Source: Paracyclopina nana (Eukaryota > Arthropoda > Copepoda > Cyclopoida > Cyclopettidae). Taken from it: 64,000 bases of DNA. Positions within the stretch are counted from its first letter, which is position 1, and every line of letters starts with the position of its first letter. Location of the stretch: positions 1,307,001 to 1,371,000 of the forward strand of contig JAGUCH010000008.1 of assembly GCA_019096065.1 (NCBI GenBank), read 5' to 3'. The notes under the pieces were generated by a model. That model worked only from the letters and a program-made list of their open reading frames with translations, ran no database searches and had not been told where the DNA came from. Positions 1-64,000 of the stretch are shown here, one piece after another. The position numbers and the translations under genes are program-made.

Positions 1-3000
1 GCACCGTGGTATACTGCTACTAAGCTGCAAAGAAAACACGAAATTCTTGACCTAGTCAAATTTGAGTCAAAATGTCAGTTGCAGCTGTTACATTGAGGCA
101 AGTTGACCCTAAATGTGAGGCAAAGTAAAATATTTGACTCATTTTGAATTCGCAAAAGCGAAAACTTGCGCACCGTGGTATACTGCTACTAAGCTGCAAA
201 GAAAACACGAAATTCTTGACCTAGTCAAATTTGAGTCAAAATGTCAGTTGCAGCTGTTACAATGAGGCAAGTTGACCCTAAATGTGAGACAAAGTAAAAT
301 ATTTGACTCATTTTGAATTCGCATTCGCGAAAGCGAAAACTTGCGCACCGTGGTATACTTCTGCTAAACTGCAAGGAAAACGCAAAATTCTTGACCTAGT
401 CAAATTTGAGTCAAAATGTCAGTTGCAGCTGTTACTTTGAGGCAAGTGGACCCTAAATGTGAGGCAAAGTAAAATATTTGACTCATTTTGAATTCGCAAA
501 AGCGAAAACTTGCGCACCGTGGTATACTGCTACTAAGCTGCAAAGAAAACACGAAATTCTTGACCTAGTCAAATTTGAGTCAAAATGTCAGTTGCAGCTG
601 TTACAATGAGGCAAGTTGACCCTAAATGTGAGACAAAGTAAAATATTTGACTCATTTTGAATTCGCATTCGCGAAAGCGAAAACTTGCGCACCGTGGTAT
701 ACTTCTGCTAAACTGCAAGGAAAACGCAAAATTCTTGACCTAGTCAAATTTGAGTCAAAATGTCAGTTGCAGCTGTTACATTGAGGCAAGTTGACCCTAA
801 ATGTGAGGCAAAGTAAAATATTTGACTCATTTTGAATTCGAACAAGCGAAAACTTGCGCACCGTGGTATACTGCTACTAAGCTGCAAAGAAAACACGAAA
901 TTCTTGACCTAGTCAAATTTGAGTCAAAATGTCAGTTGCAGCTGTTACATTGAGGCAAGTTGACCCTAAATGTGAGGCAAAGTAAAATATTTGACTCATT
1001 TTGAATTCGCAAAAGCGAAAACTTGCGCACCGTGGTATACTGCTACTAAGCTGCAAAGAAAACACGAAATTCTTGACCTAGTCAAATTTGAGTCAAAATG
1101 TCAGTTGCAGCTGTTACAATGAGGCAAGTTGACCCTAAATGTGAGACAAAGTAAAATATTTGACTCATTTTGAATTCGCATTCGCGAAAGCGAAAACTTG
1201 CGCACCGTGGTATACTTCTGCTAAACTGCAAGGAAAACGCAAAATTCTTGACCTAGTCAAATTTGAGTCAAAATGTCAGTTGCAGCTGTTACATTGAGGC
1301 AAGTTGACCCTAAATGTGAGGCAAAGTAAAATATTTGACTCATTTTGAATTCGAACAAGCGAAAACTTGCGCACCGTGGTATACTGCTACTAAGCTGCAA
1401 AGAAAACACGAAATTCTTGACCTAGTCAAATTTGAGTCAAAATGTCAGTTGCAGCTGTTACATTGAGGCAAGTTGACCCTAAATGTGAGGCAAAGTAAAA
1501 TATTTGACTCATTTTGAATTCGCAAAAGCGAAAACTTGCGCACCGTGGTATACTGCTACTAAGCTGCAAAGAAAACACGAAATTCTTGACCTAGTCAAAT
1601 TTGAGTCAAAATGTCAGTTGCAGCTGTTACAATGAGGCAAGTTGACCCTAAATGTGAGACAAAGTAAAATATTTGACTCATTTTGAATTCGCATTCGCGA
1701 AAGCGAAAACTTGCGCACCGTGGTATACTTCTGCTAAACTGCAAGGAAAACGCAAAATTCTTGCCCTAGTCAAATTTGAGTCAAAATGTCAGTTGCAGCT
1801 GTTACTTTGAGGCAAGTTGACCCTAAATGTGAGGCAAAGTAAAATATTTGACTCATTTTGAATTCGAACAAGCGAAAACTTGCGCACCGTGGTATACTGC
1901 TACTAAGCTGCAAAGAAAACACGAAATTCTTGACCTAGTCAAATTTGAGTCAAAATGTCAGTTGCAGCTGTTACATTGAGGCAAGTTGACCCTAAATGTG
2001 AGGCAAAGTAAAATATTTGACTCATTTTGAATTCGCAAAAGCGAAAACTTGCGCACCGTGGTATACTGCTACTAAGCTGCAAAGAAAACACGAAATTCTT
2101 GACCTAGTCAAATTTGAGTCAAAATGTCAGTTGCAGCTGTTACAATGAGGCAAGTTGACCCTAAATGTGAGACAAAGTAAAATATTTGACTCATTTTGAA
2201 TTCGCATTCGCGAAAGCGAAAACTTGCGCACCGTGGTATACTTCTGCTAAACTGCAAGGAAAACGCAAAATTCTTGACCTAGTCAAATTTGAGTCAAAAT
2301 GTCAGTTGCAGCTGTTACATTGAGGCAAGTTGACCCTAAATGTGAGGCAAAGTAAAATATTTGACTCATTTTGAATTCGAACAAGCGAAAACTTGCGCAC
2401 CGTGGTATACTGCTACTAAGCTGCAAAGAAAACACGAAATTCTTGACCTAGTCAAATTTGAGTCAAAATGTCAGTTGCAGCTGTTACATTGAGGCAAGTT
2501 GACCCTAAATGTGAGGCAAAGTAAAATATTTGACTCATTTTGAATTCGCAAAAGCGAAAACTTGCGCACCGTGGTATACTGCTACTAAGCTGCAAAGAAA
2601 ACACGAAATTCTTGACCTAGTCAAATTTGAGTCAAAATGTCAGTTGCAGCTGTTACAATGAGGCAAGTTGACCCTAAATGTGAGACAAAGTAAAATATTT
2701 GACTCATTTTGAATTCGCATTCGCGAAAGCGAAAACTTGCGCACCGTGGTATACTTCTGCTAAACTGCAAGGAAAACGCAAAATTCTTGACCTAGTCAAA
2801 TTTGAGTCAAAATGTCAGTTGCAGCTGTTACATTGAGGCAAGTTGACCCTAAATGTGAGGCAAAGTAAAATATTTGACTCATTTTGAATTCGAACAAGCG
2901 AAAACTTGCGCACCGTGGTATACTGCTACTAAGCTGCAAAAAACGAAATTCTTGACCTAGTCTTTGAGTCAAAATGTCAAAATGTCAGCTGTTACTTTTG

Positions 3001-3015
3001 ACTCAATTTGAATTC
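1..3015 (+). repeat. 169-bp satellite array with 513-bp higher-order unit
   Basis: Tandem monomers of 169 or 175 bp beginning GCACCGTGGTATAC. Monomer starts are at 1, 170, 345, 514, 689, 858, 1027, 1202, 1371, 1884, 2397 and 2910. From 858 onward the same three variants (169+169+175 in rotating order) recur every 513 bp exactly, so this is a higher-order repeat. Variants differ at the junction before the conserved AAAACTTGCGCA (CGCAAAAGCG, CGCATTCGCGAAAGCG or CGAACAAGCG). Each monomer carries one TGAGTCA and one TGACTCA. The array starts outside the window and degenerates after about 2940. No gene is present. Confidence 0.97.
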
Positions 3016-3019
3016 GCAA

Positions 3020-3430
3020 GAGGATGGCAAAAGGAAAGACCAAGTTTTTTTGTTGCTACAGGTCCCTCGCGCGCGCGCGCCCGGAAAGCTTTGGTCGGCG
3101 CTGGGTGCGCACACCGGCCCGGCTCGCTTCCAGCGGGTCTGGGTGAGCACAGTGAGGACGCGAAAGGAAAGACCAAGTTTTTTTTGTTGCTAAAGCTCCC
3201 TCGCGCGCGCCCGGGAAGCTTTGGCTTGCGTAGGGTGAGCACGCCGGCCCGGCTCGCTTCCAGCGGGTCTGGGTGAGCACAGTGAGGACGCGAAAGGAAA
3301 GACCAAGTTTTTTTTTTGCTACATGTCCCTCGGCATTGGGTGCGCACGCCGGCCCGGGTCGCTTCCAGCGGGTCTGGGTGAGCACAGTGAGGACGCAAAA
3401 GGAAAGACAAAGGTTTTTTTCGGCGGGCCC
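3020..3430 (+). repeat. GC-rich tandem repeat, 105-134 bp unit
   Basis: Four units begin with AAAGGAAAGACCAAGTTTT at about 3029, 3163, 3293 and 3398 (spacings 134, 130 and 105). Each has a poly-T stretch, CGCGCGCGC-type dinucleotides and a conserved GCTTCCAGCGGGTCTGGGTG block. The base composition is strikingly richer in GC than the flanking AT-rich satellite. Open frames on both strands here are by-products of the repeat and look unlike proteins. Confidence 0.9.
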
Positions 3431-3590
3431 ATTTTGGGGATTCTGTGTTTTGTGCAGTCATGATGCTAATTGGATGCGGGCGTGCTTATTTCGGGAATTC
3501 TGTGTTCTGTGCTTGATTCGTTTGTGATGCTCAATGGATGCGGGCGTGCCTATTTCGGGGATTCTGTGCGCTGGATATCTGGCCACTGCC
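3431..3590 (-). mobile_element. Truncated end of the same transposon as at 40,948-47,924
   Basis: Positions 3548-3590 match the right terminus of the large element (47,882-47,924) almost base for base, ending in CTGGATATCTGGCCACTGCC. Just upstream, 3431-3547 holds two more degenerate versions of the motif ATTTCGGG(G/A)ATTCTGTG about 60 bp apart. No partner terminus GGCAGTGG is seen on the left, so this is a solo or truncated end embedded between satellite blocks. The satellite resumes immediately at 3591. Confidence 0.75.
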
Positions 3591-3945
3591 TCAAAATGTC
3601 AGTTGCAGCTGTTTCTTTGAGGCAAGTTGACTCTAAATGTGAGGCAAAGAAAAAATATTTGACTCATTTTGAATTCGCAAAAGCGAAAACTTGCGCATCG
3701 CAGTATACTGCTAGTAAAATGCAAAGAAAGCACGAAATTCTTGACCTAGTCAAATTTGAGTCAAAATGTCAGTTGCAGCTATTTCTTTGAGGCAAGTTGA
3801 CTTAAAATGTGAGGCAAAGAAAAAATATTTTACTCATTTTGAATTCGCAAAAGCGAAAACTTGCGCATCGCGTTATGCTTCTAATTAATTGCTAAAAAAA
3901 TGCGAAATTCTTGGCCTAGTCAAATTTGAGTCAAAATGTCTTAAA
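3591..3945 (+). repeat. 169-bp satellite, divergent block
   Basis: Two diverged monomers of the family at 1-3015 (TCAAAATGTCAGTTGCAGCTG ... GAATTCGCAAAAGCGAAAAC). The block is open in one frame for about 100 codons only because this variant has lost the stop of the main array. It is not a gene. Confidence 0.9.
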
Positions 3946-4370
3946 ACAGACCAATAGACTTTAAAACACAGGTACAAAATTGTCTCCAGCTACTCAGCCT
4001 TACATCTTAAAAATATGGTCGTAGATCATAAAACATAAACACCCTGTAGATCTTAAAACGTAGATCAAAGTACGGTTTCCCCTTTACACTGCTAGTTAAA
4101 TAATTAGTTTTGGCGCGTAAAACTAATTTTCATTGATGGAACTGGGCAATAGCAGTTTTTTGGGTGGCAAAATGAGAATTTGGCGACTAATTCAGAAATT
4201 CTCATGCCCGAGAAAAAGGCTTTTTGAACCACTGTCAAAAAGGCTTGTAAGTGTCAAACAATGATTTTCTGTTGCTTCGCTAGTAAGCCAATTTTGTTAT
4301 CCTTCAGCCAGTTTGATTAGTTTATCGATACAATATAATATTAAAAGTAGTGTGCGGTATTTAGTAGTCG
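3946..4370. other. Non-repetitive AT-rich spacer
   Basis: About 425 bp between satellite blocks. It contains short related phrases such as ATCTTAAAAC/ACATCTTAAAA, but I see no gene, RNA gene or clear repeat in it. Confidence 0.6.
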
Positions 4371-5705
4371 ATTTTGAGTCAATATGTCAATTGCAGCTGT
4401 TTCTTTGAAGCAAGTTGACTCTAAATGTGAGGCAAAAAAAAAAATATTTTACTCATTTTGAATTCGTAAAAGCGAAAACTTGCGCATTGCAGTATACTGC
4501 TAGTAAAATGCAAAGAAAGCACGAAATTCTTGACAAAGTCGATTTTGAGTCAAAATGTCAGTTGCAGCTATTTCTTTGAAGCAAGTTGACTCTAAATGTG
4601 AGGCAAAAAAAAAATATTTTACTCATTTTGAATTCGCAAAAGCGAAAACTTGCGCATCGCAGTATACTGCTAGTAAAATGCAAAGAAAGCACGAAATTCT
4701 TGACAAAGTCGATTTTGAGTCAAAATGTCAGTTGCAGCTATTTCTTTGAGGCAAGTTGACTCTAAATGTGAGGCAAAGAAAAAATATTTTACTCATTTTG
4801 AATTCGCAAAAGCGAAAACTTGCGCATCGCAGTATACTGCTACTAAACTGCAAAGCAAGCACGAAATTCTTGACCTAGTCAAATTTGAGTCAAAATGTCA
4901 GTTGCAGCTGTATACCGTGATGTGCAAGTTTTCGCTATTGCAAATTCAATATTGAGTCACAAGTTCGTCTTTGCCTCACATATAGAGTCAACTTGTCTCA
5001 AAGTAACAGCTGCAACTGACATTTTGACTCAAATTTGACTTTGTCAAGAATTTCGTGCTTTCTTTGCATTTTACTAGCAGTATACTGCGATGCGCAAGTT
5101 TTCGCTTTTGCGAATTCAAAATGAGTAAAATATTTTTTCTTTGCCTCACATTTAGAGTCAACTTGCTTCAAAGAAACAGCTGCAACTGACATTTTGACTC
5201 AAAATCGACTTTGTCAAGAATTTCGTGCTTTCTTTGCATTTTACTAGCAGTATACTGCAATGCGCAAGTTTTCGCTATTGCAAATTCAAAATTGAGTCAC
5301 AAGTTCGTCTTTGCCTCACATATAGAGTCAACTTGCCTCAAAGTAACAGCTGCAACTGACATTTTGACTCAAATTTGACTAGGACAAGAATTTCGAGTTT
5401 TCTTTGCAGTTTAGTAGAAGTATACCTCGTTGCGCAAGTTTTCGCTATTGCAAATTCAAAATTAGTCAAACATTTGACATTGACTTTGTCTCATATTTTG
5501 AGTCATGTTGACTCAAACTATCAGCTGCAACTGATATATTGTGAAACAAGAATTTTGTTTTCTTCATAATTATTTTGTAGTATTTTGTGATACACAAGTT
5601 TTCGCATTGTGTACTGCGACTAAACTGCAAAGATAACTCGAAATTCTTGTCCTAGTCAAATTTGAGTCAAAATGTCAGTTGCAGCTGTTACTTTGAGACA
5701 AGGTG
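4371..5705. repeat. 169-bp satellite with two orientation switches
   Basis: Plus-orientation monomers run to about 4915. From about 4916 to 5580 the same sequence appears as its reverse complement (AACAGCTGCAACTGACATTTTGACTC ... order). Plus orientation returns from about 5605 to 5705. Monomers here are more diverged from one another than in the 1-3015 array, and the last ones are shortened. Repeated 64-residue open frames are satellite by-products. Confidence 0.92.
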
Positions 5706-8700
5706 ACAAGGTGATTGGGAAAAAAGAGGCAAAACTAATTTATGTTTGGGTGGTGATCAGAAAAAAAGACCAAATCCAAAATCATTTTGGGTGGTGATGG
5801 GTGGTGATTGGGAAAAAAGAGTCAAAACAAAATTCATACTTGGGTGGTGATCAGAAAAAAAGACCAAATCCAAAATCATTTTGGGTGGTGATGGGTGGTG
5901 ATTGGGAAAAAAGAGCCAAAACGAAATTCATATCTGGGTGGTGATGGGTGGTGATTGGGAGAAAAGAGGCAAAACAAAATCCATATCTGGGTGGTGATGG
6001 GTGGTGATCAGAAAAAAAGAGGCAAAACGAAATTTATGTTTGGGTGGTGATGGGTGGTGATCAGAAAAAAAAGACCAAATCCAAAATCATTTTGGTTGGT
6101 GATGGGTGGTGATTGGGAAAAAAGAGGCAAAACGAAATTCATACTTGGGTGGTGATGGGTGGTGATCAGAAAAAAAAGACCAAATCGAAAATCATTTTGG
6201 GTGGTGATGGGTGGTGATTGGGAAAAAAGAGCCAAAACAAAATTCATACTTGGGTGGTGATCAGAAAAAAAGACCAAATCCAAAATCATTTTGGGTGGTG
6301 ATGGGTGGTGATTGGGAAAAAAGAGCCAAAACGAAATTCATATCTGGGTGGTGATGGGTGGTGATTGGGAGAAAAGAGGCAAAACAAAATCCATATCTGG
6401 GTGGTGATGGGTGGTGATCAGAAAAAAAGAGGCAAAACGAAATTTATGTTTGGGTGGTGATGGGTGGTGATCAGAAAAAAAAGACCAAATCCAAAATCAT
6501 TTTGGTTGGTGATGGGTGGTGATTGGGAAAAAAGAGGCAAAACGAAATTCATACTTGGGTGGTGATGGGTGGTGATCAGAAAAAAAAGACCAAATCGAAA
6601 ATCATTTTGGGTGGTGATGGGTGGTGATTGGGAAAAAAGAGCCAAAACAAAATTCATACTTGGGTGGTGATCAGAAAAAAAGACCAAATCCAAAATCATT
6701 TTGGGTGGTGATTGGGAAAAAAGAGGCAAAACGAAATTTATGTTCGGGTGGTGATGGGTGGTGATCAGAAAAAAAGACCAAATCCAAAATCATTTTGGGT
6801 GGTGATGGGTGGTGATTGGGAAAAAAGAGCCAAAACGAAATTCATACTTGGGTGGTGATGGGTGGTGATCAGAAAAAAAAGACCAAATCGAAAATCATTT
6901 TGGGTGGTGATGGGTGGTGATTGGGAAAAAAGAGCCAAAACAAAATTCATACTTGGGTGGTGATCAGAAAAAAAGACCAAATCCAAAATCATTTTGGGTG
7001 GTGATGGGTGGTGATTGGGAAAAAAGAGCCAAAACGAAATTCATATCTGGGTGGTGATGGGTGGTGATTGGGAGAAAAGAGGCAAAACAAAATCCATATC
7101 TGGGTGGTGATGGGTGGTGATTGAGAAAAAAGAGGCAAAACGAAATTTATGTTTGGGTGGTGATGGGTGGTGATCAGAAAAAAAGACCAAATCCAAAATC
7201 ATTTTGGGTGGTGATGGGTGGTGATTGGGAAAAAAGAGGCAAAACGAAATTCATACTTGGGTGGTGATGGGTGGTGATCAGAAAAAAAAGACCAAATCGA
7301 AAATCATTTTGGGTGGTGATGGGTGGTGATTGGGAAAAAAGAGCCAAAACAAAATTCATACTTGGGTGGTGATCAGAAAAAAAGACCAAATCCAAAATCA
7401 TTTTGGGTGGTGATGGGTGGTGATTGGGAAAAAAGAGGCAAAACGAAATTCATATCAGGGTGGTGATGGGTGGTGATTGGGAAAAAAGAGGCAAAACAAA
7501 ATTCATATCTGGGTGGTGATGGGTGGTGATTGAGAAAAAAGAGCCAAAACAAAATTCATACTTGGGTGGTGATCAGAAAAAAAGACCAAATCCAAAATCA
7601 TTTTGGGTGGTGATGGGTGGTGATTGGGAAAAAAGAGGCAAAACGAAATTCATATCAGGGTGGTGATGGGTGGTGATTGGGAAAAAAGAGGCAAAACAAA
7701 ATTCATATCTGGGTGGTGATGGGTGGTGATTGAGAAAAAAGAGGCAAAACAAAATTCATATCTGGGTGGTGATGGGTGGTGATTGAGAAAAAAGAGGCAA
7801 AACGAAATTTATGTTTGGGTGGTGATGGGTGGTGATCAGAAAAAAAGACCAAATCCAAAATCATTTTGGGTGGTGATGGGTGGTGATTGGGAAAAAAGAG
7901 GCAAAACGAAATTCATACTTGGGTGGTGATGGGTGGTGATCAGAAAAAAAAGACCAAATCGAAAATCATTTTGGGTGGTGATGGGTGGTGATTGGGAAAA
8001 AAGAGCCAAAACAAAATTCATACTTGGGTGGTGATCAGAAAAAAAGACCAAATCCAAAATCATTTTGGGTGGTGATGGGTGGTGATTGGGAAAAAAGAGG
8101 CAAAACGAAATTCATATCAGGGTGGTGATGGGTGGTGATTGGGAAAAAAGAGGCAAAACAAAATTCATATCTGGGTGGTGATGGGTGGTGATTGAGAAAA
8201 AAGAGGCAAAACGAAATTTTTGTTTGGGTGGTGATGGGTGGTGATCAGAAAAAAAGACCAAATCCAAAATCATTTTGGGTGGTGATGGGTGGTGATTGGG
8301 AAAAAAGAGCCAAAACGAAATTCATATCTGGGTGGTGATGGGTGGTGATTGGGAAAAAAGAGGCAAAACAAAATCCATATCTGGGTGGTGATGGGTGGTG
8401 ATCAGAAAAAAAGAGGCAAAACGAAATTTATGTTTGGGTGGTGATGGGTGGTGATCAGAAAAAAAAGACCAAATCCAAAATCATTTTGGTTGGTGATGGG
8501 TGGTGATTGGGAAAAAAGAGGCAAAACGAAATTTATGTTTGGGTCGTGATGGGTGGTGATCAGAAAAAAAAGACCAAATCCAAAATCATTTTGGGTGGTG
8601 ATTGGGAAAAAAGAGGCAAAACGAAATTCATATCTGGGTGGTGATGGGTGGTGATCAGAAAAAAAGACCAAATCCAAAATCATTTTGGGTGGTGATAGGT

Positions 8701-8770
8701 GGTGATTGGGAAAAAAGAGCCAAAATGAAATTCTTATTTTGGGTGATGATGGGTGGTTGGGAAAGAAAAA
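5706..8770 (+). repeat. Minisatellite of GGTGGTGAT modules, about 3 kb
   Basis: Built from two modules: GGGTGGTGATGGGTGGTGAT + TGGGAAAAAAGAGGCAAAAC + GAAATTCATA..., and GGGTGGTGATCAG + AAAAAAAGACCAAATCCAAA + ATCATTTT. Modules alternate into longer blocks repeated at about 410 bp (for example 6008-6289 and 6418-6699) and 662 bp (7174-7401 and 7836-8063). The strand is strongly purine-rich on top. Open frames on both strands encode only reiterated peptides. The last unit decays at 8730-8770. Confidence 0.95.
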
Positions 8771-8884
8771 TTGAGATTTTTTGTGCTCTGCAATTGACCT
8801 CATAGGAATTTCAGATTTTTTGTGTTCTTTTATATGAAATCTATGTCAATTTGAGCATTTTTGTGCGCTGAACATGAGAGTGTT

Positions 8885-8996
8885 ACCGTTGCGTCTCAGT
8901 GGCACAAGTGGAAAACGCTTGGGCTCCAAATTGAGCGGTCTGGGTTCGATTCCTCTCAAGTTCGCTAATGCTTGATTTTTAATGGAGAATATCGCT
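8885..8996 (+). mobile_element. tRNA-derived SINE
   Basis: An A-box-like GTCTCAGTGGCAC and a perfect B-box GGTTCGATTCC are spaced as in a tRNA-derived Pol III promoter. They are followed by a shared tail TTGATTTTTAATGGAGAA. The same unit occurs in reverse at 11,541-11,642, including the tail, so it is a dispersed element and not a tRNA gene. The cloverleaf is imperfect. Confidence 0.75.
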
Positions 8997-9152
8997 CTTT
9001 TCTCAACCTCTTCTTTGTTTTCGACAACTTCTACAGGAGTTTTGGCAAAATCTTACAAGAAGACCATCCATTTCATAACATAAAAACAAATGGGTTATAA
9101 ATTCCTTAAACGCTTTGCTAAAAAAAACTGAATATTTTGGGTTTTTTTTCAG

Positions 9153-11355
9153 ATGTGGCTGATTTGCAATGGCAAAGTGCCCAAACCTTGGGCAGTGACA
9201 GGGTCTTTCAAAATCACAGATTGGAGTGGGAACACAGTGGAATTGCCCACGACAGCTGCTTTTTCCCTGTTTTTCTCCCTGCTTTCCATGCTGAAAGCCG
9301 CCGTGGAATTCAACATAATTCGCGTCCACATTGAAAACGTCAAGGATTGCGTCAAATTCAGCCAATTCCTCGTCATTGTCTCCGATTTCATGCCCTTTTT
9401 TGCCGTTAGCACTTTTTTCAGAATTGCCTCCATTTGCTTGTTCACCACCTATTTCAACACTTATGGATTCATCCCGGTGTTCTTGTTTTGGATTGCCAAT
9501 TTATTCATCGGCTACAGAAGGTTTGCAAAAATTAAGGTTTTTAATTTTTTGGAAATTAGTTTTTGCTTTTTGGTAGCTTTCCATTGGACAAAGTCCCACT
9601 GTGGCTAATCAGTTTCATAGCTCTTTTCTTCCCGGCTTGCTTCACTAGCTGCACAGTGAAAAACAGGTAAAATTAAAATATCATATGATATTCTATATCA
9701 TATTATCGCAAATATGCCCGTTTTTTGAAAAAATGCCGTTTTTCTCAAATAATACCATATTTTTGTAATTATGCCATATTTTTGAAAAAATGCCATATTT
9801 CTGAAATAATACCATATTTTTGTAATTATGCCATATTTTTGAAATGAAATCGTATTTTAGAAATAGCAACATATTTTTGAAATAATGCCATATTTTTGAA
9901 ATGATGCCATATTTTAGAAAATTATGCCATATTTTTGAAAATTATGCCATATTTTTGAAAATTATGCCATATTTTTGAAAATTATGCCATATTTTTGAAA
10001 ATTATGCCATATTTTTGAAAAAAAGCCATATTTTGAAAAAAGCCATATTTTTGATATTATTCCATATTTTTTAAATTATGTCGTATTTTTGAAATTATGT
10101 CGTATTTTTGGAATTAAATCATATTTTGGAAATTATGCCACATTTTTTTTTAAAATAACGTCTAATTTTTGAAATTATGCCATATTTTTTCTTGAAATAA
10201 CGTCTAATTTTTGAAATTGTCATATTTTCTTTTTAAAAAATGCCATGTTGTCCAAACAAAATGCCATATTTATCAACAAATGCCATTTTTTCTAATGTAT
10301 GCATACCAAATTTTCAAAAACTAGCATATTTTTCAAGCATTAGGGCCCTTTTTTTTCAAAATTCACCCCGCTTGCCGAAAAATCTACTTAGTTTCCAATA
10401 CCGTCCCACTTTCAGGCAAGAAATGATCAAGTTACAGAGCGACACATTTTGGCATCAGTCTCTATCATGTGCCATAATTTACATCCCAGCCTTTGTTTTG
10501 TGCATGGTGGTCATCAACTTCTACCCAACTTGGAGCTATGACTCACATGTGATTTTCAATAACAGGGATTTTAACACTGCAATTCCCATTTGCATTTTCA
10601 TGGGCATCATTTCACTGTTGCTCGCTTCAAATCCCAACATTTTCGAGGCTTGCAACGGCGTCCAAAAATTCCTCACGGACCCGTAAGTAAAAAAAGTTGA
10701 ACAAAATCTCCGCTAGAGGGCGCTGCGTTCAGCTCAGTGCTACCAGACTCAAAACCCCGTAAATAGGCAACGATTTCCAAAAAGAGCCAAAATGATGGTA
10801 TTTTTAACTTTAAAAAGCCACATCTGAAAACACTTTTCTAAAATAAACAGCTGCCCTCTCCATGGTGCTACAATACTATAACTTGGTTATAACCACTTAT
10901 TTACAAAAAGAGCCCAAAAGATGATATTTTTGACTTTTTAAAGCCACATCTGGAAACACTTTTCTAATTTCAACAGCTTACCCTTCGATAAAAGTGCTAC
11001 CAGACTACACTTCAAGTTTTTGGCCAAAACTTTTGATTTAGAGCAAACAAACAAAACAGTCATCATAAATTGGCTTTTTTCTTCAAGTTCTACCAGACCA
11101 AGTCCCCTGTTTTTCACCATAGATTTGTATTAAACGCCAAAAAAGCCAAAATTACTAAGACATGATGGGAACGCTTTTACATACTAAAATAGGTTATTTT
11201 CACAATTTTTTCGCAATTTCACAGGGAAACTAATGAAAATGCGGATGAAGTAGATAATGCTGCAATTGCGAAGAAAATCCAAAAAAAGCCAGTGAAAGAG
11301 TCTTCCTTTATCAAGTTCAAGAGGATCAAGATAAGGAATGCAGTTTCCATTGAAG
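9153..11355 (+). CDS. XK-related-like multi-pass membrane protein, C-terminal half
   Basis: Four exons can be joined in phase: 9153-9520, 9577-9666, 10416-10682 and 11225-11355, all with AG/GT borders. Together they give about 285 residues. Hydrophobic segments include TTAAFSLFFSLLSML, FRIASICLFTTYF, IPVFLFWIANLFI, WLISFIALFFPACF, IIYIPAFVLCMVVI and IPICIFMGIISLLLA. Their order, and the FRIAS... motif before a tyrosine-rich helix, resemble the second half of XK/XKR (CED-8) scramblase-like proteins; this is a family resemblance only. The first exon follows a strong acceptor (TTTTTTTTCAG) and starts with an in-frame ATG. Either the N-terminal helices lie in exons left of the satellite array, or the copy is short. 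The last exon ends in phase 1 at GAAG/GTACAG. The 3' end is unresolved. It could end after an acceptor at 11,883, giving 19 more codons to TAA at 11,942. It could instead splice in phase to 11,952 within the next gene. Confidence 0.5.
9690..10330 (+). repeat. ATGCCATATTTTTGAAAATT minisatellite in an intron
   Basis: About 25 degenerate copies of a roughly 20-bp unit ATGCCATATTTTTGAAAATT, most regular at 9910-10020. It fills the 749-bp intron 9667-10415 of the XK-related-like gene and degenerates toward 10,330. Confidence 0.9.
10715..11110 (+). repeat. Imperfect direct duplication of about 140 bp in an intron
   Basis: Two related segments (about 10,735-10,870 and 10,895-11,000) share AAAAAGAGCCAAAATGATG, AAAGCCACATCTG(A/G)AAACAC and TTTTCTAA...CAACAGCT. 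A phrase GTGCTACCAGACT recurs at 10,738 and 10,998, and degenerate forms occur at about 60,668 and 63,150. It looks like an old dispersed repeat. Confidence 0.6.
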
Positions 11356-11427
11356 GTACAGTTTTTTGGCTCTTAATCGAGCGGAGCGATGCAAACCGCT
11401 GAATAAAATATCGAATATTAAAAAAGC

Positions 11428-11642
11428 AAAAGAGGACTCGAGTGGAATCGAACCCAGACCTTTTGCCTCAGAGCCTTGACCTACCATAAGAGAAGCCACT
11501 GTCCATTATCATTCAGAAGCCTAATTCCAATTGCGATCTTCTCCATTAAAAATCAATCATAAGCGAACTAGGGTGGACTCGAACCCAGACCACACAATTT
11601 GGAGCCCAAGCGTTTTCCACATGTGCCACTGAGACGCAACGG
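11428..11642 (-). mobile_element. Dimeric tRNA-derived SINE
   Basis: On the minus strand a first tRNA-like head (11,562-11,642, B-box GGTTCGAGTCC) plus the tail ATTGATTTTTAATGGAGAA closely matches the element at 8885-8996. It is followed by a second, different tRNA-like head (about 11,430-11,510, B-box GGTTCGATTCC). A Pol III promoter pair is visible in each half. It sits between the last supported exon of the XK-related-like gene and the next gene. Confidence 0.75.
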
Positions 11643-11685
11643 TCCTTTCTCAGTGTAGAGCCTAATTCACTCCGCTCAAATAATC

Positions 11686-11735
11686 CAAGGCGGTGAAGCA
11701 CCGCTCCTCCACCTCGGACACCTAGCTAGTTTACT
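11686..11735 (+). repeat. Dispersed 50-bp hairpin motif, copy 1
   Basis: CTCAAATAATCCAAGGCGG, a GTGAAGCACCGCTCC loop region, then a partner arm ending CTCGGACACCTAG. The arms around AAGGCGG and the later CCTCGG can pair imperfectly. Related copies lie at 11,810, 14,012 and 56,211. Confidence 0.7.
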
Positions 11736-11809
11736 TAATTAATGCTACTGAAGAGCAAATTGAATTGGCTCATAGCTGAACTAATCACAGTTATAAATGC
11801 AATTTCTCC

Positions 11810-11862
11810 GCTCAAATGATCCGAGGCGGTGAAGCATCGCGACTCCGCCTTGGACTCCTAGT
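11810..11862 (+). repeat. Dispersed 50-bp hairpin motif, copy 2
   Basis: CTCAAATGATCCGAGGCGG ... CTCCGCCTTGGACTCCTAG. TCCGAGGCGG and CCGCCTTGGA form a near-perfect stem with a loop of about 15 bases. Confidence 0.75.
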
Positions 11863-11890
11863 TACAGTATGCTAATTGATTAGGAAACAA

Positions 11891-14800
11891 ATGGCTTCTC
11901 AGCTTTATCTCGAAGTTGAGATCTCAAGTGACAACATCATAATTTTTCCAGCTCATGAAGATGATAAGAGGACCAGAGGACTCCTCTATTTGGCACCACA
12001 AGAGTCTGGCGTGGAATTGAGGCCGCCCAAAAGAGGCTGCATTTCAAAGAGGCAATGCATCAGAATTGGAATTGGAGCACTCATCACTTTCTGCCTTTTT
12101 GTCCCGTTTCTTTTGGCTCTCCTTCTATCTGAATTAAATGCACCGCATAAACCTCTCATTTGGCGGACAAGAAATGTCGCTCAGAGCTCTCAGCAGGAAA
12201 CTGTCATCATTCAGGTACATAAAAAAATGCCGAATTTTTCCACAATTTTAAAAAACACTAAATTTCAGGCCATTCCTATTGATGGATATGTGAAGGAAAG
12301 AATCACTGGGTGCGTTTTTGACTTCGCTTCCGGAAGGAGGCTGAAAAGCTGCGAGGGCAAAGGGTACGTAAACTGACTTTATGTCCCTGACAATTCAAAT
12401 TTTTGTCCGTTATTTCACTATCAACAACCAAGCTTACAGCTTACATCTTGTTTGTTATTTGCCAAAAAAAGCAATGGATCTTGATTATTCAAAATTATGA
12501 TCATTAGTTTTATGAACCGGAAAATTTACCGGGACATAATATATTTTACAGTCCTTGTTTTCAAGGAAGGCAATAGGGAAATAAAGCTTGAGAGTAATTA
12601 AAACAGGAGAAAAATCGCAGGCTCGGGCCAGAAAATGTTGAAAAGGCAGTGGAACTTAATAATTCAAAATCATGTAAATGCGTTTTATGAACCGCAAAAA
12701 ATTACCGGGACATAATGAATTTTACAGTCCTTGCTTTCAGGGAAATAAAGCGTAAGAGTATAAAAAAAAGGGGGAAAAAATCGCTATCGCTGGCTCGGGC
12801 TAAAAAAAGTTCACTAGGGCTCCATAAATCTTATACTCCTTACTCGGCCTCATTTTATCCTCCAGTATTAGATACTAATAGATATTTATTTGTATTTTCA
12901 AGGAGTAAGATCTTAAAGGTGAAGAGATCTCAGTGGGCTGAAGTTGCTGGCAATCCCGAAGTGTTCAAGGAGAACCTTGCAATTATCATTGTTGATGACA
13001 ACAAGGATTGCCATTATGGCGGAGATTCGCATGAAACCATTGGCCAATATTGCTTTCGGCCTTCATTTTCATTCAGGGACATCACCACGTAATTGCTACT
13101 ATTTTTCAATAATATTCAATCAGATGGGAAAAACTCGTTTTTAATTGATTTTGCTGGTAGCCAATTTCAAAATGTTCACTTTCACTAAATAGGACCAATA
13201 ATGGCGCTCAAATCCCACTTTTACTGGTTCAACATGTTGATATTGGAATGCTCTTTGATGCCAAAGATGATAACAATGTGGAACTCAACATAGATGCCAA
13301 TAAGGACTTTATTGAAAAAATCGATGTAATCCCTACATAGAAGATCTAGAGGGTGATCCCAAAAAAATGAGAGAAAAAGTCAAAAAATTGTTTTTTAATA
13401 TATCTAAAATATATTTTAAAAATAGATGAAAACTATTTTTTTAAATATATATTTCAATTACATCAAACATATTTTTTTCCCTACATAAATGTTTTTTTTA
13501 AATATTTCCAAAATATTTTTTTTGACAAATTGAATTTTTTTGTAAAGTTAAAATAGCTATTTTTTCAAAAAAGTGAAAGAAAAAAAGCATTTTTTTTGTT
13601 TAACAATAAACTTTCAATTGAAAATCAAAATTGCAGCTTTTTTGCCCCCATTCAGTAAATATGATATTAGTGTTAAGCTGCAATAATAAATTCTCATTTT
13701 TGAAGGATCACACTCTAATCACGAAATTTTAATCTAAAAAAATGCTTTTTTCCCAGTATTTATGTGATGCTCGCAACGAAAATGAGGATTCTTGCTTGCC
13801 CCAAAAAGTGGAGGGTGAACCGAGCTTATTCATTCACGACAAGCAAATAAGAGGTAAAAAAACATCTTTTAGACCCAAAAATTCAAAATTTTGGACCAAA
13901 TGTGACCTTTGTTTACTTCTAAATACCCTAGCTCATTTATCCTAAAAAAATTTTTAAATGATTGTATTTGAAGCACCAAAAAACCAGCTGATTCCTAGTG
14001 ATTGATGCTTCACTCGAATGATCCGAGGCGCAAAGGCGCAACTCCCCGCCTTGGACGTCCAACTAACTCAGCTTCCGTTTTACCCTATAGGAACTCAGTC
14101 AAGACACGTGAAATGCTTTTGGGGGAATTCCTCATGTTTGGGCTTTCCCAACAAAAGGGAGACTGAGGATTTTTGCAACGGCTACGACGTGGACACGAGT
14201 TTTTGCCAAGATTGGTCTCAGTTTGCCTATGTGTGCAACATGAAGGTGGACAATGGCACGGATTTGGAGCGGAAATTCAGGCTCCCCTCCAGGGGCAAAT
14301 ACAAGTGCGAAATGGCCAATTTGAAAGAGTGCGCTTCACACTGGTCCAAATGGACCGAAACCAGCTTTTTGGGACTGTACTACAGGTACCAGAGCATAGT
14401 TGAGCTTGTGGAACTGGGACAGTTTGTGAAATGTGTCCAAGTGCCAGTTGTCTCATTGAGCAAAGCCTTTAGTGCATTAGCCATTTGAGTTTTAGCCATT
14501 TGTGGAATAGCCCTTTGTAGCATAGTAATTTGTGGAATAGCCATTAAGTGCATAGTAATTTGTGGAATAGCCATTGAGTGCATAGCCTTTAGTGGAATAG
14601 CCTTTTGGTGCAAATCCTTAAGTGAAATGGCGATTTGTAGAATAGCATTTTATGAAATAGACATTTTAGGAATAGCATTTTGTGGAATAGCATTTTGTGG
14701 AATAGTGTAATAGCGATTGTAGTATAGCCCTTTCTGGAATAGCCATTTGCGGATCAGCCAGTTGTGAAATAGCCTTTTGTCAATTAGCCAATATTGCAAT

Positions 14801-15796
14801 AGCCTTTTAGCACATAGCCAATTGTTAAATAGCCTTTTATGGAATAGCCTTTCAGGGGATAAGCATGAGTGGATTAGCCTTTTGAGGAACAGCCTTTTGT
14901 GGAAAAGCCATTTGCGGTGAAGCCTTTTGACGAAATGCCTTTTGTGGAATAACCTTTTGTTAAATAGCCTTTTGTCAATTTGCCAAAATTGGAATAGCCT
15001 TTTAGCGCATAGCCTTTTGTTAAATATCCTTTTATGGAATAGCCTTTTATGGAATAGCTTTTTATGGAATAGCCTTTTATGGAATAGCCTTTTATGGAAA
15101 AGCCTTTTGGGGGATAGCCACAAGTGGAATAGCCTGTTGTGGAACAGCCTTTTGTGGAACAGCCATTTGTGGAATAGTTTTTTGTGGTACAGCCTTTTGT
15201 AGAATAGCTTTTTGTGGAATAGCCTTTCTGTGCGTAACCTTTTGTGGAATAGCCTTTTGTGGAATTGCTATTTGTGGAATAGTCATTTGTGGATTAGCCT
15301 TTTTGCCGAAAAGCCTTTTGTCACACAGCCTTTTGTCGAAAAGACATTAGTGGAATATCTTTTTTGGAATCACTATTTGTGGAATAGCCTTTAAGCTCAG
15401 TGACAATTTGTTATGGGACAAATTCGACAAAAGACAAAACAAATGGCTATGCAAAAAATGGCTATGCAGCAAAATAATAAGAGACAACTGGTTTAAATTA
15501 GATGAAAATATGCTAGGAATCACTATCAAATGGTGCACAGCATTTTGAGACTGGAAAATGGTACAAATCAGTAGCTAAAGTAGGTGCTCGGTATTAAACA
15601 ACCTTTTTGTGGATAATGTTAGTTAGCATGAAGCCAAATTGAAAAATAGTCCCTAAATCAGTACTTTTTCCCTTGTAGGTATTGCTTTTATAGAAGGCCT
15701 GGCACATCAGCTGACTTTTGTTTGGTGAAAGAAGAGTCTAAAGAAACATGGAGGAAAGAGGCCGATGCTGACTGCGTCTTGAGACTAGACATATAA
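11891..15796 (+). CDS. Type II membrane protein with TSP1-like cysteine-rich ectodomain
   Basis: Seven exons join in phase: 11891-12214, 12269-12363, 12903-13088, 13193-13325, 13757-13853, 14091-14385 and 15679-15796, for 415 residues ending in TAA. The sequence shows a short cytosolic part, a basic patch, one membrane helix (IGIGALITFCLFVPFLLALL, about residues 60-80), and a long ectodomain. In the last third, TQSRHVKCFWGNSSC, a WSQF and a CASHWSKWTE motif with regularly spaced cysteines resemble thrombospondin type-1 repeats. A cell-surface or matrix-binding role is inferred, not shown. Exon 4 could also run on to a TAG at 13,338-13,340. I prefer the donor ATCGAT/GTAATC because the next exon continues in phase 0 with new cysteines. 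The start is uncertain: ATG 11,891 opens the frame, but an acceptor TTTTTCCAG at 11,943-11,951 could join this frame to the preceding XK-related-like exons. I do not recognise an ortholog. Confidence 0.6.
14012..14068 (+). repeat. Dispersed 50-bp hairpin motif, copy 3
   Basis: CTCGAATGATCCGAGGCGC ... CCCCGCCTTGGACGTCC, in the intron just before the TSP1-like exon at 14,091. The stem arms are conserved while the loop differs from the other copies. Confidence 0.7.
14460..15395 (+). repeat. 15-bp minisatellite TAGCCTTTTGTGGAA in an intron
   Basis: About 60 degenerate units of 15 bp (TAGCCTTTTGTGGAA, with TAGCCATTTGTGGAA and TAGCCTTTTATGGAA variants) fill most of the 1,293-bp intron 14386-15678. 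Because the unit is a multiple of 3, long open frames appear on both strands (for example 14650-15123 minus). They encode only KRLFH-type reiterations and are not genes. Confidence 0.95.
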
Positions 15797-15870
15797 TAAT
15801 GGGCAAGACGTGTGAAAAATCCCCAACTTTTCAGCGAAAACAGCCAATTATCAAAAACTGAATAATAGTT

Positions 15871-16056
15871 CCCTACCCCCTCAGCAAAAGTTAGGCCCCA
15901 AGAAAAATCCCTGAGAGGTCGGGAAAGACTTGAGAACCGAGCTACTATTTTTCATCCGAGCGTAGCGAGGAAATGAAAAATGTGCGAGGTTCTCAAGTCT
16001 TTCCCGGCCGATCAGGGATTTTTCGCAGGGCCTAACTTTTGCTGAGGGTGGTAGGG
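15871..16056. mobile_element. 186-bp palindromic miniature element
   Basis: CCCTACCCCCTCAGCAAAAG at 15,871 is answered by the near reverse complement ending at 16,056. The arms continue inward through TTAGGCCC, AAAAATCCCTGA and GGGAAAGACTTGAGAACC to a centre near 15,960. The whole could fold into a long hairpin typical of a foldback MITE. I could not define a target duplication. Confidence 0.75.
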
Positions 16057-16990
16057 ATTCATTTTTCTCTACCAATAAACGCAAATCCTTGGTAGCTTGA
16101 AATTCCAAGATTATCGCGACCTAAAAATTCGATCCGCTACTATGCAAGTCAGTGTGACGTCAGAAAGATATTTAGTAGTGATGGAACGAATTTTCAAAAT
16201 CCGAGTTACATTTTAGCGAGAATAAGCCTTGCATTTGACCGTAATAAAATATAGAGGGAGCTCATGTCCGGCCTTTCGGAAAATTCCTCCGCTGATCTTA
16301 GGCCCCTTTTAAAATACGCAACAGCTTTTCCAATTGCTTTTTTTTAAAAAAAAACTGAAGATGTAGTAGCATAAAACCAAAATATGAGCTGTCATTTGAA
16401 GACATTTGCAAAATGTTCCGGATTTCAGGGAACTTTCTATTTGCCAGAAACATAGTTCTAATGGATATTGAGTTCTTTGGTGAATATGCCATGCATAAAA
16501 GGTGATTTTTTCACCAAAATTGCAGTTGAGAACAATACTAATGAGTTTATTATCATCATTTTTGAAAATACTGCATAGGTTTCAAGAAAAATTAATAAAA
16601 CGTGATTTCTCATAGCTACACCGCTGCGTTGATACTAGCTCTATTTTCACTATAGGGGGCGCTATTTACCCTCGACGACAGGGACTATTAATGCATTAGA
16701 AAACTATCATACAAGATGATAACAGTCAAGAGCCATTCACAAGTTGGTTTGCAAAAATATTAGCATATTTAGCCATATTTGATTATTAAGCAGTTTGGCC
16801 AAATTTTCCTTTTCTCGTTCCATCACTAATATTCAGGCATTCAGCAATTATTGCAGCTCGCAGACGCTAAGAAAACTAATGATCTTTAGCCTCTTTGCAA
16901 ATTTTGGAGGAAATATTTGACAATTTGGCTTGATTTTGCACCTTTTCTTATTGGTTGACGGCCGTAAGCAAACAATTTTACAAACTTTTT
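16057..16990. other. Intergenic, no gene recognised
   Basis: AT-rich sequence with scattered short open frames lacking coding character or splice support. Nothing else is assigned. Confidence 0.5.
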
Positions 16991-17310
16991 TTAGTTTAGT
17001 AGGGAATTGGCCGGGTGACACTTTTTTTTTCCCGGGAAAAAATAATCCCTGGTGCGAGAAAAAGCTGAGAAGTATTTGGAAATTGAAAGCCTACCTGGGA
17101 TTTGCGGTTACTGGTAGAGAAAAAACTGAGCTTTTAGCTAAGGGAGGAGTAAAAAACCCAACTATGAAATGAGACTAAAGAAACTCAACAATCAAAAACA
17201 GCATAAAAATGAATAAATTAAGCGCCTACCTGGATTTCACAATATTCGTCAGCTGTCAGCTTGCCGGTCAAATCGTAAAATTGACAAACTTTCGGCAAGT
17301 ATGGGCGGTT
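16991..17310 (-). CDS. Possible 3' end of a small minus-strand gene
   Basis: Three short segments on the minus strand join in frame through introns of about 46-55 bp, the size usual in this window. A segment ending at 17,230 contains DLTGKLTADEYCEIQ and then CAG/GTAGGC. Exon 17,095-17,174 (SHFIVGFFTPPLAKSS...) again ends with CAG/GTAGGC. Exon 16,991-17,048 ends at TAA. The upstream part is not resolved: the frame meets a stop at 17,311-17,313, so an acceptor must lie between there and 17,290. No family recognised. Chance cannot be excluded for so short a model. Confidence 0.3.
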
Positions 17311-18770
17311 TCACCAATTATTCTTACTTGTGCTCTTTTTCACTCGTTTCCACGCGAACTTAAATTCGCATCAGCTGATTTGTTGACTAATTTCGTTGCG
17401 CGAACCGACCGCGCTTCTTTCAGGCCAAACAAACTTTTTTGCATAATTGTTGCAAACATTAAATTGATACTTGAAGCAAAATATTTATTCAATAGGAAAT
17501 TTAGCAAAAATACCAATGTAAATTGAACTAAAAAAGTCGCTTAATTTTAGCAATTATCTTTGAAGCTGCATATGTTTAGGTATGATTGGCTTTAAAATCG
17601 ATCCGTTCGCATTATTTGTTTTTCTTTAGAATCAAAACAAATTAAACTGAAAGTAACATGGAGTGGTGGAGTTTCGCGGAATTTTCCCTATTAATGTGGG
17701 TATTTTTAAGCTCATATCCTCATTTCTCAGAATAATAAGTCTAAAAATATGATTCTGAAGCAAAAGCTGTTTTTGACCTCTTTTGGTGACCTTTAAAAGA
17801 ATAACCTTCAATTCTTTTATTTTGCGCGGAAAATTCCTACAAAAAAATACTTGTACATTTTGTTGGCGAAAAGTCCTCTATTTTTAAAAGTGGTAGAGAC
17901 TGATCTGGAAAAAGGCATAAAATCGGCTTGAGTTGCATTTATTAGGCTGGGAAATGCGCGAGTTGTTGCAAAAAAGATCGATATAATGCAAAATGAAAGG
18001 CTCAAGGTCAAATCAGCAATTCAAGTCCAAGACAAAGTTTTTGTCAGCTGAGTAGAGACTCAAATTTGAACTGGAATTATTTCTCACAATTTTCAAGTAG
18101 ATGAGCAGCAATTTTAAATGACTTAAAATAACACATGGCCAATTATTTCAAGCTGCTTAAACATATGGCCCATTTTAGAAAAAAAATCATTACATTTCCA
18201 AATTAATGCATGCCACATTAGCTAGTTTTTGTTTGATTTCTCCTCTTTTGTTTACTCTTTTTTTTGCTGCTGCTTTTTTGATAATTTTTAAAGTCAAAAT
18301 GAAGCTTGCCATTTTAGAAGCTTATCTCAAAAAGAGAAATCCACTTTTAGCCAAAAACTAAGGCTAGAAATTATAATTATGGCAATTAATGGCAAAACCT
18401 CTTTGATCAAATCTCATTCAAGTTGAGCATATTTCTCAAATAATTAGGCACTTGATTAGGTCATACAAGAACAGCTGATCTTCTTGCCCTTGGAGGCTTT
18501 CTTAATGTATTCCAAAAGCTCTCTAAGGGCATTTTCAGCCGCCAAATATTTCCACAGCAGCTCTCAAATCTTGCGGTTTTTCCGCCATTTAAAAATCTCT
18601 AAAAAAATTCCAACCTCGCTCAATTCCGCCAAATCGCCAAAAACTCCACACGATTTCACTCGTTAAAAATAAAATTCAAAAACCTCCCCCGAAAAAATCA
18701 AAGTATTTTTTTATTATTATTCAGTTCTAATATCACATTTCATAGATTTCTAAGCATGGAGACGCTCACT
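17311..18770. other. AT-rich intergenic region, one possible coding relic
   Basis: Mostly featureless. On the minus strand near 18,480-18,600 two frames read MAEKPQDLR and LLWKYLAAENALRELLEYIK, then KASKGKK. They are offset by one frame with no intron between, which would suit a frameshifted pseudogene. I do not call it a gene. Confidence 0.35.
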
Positions 18771-19234
18771 CGACGTGAAAACGCGACGGCGACGGCGAAG
18801 CCGCGAAGAAGAAACTTCATCAGTAGCAAAGCTACCAAGTTCGCCGCTGGAAAAAGGCCGAAAAAGGCCGGAAATCGGGCGCCCCCGCACGACCCCGGAC
18901 CACCGGAGGGTAGGTGAGACTCCCGCGCATCTTTGCGTGCCGGAAATGCGACCCCGCTTGCCCGGATGCCCGGGATGCAGCCCGATTTCGTTGCTCCCCG
19001 CGATTTCGCGTACTTTTGCTGGGCTCGCGGTCGGGCCGCGCCGGCCGGGCTGGGCGGCTCGCGTATAGCGGCCGGTTGTTGGCCGCGCCGTTAGTTCCGG
19101 GCCGGCCCGCCAGGTGGCGCTGCGATCGGCCTCCCAAAACGCTCTTTAGTCGCTGTACGTACGTAGTAGCCGAGTCTCCTTTGTGAAGAAAAACAATGTT
19201 CCATCTTTCAAGGCCTCGTCAGCGGAATTTTCAC
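18770..19234 (+). promoter_or_regulatory. GC-rich promoter region and 5' UTR exon of the 20,459 gene
   Basis: A sharp GC-rich island (CGACGGCGACGGCGAAGCC, GGGCCGCGCCGGCCGGGC and others) with many CpGs, unlike the AT-rich surroundings. It is followed by a strong donor TTTTCACTAAG/GTAAGG at 19,234/19,235. The next strong acceptor on the same strand is TTATCCTTGCAG at about 20,405, 53 bp before the ATG at 20,459. I infer a non-coding first exon in the island spliced across an intron of about 1.17 kb. More GC-rich, CGAGGGC-type repetition follows at 19,240-19,440. Confidence 0.5.
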
Positions 19235-20458
19235 TAAGGTAAGGGCCCGAGGGCCGAGCCCGAGGGCGAACTACGGGCCCTGGCTGCCCGAGGGCGGGGT
19301 CAGGGGCGGCCCAGGGGGGGCATAGGGCGTTGGAAAGTTGGCTGAATTAGGGTACAGCAATTCCCCTTGCTCGGTTGGGGCTGGCCGAATTTCGGCCGCT
19401 CGGGCCGAGTTTGGCCGGCGGGCAGGTTTGGGCTGTCAATTCACCAATTTCCTGCTGTTCTATGACGAAGACAAGCAAGCTGCATTATCATAGGAGTGAA
19501 GTAAGCTGCTAATGCTGCTGCACCATGATATTACACTAGATGTGAGCATGGTCCCTTTTTTCAGCTCTGAAATGATTGTCAAAGTCGGGCTAGGGTTGAT
19601 TAAACGGTTGGCAGTAGTGCAGGTTTTTGCTAAGGGTTTTCCTTGGTTCCATGTCAGCTGATTGCAATTGGCTGAATTCTGGTTTTTCCAACCAATGCAA
19701 CCATACTAAAACCATGAATGTTTGTTTTAATTTTGGAATATTTATGTCTGTTGCTTTTAAAAAGTGCCCAATTTTTTTTTTACTCTAGGGTTGAATTTTT
19801 CGGCTTGTCTCTTGTTTTAGCCTAGATTCGCATAAAGGGGAGTAAATGTCTACTTTTTCACTTTTGAATGAGTGCAAGGTTATAGTATAAATGAAAGTTT
19901 ATACAATGGTTTTTTGTAAGGTTAATAATTCATGCATAAGCCCACTCTTCATTCATAGCATTCATTTTCACTGACCTTTTATCATCATTTTCGAAACATA
20001 AGACTTGTTTTGAGACCTTTTAACGTTTTTCTTACCTTAACCTTACCAGGCTTCAATTTTTAAAAAGGTATTTATTATGCAGAAAAAGGCTTGGTGCGTA
20101 TATAGTCATCAGTTCTGTTTAAACTGAAAACGTGTTTAGCATATAGACAGCATTTCGTCATGTAGGCTAGATATGACATAAGGACACATTCGGTGAATCA
20201 TAACTTGATGTGATTTCACAGCCAAAATTCATGTAGATCTCAAATAAAACGGAGAAAGCTGCATGAATGCACTTTTCCCATAACCCTCACATTCATGCCC
20301 TGCTATGGAAAAATGGGAGCTTTTTCACTAGAGCTTTTTACGAAGAAGAGCATTCCTTAAACGAAGTCCTTCTTTGAAGGAAAAATAATGAAGTTATCCT
20401 TGCAGATAGTCGATTCCCAACTCTGAACCACACTGGGTAGACGCACAGTGTGCCCAGG

Positions 20459-23400
20459 ATGTCTGGTCGTGGTCGAGGACTGCGAGCCAATTCAGGCACC
20501 TCCTCCTCCTCTTCGAACGGTTCCAGTCCTGCCCCAGGACGGTCAACCGCTTCGCGTCAACTCGGAGGGGGGAACACTTCAACTCGGAGCTCTTCGGGGT
20601 CACCGTCCCAACGTACAAGGAGCCTGACCCCTTCGTCCAAGAAGGCCCCAACGACGGGTGTGGTCACTCCAAAGATTGCAAAAGTCACTCCGACAAACAG
20701 CCCAGGCCAGGCCAAGATGATGGCCAAGCCTTTGCCCGCTGAAGGGAATCCTATGACCAGTCCCGCTCCCATTCCGGACAAGCGAAGGAGTTCTGCGGAG
20801 GAGCGAAGGCGAAAGAGTCGCCGTCCCAAGTTTCAGGACAACCCTCCGGCTCCTGAGATTGTGGAGAAGAAAGCCTTGCAATTGGCCTCGGCCAATGAGG
20901 ATGACAAGTCTGAGGAGACTGCCAAAAGCGACATGATGGATGTCGATGAGGACGAAGAGGAGGTGGACGATGACGAGGAAGCATCCCTACTTCGGCAGCT
21001 CGAGGAAACGCCTTTGAAGGAAGATACAGATGGCTGTGAGACCACAAAGACCAACGGTGTCCACCATGATACAAATGGTGATGATGAGGACACCCTTGCC
21101 CCCATATCAGAGACGGTGTCATCGCTTGTCGATGACATTGTCAAGCAAATCGACAGCGAAACCCTCAATGGCAGTAGTGCACACGAGGCCAAAGAAGAGG
21201 GTGGTTCGGAGTCATTGCTTGTCGTGTTGGGCAAAGAACTGAAGCAGGCTGTGAGTGACTTTGCTGAGGCTGATGAAGACTTTGATGAGGCTCTACTAAC
21301 TCGGTGCTTGATCAACCGAGTCCACTCAGTGTTTAGAGGACGTAATATTCGTGATAGCTGCCCCCCTCCCATTGACAAAGTGGCATTGTCAGCAGATTTC
21401 TTCAGAGATATTTTTTTGCCAATGCAAGCAAGTGCCAGTGTCACTGAGGAGTTGGCCAAGTGCATCATTCAAGCCGGTCAGCTAAAGACAGAACAACATA
21501 ACAACACCATACCAGAGCTTAAGAAAGAGGAAACCGAGGATGACTCTTCCATCATCAGTGAACCTCCCGAGTTACTTTCGCAAGTCGATGGAGTCGACTC
21601 GTCTGCCGAGACCAGATCGGAGGATCCCAAGGATGAGGACAAGGATCAAGAGGAGCTTAAAGAGGAGTTGGACAACTCCGAAACAATGAAGTGTGACAAG
21701 CAGAAAATTCTATCTGAGATGGAGAACAAATTTGCCAAAGAGACTCAGAATGCCTTAAAGCACAGGCCGGTGTACAAGAAGAGGAACAAGTCAGAGAGTT
21801 GGGACTTTAAGAATGGCAGCGAAGATGATGATCATCATCAATCCTCGTCTGCCGATAAGATCCTACTCATGAAGGAGCCAGGTGAACTGGAGGTTGTCGA
21901 CAACAATGTCAATGAGGATGACCAAGATGAGAACATGCCCCTCCACACCTCATCCACCAGTTCCACCACATGCAAGTCCCTGCGGAAATTTCGCAAAGGC
22001 TCAAGGAACTCCTTGTCGACATCTTCAATCGATGTCGTGATGGATGACCATGAAAGCGAAGGTGGGCCCAAGTCCAGAATGGTCCCCATGTCACCCCCTC
22101 CCCCTCCGCTTACCCCGGAGGTGGGGCCTTCTACCATGCCACTTCGCATTGACATTCCGGATCACTATTCGTCCTCAACGCCTTCCTTTTCGGGAGGGTA
22201 CCCAAGGCTTCCGAGTGGTGCACGAGGGTACCAAAGGCTGCTCACAAGGACACCCCCAGCTGCCAGAAGTGGGATGAGTGCCTCATTCTCAGAGGCTGTC
22301 GTCACCAAGGAAGATGCTGAAGTTGCTGCAACCGCCATCAAGACCTCACCGGTTCCTCCGGTTGTTGTTCCAATGAATGTTGTCTGCTCGAAGCCCTCAA
22401 ACGATGAACACCCCTCCCTCAAAATCCGGCTGCCCAAGGTGGCAGCCCCTAGTGGAGGGAACAACTTAGTGATAACCTCAACCAGTGTGGCTGTGTCAAC
22501 CCCACATCACAAGAAGGTGCCAAAGCGGAGGAACCTCCAGCCCGAAAGCGATGGAGTTGACACCGAAGAGGAGGTGATGCTTGAGCCCAAGCGCAAGAAG
22601 TTGATGTCTGAAACCATATCTGAGCCAGAAAGGAGCTTAGTCTCTGCTGATGAGGAAACGGATGGGGGTGGCAAGACCACTCCGGACAGTCAGATCACAA
22701 GCGATGACAAGTGAGTACACCTACTTATACGGCCTTGCGTGAAAATGTGAAGGTAGCTCTTCGCTTTGCTTCAAGCTCAACTCCTAAGGTTTCTTGCCTG
22801 TAATCAGAGCCTGTTGCCAAAACTAGCTGTAATTGGCTTAAGTTCTACATTGGCAGAATATCTATTCATTTTTTCAAATGCATGCTTTTTGGTAACAAAG
22901 CGAAGAAGGACTTTCCTAAAATTGGAGCCTTTTTTATGGTGCCTTAGCGAAGGATTTCCCTACATGATTTATTCCTGTTTGAGTTATCTGGCATATAGAG
23001 TCTCATGGGGGCATGAAAACAAGACAGAAAGCCCCCAAAAGCGCTCTGTATAAATATAGATGCGTTAGATGATTTAGATAGCTGAGATGATCATCATTTA
23101 TATTTGAACCGTCTTCTGATGATTTTTGACAATCCTCATCTCTATTGGGACTTTTACTTACCTGTGCTCAAGTGCGGTATAAATATAGATGATTCTTGGA
23201 TTAGCCATCTACAATAGACCAAATATAGATAATTTTTTACTTTAACCAAGCTCAAGCAAATATGATGGCTTTAGATAGATTGCTCCTTATAATACTTGGC
23301 TCTTTTAAAATCTGTACTTAGGAAATACAATTAGAAAGGTTATAATCCCTTTTCATTTTATGGTGAGGAAAATCCAAGAATTCCTCATTAAAGAACTAAA

Positions 23401-26400
23401 ATAATAGCTCTAATTTGATAGGGCCAAAAAGCTTGAAAAATGTTGATCCAGAAATGCAATATTTCACTTGATTTTTATTCCAAAAAAGTATTTCAATAGT
23501 AAAAGTTGGATTTTTTTGCTCACTTCTCATGCTTCATTTATCAGTTGGAAAAGTACAATTTTTTAAGGAAATTCTTATGAAACTATTAATTTTAATTTCT
23601 TTTAAGTTAGATTATTATATAATTTGGTCAATTCGCAATTGAAATGTATTTTAAAAATATTTTGGGTCTGGCTTAAAGTAGCTAATTGCAACCACATAAA
23701 ATTAGTCCATCATCTATAAATCATAAAATCATCTTTATTAAGGCCAAAAATGGTACAACTATCGATGACAAAGATGCTCATCTAACGCATCTATATTTAT
23801 ACAGACCCCCGAAAAGTATGGGGATTCGCTATACTGCAGGACCTTTCCTCGCTTTTATATGCAGTGAAAGTCACTACCAAGCCCAGAGGGAGAATTGAGC
23901 CAGTTGAAGTAAAAGGGGATTTTTAAACGTTTTGGACAGGTTCCAAAAAGCAAACTTTTTCTTTATCCTGCTGTAGCATCAATTTCATAGATTTCTACGT
24001 ACAACCCAAATGATGAGAGCTCGAAAGGGAGAGAGAATTCACTTGAGCTGCCCCCTTTTTAAGGGAAGGAAAGCAGGAGCAATTGTGGAATATCATGGCC
24101 GCTTTCTCATCCCAGACAGTCTCCACACTGTGCCATTGGTGTCACCAAACCCCCCGCTTATTTTGCCTTGAGTCATCCTTGGCAAAATCCCTAATTTCTG
24201 CTCAATATGAGAATGTAAAAGAACCATTTGCTTCAGTTGCTTTCTAAAACCACAATTTGTGTGATCAGAATCTAAAGAATTCAAATTTGCAAATTTAGTT
24301 TCGCTTTAAAATTGAGTATGTCCACTTTTAGCCAAAGTTGAGCAAAATATGATTTTAGTCCAAGCTTCAAACAACCTGAAATTGCTTAAGAGCTGCTAGT
24401 ATTCTATGAAGTTTTGAAAGAGAAAGCATCTCACATTGATAATTGGTGATTTTTTTTGTGTGTTCTTCTATGGGGATGTCCCCCACTGTGCTTTCCATCT
24501 CGCATGGAGGCTGTCCCTGCGTTGCTTTGGCTGTTGTGTCGACGACAGCTGCAGCTGATTTTGGTTGTGCACAGTGTTGTGAATCATTGTTTCCACTTGC
24601 AGGATCATGGTGCCTGAAAAAGCCTCCAGCTTCAAGATTCATCCAGAGAGGACCTGTTCAGACTGCTGCTTCTACTGCAGGCAAAAATTTGGCCTCTTCG
24701 ATACCCCACTCCACATTTCGCAGATGAAGTCACAAGAGATCCAAAAGTTTGCAGTGCAATACTCCAACTGCAGCAAGGATGCTTGCCTCTGTGACAAGTG
24801 CTACCGGTTGGTGGACCGCAATGCCAGGACACTCAAAAGGGAAGCGGAGGGGGAGAGTTCAACCGGTCTGGAAAAAGTCAGGTCATGCATTGTCAGGAAT
24901 TGCAACAAGGAGGTAAACAATTTTGCACACTAGATGGCAGCCTCAGTGCTTTCCCTTTCTTCATGCGCAAACTATTGAGTCCTACATGTCACTCTTCAAC
25001 CTTCAACCTTCTATTCCACTTAAGACATCATATTGAACTATCCTTTTCTTGCATTCTGGATGTCAACTGTTTCATAGATGGGAAGCTGACCTAGATTCAG
25101 TAAAGCAGGCTCAATGTTGATGCATATACTTCTTTCCCCTAGGTGACTCATACAGTGAATAAGAAGTGGCTGCACAGGCTCAAGAAGAGGCTGATCAAAA
25201 AGTTCATCACTGACTGGGACAGAATTGCCAAGGCCTCGATGAAAAGCTCCTTCCCTGTGTGCACCAAGCACAACACCATCATTGAGTACTACAGCAATTG
25301 CGGCTTGTGCAAGAAGAAGTTGTCGGTGAACGCCATCTGTTGTCTTCGCATGAACAAGATTGAGGTTCAAGAGCTCAACGAGTTGCTGAGGGCTGACTCC
25401 ATTCCGGCTGGATTGGCTGAGACCATGTTTGTCTGCAAGCTCTGCAAGACATTTTGTGGGATCAAGCAAAAGGCGGCCGCAGAGCCCGATTACCTCAAGA
25501 CCCACAAGAATCACAAGCTCTTCCTCAAGGAGCACAAGCGAAGGTGAGCATAACACTAAAAAAGTAATCTCTAAGGCCAGTCACTGATGTGTTCAATTTC
25601 AGGTTGTACAGTTGCCTAGGCTTGGACACTTCGATGGGCGATGACTTGTTGACTTCACCGGATAGCACGAGTGGATCACCCGGCAGTGCTGCAAAGCCGC
25701 AGAAAAAGATCCACCAAGTGAGCAGCCAGTCTGACAATCCCACCAAGATCACCATCAAAACATTTGAAGTCCCCTCAAGTCATCCAGACAGGCCAAGTCG
25801 AAAGCGAAGGCAAAAAGAGTTTGCTTCGCCCAATAGCGACTCAAGGATCATTGTCGTCAGCCATGATCCCACAACACCTGTTGCCTCCACCAGTAAGCCT
25901 TCCAATGACGTCAAGTCCAAGCCATCCTCAAATAGTCACACAAACGGGCCTTCAGTGGCCTCAGTGACAACTGGAGGAAAGCCTTCAACGTCTTCTTCGT
26001 CAGTCGATGAGACACCAGAGTCCTCTTCATCGCAACTGCCCATGTGCTCCATCACCATCTCGTTTGATCTCAACACCCAAAAGCTGTGGGAAGACCTGCA
26101 TTCACCCTACGAAAACTACACATCCTTCTTCAGGCATTTAATCCTGCTCGAAAAGTATTTTCGCAATGGAGACCTTGTGCTCTCCGATACTGCCAGTACC
26201 AAAGCCAGCAATTACTTCAAGAGCATCCAGAACCGGATTGAGGACTATGAGGTGAAGCACAAAAGGTCGAAAGCTGATCTGAGTGCAAGTACTCGGCCAG
26301 ACCTGAGTGTCCCACCTGCACCCAATCTACTGCACCTGCCTTTCCCAATTGCGGAACCACCAACAACAAGGCAAAGAGCTTCTTCGCAGGATGAGGCAAA

Positions 26401-27874
26401 CGATGGCTCAACCATCTTGAGGATACCTAAAGTGAGCATGCCTTCATCGACACCTCCGCAGGCCTCACCACCCCCAATGCCTACCAAGATTAGGGTGAGG
26501 GATGACCTCATGTACATTGGGCTAATGGCCAAGGAGTCGAACATCATGACCAGCTCGGAGGGCTCTGCAAAAGCTAGCAGTCAGCTGGCAGAATTGGCAA
26601 ATCAGGCTCACAAAGAGTCGAATTTGATGCAGATCCTCAATGATCCAACCCTGAAGCAGCGAAGTTCCAACTCAAACAAGGGACCAACTTTGGGCAAAAC
26701 TTCATTAGTGGCCACAAGCAGCAGTGGTAGTAGCAAGTCCAGTAACAGTCAGCTCTTTAAGAATTCTGACTCTTCGGGATCCTCAGCCATTCCCCTGACC
26801 TTTAACAATAGCATCGCAGAAGTGCTTGCGGCTGCAGCCAAGAGCAAGTCCAGGGAATTGCACAGTCAGCAAGACAGCAGCGAAAGGAAGTCATCAGAAG
26901 TTACAATCACTGCCAAGAGCACAAGTGGACACACCTCGGGTAGTAGGACTTCTACCAGCACCTGGTCTCATGCTTCCGAAAAGGCGAAAAGTAGTGTGGT
27001 ACCTCCCTACCCTTCACCTCTAGGGAATGAGAAGGTCAATCCATTAATGGACATGAGCAAGCTACTGCAGAAGCAACCACCTGGTATTGCGCCTCACATC
27101 ATAGCCCAAAACACCCTGGCAATGCCCACATCTGTGGTGACCTCACCCAAGTCATCGATCTCCACCCATCAGATGGCTGGGACAATGCCCAAAATAGCTC
27201 CCAAGCCCAACCGGCCTATCCCTGTACATCATCATCATAAGCCACCTCAAGTCATTCCGTCGACCAGTACATCCTCTTCGATGCTTCATTCGAATAAGAA
27301 AAGCCTCAACAATATCCTGGACCGGTTAAGCGGAATGAAGAGTAGTGGGAGCACAAGCGGGTCTTCTTCATCGGCTAGCTCTTTGGTGCAGCAGCTTCAA
27401 GCGCCTCCAATCATGTCCAATCCTGGCCTGACATCCCCCTCCAAGGGTTCCAGGCCCTCAGCTAGTAGCATCCAACAGCAGCAGAACCAGCAACAGGCCG
27501 CCCTTTCCCAGAGCCTTTCCCTGATGGCTTCGCAGGGTCTCCTGGGTATGGGGTATCCGGGAAGCGGTCTTCCCCAACCCCTGTACCCCTGGACCGCCTC
27601 CCCCGCGACAAGCCCTCAACAGCAAGCGGCCATGGCTGAGGCCCAACGAGCCCTGTCGATGGCAGGTGCAGGGCTTCCAGGGATGAACCAGGCAGCTGCT
27701 GCAGCTGCTATGGCTGAACTGATGAAGATCAGCTTACATGCCCAGCAACAGGTAGCCAAGAACTCAACTCAGCAGCAACAGCAGCAGCGAATACGAGCCC
27801 CACCCCCCTTGACCCATATGGGCAGGCCGGGCAGCAATGGACCGAATAACAAGCCCAAGCCATCAGCTGACTAA
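20459..27874 (+). CDS. Large low-complexity nuclear-type protein with central Cys-rich core
   Basis: Four coding exons, 20459-22710, 24603-24912, 25143-25543 and 25603-27874, join in phase to 1,744 residues. The N-terminal 750 residues are Ser/Pro-rich with acidic runs (DVDEDEEEVDDDEEA) and basic patches (PKRRNLQPESDG, EPKRKKL). Exons 2-3 encode a compact conserved-looking core of about 230 residues with CxxCxxC, CLCDKC, CxxxC, CGLCKKK and CKLCKTFC pairs, consistent with a multi-zinc module, followed by a basic KTHKNHKLFLKEHKRR stretch. The C-terminal exon has a folded-looking segment (ITISFDLNTQKLWEDLHSPYE...) near residue 900-950, then Ser-, Gln- and Ala-rich tracts and HHHHK. A chromatin or transcription role is inferred from composition only. 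I do not recognise the family. The frame continues a few codons upstream of the ATG, but only through a GTG. Confidence 0.8.
23045..23805. mobile_element. 761-bp element with perfect 28-bp terminal inverted repeats
   Basis: Within the first coding intron of the large nuclear-type gene, the 28 bases at 23,045-23,072 (TCTGTATAAATATAGATGCG, then 8 more) are the exact reverse complement of 23,778-23,805. Internal copies of TATAAATATAGATGATT occur near 23,180. No transposase frame is present, so it would be non-autonomous. Both flanks contain CCCCC(A/G)AAAAG, but an exact abutting target duplication is not visible. Confidence 0.7.
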
Positions 27875-28853
27875 AGTTAAATCAATCTAGCTCAACAATG
27901 CTTTAATATCATTAACAACATCATCATCAATTTGAGAGATAGAGAGCTATGCGGAATGTCCCTCTGATTTCGGATTAATGTCGCAATTTCTGCGGGGCAT
28001 CCTGTGTGTACCTCGCGAAGAAAAGTGACATAGACACACTGACGCAGAATTGAGAGACACTTAAGAAAAACAAATATTATATACCTTCTGAAGAACATTT
28101 ATAAAACATATTATTAATTATTATGATTATGGTGATGCTTTTCTAAGCAAGGCTAGCTTTGCTTCATAATCTTGCTTCTGCTATATTATTATATTATAGT
28201 ACTACTGCTAATCTATTTTTTACTATGACTATAATAACAATGTGTGTGCACCTTTTACCATGATTATACTTGCTTTTTGTACCCAGCTCCCCATTTTTTC
28301 TTTTGCTTTTTTTCATGTCTGGTCAGATTTTGAAGGATTTGATTCAAGCCAAAAATACTGATAATAATAATGAATTTTGTCATCAAATGTCACTGAAATA
28401 CATTCAGCCATGGCTACTTTTACTGCTACATCAAAAATTAAAGTTGGATCACTTTTTTATGCAACAGCAGCAGCAGCAAAGAAAACCCAAAATACTACAA
28501 AAACTATTCCTACTTTATAACAACAACAACAAAAACAACAACATAATTAGTATAGAAAATACTATTGTCAAAAAATCATATGCTATTATTATGATACAAT
28601 ATTACTATATAGTATGAAAAAGCAAGCAATGATGCTCTGTTCAAAATACAGCAAATACAACCTAAAATGTGAGTCATTTTTTAGTTTGAGGGGAGAAGCG
28701 CCACTCATCAGCTGACAGGGCGCAAAAGTGCAAAATCTGCAAGGTTGCGCGTTTTACTTCTATGACTTTTGCGGCTAAAAGCCTATGAAATCAGGTTTCT
28801 CAGCTAAAACCTGAGTTTTGTTATTGTTGCCATTTGTAGCCTGAAACAAAGTC
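27875..28853 (+). other. 3' UTR and AT-rich spacer with short triplet runs
   Basis: Follows the stop of the large gene. It contains ATTATTATG/TATTATAT-type runs, CAACAGCAGCAGCAGCAA near 28,460 and ACAACAACAAAAACAACAACA near 28,520. No gene recognised. Confidence 0.6.
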
Positions 28854-30156
28854 ATGAGTGAGAAGAATTCTGGGCTTTTAAGGCAAGCTGGGTTGCAATT
28901 GGTGGCTGGAGGTTCAGCAGGTGAATTGACATTAAAAGTAATAAATCCTCTTTAAAAAGCCAACAAATGTTTTATAAAAGGTTGCATTGAAGTGTCAATC
29001 ATGCATCCCCTGGATTTGGTGAAAACCAGGTTCCAAATCCAGGCTGGCCCAGTGTCAGGCCAGGAATCTCAGCATTACACTGGAATTGCTGACTGCATGA
29101 AGAAAATGTACAAACAAGAGGGTCTACTCAGCTTTTGGAAGGGCATTTTGCCGCCCATTTTTGCTGAGACCCCAAAAAGAGCCTGGAAAGCAAGTTTTAA
29201 TTTTTAAGCTTATTTATTTATTTTAAAAAAACCATAACTTTTTACTTTTCAGTTTTTCACTTTTGAGCAATTTCAAAAAGTGTTCAACTTTAATGGAGCA
29301 GATTCTAAGCCTTCACCTTTAGTAAGTACTATTTGTTTATGTCAACAACAACGGCTCGAATTTCAGCTCCAGCTCAAATAACCAGTCATGAGGGTCGAGT
29401 CGACAATTTTAAGGCTTTTGTTCCAGACTTTTTCATTGGCTGGATTGGGCTCTGGAGTGACAGAAGCCATCATTGTGAATCCTTTTGAGGTGGTCAAGGT
29501 CAAAATGCAATCAAACAGAGCGAGGCAATCAGAAGCGCCCTCTACCGGTCAAGTTGCGCGCGAAATCCTCAAAACTGACGGGTATTTTGGCGCCAAAAAC
29601 GGCAACGGAGGGTTACTAAACCGTGGAATCACGGCCACAATGGGCAGAAATGGATTCTTTAATATGGTCTATTTTGGCTTTTACCATTCAGTGAAGAATC
29701 ACTTCCCTCAATATGAGGTGAGCGCGCGCGCTCTACCTGCGTTGATCGCGCGCGCAACAGCTGCGCTCATCGCACGCGCAACAGCTGACTCTGATTTTTT
29801 TCATAGGATCCAAGGGCTGAATTTGCTCGGAAAGTTTTGATTGGATTTACTGCAGGAACTTTGGGTTGCATTGTGAATATTCCTTTTGATGTTGCAAAAA
29901 GCAGGATTCAGGGGCCCCAACCAGTTGCAGGCGACATAAAATATAAAGGAACTTTGAATGTGATTTCCATGGTCTACAAAGAAGAAGGGTGAAAATTAGC
30001 CGGACTTTTGCATGTATAAGCAAACTAATTGATCATTTCAGGTTTTTGGCTCTGTATAAGGGATTGGTGCCAAAGATCCTCAGATTGGGGCCTGGTGGTG
30101 CCATTATGCTCTTAGTCTATGAACATGTTTATGATTACCTTAACAGCAAATTTTGA
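28854..30156 (+). CDS. SLC25A21: Mitochondrial 2-oxodicarboxylate carrier (SLC25A21-like)
   Basis: Exchanges 2-oxoadipate and 2-oxoglutarate across the inner mitochondrial membrane (family knowledge). Six exons: 28854-28920, 28981-29189, 29253-29321, 29427-29717, 29807-29988 and 30042-30156. They give 310 residues, near the roughly 300 usual for the family. Three mitochondrial carrier repeats are visible. Their signature motifs are MHPLDLVKTRFQIQ with a following GILPPIFAETPKRA, VNPFEVVKVKMQ, and NIPFDVAKSRIQ. The ETPKRA + FFTFEQF sequence is typical of the SLC25A21/Odc group. Intron 2 begins with GCAAGT (GC-AG type). Intron 4 (29718-29806) has GC-alternating DNA with two copies of CGCGCAACAGCTG-like sequence. 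AATAAA lies just past the stop (about 30,160). Confidence 0.92.
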
Positions 30157-30199
30157 TAATAAAATACCAAATAGTGGGTTTCGTTTTTTAGGCTTTTTT

Positions 30200-30860
30200 G
30201 CACGAATATTTGGCGGTTCAGTTTTTTCTGAATCAGACTCTACACGCATGTAAATATTGAGTGACTCATAGAAATCTACTTATTTACGTTGATCAAAATT
30301 GGGCAGAGTGTGAGTCATAAAATATCCCACTGAAAATTATCTTGCTGAATGTTCACTTTTTTACGAATCATAATCTATTTTCTTACTTTATGCTTGAATT
30401 TGTATAGAGTGTGATGCATAAATTACATCACAGTAGATTATTTCATATTCAATTTTTTACGAATCAGTCTCTATTTTCACAAATTATGCTTGAATTTGAA
30501 TAGAGTCTGATGCATGAATTATCGCACTGCAAATTATTCTATGTTCACTTTTTTACGAATCAGACTCTATTTTCAAACATTATGCTTGAATTTGAATAGA
30601 GTCTGATACATGAATTATCGCACTGTAAATTATTTTATGCTCACTTTTTTACCACAAATCATGCTTGAATTTGAATAGAGTCTGATACATGAATTATTGC
30701 ACAGCAAATTATTTCATGTTCACTTTTTTACGAATCAGGCTCTATTTTCACAAATTCTGCTTGACTTTGAATATAGCCTGATGCAATACATATCGCACTG
30801 CAAACCTTTTTTTCTTTTTTCAACAATGGAAATTTTTGAAATTTTTTCGGGTCAGACTCT
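30200..30860 (+). repeat. Roughly 95-bp degenerate tandem repeat between convergent genes
   Basis: Units contain ACGAATCAGACTCTATTTTC, ATGCTTGAATTTGAATAGAG, TCTGATGCATGAATTATCGC and TTTTATGTTCACTTTTTTAC. About six copies occur between 30,225 and 30,800. Weak copies of the TAGAGTCTGATGCA phrase also occur in the intron at about 31,440-31,660. It occupies the gap between the carrier gene and the convergent four-TM gene. Confidence 0.8.
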
Positions 30861-30899
30861 AATGGATTTCACTATAAGTTTTATTTTCGCGGGATGTTT

Positions 30900-31912
30900 T
30901 CAAACTTGGTCAACTTGGTCAACAGCGCTCGCTAATTGCTTACAGCAAATAATGCTCCAAAAAGTAGAGCTTGAGAGTCCGAGTGCCAATGCCAATGCCA
31001 CAAAAAGCCAACCTAAGACAAGTATCACAAAGGTGAACATGTAAAGATGGGGTGGGCAATATTCGGGGTATTTGACAAACCAAAAGTCCACATCTTCATA
31101 AACTGGAAATGTCCAAGCAGATCCAACCACTGAAATGTTGAATTTTTTTAAAAAAAGTTTTTAGAATTTTTTTGTCAAAAAAAAATTTTGCTCACCGAAC
31201 CAGATGAAGACCAATGACACTCCGGTGATGTCAAAAATGTTGATGTAAGACAAACTTGGGCACAAATTGCTGATTTCTCCAGGTTCTGTCAATTTCCGGA
31301 ATTTTCTCTGTAATAACAATTTGGATTTAGAGAATGATTCGCAAAAAATGGAACTATGACAAAAAAAGCATGAACTGATGTTTGAAAACTCAAAATGCCT
31401 GATTTTCAAGAAATGAGCAAAATTTTCAGTTCAGTTTTTCATGAATCACTCTCTACTTTAAAATGCAGCATGAAAAAATAGAGTCTGATGCACAAAAGCT
31501 GATATTACCTGCATGTGAACTGTTTTTCATTTATAACATAAAAAATATCTTTTGAGAGTCTGATGCACAAAATATCCAATTTTTTGTCCATTTTTTAGGA
31601 GAATAGAGGCTGCTTCATAGAAAATCAAATTCTTAAAAAATTCCATTTTCCATGCATCAGTCTCCATTTTTTAATAATAATACTTACTTGTAAATAGAGC
31701 CTTAAGAAAATGAGTAGAAGGTTGAGAAGTCCAGAAATGACTAAATAGTATGGAATTCTCTCCTCAATGGTGCAAGTGGAAATGAATCTTCTGTCTTCCA
31801 CTTCCTCAAATTGGACGTTAACAGCTCCAATGATGATGCTCACAAATGATACTGAAATGGTGGCCAAGCCCACCAGTGAAATTCTCCCACATTTCTTCTG
31901 ATCTTCATCCAT
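30900..31912 (-). CDS. Four-transmembrane protein, TMEM272-like
   Basis: Three minus-strand exons, 31688-31912, 31196-31307 and 30900-31129, join in phase to 188 residues. Four hydrophobic segments are visible: LVGLATISVSFVSIIIGAV, YYLVISGLLNLLLIFLRLYL, FDITGVSLVFIWFVVGSAW and FTFVILVLGWLFVALALAL. The arrangement resembles small invertebrate TMEM272-like proteins: a DRRFISTCTIEERIPYYL loop after helix 1, a GSAW at the end of helix 3, and PEYC before helix 4. Function is unknown in that family. The neighbour on the same strand, 32,539-34,359, is unrelated. Confidence 0.75.
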
Positions 31913-32191
31913 GCTAATTCAAAAATGTGAATGCTTCCACCTTTGGAAAGGGACTGAGGAAATGTTGTGCCAATATTTTAGGCTTATCAGCAATTTGTGG
32001 ATTACACAATTAAAAGCAGTTTACAATTTCCCAACTAATTTTAGCCAACTTGCTTTTATCACCTACTTACGTCAAAAGCCCATTCTTCATTGAATGCAAA
32101 CCTTTTAAATGCATCCAAGGTGCTTAAAAATTCAGGTGAATCATAACCTAAAATATAAATTACTAAATAAAATTGAGCTCTTAGGGAGAAA

Positions 32192-32263
32192 GGTCCCATG
32201 GTGTAATGGTTAGCACTCTGGACTTTGAATCCAGCGATCCGAGTTCAAATCTCGGTGGGACCT
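32192..32263 (+). tRNA. tRNA-Gln (anticodon TTG), copy 1
   Basis: A 72-nt cloverleaf: acceptor GGTCCCA/TGGGACC plus discriminator T, D arm GGTGTAATGGTTAGCA, anticodon loop CTTTGAA between TCTGG and CCAGC-type stems (anticodon TTG), and B-box GAGTTCAAATC. A long T run (about 32,267-32,284) directly follows as Pol III terminator. No intron. Confidence 0.97.
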
Positions 32264-32538
32264 AATTTTTTTTTTTTTTTTTTTGGCTAAAAGATAGTGT
32301 GATAATTTTTGCTCTTACCTGTTTTTTGATAACTTTTGGGTACATCAAGAAGAAATGCACTTTTTGAAAAGTACTTTTGTCTTGTCAAAAGTACATGAAA
32401 AAAGGTGTGAAAAAGGGCCTTTTTTATTAGGTGAAAATAAAAACAATTAAAGTAGACTTCCTGTTTTCTCACAATGCAGCATTTTTTAACAAGTCTAATT
32501 GAGAATTATGACTGGCTGATTGACCGAAAAAAGCCGGA

Positions 32539-34359
32539 TCAAGCTCGAAATTGCTGGGATTTCTTCACGCGGTGAATGTACAGTGAAACGGGCCACACTC
32601 TTTGAGCCCTCCGATGCACAAAACTGTAAATGTCACGATGGCTGTTGATGATCCACAAGGGAATGAAAACTCCCTGTAATCAAATAATCAATTAACAATT
32701 GCACAGTGGACTATTCCGCCACTTTTGGCGCGCACATTTTTTCAGCCATTTTTCAGAAAAAAACTCTAAAATAACGTTTATTTTGCCATAATTTTTTATT
32801 GTGGCTTTTCATGCCTAAAATTACATATATTTTGCCATAATTAATGTACTTTTTATTATGACTTTTCAAATTTGAAAAAAAGCTAAATTAAGTAAATATG
32901 CAAGTTTTGCTTTTAAAAATAATTAAAAATAAGCTTACCTGCATTGACAAGCCGAAATAAAAGGCCAAAGAAGTAAGGTCAAGCCCGACCGGAAAATCAA
33001 AATGGCTGATTGTAAGCAGGGTGATTATCATGAGAGCTGCAATTTGAGCCAAAAGTCTGCCAAATTCCGCCAACATTTCTTGGCTCCAAGAAGCAGAATT
33101 TTGCTGCTGCTCTCTGGCAAAATCCAATTTCTTATCCAAACTTATTGATCTTCTTTGCGGAGGAGTGAGTAATTTCTGCTTCTCTTTCATATCAAAGTAA
33201 GCGAGCAAAGCAAAGCCAAAGCTGGTGCCAATCACAGTGAAAAAGGCAAAGTTACTCATATAATCCTAAATTAATCTAAATAATAAAAATGCTACACAGT
33301 CGACTATACCAAAGTTTTATGCGCGCATTATTTAAGCCCAAATTGCCAGAATTCTTCCAAATTCCAAAATTAGCTGTATTTTGGGATGCGCGCCAAAAAC
33401 CGAAATAGCCCACTGTGCTGTGTAACAAAAAAATTGGTTTACCAGTTTGCTGTTGAATTTGTCGCCTGGCCTTTCCATAAATGCTAGATAAAACTCGAAT
33501 GATGACTCGGCAGAGCTAATTACATAATGAGTGGTAATTAGCGAAGCTGGCAACGTTGATGAAGCTCTCACCATTAAAGTCAAAAGCCTACAATAAAATA
33601 AAAGGTTGTGTACAAAGCAACTGTTTAAAAAATTACGCTCTGAAATAAAATAAATAATTCAAAGCAATTTTTTCCCAGAAAATTATAAGAAACCTAAGGT
33701 TTTTCCAAAAACGTAGGTTTTTTTACGAAAATTCTCGCTAAAGTAAGTTTTTTTTACAAAAAGCAAAGTTTTTAAAGATACGTTTTTTTATTGGAATAAT
33801 TAGGTTTTTTAGAAAAGCATTTTTAAAAGAAAAAAGTTTTTTAAGTTTAAGAAAAAAACCTTTATCACAAAATGAATGATTGTTTCCCCCCCAAAAAAAG
33901 AAAAAAGCATTTAGTGAGCTTATATTTAAAAACTGTGATTTTGTTACCAGTCTTCAATTTCGTCAATGTCTTGCCAGTGAAATAGGTGTAAATATCTCAT
34001 GAAAAAAGCACCACATAAGCAACCAAGTAGCAAGTTAACCAGGTAAAAGCAGGTCCAGTGTAAAATCTTGGCCAAATATTCATTTAGAGGTCCATAAGTG
34101 CAAGCCAAAATGCAGCTGATTTGAAATGAAGTTCAAACAATCTATAATAAAGGGAAAACAAATGCAAAGTGAAAGATTACCTCAAGCAAATGAGAGAAAC
34201 AGCAGCCCAATTGGTGATGATCAAGTCTTTGTGAATTGAGTCTAAAACAGTTTGGTTTCCCAAGGGTTTATCAGACAGATAATTAATTATGGCATAATTA
34301 GATGGAACTGAGGCAATGAGAATGAGGCTCAAAATCAGACAAACTTTGTTCACTTCCAT
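32539..34359 (-). CDS. Seven-transmembrane protein, divergent receptor-like
   Basis: Five minus-strand exons, 34181-34359, 33948-34115, 33443-33587, 32939-33265 and 32539-32673, join in phase to 317 residues. Seven hydrophobic stretches can be marked: LILSLILIASVPSNYAII, LIITNWAAVSLICLRSCIL, WTCFYLVNLLLGCLCGAFFM (followed by RYLHLFHW), TLMVRASSTLPASLITT, NFAFFTVIGTSFGFALLAYF, QIAALMIITLLTI and DLTSLAFYFGLSM...PLWIINS, then a basic tail (VHRRAQRVW). Size, spacing and the MRYLHL after helix 3 are reminiscent of rhodopsin-like or chemoreceptor GPCRs, but no diagnostic NPxxY is present. Another seven- or six-helix family is possible. The gene model is firm, the function is not. Confidence 0.7.
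33294..33420. mobile_element. TGCACAGTGG-family MITE, diverged copy
   Basis: Imperfect inverted repeat ACACAGTCGACTATACC...ATGCGCGCAT and ...ATGCGCGCC...GCCCACTGTGC lies within intron 3 of the 7TM gene. It shares termini and the subterminal GCGCGC blocks with copies at 48,186 and 49,155. Confidence 0.6.
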
Positions 34360-34728
34360 CCTTCAAAGGTTGCATTAGAAAGCTTGGATTATTGTGGTGG
34401 CCATGGTTACTTTTCCTCCAGCATCCAAAACAGTTTTTCGCATAAAATGCATAAAAGATGCGCCAGATGGCGCTACGACCGCTACCAAGTGGCGCCACTC
34501 TGTCTGCAACGAGTTCCACGGCAACTAAGCAAAATATGACTTTTTTTAATTTCAATGACATCATTCAGAATTGAATTTGAAGCAAAACAGTGCTTTTGTT
34601 ATCTCTAATAATAGCTCAAAAGCTTATGACTGAAGATTTGAAAAAAAGTTAACTATAGCTCTTTATTTGGCACCTATAATCAATTCGATTCATCACAATG
34701 TTCTTATTGTTGTAGTCATAGTTTTAAG

Positions 34729-37700
34729 CTACTGTGGCACAGTTTTCTTGATGACTTTGAGTCTATCATGGATGTCAAAGGCTGTGGCAATCACAAAGTC
34801 TGGCAATAAAGCAGCCACAATGATGAAGATGGTGATGGCAAAGTGGACGAGCAAAGTCTCATCAAACATATGGTTGTAGGTGTAGAATACATCATAGTTG
34901 GCCACAAATACGTTGTCCATCAATACTGAGTCATAGATCACTGTCCCAGCAACATAGGAGCCTATGGACCATAATACAGACAGGACCAGCAGCCAACTCC
35001 AGTATTTGGCTTCCAGCAATATCTTCAAGTTCACTACAGTACAAGAGGCTCCGGCAATCACAGCTCCCAAAGAGGTCAGGCCATGGCCAAATACAGTGGA
35101 GGTCTCAACCATGTTCCAGTACAAGTACCAAGGGAAGAAGATGGCCAGGGAATGCCAAATTCCCAAGAAGAACCACATGCAGAACCTCCTTTTGGTCATC
35201 AGAGCATTTCCCCGGTTCTTCTTGTACAATTCAGGGTATTGGAGCAGGACTTGATCGGTGTACTTTTGTTCGGTCAGCCCGTATACAACCACAGGTACAG
35301 CGGTGTACAGGGTATTGTACAGGAACAAGAAGATGCTTTCGTACAGTGTCGATCCAGAAAAGTTGGAGAAGAAGGCAAAGATGAGCTGGCAGGTGAAGCA
35401 AGCAATGTTTTTGTAGAATGAATACTGCAAAATAAACCATGCCCTCAGACAATGTCATCAATATACAACTCAAAGAGAATACCTGAACAAGGAAGGAATG
35501 CCTAGTATAGAACCAATGACCATGGACCAGCAGAAGCCGCTGTAAATGGCAAAATTTTGTAAAAGCAAAGTCAGCTGACTGGGAAGCAGCTGAGCCCTCC
35601 CTGCCAATCAGTCCTAGGCCAACATGAGCCTCTTGAATCATTGACACATCATTGCCTCCATCCCCAATGGCACAGGTGATGAAGTTAGTGTCTGCTTCCT
35701 TGATCATCGTCACCAGGTGGGACTTTTGCACTGGAGACAACCTGCAAGCAATCACACTATGGCATTTGGTAGAGATTGCAGACAATTTGCTCTTGTTGCT
35801 GGGAGACTTAGATATGGCACTGATGGCTTTGCCATCAATCACCAAGCAAGGCTTAGCAAAAGTCCAGTTAGCCCTGGTGGTATACACCTCATCAACCAAG
35901 GTGAAGAGGCTTTTCCTATCAAGCACTTCACAAAAGTCAATGAGGTCTGCATTGGAGACCACCATGCCAGCAGCATGAGCCATGTTCACTGCTGTTTCCT
36001 TCTTATCACCAGTCAACATCCAAGTTGTGATGCCTGCTCGATGAAGCTTCTCGATAGTTTCAACCACCTTGTCCTGCAGCTTGTCTTCGATACCGGTTGC
36101 ACCTAGTAGGGTCATGCCAGTCTCCATCTCCTTGTAGACCCTCCGGACATACTTGATCCTATTCACAATGGATTGTTTGGCTTGCTCCAGCTCATGGCTG
36201 AAGGTGTTGAACTGTTCTCTTGTGATGACCTTGTAGGCATACACCAAAGTCCTAAGTCCTTCTGATGCAAAGTGGTCCACAATCTGACTGGTATCGTCCA
36301 CAGGACCACTGGTGCAAATTGGAAGGACCGAAGTCTCAGCACCCTTGGTGAAGACATAGATGGGCTCTTCCTCGCTATCTGACATCAAGTCTCGTTTCTT
36401 GGGCCTTACAATGACAGACATACACTTCCGGAAGGAGTCAAATTGGAGCTCTGCCAACTTTTTGAAGGTATGAACATGGCCATCTTGAGTGCAGACTGTG
36501 ATGGTCCCATCCATTTCCTCTCCACAAAAGCTCAACCCTGCCCTGTTGCAGCTATCGACAATTGCAAACTCATCCGGACTGGAAGCCACAAAGTGTCCAC
36601 TTGTGTATTCCACAGAGTGGCACAAAGTCATTCCCATGGTGAAGTGATTCCATGACAGGTCTCTCAGATGTTGGACATCATACACTTTGCCATTCTGGCA
36701 AAACTGTCGGAAGATCATAACATTTTGGGTCAGAGTGCCTGTTTTGTCTGAAAACAGGTGAGTCACTAGCCCTAGCTCTTCATTGATGTCAGACGTTCTG
36801 ACAATGGCTGGTCTCTCCTTGTTGTCATCCATGAGCTTTTGGTCCCATTGGACAAACATTGAACCCACAAACTTTTGAAGCTCCAAAGAGACATAGAGTG
36901 AAATTGGAATGATGTAGTTGTACAGAACCATCCACAGTAGAAAAGTAGTTAGGCCATTTGATGTGTTTTTGAAGAAGTAAGAGCTGCCTAGGTACCAATG
37001 AAAGTCATCACTTGCTGTTGGCTCCTCAGTTTTGAGTTGCTTGATGAAGTCACCATATGATGCAGAAGAGTTGACATACTCCACCCCAAACTGCATCGTC
37101 ATAAAAGTTGAGAATCCCAACTCAAACAACAGCACCACTACAAAGGCCACCAGGTACCTGTTCAAGGCTCGTTCCACAGATGAGAATTTGTTGTGGGTAA
37201 TCAAGGAGTTCATGTGTATTTTGGTTTGTGGTCCAGCATAGACACATACACCGTAGACTTCAGATGTATTCTTAAGTTGGGCGCCAGTAAGTAATAGGTT
37301 TTCAGCTGACAAACCCACAGATTCTTCCAGCTGGGCTTGATTACCAAAGCTGTGCATCCTTCCAAGAAAGTTGTCGAGCTTGGGATTTGGGTTTTCACAC
37401 TCAATGCAACCTGCAAAGCTGTCAATCTCTTCCAGACTTCGCATGTTTTTTGTAAGGGGTGATGACAGCCTTGTTTTGAGGCTGGTCTCTCCATCCAAGT
37501 TGGCAGTCATAGTGTAACATTGGCCTTGGTCTTGAGATGTTGACAGCACAACCATGTCACAGGGAATCATTTCATTATCCACCAGGTAAACAATATCACC
37601 TACCATGATATCCTCAGCAATTATTTCTTGTAAGCTCCCATTCCGTATCACATGAACTGGCTTCTTGTTTGTTTGGCTGAAATGCAAGGTGAGCTCATTA

Positions 37701-38852
37701 AAAATGCATGCTGACTATGTTGATTACTTTTGCTGCAAGACACATCAATACTAATTATGAAAAACAAAACTTTAAATGCATTCACATATCGTACTGCAAT
37801 TTGTATGAAAAGTATGAGGGCGGGCAGTGCGCTCTCAGTCACAACAATTGCAAATAAGCTTATAGCAAACATTTTTTCAGCATTGACGTCATGAATGTAT
37901 ATATCTATATCAACAGCATGCTAAACTAGGATTGCCAACTACACTTTTTTGAGGATTAATTTCCTCCTTTTTTACAATGTTATCATTGCTGATGTCAGAG
38001 TGATCAGGTAAAGTTGTTAACTAACTAAGCAAAGCGTGCATGCAGCTGAGTCATGCTAAGGAATGTTCTGCATCTTGAAGCAGAATTTGAAAAGACTATG
38101 TGTTGATTTGAATGGGAAATGAAAATGCAGTCATGAATTCAATTTAAAGCTTACTTGTCACTCTTGTGCCTGAGGTAATCTTCATAGCCTTGCTTGATCA
38201 TGGTTACCAAAATGACAAAGACCAAGCTAAGGATCCAGCTGCTAGGTGAAATGGGAGACTCTTCAAGCACCATGGTGAGAATCATGGTGAGTAGGAAATA
38301 AATATTGGCCATCCTCCTGAACTGTTCATACAAATTGTAAGGTACAAAGGTTAAGAAGGTGTATTTGGAGGTATGGTATCGGTTGGCTCTCTTGGGTCCT
38401 TCGAAGCTTGTCTGGTCCCTCTTGTGGTCCACATGGAGCTCCCTGTACAAGTGTTCTGAAAATTTGTTGCCCACGACAAAGACCCTTTTGTCATATTTCT
38501 TGTGCTCCTTCCAGAACTGTTCAATCTTCTTCTTGATTGTCTTGAGCCTTAGGGACCCTGGCAGGTACAATTTGGGCATCCAGGGACAGAAGGAGAGAAC
38601 TGACTCAAACAGGTAGATGGGCTTCTTGCTTGACTCATCCTTCTCCCCATCAAACTCATCTTCTTCATCGATGGTTCCTCCCCTAAGACTTCTGATGCTC
38701 AAGTGAGAAATTCTGCTGAGCTTGCTCTCATTCCTCCTGTGAGTTCTCTTGAACTTTTGGGGGGACTTGCCCACACTGGAGGGGGACCTGATGGCCCCAT
38801 AGGAAGTAGAAGGCTGTGGACTTCCATGGGCTTCTACTTCATGAATGGTCAT
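34729..38852 (-). CDS. P4-type phospholipid flippase, ATP11-like
   Basis: P4-ATPases move phospholipids to the cytosolic leaflet using ATP (family knowledge). Three exons, 38155-38852, 35483-37676 and 34729-35424, give 1,195 residues. Key motifs are DGETSLKTR (actuator domain), FSDKTGTLTQN (phosphorylated Asp), TGDKKETA and GDGGNDVSMIQ (hinge and Mg binding). Membrane helices flank these. The TSKYTFLTFVPYNLYEQFRRMANIYF entry and IKQGYEDYLRHKSD stretch match the ATP11A/B/C class better than ATP8 or ATP9. N-terminus: the frame is open further to an ATG at 39,089, but I start at 38,852 because the upstream residues look like UTR. The N-terminal extension (about 100 residues, Ser- and charge-rich) precedes the conserved domain. 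Introns are 58 and 478 bp. Flippases of this class usually need a CDC50 subunit, not seen here. Confidence 0.93.
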
Positions 38853-39564
38853 GTTAGCTTCTTCTGCAAGATTGTTTTTTATAGTTTGAAACTTGATCAG
38901 CTTGATCTGTTTTATTTTTGTCTCAAACTTGATTTCCTTTATTTGTGCTCTCTGCTTTGACACATCACAGGGGGGATGTGTTAGGTTTAAAATTCTCACT
39001 CTTTGTGAGAATAAAAAGCAGTTTTGGTGGCAACAGCTGCTGCACCTTCTATTTTTATCAGTGATTTGTTGCCGAAAAAAATCCAGCACTCATGAACAAA
39101 GATAAGATAATGATGTTTCCACATACACTTTTCCTCATTCGGCAAAAAAGCTTGAATTGATTGTTAATTCAGTGCAATGTTCTTACCATGAAAAAGTTGT
39201 TAAATGATGTGGGGTGAAACAAGGACTCTCAAGGTGCCCAAGGTTATTGATCAAAGTCATGTTTAGTCAAGATAAGAGCAATGTGCAGCTTGTTCAGGCA
39301 TTTTGCTTCGATATCACATTCTATGCCTATTTGAAATAAACTAAATACATATGTACAATGGGAAGGTCAGTCATCGAATGTCAGCAGTTGACACATGTGT
39401 TAAAAGTAGGGCCATGTATGTATGTTTTGCCTACTACACAGCTCGTGCCCCTGACAACCAGGTATATTCTATCTGGCTAAAAGAGCCTACTTTTTTAATA
39501 TTGCCACTTTTATTATAGTAGTGCAACAACAATACAGCTAGGTATAAAAACTGCAAATTCAATA
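38853..39564. other. Spacer between two minus-strand genes
   Basis: Holds the presumed promoter and 5' UTR of the flippase gene and the 3' UTR of the thioesterase gene (TTTATT, a reverse AATAAA, near 39,510). No further gene seen. Confidence 0.5.
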
Positions 39565-42500
39565 CTATGGGAGAGTTCTCCTAAAAAAGTCCAGCATGGT
39601 TTGCCAGGCCTTGATTTGGCCCAGGGAATGAAGGTGAATGTCAGAGCCTCCCATGTTCACTCTGTTCCTTGGATACATCACTAGGTTGGTCAATGTGGTT
39701 GGTGGGCTATTTGGCAAATCTACCAAATGACCAGTTCCAGGTAGCACCAAATGTTCGTTGTGTGGGGGATGGGTAACCTTGCCTAATTGGGACTTGACCA
39801 AGTCCTGGGAAGCCTTTTGAGGGCAGCACCTGTCATCTTGTCCATGAATGAAGAGGAAAGAGGCCTGAAAGTTAGACATTTGAAGGGCGCGTAGCGTTCT
39901 TTTTGTGTTTATGCTACCTTGCTAGTTTCGAAAGGAATCAAAGACTCCTTTTGGTCTGCAGCTCCATCAAACATTTGGGCAAACTCTATGGGATCACTGG
40001 TGTTTTCTAGCAATTCCGGTTGCTTCCACTTCCAAGCTTAATAAAAAATAAAGTATTTTGAAATGAGGAAAGAAAGACTCCGCTTACTTTTAAGCAGAGG
40101 GTTCCCTTTGTACTTGTAACTTTCACCTGTTGCAACAGGGATTCCATTGATGAATGTCACTGCTTTGACCTAAAATGTAATTGTTTTTAAATATTGATCA
40201 ACTAGCTAAAGCATGTCAACCTTGTTTGTTAAGTAAGTGGCCATCAAAAGTGCCAACTCAGCCCCTTTGGAAATGCCCACAACTCCAATGGAGTCAAAGC
40301 GTTCCATCAATAAATCAATAGCTTCCTCAAAGTAGTCAAGTTCTAGAAAAGCCAATCAAGCAAATGAATCAAGCTTTTTTTTTAATGAAAAAATGTGTAC
40401 CAAGATTGAGGTAATTTTTGGGCAAATCATCCACTCCAAAATATGCCAAGGCCAATGATGCAAATCCTCTTGAAGCCAACAAGGCTGACCTTTCTTCAAC
40501 AACTTTGCCCTTGTGAATTCCTCCATAGAGAGTGATTATGCACTTATTTCCTGGATTGTCTGGCAAAAAGAGTGTGCCTCTCACTCTACCTGCCTGAAAA
40601 GCAAAAAATAAAGGCTGGCCTTGAAATTATGCTACTGCTTTGATTTCCACCTTGATTTCTTGCCTGTGAACCTGAGCAGACATGATTTGCCTAATCACAG
40701 TTTTTTGCATGCTATTGCCATTTTCATTGCTTAGACTGAATTTGCAATAGTAAGGCTGAGTCACATCACTTGTCCACAATCTTGGGGCTGATCCTGGCTT
40801 AGGTGTCAAATTCCATAACAATGACAAGGCCTTTTCACCCCGAAGGTCAATTTGGCCTTTGCCATCAGATTCCAGCATATAAGATGAGCCAAAATTGATA
40901 TTTGTGCTGTTATAAAAGTCCACCTCCATTTTGTCTTAAAAAATATCGGCAGTGGCCAGATATCCAGCGCACAGAATCCCCGAAATTGGCTCGCCCGCTA
41001 CCAAGCTAGGCAAGTGCAACAAAAAGCTCAGATCGCGCGCCTTGCCCAGCTTATTGAATGCACACAATCACCAAAATCAGCTCACCCAAAAAAGCTATGC
41101 TCCCAACCCCAAATTTCTTGTCCTCATGTGCTCAGGGGGTCAATGATCTGCTAAAATTCATGTGCGGGGTCAATGACCTGTTTAAATTCTCGCGCGCCCT
41201 CTATTCAGCGCTTTAATGCCGGCCCGCCAGGAAAAAACTTTTTTCTAGCCAAATTACTTGTCCTCATGTGCTCAAGGGGTCAATGAACTGATTTAATTCT
41301 CCGGCGGGGTCAATGACCTGTTTAAATTCTCGCGCGCCCTCTATTCAGCGCTTTAATGCCGGCCCGCCAGGAAAAATTTTTTTTCTAGCCAAATTTCTTG
41401 TCCTCATGTGCTCAGGGGGTCAATGACCTGTTAAAATTCTCGCGCGGGGTCAATGACCTGTTTAAATTCTCGCCCGCCCTCTAAATAACGCTATAATGCC
41501 GGCCCGCCTGTACAAAACTTTTTTCTAGCCAAATTTCTTGTCCTCATGTGCTCAGGGGGTCAATGACCTGTTTAAATTCTCGCGCGCCCTCTATTTAGCG
41601 CTTTAATGCCGGCCCACCAGGAAAAAACTTTTTTCTTGCCAAATTTCTTGTCCTCATGTGCTCAGGGGGTCAATGACCTGTTTAAATTCTCGCACGCCCT
41701 CTATTTAGCACTTTAATGCCGGCCCACCAGGAAAAAACTTTTTTCTTGCCAAATTTCTTGTCCTCATGTGCTCAGGGGGTCAATGACCTGTTTAAATTCT
41801 CGCGCGCCCTCATTTCAGCGCTTTAATGCCGGCCGGCTAGGAAAAATCTTTTTTCTAGCCAAATTTCTTAACCTCATGTGCTCAGGGGGTCAATGACCTT
41901 TATTCAAGTTTCGCTCCCAGTTCAAAAAAGTTACCAAAAAATATGCTAGTTTCAGTTAGTTTTTGCACTGGGAGACTAGTCTGGTAGAACTAGGTGAAGC
42001 AAAGGCTTAATTTTGGCCTTTGTCAAAAAATGCAATTTTGCTCCAGTAAGTAATACGTTACGCGAGTTTCGCTCCCAGCTCAAAAAAGTTGCCAAAAAAT
42101 ATGCTAGTTTCAGTTAGTTTTTGCACTGGGAGACTAGTCTGGTCAAAACTAGGTGAAGCAAAGGCTTAATTTTGGCCTTTGTCAAAAAATGCAATTTTGC
42201 TCCAGTAATTACTCACGTTACGCGAGTTTCGCTCCCAGCTCAAAAAAGTTGCCAAAAAATATGCTAGTTTCAGTTAGTTTTTGCACTGGGAGACTAGTCT
42301 GGTAGAACTAGGTGAAGCAAAGGCTTAATTTTGGCCTTTGTCCAAAAATGCAATTTTGCTCCAGTAAGTAATACGTTACGCGAGTTTCGCTCCCAGCTCA
42401 AAAAAGTTGCCAAAAAATATGCTAGTTTCAGTTAGTTTTTGCACTGGGAGACTAGTCTGGTCAAAACTAGGTGAAGCAAAGGCTTAATTTTGGCCTTTGT

Positions 42501-45500
42501 CAAAAAATGCAATTTTGCTCCAGTAATTACTCACGTTACGTGAGTTTCGCTCCCAGCTCAAAAAAGTTGCCAAAAAATATGCTAGTTTCAGTTAGTTTTT
42601 GCACTGGGAGACTAGTCTGGTAGAACTAGGTGAAGCAAAGGCTTAATTTTGGCCTTTGTCAAAAAATGCAATTTTGCTCCAGTAATTACTCACGTTACGT
42701 GAGTTTCGCTCCCAGCTCAAAAAAGTTGCCAAAAAATATGCTAGTTTCAGTTAGTTTTTGCACTGGGAGACTAGTCTGGTAGAACTAGGTGAAGCAAAGG
42801 CTTAATTTTGGCCTTTGTCAAAAAATGCAATTTTGCTCCAGTAATTACTCACGTTACGTGAGTTTCGCTCCCAGCTCAAAAAAGTTGCCAAAAAATATGC
42901 TAGTTTCAGTTAGTTTTTGCACTGGGAGACTAGTCTGGTAGAACTAGGTGAAGCAAAGGCTTAATTTTGGCCTTCGTCAAAAAATGCAATTTTGCTCCAG
43001 TAATTACTCACGTTACGTGAGTTTCGCTCCCAGCTCAAAAAAGTTGCCAAAAAATATGCTAGTTTCAGTTAGTTTTTGCACTGGGAGACTAGTCTGGTAG
43101 AACTAGGTGAAGCAAAGGCTTAATTTTGGCCTTCGTCAAAAAATGCAATTTTGCTCCAGTAATTACTCACGTTACGTGAGTTTCGCTCCCAGCTCAAAAA
43201 AGTTGCCAAAAAATATGCTAGTTTCAGTTAGTTTTTGCACTGGGAGACTAGTCTGGTAGAACTAGGTGAAGCAAAGGCTTAATTTTGGCCTTTGTCAAAA
43301 AATGCAATTTTGCTCCAGTAATTACTCACGTTACGTGAGTTTCGCTCCCAGCTCAAAAAAGTTGCCAAAAAATATGCTAGTTTCAGTTAGTTTTTGCACT
43401 GGGAGACTAGTCTGGTAGAACTAGGTGAAGCAAAGGCTTAATTTTGGCCTTCGTCAAAAAATGCAATTTTGCTCCAGTAATTACTCACGTTACGTGAGTT
43501 TCGCGCTCCCAGCTCAAAAAAGTTGCCAAAAAATATGCTAGTTTCAGTTAGTTTTTGCACTGGGAGACTAGTCTGGTCAAAACTAGGTGAAGCAAAGGCT
43601 TAATTTTGGCCTTTGTCAAAAAATGCAATTTTGCTCCAGTAATTACTCACGTTACGCGAGTTTCGCTCCCAGCTCAAAAAAGTTGCCAAAAAATATGCTA
43701 GTTTCAGTTAGTTTTTGCACTGGGAGACTAGTCTGGTAGAACTAGGTGAAGCAAAGGCTTAATTTTGGCCTTTGTCAAAAAATGCAATTTTGCTCCAGTA
43801 AGTAATACGTTACGCGAGTTTCGCTCCCAGCTCAAAAAAGTTGCCAAAAAATATGCTAGTTTCAGTTAGTTTTTGCACTGGGAGACTAGTCTGGTAGAAC
43901 TAGGTGAAGCAAAGGCTTAATTTTGGCCTTTGTCAAAAAATGCAATTTTGCTCCAGTAATTACTCACGTTACGTGAGTTTCGCTCCCAGCTCAAAAAAGT
44001 TGCCAAAAAATATGCTAGTTTCAGTTAGTTTTTGCACTGGGAGACTAGTCTGGTAGAACTAGGTGAAGCAAAGGCTTAATTTTGGCCTTCGTCAAAAAAT
44101 GCAATTTTGCTCCAGTAATTACTCACGTTACGTGAGTTTCGCTCCCAGCTCAAAAAAGTTGCCAAAAAATATGCTAGTTTCAGTTAGTTTTTGCACTGGG
44201 AGACTAGTCTGGTAGAACTAGGTGAAGCAAAGGCTTAATTTTGGCCTTCGTCAAAAAATGCAATTTTGCTCCAGTAATTACTCACGTTACGTGAGTTTCG
44301 CTCCCAGCTCAAAAAAGTTGCCAAAAAATATGCTAGTTTCAGTTAGTTTTTGCACTGGGAGACTAGTCTGGTAGAACTAGGTGAAGCAAAGGCTTAATTT
44401 TGGCCTTTGTCAAAAAATGCAATTTTGCTCCAGTAATTACTCACGTTACGTGAGTTTCGCTCCCAGCTCAAAAAAGTTGCCAAAAAATATGCTAGTTTCA
44501 GTTAGTTTTTGCACTGGGAGACTAGTCTGGTAGAACTAGGTGAAGCAAAGGCTTAATTTTGGCCTTTGTCAAAAAATGCAATTTTGCTCCAGTAATTACT
44601 CACGTTACGTGAGTTTCGCTCCCAGCTCAAAAAAGTTGCCAAAAAATATGCTAGTTTCAGTTAGTTTTTGCACTGGGAGACTAGTCTGGTAGAACTAGGT
44701 GAAGCAAAGGCTTAATTTTGGCCTTTGTCAAAAAATGCAATTTTGCTCCAGTAATTACTCACGTTACGTGAGTTTCGCTCCCAGCTCAAAAAAGTTGCCA
44801 AAAAATATGCTAGTTTCAGTTAGTTTTTGCACTGGGAGACTAGTCTGGTAGAACTAGGTGAAGCAAAGGCTTAATTTTGGCCTTTGTCAAAAAATGCAAT
44901 TTTGCTCCAGTAATTACTCACGTTACGTGAGTTTCGCTCCCAGCTCAAAAAAGTTGCCAAAAAATATGCTAGTTTCAGTTAGTTTTTGCACTGGGAGACT
45001 AGTCTGGTCAAAACTAGGTGAAGCAAAGGCTTAATTTTGGCCTTTGTCAAAAAATGCAATTTTGCTCCAGTAAGTAATACGTTACGTGAGTTTCGCTCCC
45101 AGCTCAAAAAAGTTGCCAAAAAATATGCTAGTTTCAGTTAGTTTTTGCACTGGGAGACTAGTCTGGTCTTGGGCAACTTGACTCATAGGCTTAGTCTTTC
45201 GCAAGTTTTGTAGAGTCACGCGATTTTTAAAAATAGCTCATAACATAAAACGTATTTAAATAGCAGCTATTTAAGTACGTTCAGAGGCTATTTAAATACA
45301 TTTTATGCTATGAGCTATTTAAATAGCGTGACAATACAAAACTTGCGAAAGACTAAGCCATAGTTTTGACTCATTTTGAATTGCAATTGCAATTTGAAAC
45401 TTGCGCATCGCGTTATACTACTCCATAACTGCTAAGAATGCGCGAAATTCTTGACTTGGCCAATTGTGAGTCAACAATTCAATGACAGCTGTTTATTTGA

Positions 45501-48082
45501 GGCAACTTGACTCATAATGTGAGGCAAAGTCAAACTTTTGACTCATTTTGAATTTGCAATTGCGAAAACTTGCGCATCGCATTATGCTGCTCCATAACTG
45601 CTAAGAATGCGCGAAATTCTTGACTTGGTCAATTGTGAGTCAACAATTCAATGACAGCTGTTTATTTGAGGCAACTTGACTCATAATGTGAGGCAAAGTC
45701 AAACTTTTGACTCATTTTGAATTTGCAATTGCGAAAACTTGCGCATCGCATTATGCTGCTCCATAACTGCTAAGAATGCGCGAAATTCTTGACTTGGTCA
45801 ATTGTGAGTCAACAATTCAATGACAGCTGTTTATTTGAGGCAACTTGACTCATAATGTGAGGCAAAGTCAAACTTTTGACTCATTTTGAATTTGCAAATG
45901 CGAAAACTTGCGCATCGCATTATGCTACTCCATAACTGCTAAGAATGCGCAAAATTCTTGACTTGGTCAATTGTGAGTCAAAAATTCAATGACAGCTGTT
46001 TATTTGAGGCAACTTGACTCATAATGTGAGGCAAAGTCAAACTTTTGACTCATTTTGAATTTGCAATTGCGAAAACTTGCGCATCGCATTATGCTGCTCC
46101 ATAACTGCTAAGAATGCGCGAAATTCTTGACTTGGTCAATTGTGAGTCAAAAATTCAATGACAGCTGTTTATTTGAGGCAACTTGACTCATAATGTGAGG
46201 CAAAGTCAAACTTTTGACTCATTTTGAATTTGCAAATGCGAAAACTTGCGCATCGCATTATGCTACTCCATAACTGCTAAGAATGCGCAAAATTCTTGAC
46301 TTGGTCAATTGTGAGTCAAAAATTCAATGACAGCTGTTTATTTGAGGCAACTTGACTCATAATGTGAGGCAAAGTCAAACTTTTGACTCATTTTGAATTT
46401 GCAAATGCGAAAACTTGCGCATCGCATTATGCTACTCCATAACTGCTAAGAATGCGCGAAATTCTTGACTTGGTCAATTGTGAGTCAAAAATTCAATGAC
46501 AGCTGTTTATTTGAGGCAACTTGACTCATAATGTGAGGCAAAGTCAAACTTTTGCCTCATTTTGAATTCGCAAATGCAAAAACTTGCACATCGCGTTATA
46601 CTACTCCATAAATGCTAAGAATGCGCGAAATTCTTGACTCGGTCAATTGTGAGTCAAAAAGTCAATGACAGCTGTTAATTTGAAGCAAGAAAAATTGAAA
46701 AGCTTAGTAGTAAGCAACTGACGCTTCTCAAAACAGATTGGCTGGCATTTAATCGCTTTTGTGAGGGCGCATGATAATTTTAACAGGTCATTGACCCCCT
46801 GAGCACATGAGGACAAGTTTTGTAGCAAGAAAAAAGTTTTTCTGGCAGGCCAGTATATAAGCGCTTAAATGAGGGCGCGCGAGAATTCAAACAGGTCATT
46901 GACCCCCTGAGCACCTGAGGACAAGAAATTTGGCTAGAAAAAAGTTTTTTCCTGGCGGGCTGGCATGAAAGAGCTGAATAGAAGGCGCGCGAGAATTTAA
47001 ACAGGTCATTGACCCCGCCGGAGAATTAAATCAGGTCATTGACCCCCTGAGCACATGAGGACAAGAAATTTGGCTAGAAAAAAGTTTTTTCCTGGCGGGC
47101 CGGCATTAAAGCGCTGAATAGAGGGCGCGCGAGAATTTAAACAGGTCATTGACCCCGCCAGAGAATTTAAACAGGTCATTGACCCCCTGAGCACATGAGG
47201 ACAAGTAATTTGGCTAGAAAAAAGTTTTTTCCTGGCAGGCCGGCATTAAAGCGCTGAAATGAGGGCGCGCGAGAATTTAAACAGGTCATTGACCCCCTGA
47301 GCACATGAGGACAAGTAATTTGGCAAGAAAAAAGTTTTTTCCTGGCGGGCCGGCATTAAAGCGCTGAAATGAGGGCGCGCGAGAATTTAAACAGGTCATT
47401 GACCCCCTGAGCACATGAGGACAAGAAATTTGGCTAGAAAAAAGTTTTTTCCTTGCAGGCCGGCATTAAAGCGCTGAAATGAGGGCGCGCGAGAATTTAA
47501 ACAGGTCATTGACCCCCTGAGCACATGAGGACAAGTAATTTGGCAAGAAAAAAGTTTTTTCCTGGCGGGCCGGCATTAAAGCACTGAAATGAGGGCGCGC
47601 GAGAATTTAAACAGGTCATTGACCCCCTGAGCACATGAGGACAAGTAATTTGGCAAGAAAAAAGTTTTTTCCTGGCGGGCCGGCATTAAAGCACTGAAAT
47701 GAGGGCGCGCGAGAATTTAAACAGGTCATTGACCCCCTGAGCACATGAGGACAAGTATTTTAGCAAGAAAAAAGTTTTTTCCTGACCAGCCGGTATAAAT
47801 GCGCTTAAAAGAGGGTGCGCAAGGATAGGCAGGGCGCGATCTGAGTTTTTTGTTGCACTTGCCCAGCTTGGTTGCGGGCGAGCCAATTTCGGGGATTCTG
47901 TGCGCTGGATATCTGGCCACTGCCAAAATATCAAGCACAGTTTTTTTTTTTGAGAAAAATTGAAATAACTTACATTTTGTCAATGGAGCCAAATTTGTGG
48001 CCAAAATGGCCAAATTTTCATCCACGAGGGACTTTTTGGGCCAAATGTTGAGGCTCTGCCTTAGAAAAGCTGAAATTTGCAT
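39565..48082 (-). CDS. Acyl-CoA thioesterase / BAAT family enzyme, gene split by a 7-kb transposon
   Basis: Hydrolyses acyl-CoA (or transfers the acyl group to an amino acid) in this family. Seven exons: 47974-48082, 40651-40934, 40401-40593, 40221-40342, 40088-40169, 39918-40036 and 39565-39864, giving 402 residues against about 420 in ACOT1/2/4 and BAAT. Exon 1 (PKKSLVDENLAILATNL) fits the family's N-terminal beta-sandwich opening. The T/AC phase joins it to KMEVDFYNST. The hydrolase core has EIK-AGRVRGTLFLP, GVVGISKGAELAL (nucleophile Ser; BAAT has Cys), HGQDDRCCP (Asp) and GTGHLVDLP (His), so a thioesterase is likelier than an acyltransferase. There is no peroxisomal SKL tail, and targeting is undetermined. 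Intron 1 is 7,039 bp because of the inserted element; all other introns are 44-107 bp. The gene appears intact if that intron is spliced. Confidence 0.85.
41100..41900 (+). repeat. Left subterminal array of the transposon
   Basis: About seven units of 110-140 bp: TTTCTTGTCCTCATGTGCTC, AGGGGGTCAATGACCTG, TTTAAATTCTCGCGCGCCCTC, CAGCGCTTTAATGCCGGCCC, GCCAGGAAAAAACTTTTTTC. It is the reverse complement of the array at 46,780-47,810. Confidence 0.95.
41901..45167 (+). repeat. 159-bp satellite array inside the transposon
   Basis: About 21 nearly identical units of 158-161 bp, each with CTCCCAGCTCAAAAAAGTTG, CACTGGGAGACTAGTCTGGT and TTTGCTCCAGTAATTACTCA. Variants at two sites (GTAGAAC or GTCAAAAC, and AATTACTCACG or AGTAATACG) are ordered so that neighbours share states, pointing to recent local amplification. 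TGGGAG and CTCCCA in each unit can pair. Confidence 0.97.
45188..45359. mobile_element. 172-bp palindromic MITE nested in the transposon
   Basis: GGCTTAGTCTTTCGCAAGTT at 45,188 is matched in reverse at 45,340-45,359. Inner arms GCTCATAACATAAAACG and TATTTAAATAGC also pair. It is flanked by ATA at 45,185-45,187 and 45,360-45,362, consistent with a 3-bp duplication (Harbinger-like). It sits at the junction of the 159-bp and 169-bp arrays. Confidence 0.8.
45363..46690 (+). repeat. 169-bp satellite relative inside the transposon
   Basis: About eight monomers of exactly 169 bp (starts 45,403, 45,572, 45,741 and so on) are homologous to the array at 1-3015. They share CGAAATTCTTGAC, AATGTGAGGCAAAGT, TTTGACTCATTTTGAATT and GCGAAAACTTGCGCA. 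Each has two TGACTCA and one TGAGTCA. Confidence 0.93.
46780..47810 (-). repeat. Right subterminal array of the transposon
   Basis: About nine units, the reverse complement of 41,100-41,900: GGTCATTGACCCCCTGAGCA, CATGAGGACAAG, AAAGTTTTTTCCTGGCGGGC and GAGAATTTAAACAGG. With the left array it makes inverted arms of about 0.8-1 kb. Confidence 0.95.
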
Positions 48083-48185
48083 TGTTTTTGTTTAAATGTC
48101 AGCTGTTGATTGTAGAACATAAATCCGGTTTTGTTGTTACTTATCTTGAAAAATTGGCAGCTTCCAATATAATTAATATTTGCAG

Positions 48186-48310
48186 TGCACAGTGGGCAAT
48201 TTCCCAATATTTTTCGAGATTCCGCGAAATGAACAAATCACTAATATGCGTGCATCAATTTTCAAATTTCCAAAAAGGGATTTATGCGCGTCAAAAGATT
48301 CCACTGTGCA
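48186..48310. mobile_element. TGCACAGTGG-family MITE, 125 bp
   Basis: A perfect 10-bp terminal inverted repeat TGCACAGTGG ... CCACTGTGCA encloses AT-rich sequence with subterminal ATGCGTGCA and ATGCGCGTC. The termini resemble hAT MITEs (CAGTGG core), but no clear 8-bp duplication is seen. Confidence 0.7.
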
Positions 48311-49154
48311 GACCAATATTATTGGCATAAGTGTAGAAAAACAGATTTGTCTTCCTCATTTTTTGCCTTTAATGAAAGTTGTGTGTGTGCCATTTTTTTG
48401 GTGCGCGAAAATCGATTGGATTTGGCTGATTTAGACCCCAAGCTGAGCTTGCAGAATCGTAAAAGTTACTACTTTGCCAAATAGACGTCCAAAGGCACTA
48501 ATAAAAAAGTGATCTTTTTTTAAAAACTGCTTTTAAAAAATTCTGGGTTTTTTTTAAATGTGAAACTCAAGCGCAAAATTTTTTATTTTTGTTTTTGTCT
48601 GCATTGGCTTTCTCTTTCCGCTCCGCTCGAAAATGGAAGAAAGTGACAAAATGTGTATATACCAAAGACTATAACCAAATTGAGAACAGCACATGTGCGA
48701 AATTCAGCAAGAGCAGTAATGATCATGAGGGGATTGCTGCAACACATTATATGAGCACTGTGGAAAAACTTACCAAAAAAATACCATGTTATCAAAGATC
48801 CTCTTAAGGAATTTCCAAAGGTGGAAAATGAAAGCTCTTTTATTCTCAGTAAGATGTCACATATAATTTTTTGAGGCTTTTTTAGGCGGTTTAACCCACT
48901 GTGCAGGTTTTTGTGTTTTACATACAGTTACACGCATTAACCTAAGTGGATGTTTTCTAATGTACAAATATTCTTATTTTAAGTCATTTGCACCAAAATG
49001 TACTAAAATATTAAGAATATCAAATATTTGCTTGTAGATATTAAAATATTTCAATGTGGTTTTGCAACGGAAAGTCAAATATTTTTGTATTGGGTATATT
49101 GCTAACTTTGCGCTGTAGGTGGTATATTTTTGTGTTTACCAATCAGTCTACCAC

Positions 49155-49301
49155 TGCACTGTGGATTATTTTCCGTTTCCGCGCGCATTTCCTATTTCTC
49201 TCAATTTAAACATTGATCTAACTCATTTTATCCCTTATTAAGAAATATATTTAAATATATACTTTTATGCGCGCAGAAATGGTATAATTTTCCACTGTGC
49301 A
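49155..49301. mobile_element. TGCACAGTGG-family MITE, 147 bp
   Basis: TGCACTGTGG ... CCACTGTGCA (one mismatch) with inner GGATTATTTTCC/GGTATAATTTTCC and CGCGCGCAT/ATGCGCGCA arms. Same family as 48,186 and 33,294. Confidence 0.65.
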
Positions 49302-49484
49302 TTTATACCCTAAGCTAATGACCCAAAGAAAGCAAAAGAATTTTTGGAGCACGTGGCGATTTTGTGCAACAAAAGAAAAAATACATTAACTATCAATGAA
49401 AAGTGCTTTCTTTGTTTAAAAATAATCAATTTAGTGCATAACAACAATAAAATGTGCAAATAAACTCATTCATTTTCATTCAAA

Positions 49485-49556
49485 GGTCCCATGGTGTAAT
49501 GGTTAGCACTCTGGACTTTGAATCCAGCGATCCGAGTTCAAATCTCGGTGGGACCT
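49485..49556 (+). tRNA. tRNA-Gln (anticodon TTG), copy 2
   Basis: Identical over all 72 nt to the copy at 32,192-32,263, with unrelated flanks apart from a T run (49,560-49,566) that serves as terminator. Confidence 0.97.
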
Positions 49557-51290
49557 GAATTTTTTTCGGGAAAGCTAGAAAGTCAATTTAAAGCGCGCTG
49601 AGAGGAAAAAAGTGGATCGATATGGACTCTCTCGCGGATCATCGTAAAAATAAAAGATGGGATTTTCTTGATGAGAATGAGGCGAAATAATCCCCCGTCT
49701 TTTGCGTAGTATTTGCGTTAATTATCCGGACCGATGGATCAATTTCTGCTGTCTTGTAATAGCCGCTCATGAGAATTGCTGGCCTCCATTCAGGAAACCC
49801 TTTGTCCAATCGAATAGGTCAGCGTTACCCGCACAACTTTCAAAAAACCCGCTATATTTAGTTAGTTTACTGATGCATTTTCCTATTTCCAGTGTCTATT
49901 TATAGCTCGCAGTTTTTTGCTAATTTTGGTACTTGTTTTATGCCTTATTCTAATCTTTATTTAGCCTATTTTGTGTTTGATATTTGTGCATTTTTAATGC
50001 AAAAAAAAAAAAAAAAAAAAAGGGATTCAAAAGTTTGGGTTAAAAATGAAAAATTGACTTAACAGTTTAACTAGTTTCATTAGTCCAGTTGAAGCAATGT
50101 AATCGATCTTTGAAAAAATGCCTCAAATTCTAAATGTATGAAAAATGCATTTTACAGAATCTGCCCAAAAAAGTGCTAAAATCAAGGAAATCAAGCAAAA
50201 TGCAACAATCTAAGTTAAATTAGGTATCAGTTCCATAAAAAGCTTAAAAATAGCATTTTCTTTTAAAACTGAAGTATCTCTGAATCTGTCATAACTAAAA
50301 CTTTTCAAAGCATGATTTTTCAATTTTAAAAGTTATGTTTTGGATGCATACCTAATAATTCTCAAGTCTAGCGCATCCAGGTGAATTCGGGATGATTTGC
50401 GGGTAACGTCGTATTTTCCGTCGGTCGGAAACAACAGCCAAAAACGAGGACGCTGAATATTGAAGGGAACTTGTCTGGGTGCGAAATGCGATCGATATTT
50501 GTGAAGCGCACCCTGTCAATACAACCTGCCCGGTAACTTTGGCCCTCCTCTGCTTCATGGCGCGCCTCAGGAAAGCCGGGCAGATTGTACTTTATTATAC
50601 ACAAGGGGGGTGGATGGTTAGAGCTTTCCCTTTTTCCTGCTTTTCTTTCTCCCGATCAGTTCCATTTTCCATCTGAAGCAAAGGACATTTAAAGTCTGCA
50701 CAGCAATTTCTGCTGCCAATCTGTGTTTTTTAGTTTTTTCTACATGTTGAGTGACAATTGGTATTTTGTGTGAGGAAGACGCCAAAAAGCGGTAAGAAAA
50801 AGCCACTTCATTTCAGCTGCAAAAATTCTGTGGGCTGAGAAACAGATCGATAATTAGCTCGACTTTGTTGTGGGATTTGCTTTTTTTGGAATTAACAGCA
50901 ACAAAGGAAACTTTTCCATGGCAAATTTGCCCCAGGGTGAAATATGTTGGAAATGCCAACAACAAATGTGGTTTTAAATCCTTTTTTAGTACATTGTTCG
51001 ATTTAGGCAAATGTTCAAATATTGTTACAAAGGACTCGTTAAAATGAAACTTTGAAGATGGAGGCTAAAAATAAAGCTTTTACGGTAATTGCTTGCCCGC
51101 TTGAAGTTACCAAAATATAGTTTTTTGTAAAATGCTTATAGAAGCAAAATCTATTAAAATTGAACAAAGTGCGTACTTCAAACAAATACGTTTAAAACCA
51201 AGATGTCTTTTAATGCAAGACGTTAATAAAAGCCAAATTGTCTAAAAATAAACTACTATTTAATATTTGAAAGATACATTTGTATTTTGT
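49557..51290. other. Intergenic, AT-rich, with a poly-A tract
   Basis: Contains an A run of about 21 at 50,000-50,021 and a slightly GC-richer stretch at 50,370-50,680. No gene or RNA recognised. Confidence 0.5.
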
Positions 51291-51294
51291 GACA

Positions 51295-51640
51295 AGAAAC
51301 CATTTGAATTTGATGAAATACATTTGAATTTGATGAAATACATTTGAATTTGATGAAATACATTTGAATTTGATGAAATACATTTGAATTTGATAAAATA
51401 CATTTGAATTCGATGAAATACATTTGAATTTGATGAAATACATTTGAATTCGATGAAATACATTTGAATTTGATGAAATACATTTGAATTTGATGAAATA
51501 CATTTGAATTCGATGAAATACATTTGAATTTGATGAAATACATTTGAATTTGATGAAATACATTTGAATTTGATGAAATACACTTGAATTTGATGAAATA
51601 CATTTGAATTTGATGAAATACACTTGAATTTTTGAAATGC
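51295..51640 (+). repeat. 20-bp minisatellite CATTTGAATTTGATGAAATA
   Basis: Seventeen head-to-tail 20-bp units, nearly perfect, with TTTGATG/TTCGATG variants. Because 20 is not a multiple of 3, three frames on the minus strand are all open with the same rotating peptide. Degenerate ACATTTGAATAC-type phrases continue to about 52,290 upstream of the Jun gene. Confidence 0.95.
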
Positions 51641-52401
51641 AATATAATTTGATGAGATATATTGTGCAATCAACTACAAGTCAAATATATTTAAATACAT
51701 GAATGATTACATTTAGATATGCTTCAAATACTTATGAACACAGGCCAAGCACCTGTGAATACAAGCACTAATATTTTTAAATGCATCTAAAAAAATCCCT
51801 TGAATGCATTGAAAATGAACACACATCAAATAAATTTGAGCCAACCAAAAATACATTAAAATACATTTAAAATACATTTGAAGCTTCAAATATGTCTTTA
51901 ATGCATTTGAATACACTATAAATACATTTAAATGCACAACAAATCTATAAGAATATACTTAAAATATATTCAAACAACTAAGTATGCTTCACTTTTGTTT
52001 GAATACTCATCAAACACATTTTACAACCCTTAAAATATACCTTTCAAATACATTCTTGCACTGAGTTTGACTGACTTAAAAAAATTCTTCACGCTTCAAA
52101 TACATTTTTATGCAATTCCATTTGCTCATAAACATTTAAGTACCCTTCGAAATCTTTTGAATACCATTCAAATACATTTGAATACCATTTAAATTCATGT
52201 TAGTTCACTTTAAATACATTTGAATGACATCAAATGAATTTCAATACATTTCAACTTGGTACATTTCAAATACATTTAAATACACAACAAATACACGGTG
52301 CAAGTCAGCTCTTCCGAAAATGCAGTACACTTGGCATCCTCAGAAATACATTTTGCATATGTTCTTCCAGATTTTGATGTCTAGGTAGCACCACAGAAGA
52401 G

Positions 52402-54146
52402 ATGGAGGCTCCAACTGATCTCAGCACAACCGTGGATGCTCTCCCCATTGTGGAGGATGACCAGCAGCTCTACGATTGGGGCATTGAGCATCGGCTGGAC
52501 CAATATTACGGCAACACAGAGCAGCAGCAGCAGCAATACCAGTTATACCAGCAACAGCAGCAACTCATGGGCAAAGCTGTAACGGGTTATGTGTTGCCGG
52601 AGCATGTGCAGCAGCAGGAAAACAGCTACTTAGTGACCATAACAGCTGACAACAGCAGCAGCAAAAAAAGCCACCCAATCAAATCGGAGCCCGCGTCAGC
52701 TGTCGTCAAACCAGTTAGACACATTTATGCCAAACAAGCAAGCAAAGGCTCCACAGTGGCCGGAGTTCCTGGCAGAAGACCCATTTTGCCCACTGTGGAC
52801 ATGGATGCAAATGAGATTTTGAAAGTAAGCCAAGCATTTATTTAATTTTTTTTGAGGTGATTTTTTTTTGGTGCAAGTGAAGCAGGTGCAAAAAAATGCT
52901 TTTTTTGACACACTCCAGTGTGCAGCGAGCAGCTGCTTCTAGCTGCTTTTATTTAGTATTGTAGTGGATAAACAAGGTTTAGGGAAAAAATGGCTGATTG
53001 ATTGCCTTGATAAAGGAAGCCATTATGGCTAATAATCAATTTGATCCATGCAGAGCAGAAATAAACCATTACAAAATAAAATATTTTTCCAGTTGATTTT
53101 TTGAGAAAATTTTTTTTTTTGAAATATTGGTTTCATAATAATCATAGTTTTGGTCTTTCAAGATGAATTCCAGTTTTTTTTAGTGTGCACTTTTGATTGC
53201 AGGGTTGAAAAGGCCAAATCACTCAATCATACTTTAGACAGAATACACCAAAAATGGATAAATAAATAAGAAACCTAACAATGTGGAACTAGCTAATTTG
53301 TCACTAAGACACAAGTCAATTTTTATTTCTACTTACTGATTACTTCATTTGATTCCTCTAAATTAAACATATAGTTTAACGTATTCTCATATGAACGAAA
53401 ACCAAAATAGAAATATAACTTTGTTAATTGGGCTAAAATCAATAGGCCTTTTTATAATAAAAAGGTGCCTCTAAAGAGTCCTCTTAACATAGTTTAACTT
53501 TTCAAGGTTGAGCTTATTTTTTTGTAAAGATTCTTCATTGGGCTAAAATCAATGTTAAGCCTCTTTATAATAAAAGGTGCTAAGACTCCTCTTAACATAG
53601 TTTAACTTTTCAAGGTTCAGCTTATTTTTTATCAAGATTCTCATAAGAATGAAAACCTAATAAAAAATAGTATTTTCTTCATTGAATGGCTAAAATCAAT
53701 GTTTAGCTTCCTTAAAAAATAAAAAGGTGTTTAAGAGTCCTCTTAACATTGTTTAACTTTTCAAGGTTGAGCGGAAGCGCGCGCGCAACCGCGTGGCCGC
53801 GTCCAAGTGCCGCATGCGCAAGCTGGAGCGGATCGCCGTGCTGGACCAGCAGGCGAGCGCATTGCGCGCGGACAACGAGCAGCTGGCCAAAATGGCGGAC
53901 AAGCTGAGATCGCAAGTGTATTCCTTGAAGCAGGAGCTGAGATGGCATGTCAACAATGGATGCCGCATTGGCAACAGCTGCCAATTTGACCAGTTGGAAC
54001 ACCCGGAAATCAGCTTACCCATTTCAACAGCTGACAAAGCAACGGAAACAACAACAACAGCTGCCAATTGTTATGAAATATTTGACAACAGCCCTGATAG
54101 CACAACCAGTTCAAGCACAGTGGCCACCAATGTGAAAAAGGAGTAA
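52402..54146 (+). CDS. JUN: Jun, AP-1 bZIP transcription factor
   Basis: Binds TGA(C/G)TCA as a homodimer or with Fos. Two exons, 52402-52824 and 53766-54146, join in phase 0 (GAGATTTTGAAA/GTTGAGCGG) to 267 residues. The C-terminal bZIP is unmistakable: basic region ERKRARNRVAASKCRMRKLE with the conserved NxxAAxxC, then leucine heptads and the Jun-specific HVNNGC after the zipper. The N-terminus is short and Gln-rich (QQQQQYQLYQQQQQ). I do not see a clear delta/JNK-docking motif, though several SP/TP sites may be missing or moved. An intron of 941 bp lies directly before the basic region. In Drosophila and vertebrates the gene is intronless, to my knowledge. AATAAA lies near 54,528. Confidence 0.93.
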
Positions 54147-54656
54147 CAAAATGTACCTTTTTTTGTAATGACAATCTCAACTGGTCCACAGTGGGTGGTA
54201 TGGGCCTTTTTGTGGGCAAATGGCCCACTCCTGATTTGTAAACAAGTGAAAGCAAGACAGCAAATAATCTATTATTCTTTTATACATAATAATTGTACAG
54301 ATAAAAAAAATTGATGATATTTTTGAGACAAATATGTGTGCAAAGAAACGACAACTTTTTGTGATGATGTACAATGAAATACTCTCCTCGTGCTATTATT
54401 AATTATGCTTTCTAGTCTCTATGTTTTTTTGGTACTTTAAGGCACGTTATTTTTTTACAGCTGATATTTGACATTTTTTGTTGTGCGCATCTCTGATATG
54501 AATGCTTCTTCCATTATGATCCAAGGAATAAACCGAAGAAAAAGAGTTGAATTTCACAGTCAGTGATTAACTTGATTTATGGGAGGAATTTGCAAAATCA
54601 AACACTGTTGTTTACTGCCATGCACCTTAAAGAGTGGCTTTCACAAAAAATCTGCC

Positions 54657-56087
54657 ATGATCAGGAAGTTGACGGCTGTGATTGTAGCAATGCTGGCAAT
54701 AGCAAACATACATTTCATCCTCAAATTGTATGGCAGCCTCAACATGCCTAAAATCCCTCAAAAAGGTATGTAAATCAAGACAAAGTTCATTTTTTTAACA
54801 TTTTAAGCCATTTGAGGGTCATTGGAAATTAGAACTTTTTGGCTAAAATATGTGTCCAAGTCACCACCTAGCACCTTGGATTATTCGAGTGAATTACGTA
54901 AATTAGGTTTAAAAATGTGGCGCAATTATTATGGCTCCAGACTCTAGCGCTTGCGGTCCGGGTTCGAGTTCCGCTCGCGTAAACAAATTTTAATTGACGG
55001 AGGAGGCTCCACGTTTCTACTTTAACCACTTTCACAGTTTCATTAATTGTAACATTTTTAGCCATTTGAGGGTCTTGAGCTTCAGTATTATTTCTCTAAA
55101 GATATATTTAAAGGCTGCTCGACGCCAGCGACATCTGTGGCCTTTGCCAAAACTCACAAATCCGGATCGACGACAATCCAAAACATCCTGCTGAGATATG
55201 GCTACCAAAATAACCTCACTGTGGCCTTACCACTCAAAGGCTGGATGTTCAACCAGAGTGTCCCATTCCACGCCGAGACCATGGTGCACAACTGGAGTAG
55301 ACACAGCCGGTTTAACCTGTTTGTCAGCCACAGCCATTTTGACTTGTCTCAAGTGCGAAAAGTGGTGGGCAAGGGCGCGAAAATTGTCACCATTCTGAGG
55401 GATCCTCTGGAAGTCTTCGAGTCTGGTTATGTCTACTTTGGCCTTCAAAAGGGCTACAACCTGGACATCAATGAGTACACGGCCAAAAAGGCCGAGACTC
55501 AGCCCTGGAGAAGGCCAAAGGCGATTTTCGGCAAAAATCAGCTGCTCTACAATTTGGGCATGTCAGCTGACACCATGGAGAGTCAAATTTCAGTGGAGAA
55601 AATGATTGCCAAAATTGACCAGGATTTTGACCTGGTCATGCTCATGGAAAGAATGGAAGAGTCCATTGTGCTGCTCAAGCATGTGCTCTGCTGGAATTTG
55701 CAAGATGTCCGCCATTTTAAGCTGAATGAGCGGTTGGCGGGAAAAAAGTCGCGGATGAGCGGAAAAACGCGGGAAAAGTTGAAACAATGGCTGAGCGCGG
55801 ACTACAAACTGTACAATCATTTCAAATTGAAATTTGAGGCTCTGGTTGAGGATTTTGGGCCGGATTTGATGAGGGAAGAGGTGGCCAAGCTAAGAAAGGC
55901 CAATCTGGACTTGAGCGTGGAATGCCACCAAAGGCCAGCCAACAATTCGGATCTCAAGGGAACCTTGTTTTACATGGCTTCAGACAAGGTCAAAGGCTTC
56001 ACGCTGGATCAAACCTGCAGCCTTTTTGCCATCAGTGAGCCCAACTTTTTCAAGCTGTTCCGAAATAAACAGGACAATACTGGATAA
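54657..56087 (+). CDS. Galactose-3-O-sulfotransferase-like Golgi enzyme (Gal3ST family)
   Basis: Would transfer sulfate from PAPS to galactose on glycolipids or glycans in the Golgi (family knowledge). Two exons, 54657-54765 and 55114-56087, give 360 residues. The N-terminus is a short basic tail plus one signal-anchor helix (LTAVIVAMLAIANIHFIL), so type II topology. The PAPS 5'-phosphosulfate loop is AKTHKSGSTTIQNILLRYG, and the 3'-phosphate motif is TILRDPLEVFESGY. Both are as in cerebroside sulfotransferase relatives. Several Asn-X-Ser/Thr sites are present. The 348-bp intron carries a tRNA-derived SINE. A more upstream in-frame ATG at 54,579 exists but would displace the signal anchor. 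Confidence 0.88.
54905..55020 (+). mobile_element. tRNA-derived SINE in the sulfotransferase intron
   Basis: TGGCGCAATTATTATGGCTC (A-box-like), a putative anticodon loop and GGTTCGAGTTCC (B-box-like), followed by TTTTAATTGACGGAGGAGG, which parallels the tail TTTTTAATGGAGAA of the elements at 8885 and 11,541. On its left, 54,868-54,895 holds the reverse complement of part of the 50-bp hairpin motif (CACCTTGGATTATTCGAGTG). Confidence 0.65.
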
Positions 56088-56210
56088 AAGTAGTTAGAGT
56101 GCAGTTTTTTGTGCTGTTTTTGAATGCCAAATTGCAATATTATAATTTTTTTTAATAATTATGGATTTTTTAAATAATTATGGATATTTTTGAAGCTTTA
56201 ATTTTTTAGA

Positions 56211-56263
56211 AGTGCTCAAATGATCCGAGGCGGTGAATGGCCGCTCCTCGCCTTGGACACCTA
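56211..56263 (+). repeat. Dispersed 50-bp hairpin motif, copy 4
   Basis: CTCAAATGATCCGAGGCGGT ... CTCCTCGCCTTGGACACC, in the 3' flank of the sulfotransferase gene. Strong stem TCCGAGGCGG with CGCCTTGGA. Confidence 0.75.
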
Positions 56264-56413
56264 AACTGAATTTATTTATTCTGAATTAATGTAGTATCTT
56301 AATTCAAGATTTCCAATATTGGCAAAAGCCATTTTTTGCCATTGAATATTAATTATATGAAAGCAACAAAATGAGAGAAAATATATATTCTATAGGTTCA
56401 GGCTCTATTTTCT

Positions 56414-59400
56414 TCAGTTCAACTGGTCATGAAACAACTTTTGGCAGGTTTCATAAAACACTTTGCCCAGTTTCTCCAATTTGGCCAGTTTTTCCTTGGC
56501 GCCAGCCGAGGCTCTCAGCTGGCTCAGTTCTTGGCTCAGCTCTGCAATTTGCTTGAGCAAGTCCTGGTTTTGGGCTTTCTCCTTGGTCAACTCACTCCTG
56601 AGTGTTTGCATCTTCTCTGACATTTGCTTCTGCAGCCTCATCTTGTCCAACAAGTGATCTTGAACCTGCCTCTTCAGTGTGCTGATCTCCTCCTCATTCC
56701 TCTTGAACATTTCCTGTATGTCCTTCATGGTGGAAGTATCTTCCAGAGCATCATCTCTGATTGCATTATTAGTATTGGAAGTGGTGGAGCTGGGCAATTG
56801 AGGCTCATCAAGCCTCTCAAGTTTGATCACTGGCAGCAAACTGGCATCCAGAATGGGATTCTCCTTGATGTCAATTTTCTCTTCGAATTCAATGCTTGGA
56901 GTTAGCGAAGAGTCCAATCGCTGCCTTTTACTTCCAGGCTCTTCCAGAGGATCAGCCAAAGGATCTGCCAGCCCAAGAACTGCTGAAGGAGCATCTTCCT
57001 AGAAAAGTAATTTGTATTATTATATATGTTAAATATGAGTTGACGACATTTTTGTCGCAAGAGCCCAACTTTTTTTGGCTAAACTGTCAGTTCAAAACAA
57101 ATAGCCTTGTAATGAGACTTGATTAGTTTCAACTAACTTAGAATTCAGTTTCCCAAACTGAAAATAAAGTCTGCAGTGCAATGTTGAAATACGTCAATGT
57201 TTAACTCAATATGCATGTCAATGTATCTTACATTGGAACATTCAGAGGATGTATCACTGAAATTGGGATTGTCATCCATGCCTTCTTCGGGTGTATCCTA
57301 AATAAAAAATAATACATTTTTTAAAAGTTAAACATATAAAACATACTTAATGCATTAATCTTACATTATTGTCCTTTGATAAAGAAATTGGCTCATTCTT
57401 TTGTGGCTCTGCAAAAATACTGACAATGGCCTTTGCTAAAGGCTCTTTTGTTCGCTTCTGTGGACTTTGGGAGGGCTTTTCTGGTGCCAATTCAGCTGGT
57501 ACATCCTTTGATTGTCGAGCAAAAGATGCAACCACAAGAGTCTTTGATTTTGGAGATGGTTTCCGGATGATGATTGGTGGTACTCGGGCTTCCGGAGTTT
57601 CCCTTGGTTCCAAAGGATTCTTCGATTTGGCAACATTTTCTCGAGGAGTTGTTGCAACAATGTTTTCTTTCGAGACCTTAGCATTGGGATTTCGAGTGGT
57701 TGGAGTTTTCGCCATTGGTGACTTGAGCAGACTTCTATTAAGAGATTCTGCCGATTTGTTTGTATTCTTTTTGGCCTTCACAGCTTCAGCTTGTGCAAGG
57801 ACAGCCTCATTCCTGATTTGGGCAGCTTCCTTATTGGCCTTTGGACTCTCCTTAGTGGTCTTTGAAGCAGCCTTGGTGGCCTTAGGAGTGTCCTTCTTGG
57901 ATGAGTCTTTTATGGTCTTAGAAGCGGCCTTGGTAACCTTCAGTGAGTTCTTGGAAGCAGCCTTGGCGGCCTTTGGAATGGCCTTTTGACCTTCAGTTGT
58001 AGTTTTTGAATTAGCCTTTTGACCTTCATTAATGGCCTTTGGATTAGCCTTTTGGCCTTCATTTGCAGCCTTTTTGGCCTTTGTAGCATCTTTGGTGGCC
58101 TTTGGATCCCCTGTTTTGTTGGCCTTGGATGCTTCACCTGTGGTGACAGCTTTTGGAGCCAATCCCATCCCCAAAGGATCTTTGTCAATGGCTTCTTTGA
58201 TCTCGTCCAACAACTCTGCTATATGGGCCAAATTTGCAGTCTTGGCCTTGGCAAAATTCTAAAAAAACCATTTTTAGATGTAGATAATTTTTTAAGTACT
58301 TCCATTTTTTACCTTTTTTAATTGCTCAGCAATGTGAGCAGCCTCAGCAATGCGAGCCTTTCGCTCACTTTTGGGTATAAATGGAGGTCCAGTGTTTGGA
58401 TATCGTCCAAAGATGAAATTTCCAGTCTTTTTGTCCTTTTTGGGGTAGTTGTAGCCAGTGGCAATTTTCTCCACGAAATTGGTGACCAAAAACTTGTAGC
58501 CTTTCCTGGGGGTCTTGTCCATCAAATAAGGCTGGATCCTCTTGTTCAAATCATTCAAGATAGCATGAACCTTTTCCGGTTCATTGTCTGTACAAAAAAG
58601 TTAATATACATTAAATCTTTAATGATTTGTCATCGTCAAATAATCATAAGTTCATCATACATTAACCAAAAGCTGAGAAGAGTTCAACTTGCGCAGCCTT
58701 TGCTTTAACTTAAAATTATTTTTGCAAGTGAAACATTATTAGTTAATCATGCTTTAATCAACAGTTAAAATGTCAGCTTACTATGACCTATCTATAGGGT
58801 ATCCATAGGAACCCGAAGTCAAGCTGACTGCACTAGATGGCACTGAGTTCAGACGGCTTGACGTCATCAGTGCGCGCGCGTAGTTGACACGTTTAACAAA
58901 TGAACTGCCAGATGTGAACTATATTAAAAAGTCAAAAAGAGCCAGCTCCCTCGTACAAAAACGCCACTTTAATATAATGGGTCAATCTGGATACACTTTT
59001 AATTAGTGTTCTAGCTTGCCCGTAAGCCAGCCCAAAGGCCAGCCTGTAATTTGAAGAAAAGATGGAATTAGAGGAAAGATAGCTCTCTAAATATAGTGAG
59101 ATGTAAATATAATTGGTCAATTTGAATCTTAGACACTACTTAAGCTTGTAAAAATTATACCTTACGAAAAATAATCAAGAAAATAAGGCATTTTGCTCAT
59201 TCAGACGGCGCTATGAAGTCAGCAATCAGCCGTCTGAAATCTTATGAGCTTGCCGGTAGGATAAATATGGTACGATTTACGGTTCCCTATAGGGTATCTA
59301 TAAAAAATATTTTTACATGCACGTTCATTTTCTTTTTACCTGAACACAATTTTAGTGATTTTTCACAATCACAAAATCACTAGGTTATTCAACCCTAATT

Positions 59401-60560
59401 ATAAGGTAACTATGAATAAAGGTAACTATCTATTGCACATCCATAGGGCATCTAAAACAGAGATATCTATAAAAGAATTCAACTTTCAAAGACTTCAGCT
59501 CAACTTTGACGATTTTTAGAAATGAAAAAATCACTATATAATAATAAGGTATACTGTAATGTAACTAACAATTATGCATCGGGTATCCAAAGGGCAATTA
59601 AAAAAACAAAGTTTCTTTCTAAGCATTCAACTTTCAAAGCCTATAAAAAGTCACTTTTAGAGTTTTTTTCAAGGAAAAAATCACTAGGTTATCTTGCTGT
59701 AATCATAAGGTATACTGTAAGGTAACTATGACCTATAAATGGGGTATCCACAGGGCATTTAAAAAAATATTTTAATTAAAGCATTCAACTTTCAAAGCTT
59801 ATAAAAGGTCATTTTTAAAAGTTTTTTCATGGAAAAAATCACTAGGTTATCACGCCGTTATTATAAGGTATACTATAAGGTAACTATGAACTAACTATGG
59901 GGTATCCATAGGGCATTTAAAACAAAGATTTCGTTCATAGCGTTCAACTTTCAAAGCCTATAATAAGTCATTTTTAAAAGTTTTTTCAAGGAAAAAATCA
60001 CTAGGTTATCATGCCGTAATCATAAGTAATACTGTAAGGTAACTATGACCTATAAATGGGGTATCGATAGGGCATTAAAAAAATATTTTTATCAAAGTGT
60101 TCAACTTTCAAAGCCTATAAAAAGTCATTTTTAAAAGTTTTTTAAAAGAAAAAATCACTAGATTATCACGCCGTTATTATAAGGTATACTGTAAGGTAAC
60201 TATGACCTAACTATGGGGTATCTATGAGGTATTTTTACCGTCTTGCACCCTGCAGAAAACTGCCACAGTCCACGTTTTGCCTTCTTCCCCTTGAAATTGG
60301 ATGGAGGCGAATTTTTTCCGCCAATCGAGGAGCATCCGGTGATGTAGCGGGAAATTGTAATGTGCATAAAATGGCTGGCCATCTTTGCACATTTTGTCGA
60401 ATTCCATCAAGACGAAAGGATCCTCTTTTTTCTCCACGAAAAAAGCGATGACATTGGAGTAAGTTCTGTTATGTCCAGGATCTCCTTCTTGAACCACCAA
60501 AATCTTCTTGATGGTTTCATTTTTTTCATTTTTTGCTTCATCTGTTGTTGCTTCACTCAT
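56414..60560 (-). CDS. Unknown 713-aa protein with H1-like Lys/Ala tract and coiled coil
   Basis: Five minus-strand exons, 60239-60560, 58313-58587, 57365-58258, 57232-57297 and 56414-56998, join in phase to 713 residues. Residues 1 to about 190 form a folded, conserved-looking region I do not recognise, with RTYSNVIAFFVEKKEDPFVL, FPLHHRMLLDWRKKFASIQF and GYKFLVTNFVEKIATGYNYP. The middle is a histone H1-like run of Lys/Ala repeats (NEGQKANPKA, KATKAASKTTKES). Then follows PPIIIRKPSPKSK, an acidic DDALEDTS and a coiled coil ending KEKLAKLEKLGKVF. The last part is parallel to the neighbouring ePHD gene, which also has VPPLIIRK and a terminal coiled coil. A nuclear role is inferred. The first intron (1,651 bp) is largely a tandem repeat. 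Confidence 0.72.
59340..60225 (+). repeat. Roughly 155-bp tandem repeat in an intron
   Basis: Five to six units with AAATCACTAGGTTATC (about 59,380, 59,688, 59,841, 59,997 and 60,155), ATAAGGTATACTGTAAGGTA, ACTATGACCTATAAATGGGG, TATCCATAGGGCATTTAAAA and TTCAACTTTCAAAGCCTATA. It fills the upstream end of intron 1 of the 713-aa gene, right up to the donor site. Confidence 0.85.
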
Positions 60561-60860
60561 GTTCGAAGTTGTTTTGATTCTGCACTGAAGCGCACAGCGT
60601 TACCTGTACAGGTATGGGCGAAAAGAGCCAAATCCTGAGTGGAAACGCCACTTTGAGTCAATTTCAAAAAGTGTTACCAGACAATTTTAGATAAATGTCA
60701 AAATTAATAATTCCACAGAAAAATGAGCTGAAAATGTGAGATTATCTTATGACTAAATGAAATGGCTTAAAAATGAATTTTTGTTCATTTTCTACAGATA
60801 ATTACAAAGGTTTTTTTAAAAAAATATATAATATAATAAATTGCACATATTGAAAGTTCT

Positions 60861-62944
60861 TTAGGCATTTTTTGTGATATCAAGCATTGACTGAGTCAAT
60901 AAATGGAGTTTCTTCAGTTTTTCCTTTTGTTCACAATTTTCAGCCTCCAAATGACTTAGTTTCATTTTCAGTTCATCTTTTTCTTTTTTGAGATCATCCA
61001 TTTCTTTGCCAGCTTCAAACCTCAACTTGGTCATTTGCATTCTTTGCTCTTTGATTGTATTTTGCAGCCTTGTTTCCCTCTCTCTCAAAGTTTTGTTGTC
61101 AATTTTCAGCTTGGCAACCTTGATCCGGTAATTTTTGAAGCTGGTCTCAAGGTCATCTTCAAGAGTGTCATCATCACCGATTGTGACAATTGGAGGATCA
61201 GGATCCTCCTTGATCAATTCCGTTTCAAGATCAGCATGAACAATGGTCGCAATCTTGGTTTTGGTCAAGCCAAGCTTGGCAAAAATGTCACCAGGAGATT
61301 CGCATAGGATTTTGGCCAAGGTCTGGTTTTGCTTTTCATCTTTCAGCCCAGCTTCAAGAAGCTTTTGCACAAGATGCTCTTGAAACTCTTGGTTAGCTTG
61401 AGGAGTCGAATGATCCTTCAGTTTTCCACTTAGAGCCTTAGAAATCCAAGACAAGTCCTTGTCATCAAGCATTGGAAATTCCAGCTTCAATTTCTCTTCA
61501 TACTCTTCACGATCATTCATCTTCCTTTTCTTGGCCAATGGCTGATCCTCTTCATCATAATCGTTCGAATGTCCCTTATTCTCATCATTTTTCTCCGATG
61601 CTTCATTTTTGTCATTGTTTTCATCAAGCAGCTCGACTTTTTCTTCGGTCTCATCCAGATCGCTACTAAAATCCGGAATCAGATCCAGATCCTCTTCTTG
61701 GTCAACATTGGCAGAAGCTTTGGGAGGTGAGATCTTGATCAAGGGTTGGATTTTCTCATCAGTGATGGTCTCATCATCATCATCTTCTTCGCTAAAGACT
61801 TCATCGCTTTTCGCTTTGCTGGTGCCAAAAATGATGGGTTCGATGAGTCCTATGGACTCTGTCCAGATGACCTCAATATTTTCCGATCCAGATGATTCTC
61901 CAGCATTGGAAAAAATTGAAGATTGCGAGGACAACTGGAAAGAGGTGTTGAACAAGTCTTGGCTGCTGCCAAGCTTGATTACTCCGGAAGGCTTCCTTTT
62001 GGATCTTGCATCCTTGATGCTCATGTTCAAGTTGAGCTTCCTGATGATCAAGGGAGGAACTTGTCTCTTCAATTCCATTTCCTTGCGCTTGTCATCCTCA
62101 ACAGCTTTTGGAGCATGCTTGGGGCAATAGCTCCGGAATGTGGTCTCGCGCTTTTGCTGATAGGTACCATTCCGGATTCCACAAGGGAGATGATAGAAAG
62201 CTGGAAATCAAAAAGAGTCTCAAAGAGTTCCTTTTAGTGGCAATTTTCAAGCAATTTAACTCACTTTTGCACCTTTTCCAAGCACAAGCAGCTTTGGCGC
62301 CGCTTTTCTTGCAAAACCTGCATTTGGAGCCCTTGAGCGCCCTAATGTTTTTGATGATGTATCCGTCAAGGGTGTCTTCGTTCGAATTGAAATCCTGGAG
62401 CATTGTTGGGCCTACAATCAAAATTACTGAAAATTCAGAAGCAAAATATATGATTTTTTTTACCATGGGCTGAATCCAGGCAAAGTTGATGTAGGCAAAT
62501 GTCCAGATTTTTGTTAGTGATGTTGATTCCCAATTGTGTATTGTGCCTGTCCAAAAACGAGGCCATTCTGGACAACTTTCCATGCCTCACAAATGCAGTG
62601 GAGAGCTTGCAAAAGTGGCAAGCTTTCGCGTACCTCAATTGTGGCTTTTCTTTGGGCCTCGCGGCGATTAAGCAAAAGTGCCCTTCGGTAACGCTCGGAC
62701 CAGTTGAATCCGGATCAAAACAAGATTGCCAAAACAAACACGCGAAGCCTTTTTTGCTGCTGTTCAACTTTTTGCGGTAAGAAGAAGTCAACTTTTTCCC
62801 ATTCACTTTCTTCTCACTTTTTTGAAAAATTGTGTTTTTTCTTCGTTTTTCTGCCCTTTCCGCCAATTCCAGGGCCAAGCAATTCTCCATATTTCCGTTA
62901 ATTAACGGAAATTTTTCGGCGAAAAAGTCCACTGTTTTTGACAT
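60861..62944 (-). CDS. Extended-PHD (PHF11/G2E3-type) zinc finger protein with coiled coil
   Basis: Three exons, 62464-62944, 62265-62411 and 60861-62200, give 655 residues. The ePHD module runs from about residue 60 to 250: CLFWQSC, CHFCKLS, LHQLCLDSAH, then KCRFCKKSGAKAACAWKRCK, FYHLPCGI and SYCPKHAP. These are the ordered Cys/His ligands of PHF6/PHF11/G2E3 fingers that read histones or nucleic acid. After it come VPPLIIRKLNLN, acidic and Ser-rich stretches (EEDDDDETITD), a KKRKMND basic patch (probable nuclear signal) and a C-terminal coiled coil (about 100 residues). The ATG at 62,944 is the first in frame; only a GTG lies further up. It is 300 bp upstream of, and on the same strand as, the 713-aa gene. 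Function beyond chromatin or nucleic-acid binding is not inferable. Confidence 0.85.
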
Positions 62945-62959
62945 TTTCAGTGACACTTA

Positions 62960-64000
62960 AGCTGACACCAAATCAGGCTTTTTTGGGCTGTTATCAACTA
63001 TATGAAATTCCCGTCAATTCCCGTCAGTATGCAGAGTTACCAGACAATTCGAAGAAGGTCCAATTTCAGCTTTGTACGTGTTTTGTGGGGGAAATTGCAG
63101 AAAAGTCTGGTAACGCCTAGAAATTTGATTTATGATCGCGCGCATTATGAGTCAGTGCTACCAGATGCGGCGGTTTTCCGCCAAATTGGCGGTTTTTAAT
63201 TCAGATTAACGCCTTTAATGAAACTGGCAGTTTTATTGTAAAAGTTAATCATTTTACTTCAAATCCTAATTTTCCGATTGCTTTTTTCCGGATTTTGCAA
63301 CGTATTTTGGCGTTTTTTGCTGCTTTGAACCTGAAGTTTTAAGCTTTTTCTGATGTGAAATCGGCGGGTTTTTGTGCATAATTATCTAGCATCGCTCAAT
63401 GACACTTTGAAGTTTGAAGTTTGACTCCCAATTGTGGGCAGATTTCAAACATAGAATTAGGCTTTTAATTGGCTATTTAAAAGAGTACTTTTTTATTTCC
63501 AAATCCGGCATATCAATTTATGTAGCTAATCTTGGATTACAATTTGTGGCTTTTTTGATGAGAAGCGAAAAAAACAATATTTTTCATGGTTGTTAACGAG
63601 GTTACAATGTTACGCGCTTGTTTCTACTCTAAATACTCTTCCTTAAAGTGTTAATCTGGCAAGTGAAAATATTAGAAAAGCGGCTATTTTTGGGGCTGTT
63701 CTATGTTGCGCGTCGTGCACAGTGGGATAACGCTGGAGGCGAGCGCGCATAATATCCAAAACAAGTTTCAACATGCCAACTTTTCTGCTTGCAAGTTGCA
63801 CCTGCCTAGAAAGAGTAGATTCAATGTTAACGGCTTTGATCAGCATGGAAAAGCAGCAGCTCGAAAGCCGGCTGAGAAACCGTTAAAATTTCTTTTAAAA
63901 AAAATCTTGTTGTTGTTTTCTATCTTGATTTCCTGATTTCTTGAGAAACAATGCAAAACATCAAATTCAGCCCGGTTTGACAACTGAATTTGCTTTTTTC
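62960..64000. other. Intergenic, no convincing gene
   Basis: AT-rich. It contains the phrases GTTACCAGACAATTCG and GTGCTACCAGAT related to the old repeat at 10,738-11,000, and a lone MITE terminus TGCACAGTGG at 63,716. Short open frames near 63,640-63,940 lack coding character. Confidence 0.5.

Follow-up and report, generated by a model that had tools for sequence, protein, structure and literature searches.

Introduction

Satellite-bearing elements with terminal inverted repeats (TIRs) are already known, the nearest that we found being Tetris, Galileo, Tm1 and the transposon-like elements of TCAST; the descriptions and comparisons given here follow the parts of the published accounts that are cited. 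Tetris, a foldback of Drosophila virilis, is non-autonomous, with arms of up to 1,735 bp that flank a variable middle domain and carry tandem repeats of about 220 bp, target-site duplications (TSDs) of 8-10 bp, and a transposase that was not found; three copies are structurally complete, and two allelic ones are unequal in repeat number (PMC4079207). Galileo, of the P superfamily in Drosophila, has long, internally repetitive TIRs (reaching some 1.25 kb and holding no more than three internal repeats), 7-bp boundaries, non-autonomous two-arm forms beside transposase-bearing copies, chimeras whose flanks differ, and a central region common to subfamilies with different ends (PMC3573991). Tm1, a Mutator/Foldback element of root-knot nematodes, has composite TIRs with tandem units of 13-15 bp, asymmetric 7-bp tips, a 9-bp TSD and a copy encoding a Phantom-type transposase (PMC3169594). 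In the TCAST transposon-like elements of Tribolium, at most 1,181 bp long and located in or near genes, the satellite lies inside the TIRs of a TIR-bounded unit, some with a 3-bp ACT duplication; of 68 TCAST-like elements, both types taken together, 29 are in introns (PMC3411249).

The element described here shares features with each of these, as far as the cited parts go. Like Tetris, it is non-autonomous, with tandem-repeat arms, an 8-bp TSD, a variable repeat number and a transposase that was not found; unlike in Tetris, the middle is itself satellite, made of two different units, 25 TSD-perfect copies were seen, and a copy without nested insertions (C1:11039710-11052974) reaches 13.3 kb. 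Repetitive inverted arms, chimeras with unlike flanks and a core common to subfamilies with different ends recall Galileo, from which it departs in its TSD (8 against 7 bp) and in that Galileo has transposase-bearing copies. With Tm1 it shares composite TIRs with tandem units and a short TSD, of 8 rather than 9 bp; with the TCAST elements, a satellite in a TIR-bounded unit, although the long arrays here form the core whereas the TCAST satellite lies within the TIRs. What sets it apart is the scale and place of the satellites, with core arrays of two units (S159 and S169 below) that form much of the element, a 159-bp core shared between subfamilies, and whole units of 7-9 kb in introns of 54-55 bp; among the matches listed in a search of open-licence PMC literature, by title and start of abstract, no paper describes the family.

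Judged by its sequence, the element is very probably a recently transposed, non-autonomous cut-and-paste DNA transposon of foldback-like anatomy, filled with satellite arrays. As such it would be a clear and, by its look, recent example of a cut-and-paste transposon spreading satellite DNA.

Anatomy of the element

The window, by which we mean the whole 64-kb stretch analysed (C8:1307001-1371000), comes from a genome that was searched over 92 Mb in 10 contigs. In window coordinates, the element, a member of what we call subfamily A, has the following parts:

40948..47924, no strand assigned: transposon, 6,977 bp, subfamily A
40940..40947, no strand assigned: left copy of the TSD, AAAATATC
47925..47932, no strand assigned: right copy of the TSD, AAAATATC
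40948..41042, plus strand: left TIR, 95 bp, from comparison of the termini
41058..41108, plus strand: 51-bp non-array spacer following the left TIR
41109..41907, plus strand: left subterminal array, units of 110/140 bp
41908..45167, plus strand: central 159-bp satellite (S159), 20.5 units
45168..45364, plus strand: 197-bp palindromic spacer
45365..46688, plus strand: central 169-bp satellite (S169), 7.8-7.9 units
46689..46739, plus strand: 51-bp non-array spacer before the right array
46740..47833, minus strand: right subterminal array, orientation opposite to the left one
47830..47924, minus strand: right TIR, 95 bp, sharing 4 bp with the end of the right array

A first-pass annotation of this DNA had reported near-perfect 95-bp TIRs around an element starting at 40934. 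The inverted termini, which begin GGYAGTGGCCAG, are real, but the opening 95 bases match the closing 95, read as reverse complement, at 89 positions, with perfect identity in the first 51, and the element proper starts at 40948. The exact 8-bp duplication that it had also reported is there, AAAATATC matching at all eight positions on both flanks, and its description of the element as non-coding and built almost wholly of tandem arrays holds as well: tandem arrays make up 92% of the element (TRF), and the longest stop-to-stop frame is 81 aa.

With ends GGCTTAGTC...GACTAAGCC, the palindromic spacer, which we read as an insertion in the first 169-bp unit, resembles a short inverted-repeat element. 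Matches to it occur in the window copy and in six other A copies (L009-L014), with none in the short copies L015 and L016 or in the part of a 53-kb copy that was read. An Rfam role for the element was considered and rejected, the best two matches falling on this spacer and all three lying far under the gathering score. A special fold of the 159-bp unit was set aside too: folded as a dimer, S159 reaches -84.5 on one strand and -81.4 on the other, where mononucleotide shuffles, the one kind compared, give -72.0 (sd 5.5) and -62.9 (sd 5.8) respectively.

Copies across the genome

At up to three mismatches, the 43-base terminus has 49 matches in the genome, against none for its reversed control, and the 21-base terminus has 137; a related terminus, GGCAGTGGCCAGGTGTCCAGC, marks a further group of ends. 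The first-pass annotation had named the lack of other copies with matching termini as evidence against its reading, and had proposed a search for 8-bp duplications at such copies. These exist: 25 of the 31 end pairs checked carry a perfect 8-bp TSD, and the duplicated sequences differ from one another. Orientation and distance had been used to pick 24 of the pairs before their TSDs were seen (sets of 13 and ten, and L047), and seven were assembled from single ends, five of these having a perfect TSD. The six pairs without one comprise L016 (7/8), L032 and two pairs in L019 (none), C2:186587/371078, an inverted duplication, and C8:1299212/1310590, with unlike flanks. Many single ends are partnerless, and where ends were combined in other ways, as in C1:11039710/11054202, the flanks are unlike.

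Among the 25 perfect TSDs, positions 3-6 are A or T in 22, 23, 23 and 20 cases respectively, position 2 is A in 13 and position 7 is T in 14. Long open frames elsewhere in the family lie inside arrays (in L026) or inside nested DNA (in a 30-kb copy); two frames of L027, of 280 and 180 aa, are located in array DNA and have no Pfam match.

Superfamily and transposase

The features of the foldback structural class are present: tandem-repeat inverted arms, an 8-bp TSD and a non-coding, non-autonomous body. Helitrons, DINE-1 included, are not known to have TSDs or TIRs, unlike this element, which has both. Mutator elements have TSDs of 8-11 bp, a range that takes in the 8 bp seen here; the 7-bp boundary of Galileo is not shared.

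Chances seem about even that the elements derive from a superfamily already described, one whose TSDs measure about 8 bp, as Mutator/Phantom-like foldbacks or as P-like elements, in which case their novelty would lie in the satellites only. Published foldbacks are mostly placed in Mutator, according to the part of the Tetris account cited (PMC4079207), the foldback Tm1, with its 9-bp TSD, has a Phantom-type transposase in the part of its description cited (PMC3169594), and the genome has transposase domains of both kinds, with MULE-domain matches at 5 places and P-like RNase H matches at 11. Against this, the four of the five MULE loci that were read, over about 1.5 kb per side, gave no close match to the terminus, just two 14-base matches with 3 mismatches; no MULE or P-like place falls between the ends of an element pair among the ends listed; and the TSD, at 8 bp, differs from the 9 bp of Tm1 and the 7 bp of Galileo. 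Of other superfamilies, Merlin (DDE_Tnp_IS1595, PF12762) has no genome match at E 0.001, with a control positive in one genome, while hAT (PF05699), whose TSD length 8 bp would fit, and KDZ (Zisupton and kin) have no genome match with controls that were likewise silent. No transposase was found inside the element copies read or linked to their termini. Because no MULE- or P-type domain was linked to these ends among the loci read and the ends listed, Merlin was not found and the hAT and KDZ controls are silent, we file the element as foldback-like by structure, on sequence grounds, and leave the superfamily open.

On the preferred reading, of a non-autonomous cut-and-paste transposon, a transposase made elsewhere would bind the termini, and perhaps motifs of the subterminal arrays too, excise the element and insert it at sites of the form NAWWWWTN.

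The host gene and other genes with insertions

The element lies in intron 1 of a gene on the minus strand, which we model with seven exons:

47974..48082, minus strand: exon 1, with ATG, 109 nt, phase 1, ACOT/BAAT thioesterase, from profile gain and decoys
40935..47973, minus strand: intron 1, 7,039 bp filled, 54 bp minus the element and one TSD copy
40636..40934, minus strand: exon 2, from the gene model
40401..40593, minus strand: exon 3, from the gene model
40221..40342, minus strand: exon 4, from the gene model
40088..40169, minus strand: exon 5, from the gene model
39918..40036, minus strand: exon 6, from the gene model
39565..39864, minus strand: exon 7 with stop, BAAT_C match in frame 39565-39921

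The model gives an uninterrupted protein of 407 aa, with introns 2-6, of 42, 58, 51, 51 and 53 bp, picked by hand from GT-AG pairs to keep the frame. Intron 1, with its donor at 47973 (GTAAGT) and its acceptor at 40935 (TTTTAAG), obeys GT-AG; once the element and one copy of the TSD are subtracted, 54 bp of it remain, and the insertion enlarges it about 130-fold. These sites and this length are those given in the first-pass annotation, which had called some 54 bp the usual intron size here, in agreement with the 42-58 bp of the other five introns; its further claim, that exon 1 restores the N-terminus of the ACOT/BAAT family in phase, is borne out by the domain profiles. Without exon 1 the protein matches Bile_Hydr_Trans (PF04775) at 36.1 bits over profile positions 27-125; with it, at about 48.6 bits over positions 1-125 of 126, exon 1 supplying positions 1-26. 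Where the real first exon scores 48.7 bits, decoy first exons reach 35.2-38.3 bits in the eight that were scored of nine shown in full (one low-complexity decoy being omitted) from 124 made; under a strict GTRAG donor, 23 kb of the minus strand hold six candidate first exons of matching phase, exon 1 included. BAAT_C (PF08840) matches at 60.2 bits, so that both domains of the family are present, and the 407-aa model matches ACOT2 (3hlk) over residues 68-405 (E 7.5e-37), a match that leaves exon 1 outside. Rebuilt in this way from the sequence, the gene reads as a complete ACOT/BAAT thioesterase. Searched against the genome in six frames, the first 138 residues match the gene's own locus alone, and there is therefore no close paralogue for comparison. 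Other genes recognised in the window are a phospholipid-translocating ATPase and a galactose-3-O-sulfotransferase, which with the thioesterase suggest an animal source; two further plus-strand frames, 20441-22714 (757 aa) and 25568-27874 (768 aa), have no Pfam match at E 0.01.

A second copy lies in the intron of a fucosyltransferase gene. This B copy (L026, 8,976 bp, TSD GATTTTAG) fills an intron that is 55 bp without it (GTAAAC...AATAG) and 9,039 bp with it. The downstream exon matches PF00852 at 136.6 bits and the upstream one PF17039 at 29.3 bits, the joined piece scoring 27.6, just below the curated cut-off of 28.7; joined, the two exons align across the junction with fucosyltransferase 9 (8d0o, E 2.2e-13). 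A third copy, L009, lies 107 bp past the donor of an exon that is probably of an ion channel, by a weak domain match (E 0.0015, under the curated cut-off). The survey of flanks took in 120 frames from 22 stretches, ten chosen frames being scanned. Taken together, the profile gain from exon 1, the decoys, the sizes of the other introns and the second copy in a 55-bp intron make insertion into an intron the supported reading of the sequence. On two occasions in one genome, a single step would have taken an intron of about 55 bp to 7-9 kb, with an effect on splicing that is testable. An annotation pipeline might, as the first-pass annotation supposed, lose exon 1.

Since the insertion leaves donor, acceptor and reading frame intact, the host gene would be expected still to splice, over 7 kb rather than 54 bp. 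The alternative is that the element is real but the gene broken, with exon 1 left unspliced and the gene either null or started at an internal ATG in exon 2. The geometry lends this some weight: 13 bp part the element from exon 2, the 41 bases with which the old intron began have been moved some 7 kb off, and, except for the restored GATATTTTTTAAG, what precedes the acceptor comes from the transposon, so that transposon sequence now stands where the branch point would be; moreover, the identical termini of the copies suggest recent activity, and decay of the coding sequence would therefore not yet show. Yet the T-run and AG of the acceptor have been restored by the target-site duplication, the modelled coding sequence of 407 aa is open, and so are the exons flanking the like insertion in the second gene. 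We consider a broken gene unlikely, though the allele with the insertion could be null or expressed at a low level.

Subfamilies and the shared core

Subfamilies A, B and C share a common plan, in which a TIR is followed by a subterminal array, a 159-bp core, an inverted subterminal array and a second TIR. The outer arrays have units of 110/140 bp in A, 131/133 bp in B and about 100 bp in C, in opposite orientation in the two arms. The A copies that were read have the 169-bp array, as do some B copies; it is absent from B copy L026 and C copy L047. Four subfamilies that differ in their ends have the 159-bp core in common, D being represented by one partial unit: 121 of the 159 consensus positions are common to A, B, C and that unit, and compared with the window unit the mean identity of units is 96-98% for A and 81-90% for B and C. 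In subfamily D all 10 pairs have a perfect TSD; interiors were sampled in two of the 10 copies, 120 bases each, one with the core satellite and one without.

Between the outer arrays, a GTCCTCA-TGTGCTCA block is common to the A and B units (reached in 0 of 200 shuffles), while the likeness of A to C is weak (5/200) and that of B to C is not distinguished (66/200). The idea that subterminal units are amplified tips of the termini was rejected, shuffles reaching the observed scores in 40 (A), 186 (B) and 21 (C) of 200 cases. The A-type arrays of the window (41109-41907 and 46740-47833) hold about 20 palindromes of the GGTCAATGACC type (RGKTCANTGAMCY), which we take to be the nuclear-receptor IR1 consensus; there are 20 RGKTCANTGAMCY sites in the element and none in the remaining window. 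A nuclear-receptor role was discarded, the two B copies and one C copy read having no such site (the C copy has four of a looser core).

At C8:1299212-1303967, a B-type left end leads through a 159-bp array to an A-type right end, and this A end is flanked by GAAATTCT, a string found within the 169-bp unit. Such a structure would result from the landing of an A copy in the satellite of a B copy, followed by recombination between the two cores. The left edge of the window is itself the end of another TIR element (C8:1299212-1310590; window 1-3590 together with L023 1213-9001), with a B-type right end at 3590 and a body that includes a 169-bp array and the B-left/A-right chimera; S169-like repeats flank it, outside TIR-bounded copies. 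At 5747-8757 the window also has a tandem array of about 3 kb, with periods of 53/105/409, that does not match the units of the element.

It might be asked whether the satellites, rather than the transposon, are the mobile unit of interest, transposon ends spreading arrays that later become free or act on chromatin or regulation. The S159 core shared by subfamilies with unlike outer arrays, and the S169-like repeats outside TIR-bounded copies, could be read in this way; but no S159 was found outside the element within the 64-kb window, and shared ancestry or exchange between elements explains the common core equally well. This account seems improbable. We entertain, tentatively and as a still rather doubtful proposal, that the elements form an undescribed lineage of satellite-carrier transposons: TIR units with a conserved 159-bp core would be moved by an unlinked transposase, recombination in the core would swap ends and outer arrays, and repeated landing in introns of 50-60 bp would expand these to 7-9 kb with the genes intact.

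Age and array length

Nine other A copies were compared with the window copy over the left 161 and right 110 bases. Five copies in all are identical over these 271 terminal bases (the window copy, L009, L010, L012 and the 53-kb copy); L011 differs at one base, L013 at one base plus gaps, and L014, L015 and L016 at more. The five nevertheless differ in their arrays:

Window copy: S159, 20.5 units; S169, about 7.9 units
L009: S159, 4.5 units; S169, 18.5 units
L010: S159, 16.2 units; S169, 7.9 units
L012: S159, 5.5 units; S169, 7.9 units
53-kb copy: S159, at least 50 units; S169, at least 40 units

Array length has shifted without any base change at the ends of the element. Growth or shrinkage of satellite copy number during transposition, gap repair or unequal exchange would account for identical-ended copies that differ many-fold in array length, and with differences of more than ten-fold in the 159-bp array between such copies, the rate and route of satellite growth become measurable. 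That an ordinary tandem array grew in place, its inverted ends and TSD being incidental, would suit a 92% tandem content and array sizes so unlike between copies, but is already refuted, to near certainty, by TSD-bounded copies, with a 43-base end at 49 places against none for the reversed control and perfect TSDs of differing sequence in 25 of 31 pairs.

Giant copies and rearranged ends

The TSD-flanked 30-kb copy at C3:1636274-1666723 (L029, L030 and L031) contains a nested LTR element of about 23 kb inside its 159-bp array. The direct repeats of this element, 918 bp long, are 100% identical, and one frame has an RVT_1 match; by the look of it, the insertion is recent. The 30-kb copy was rejected as a coding-rich autonomous element on account of the nested LTR element and of a 637-aa frame with 40 scored genome matches, itself included, at 95-100%.

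The 53-kb copy (C3:4075315-4128744) is flanked by the TSD CCATTTCA. Five 150-base samples of its interior are unmatched to the satellite units, and a DNA_pol_B_2 match lies inside. It was dismissed as an autonomous giant, the same 457-aa DNA_pol_B_2 frame occurring with near-equal score at three other places; it probably holds a nested Polinton-like element, which is the likelier of the two.

An apparent 184-kb element, C2:186587-371078, was likewise rejected, its flanks being reverse complements of each other, as in an inverted duplication. The region C2:175400-204889 has six left-type ends listed, spaced from about 1.7 to 15 kb; it is probably a duplicated segment carrying elements, the end at 186587 having an inverted partner, with mirrored flanks, at C2:371078. 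On C8, the right ends at 21529 and 139022 are flanked by CTATTTCG and CGAAATAG, which are mutual reverse complements; this could be an inversion of about 117 kb with a breakpoint in an element, or an effect of assembly.
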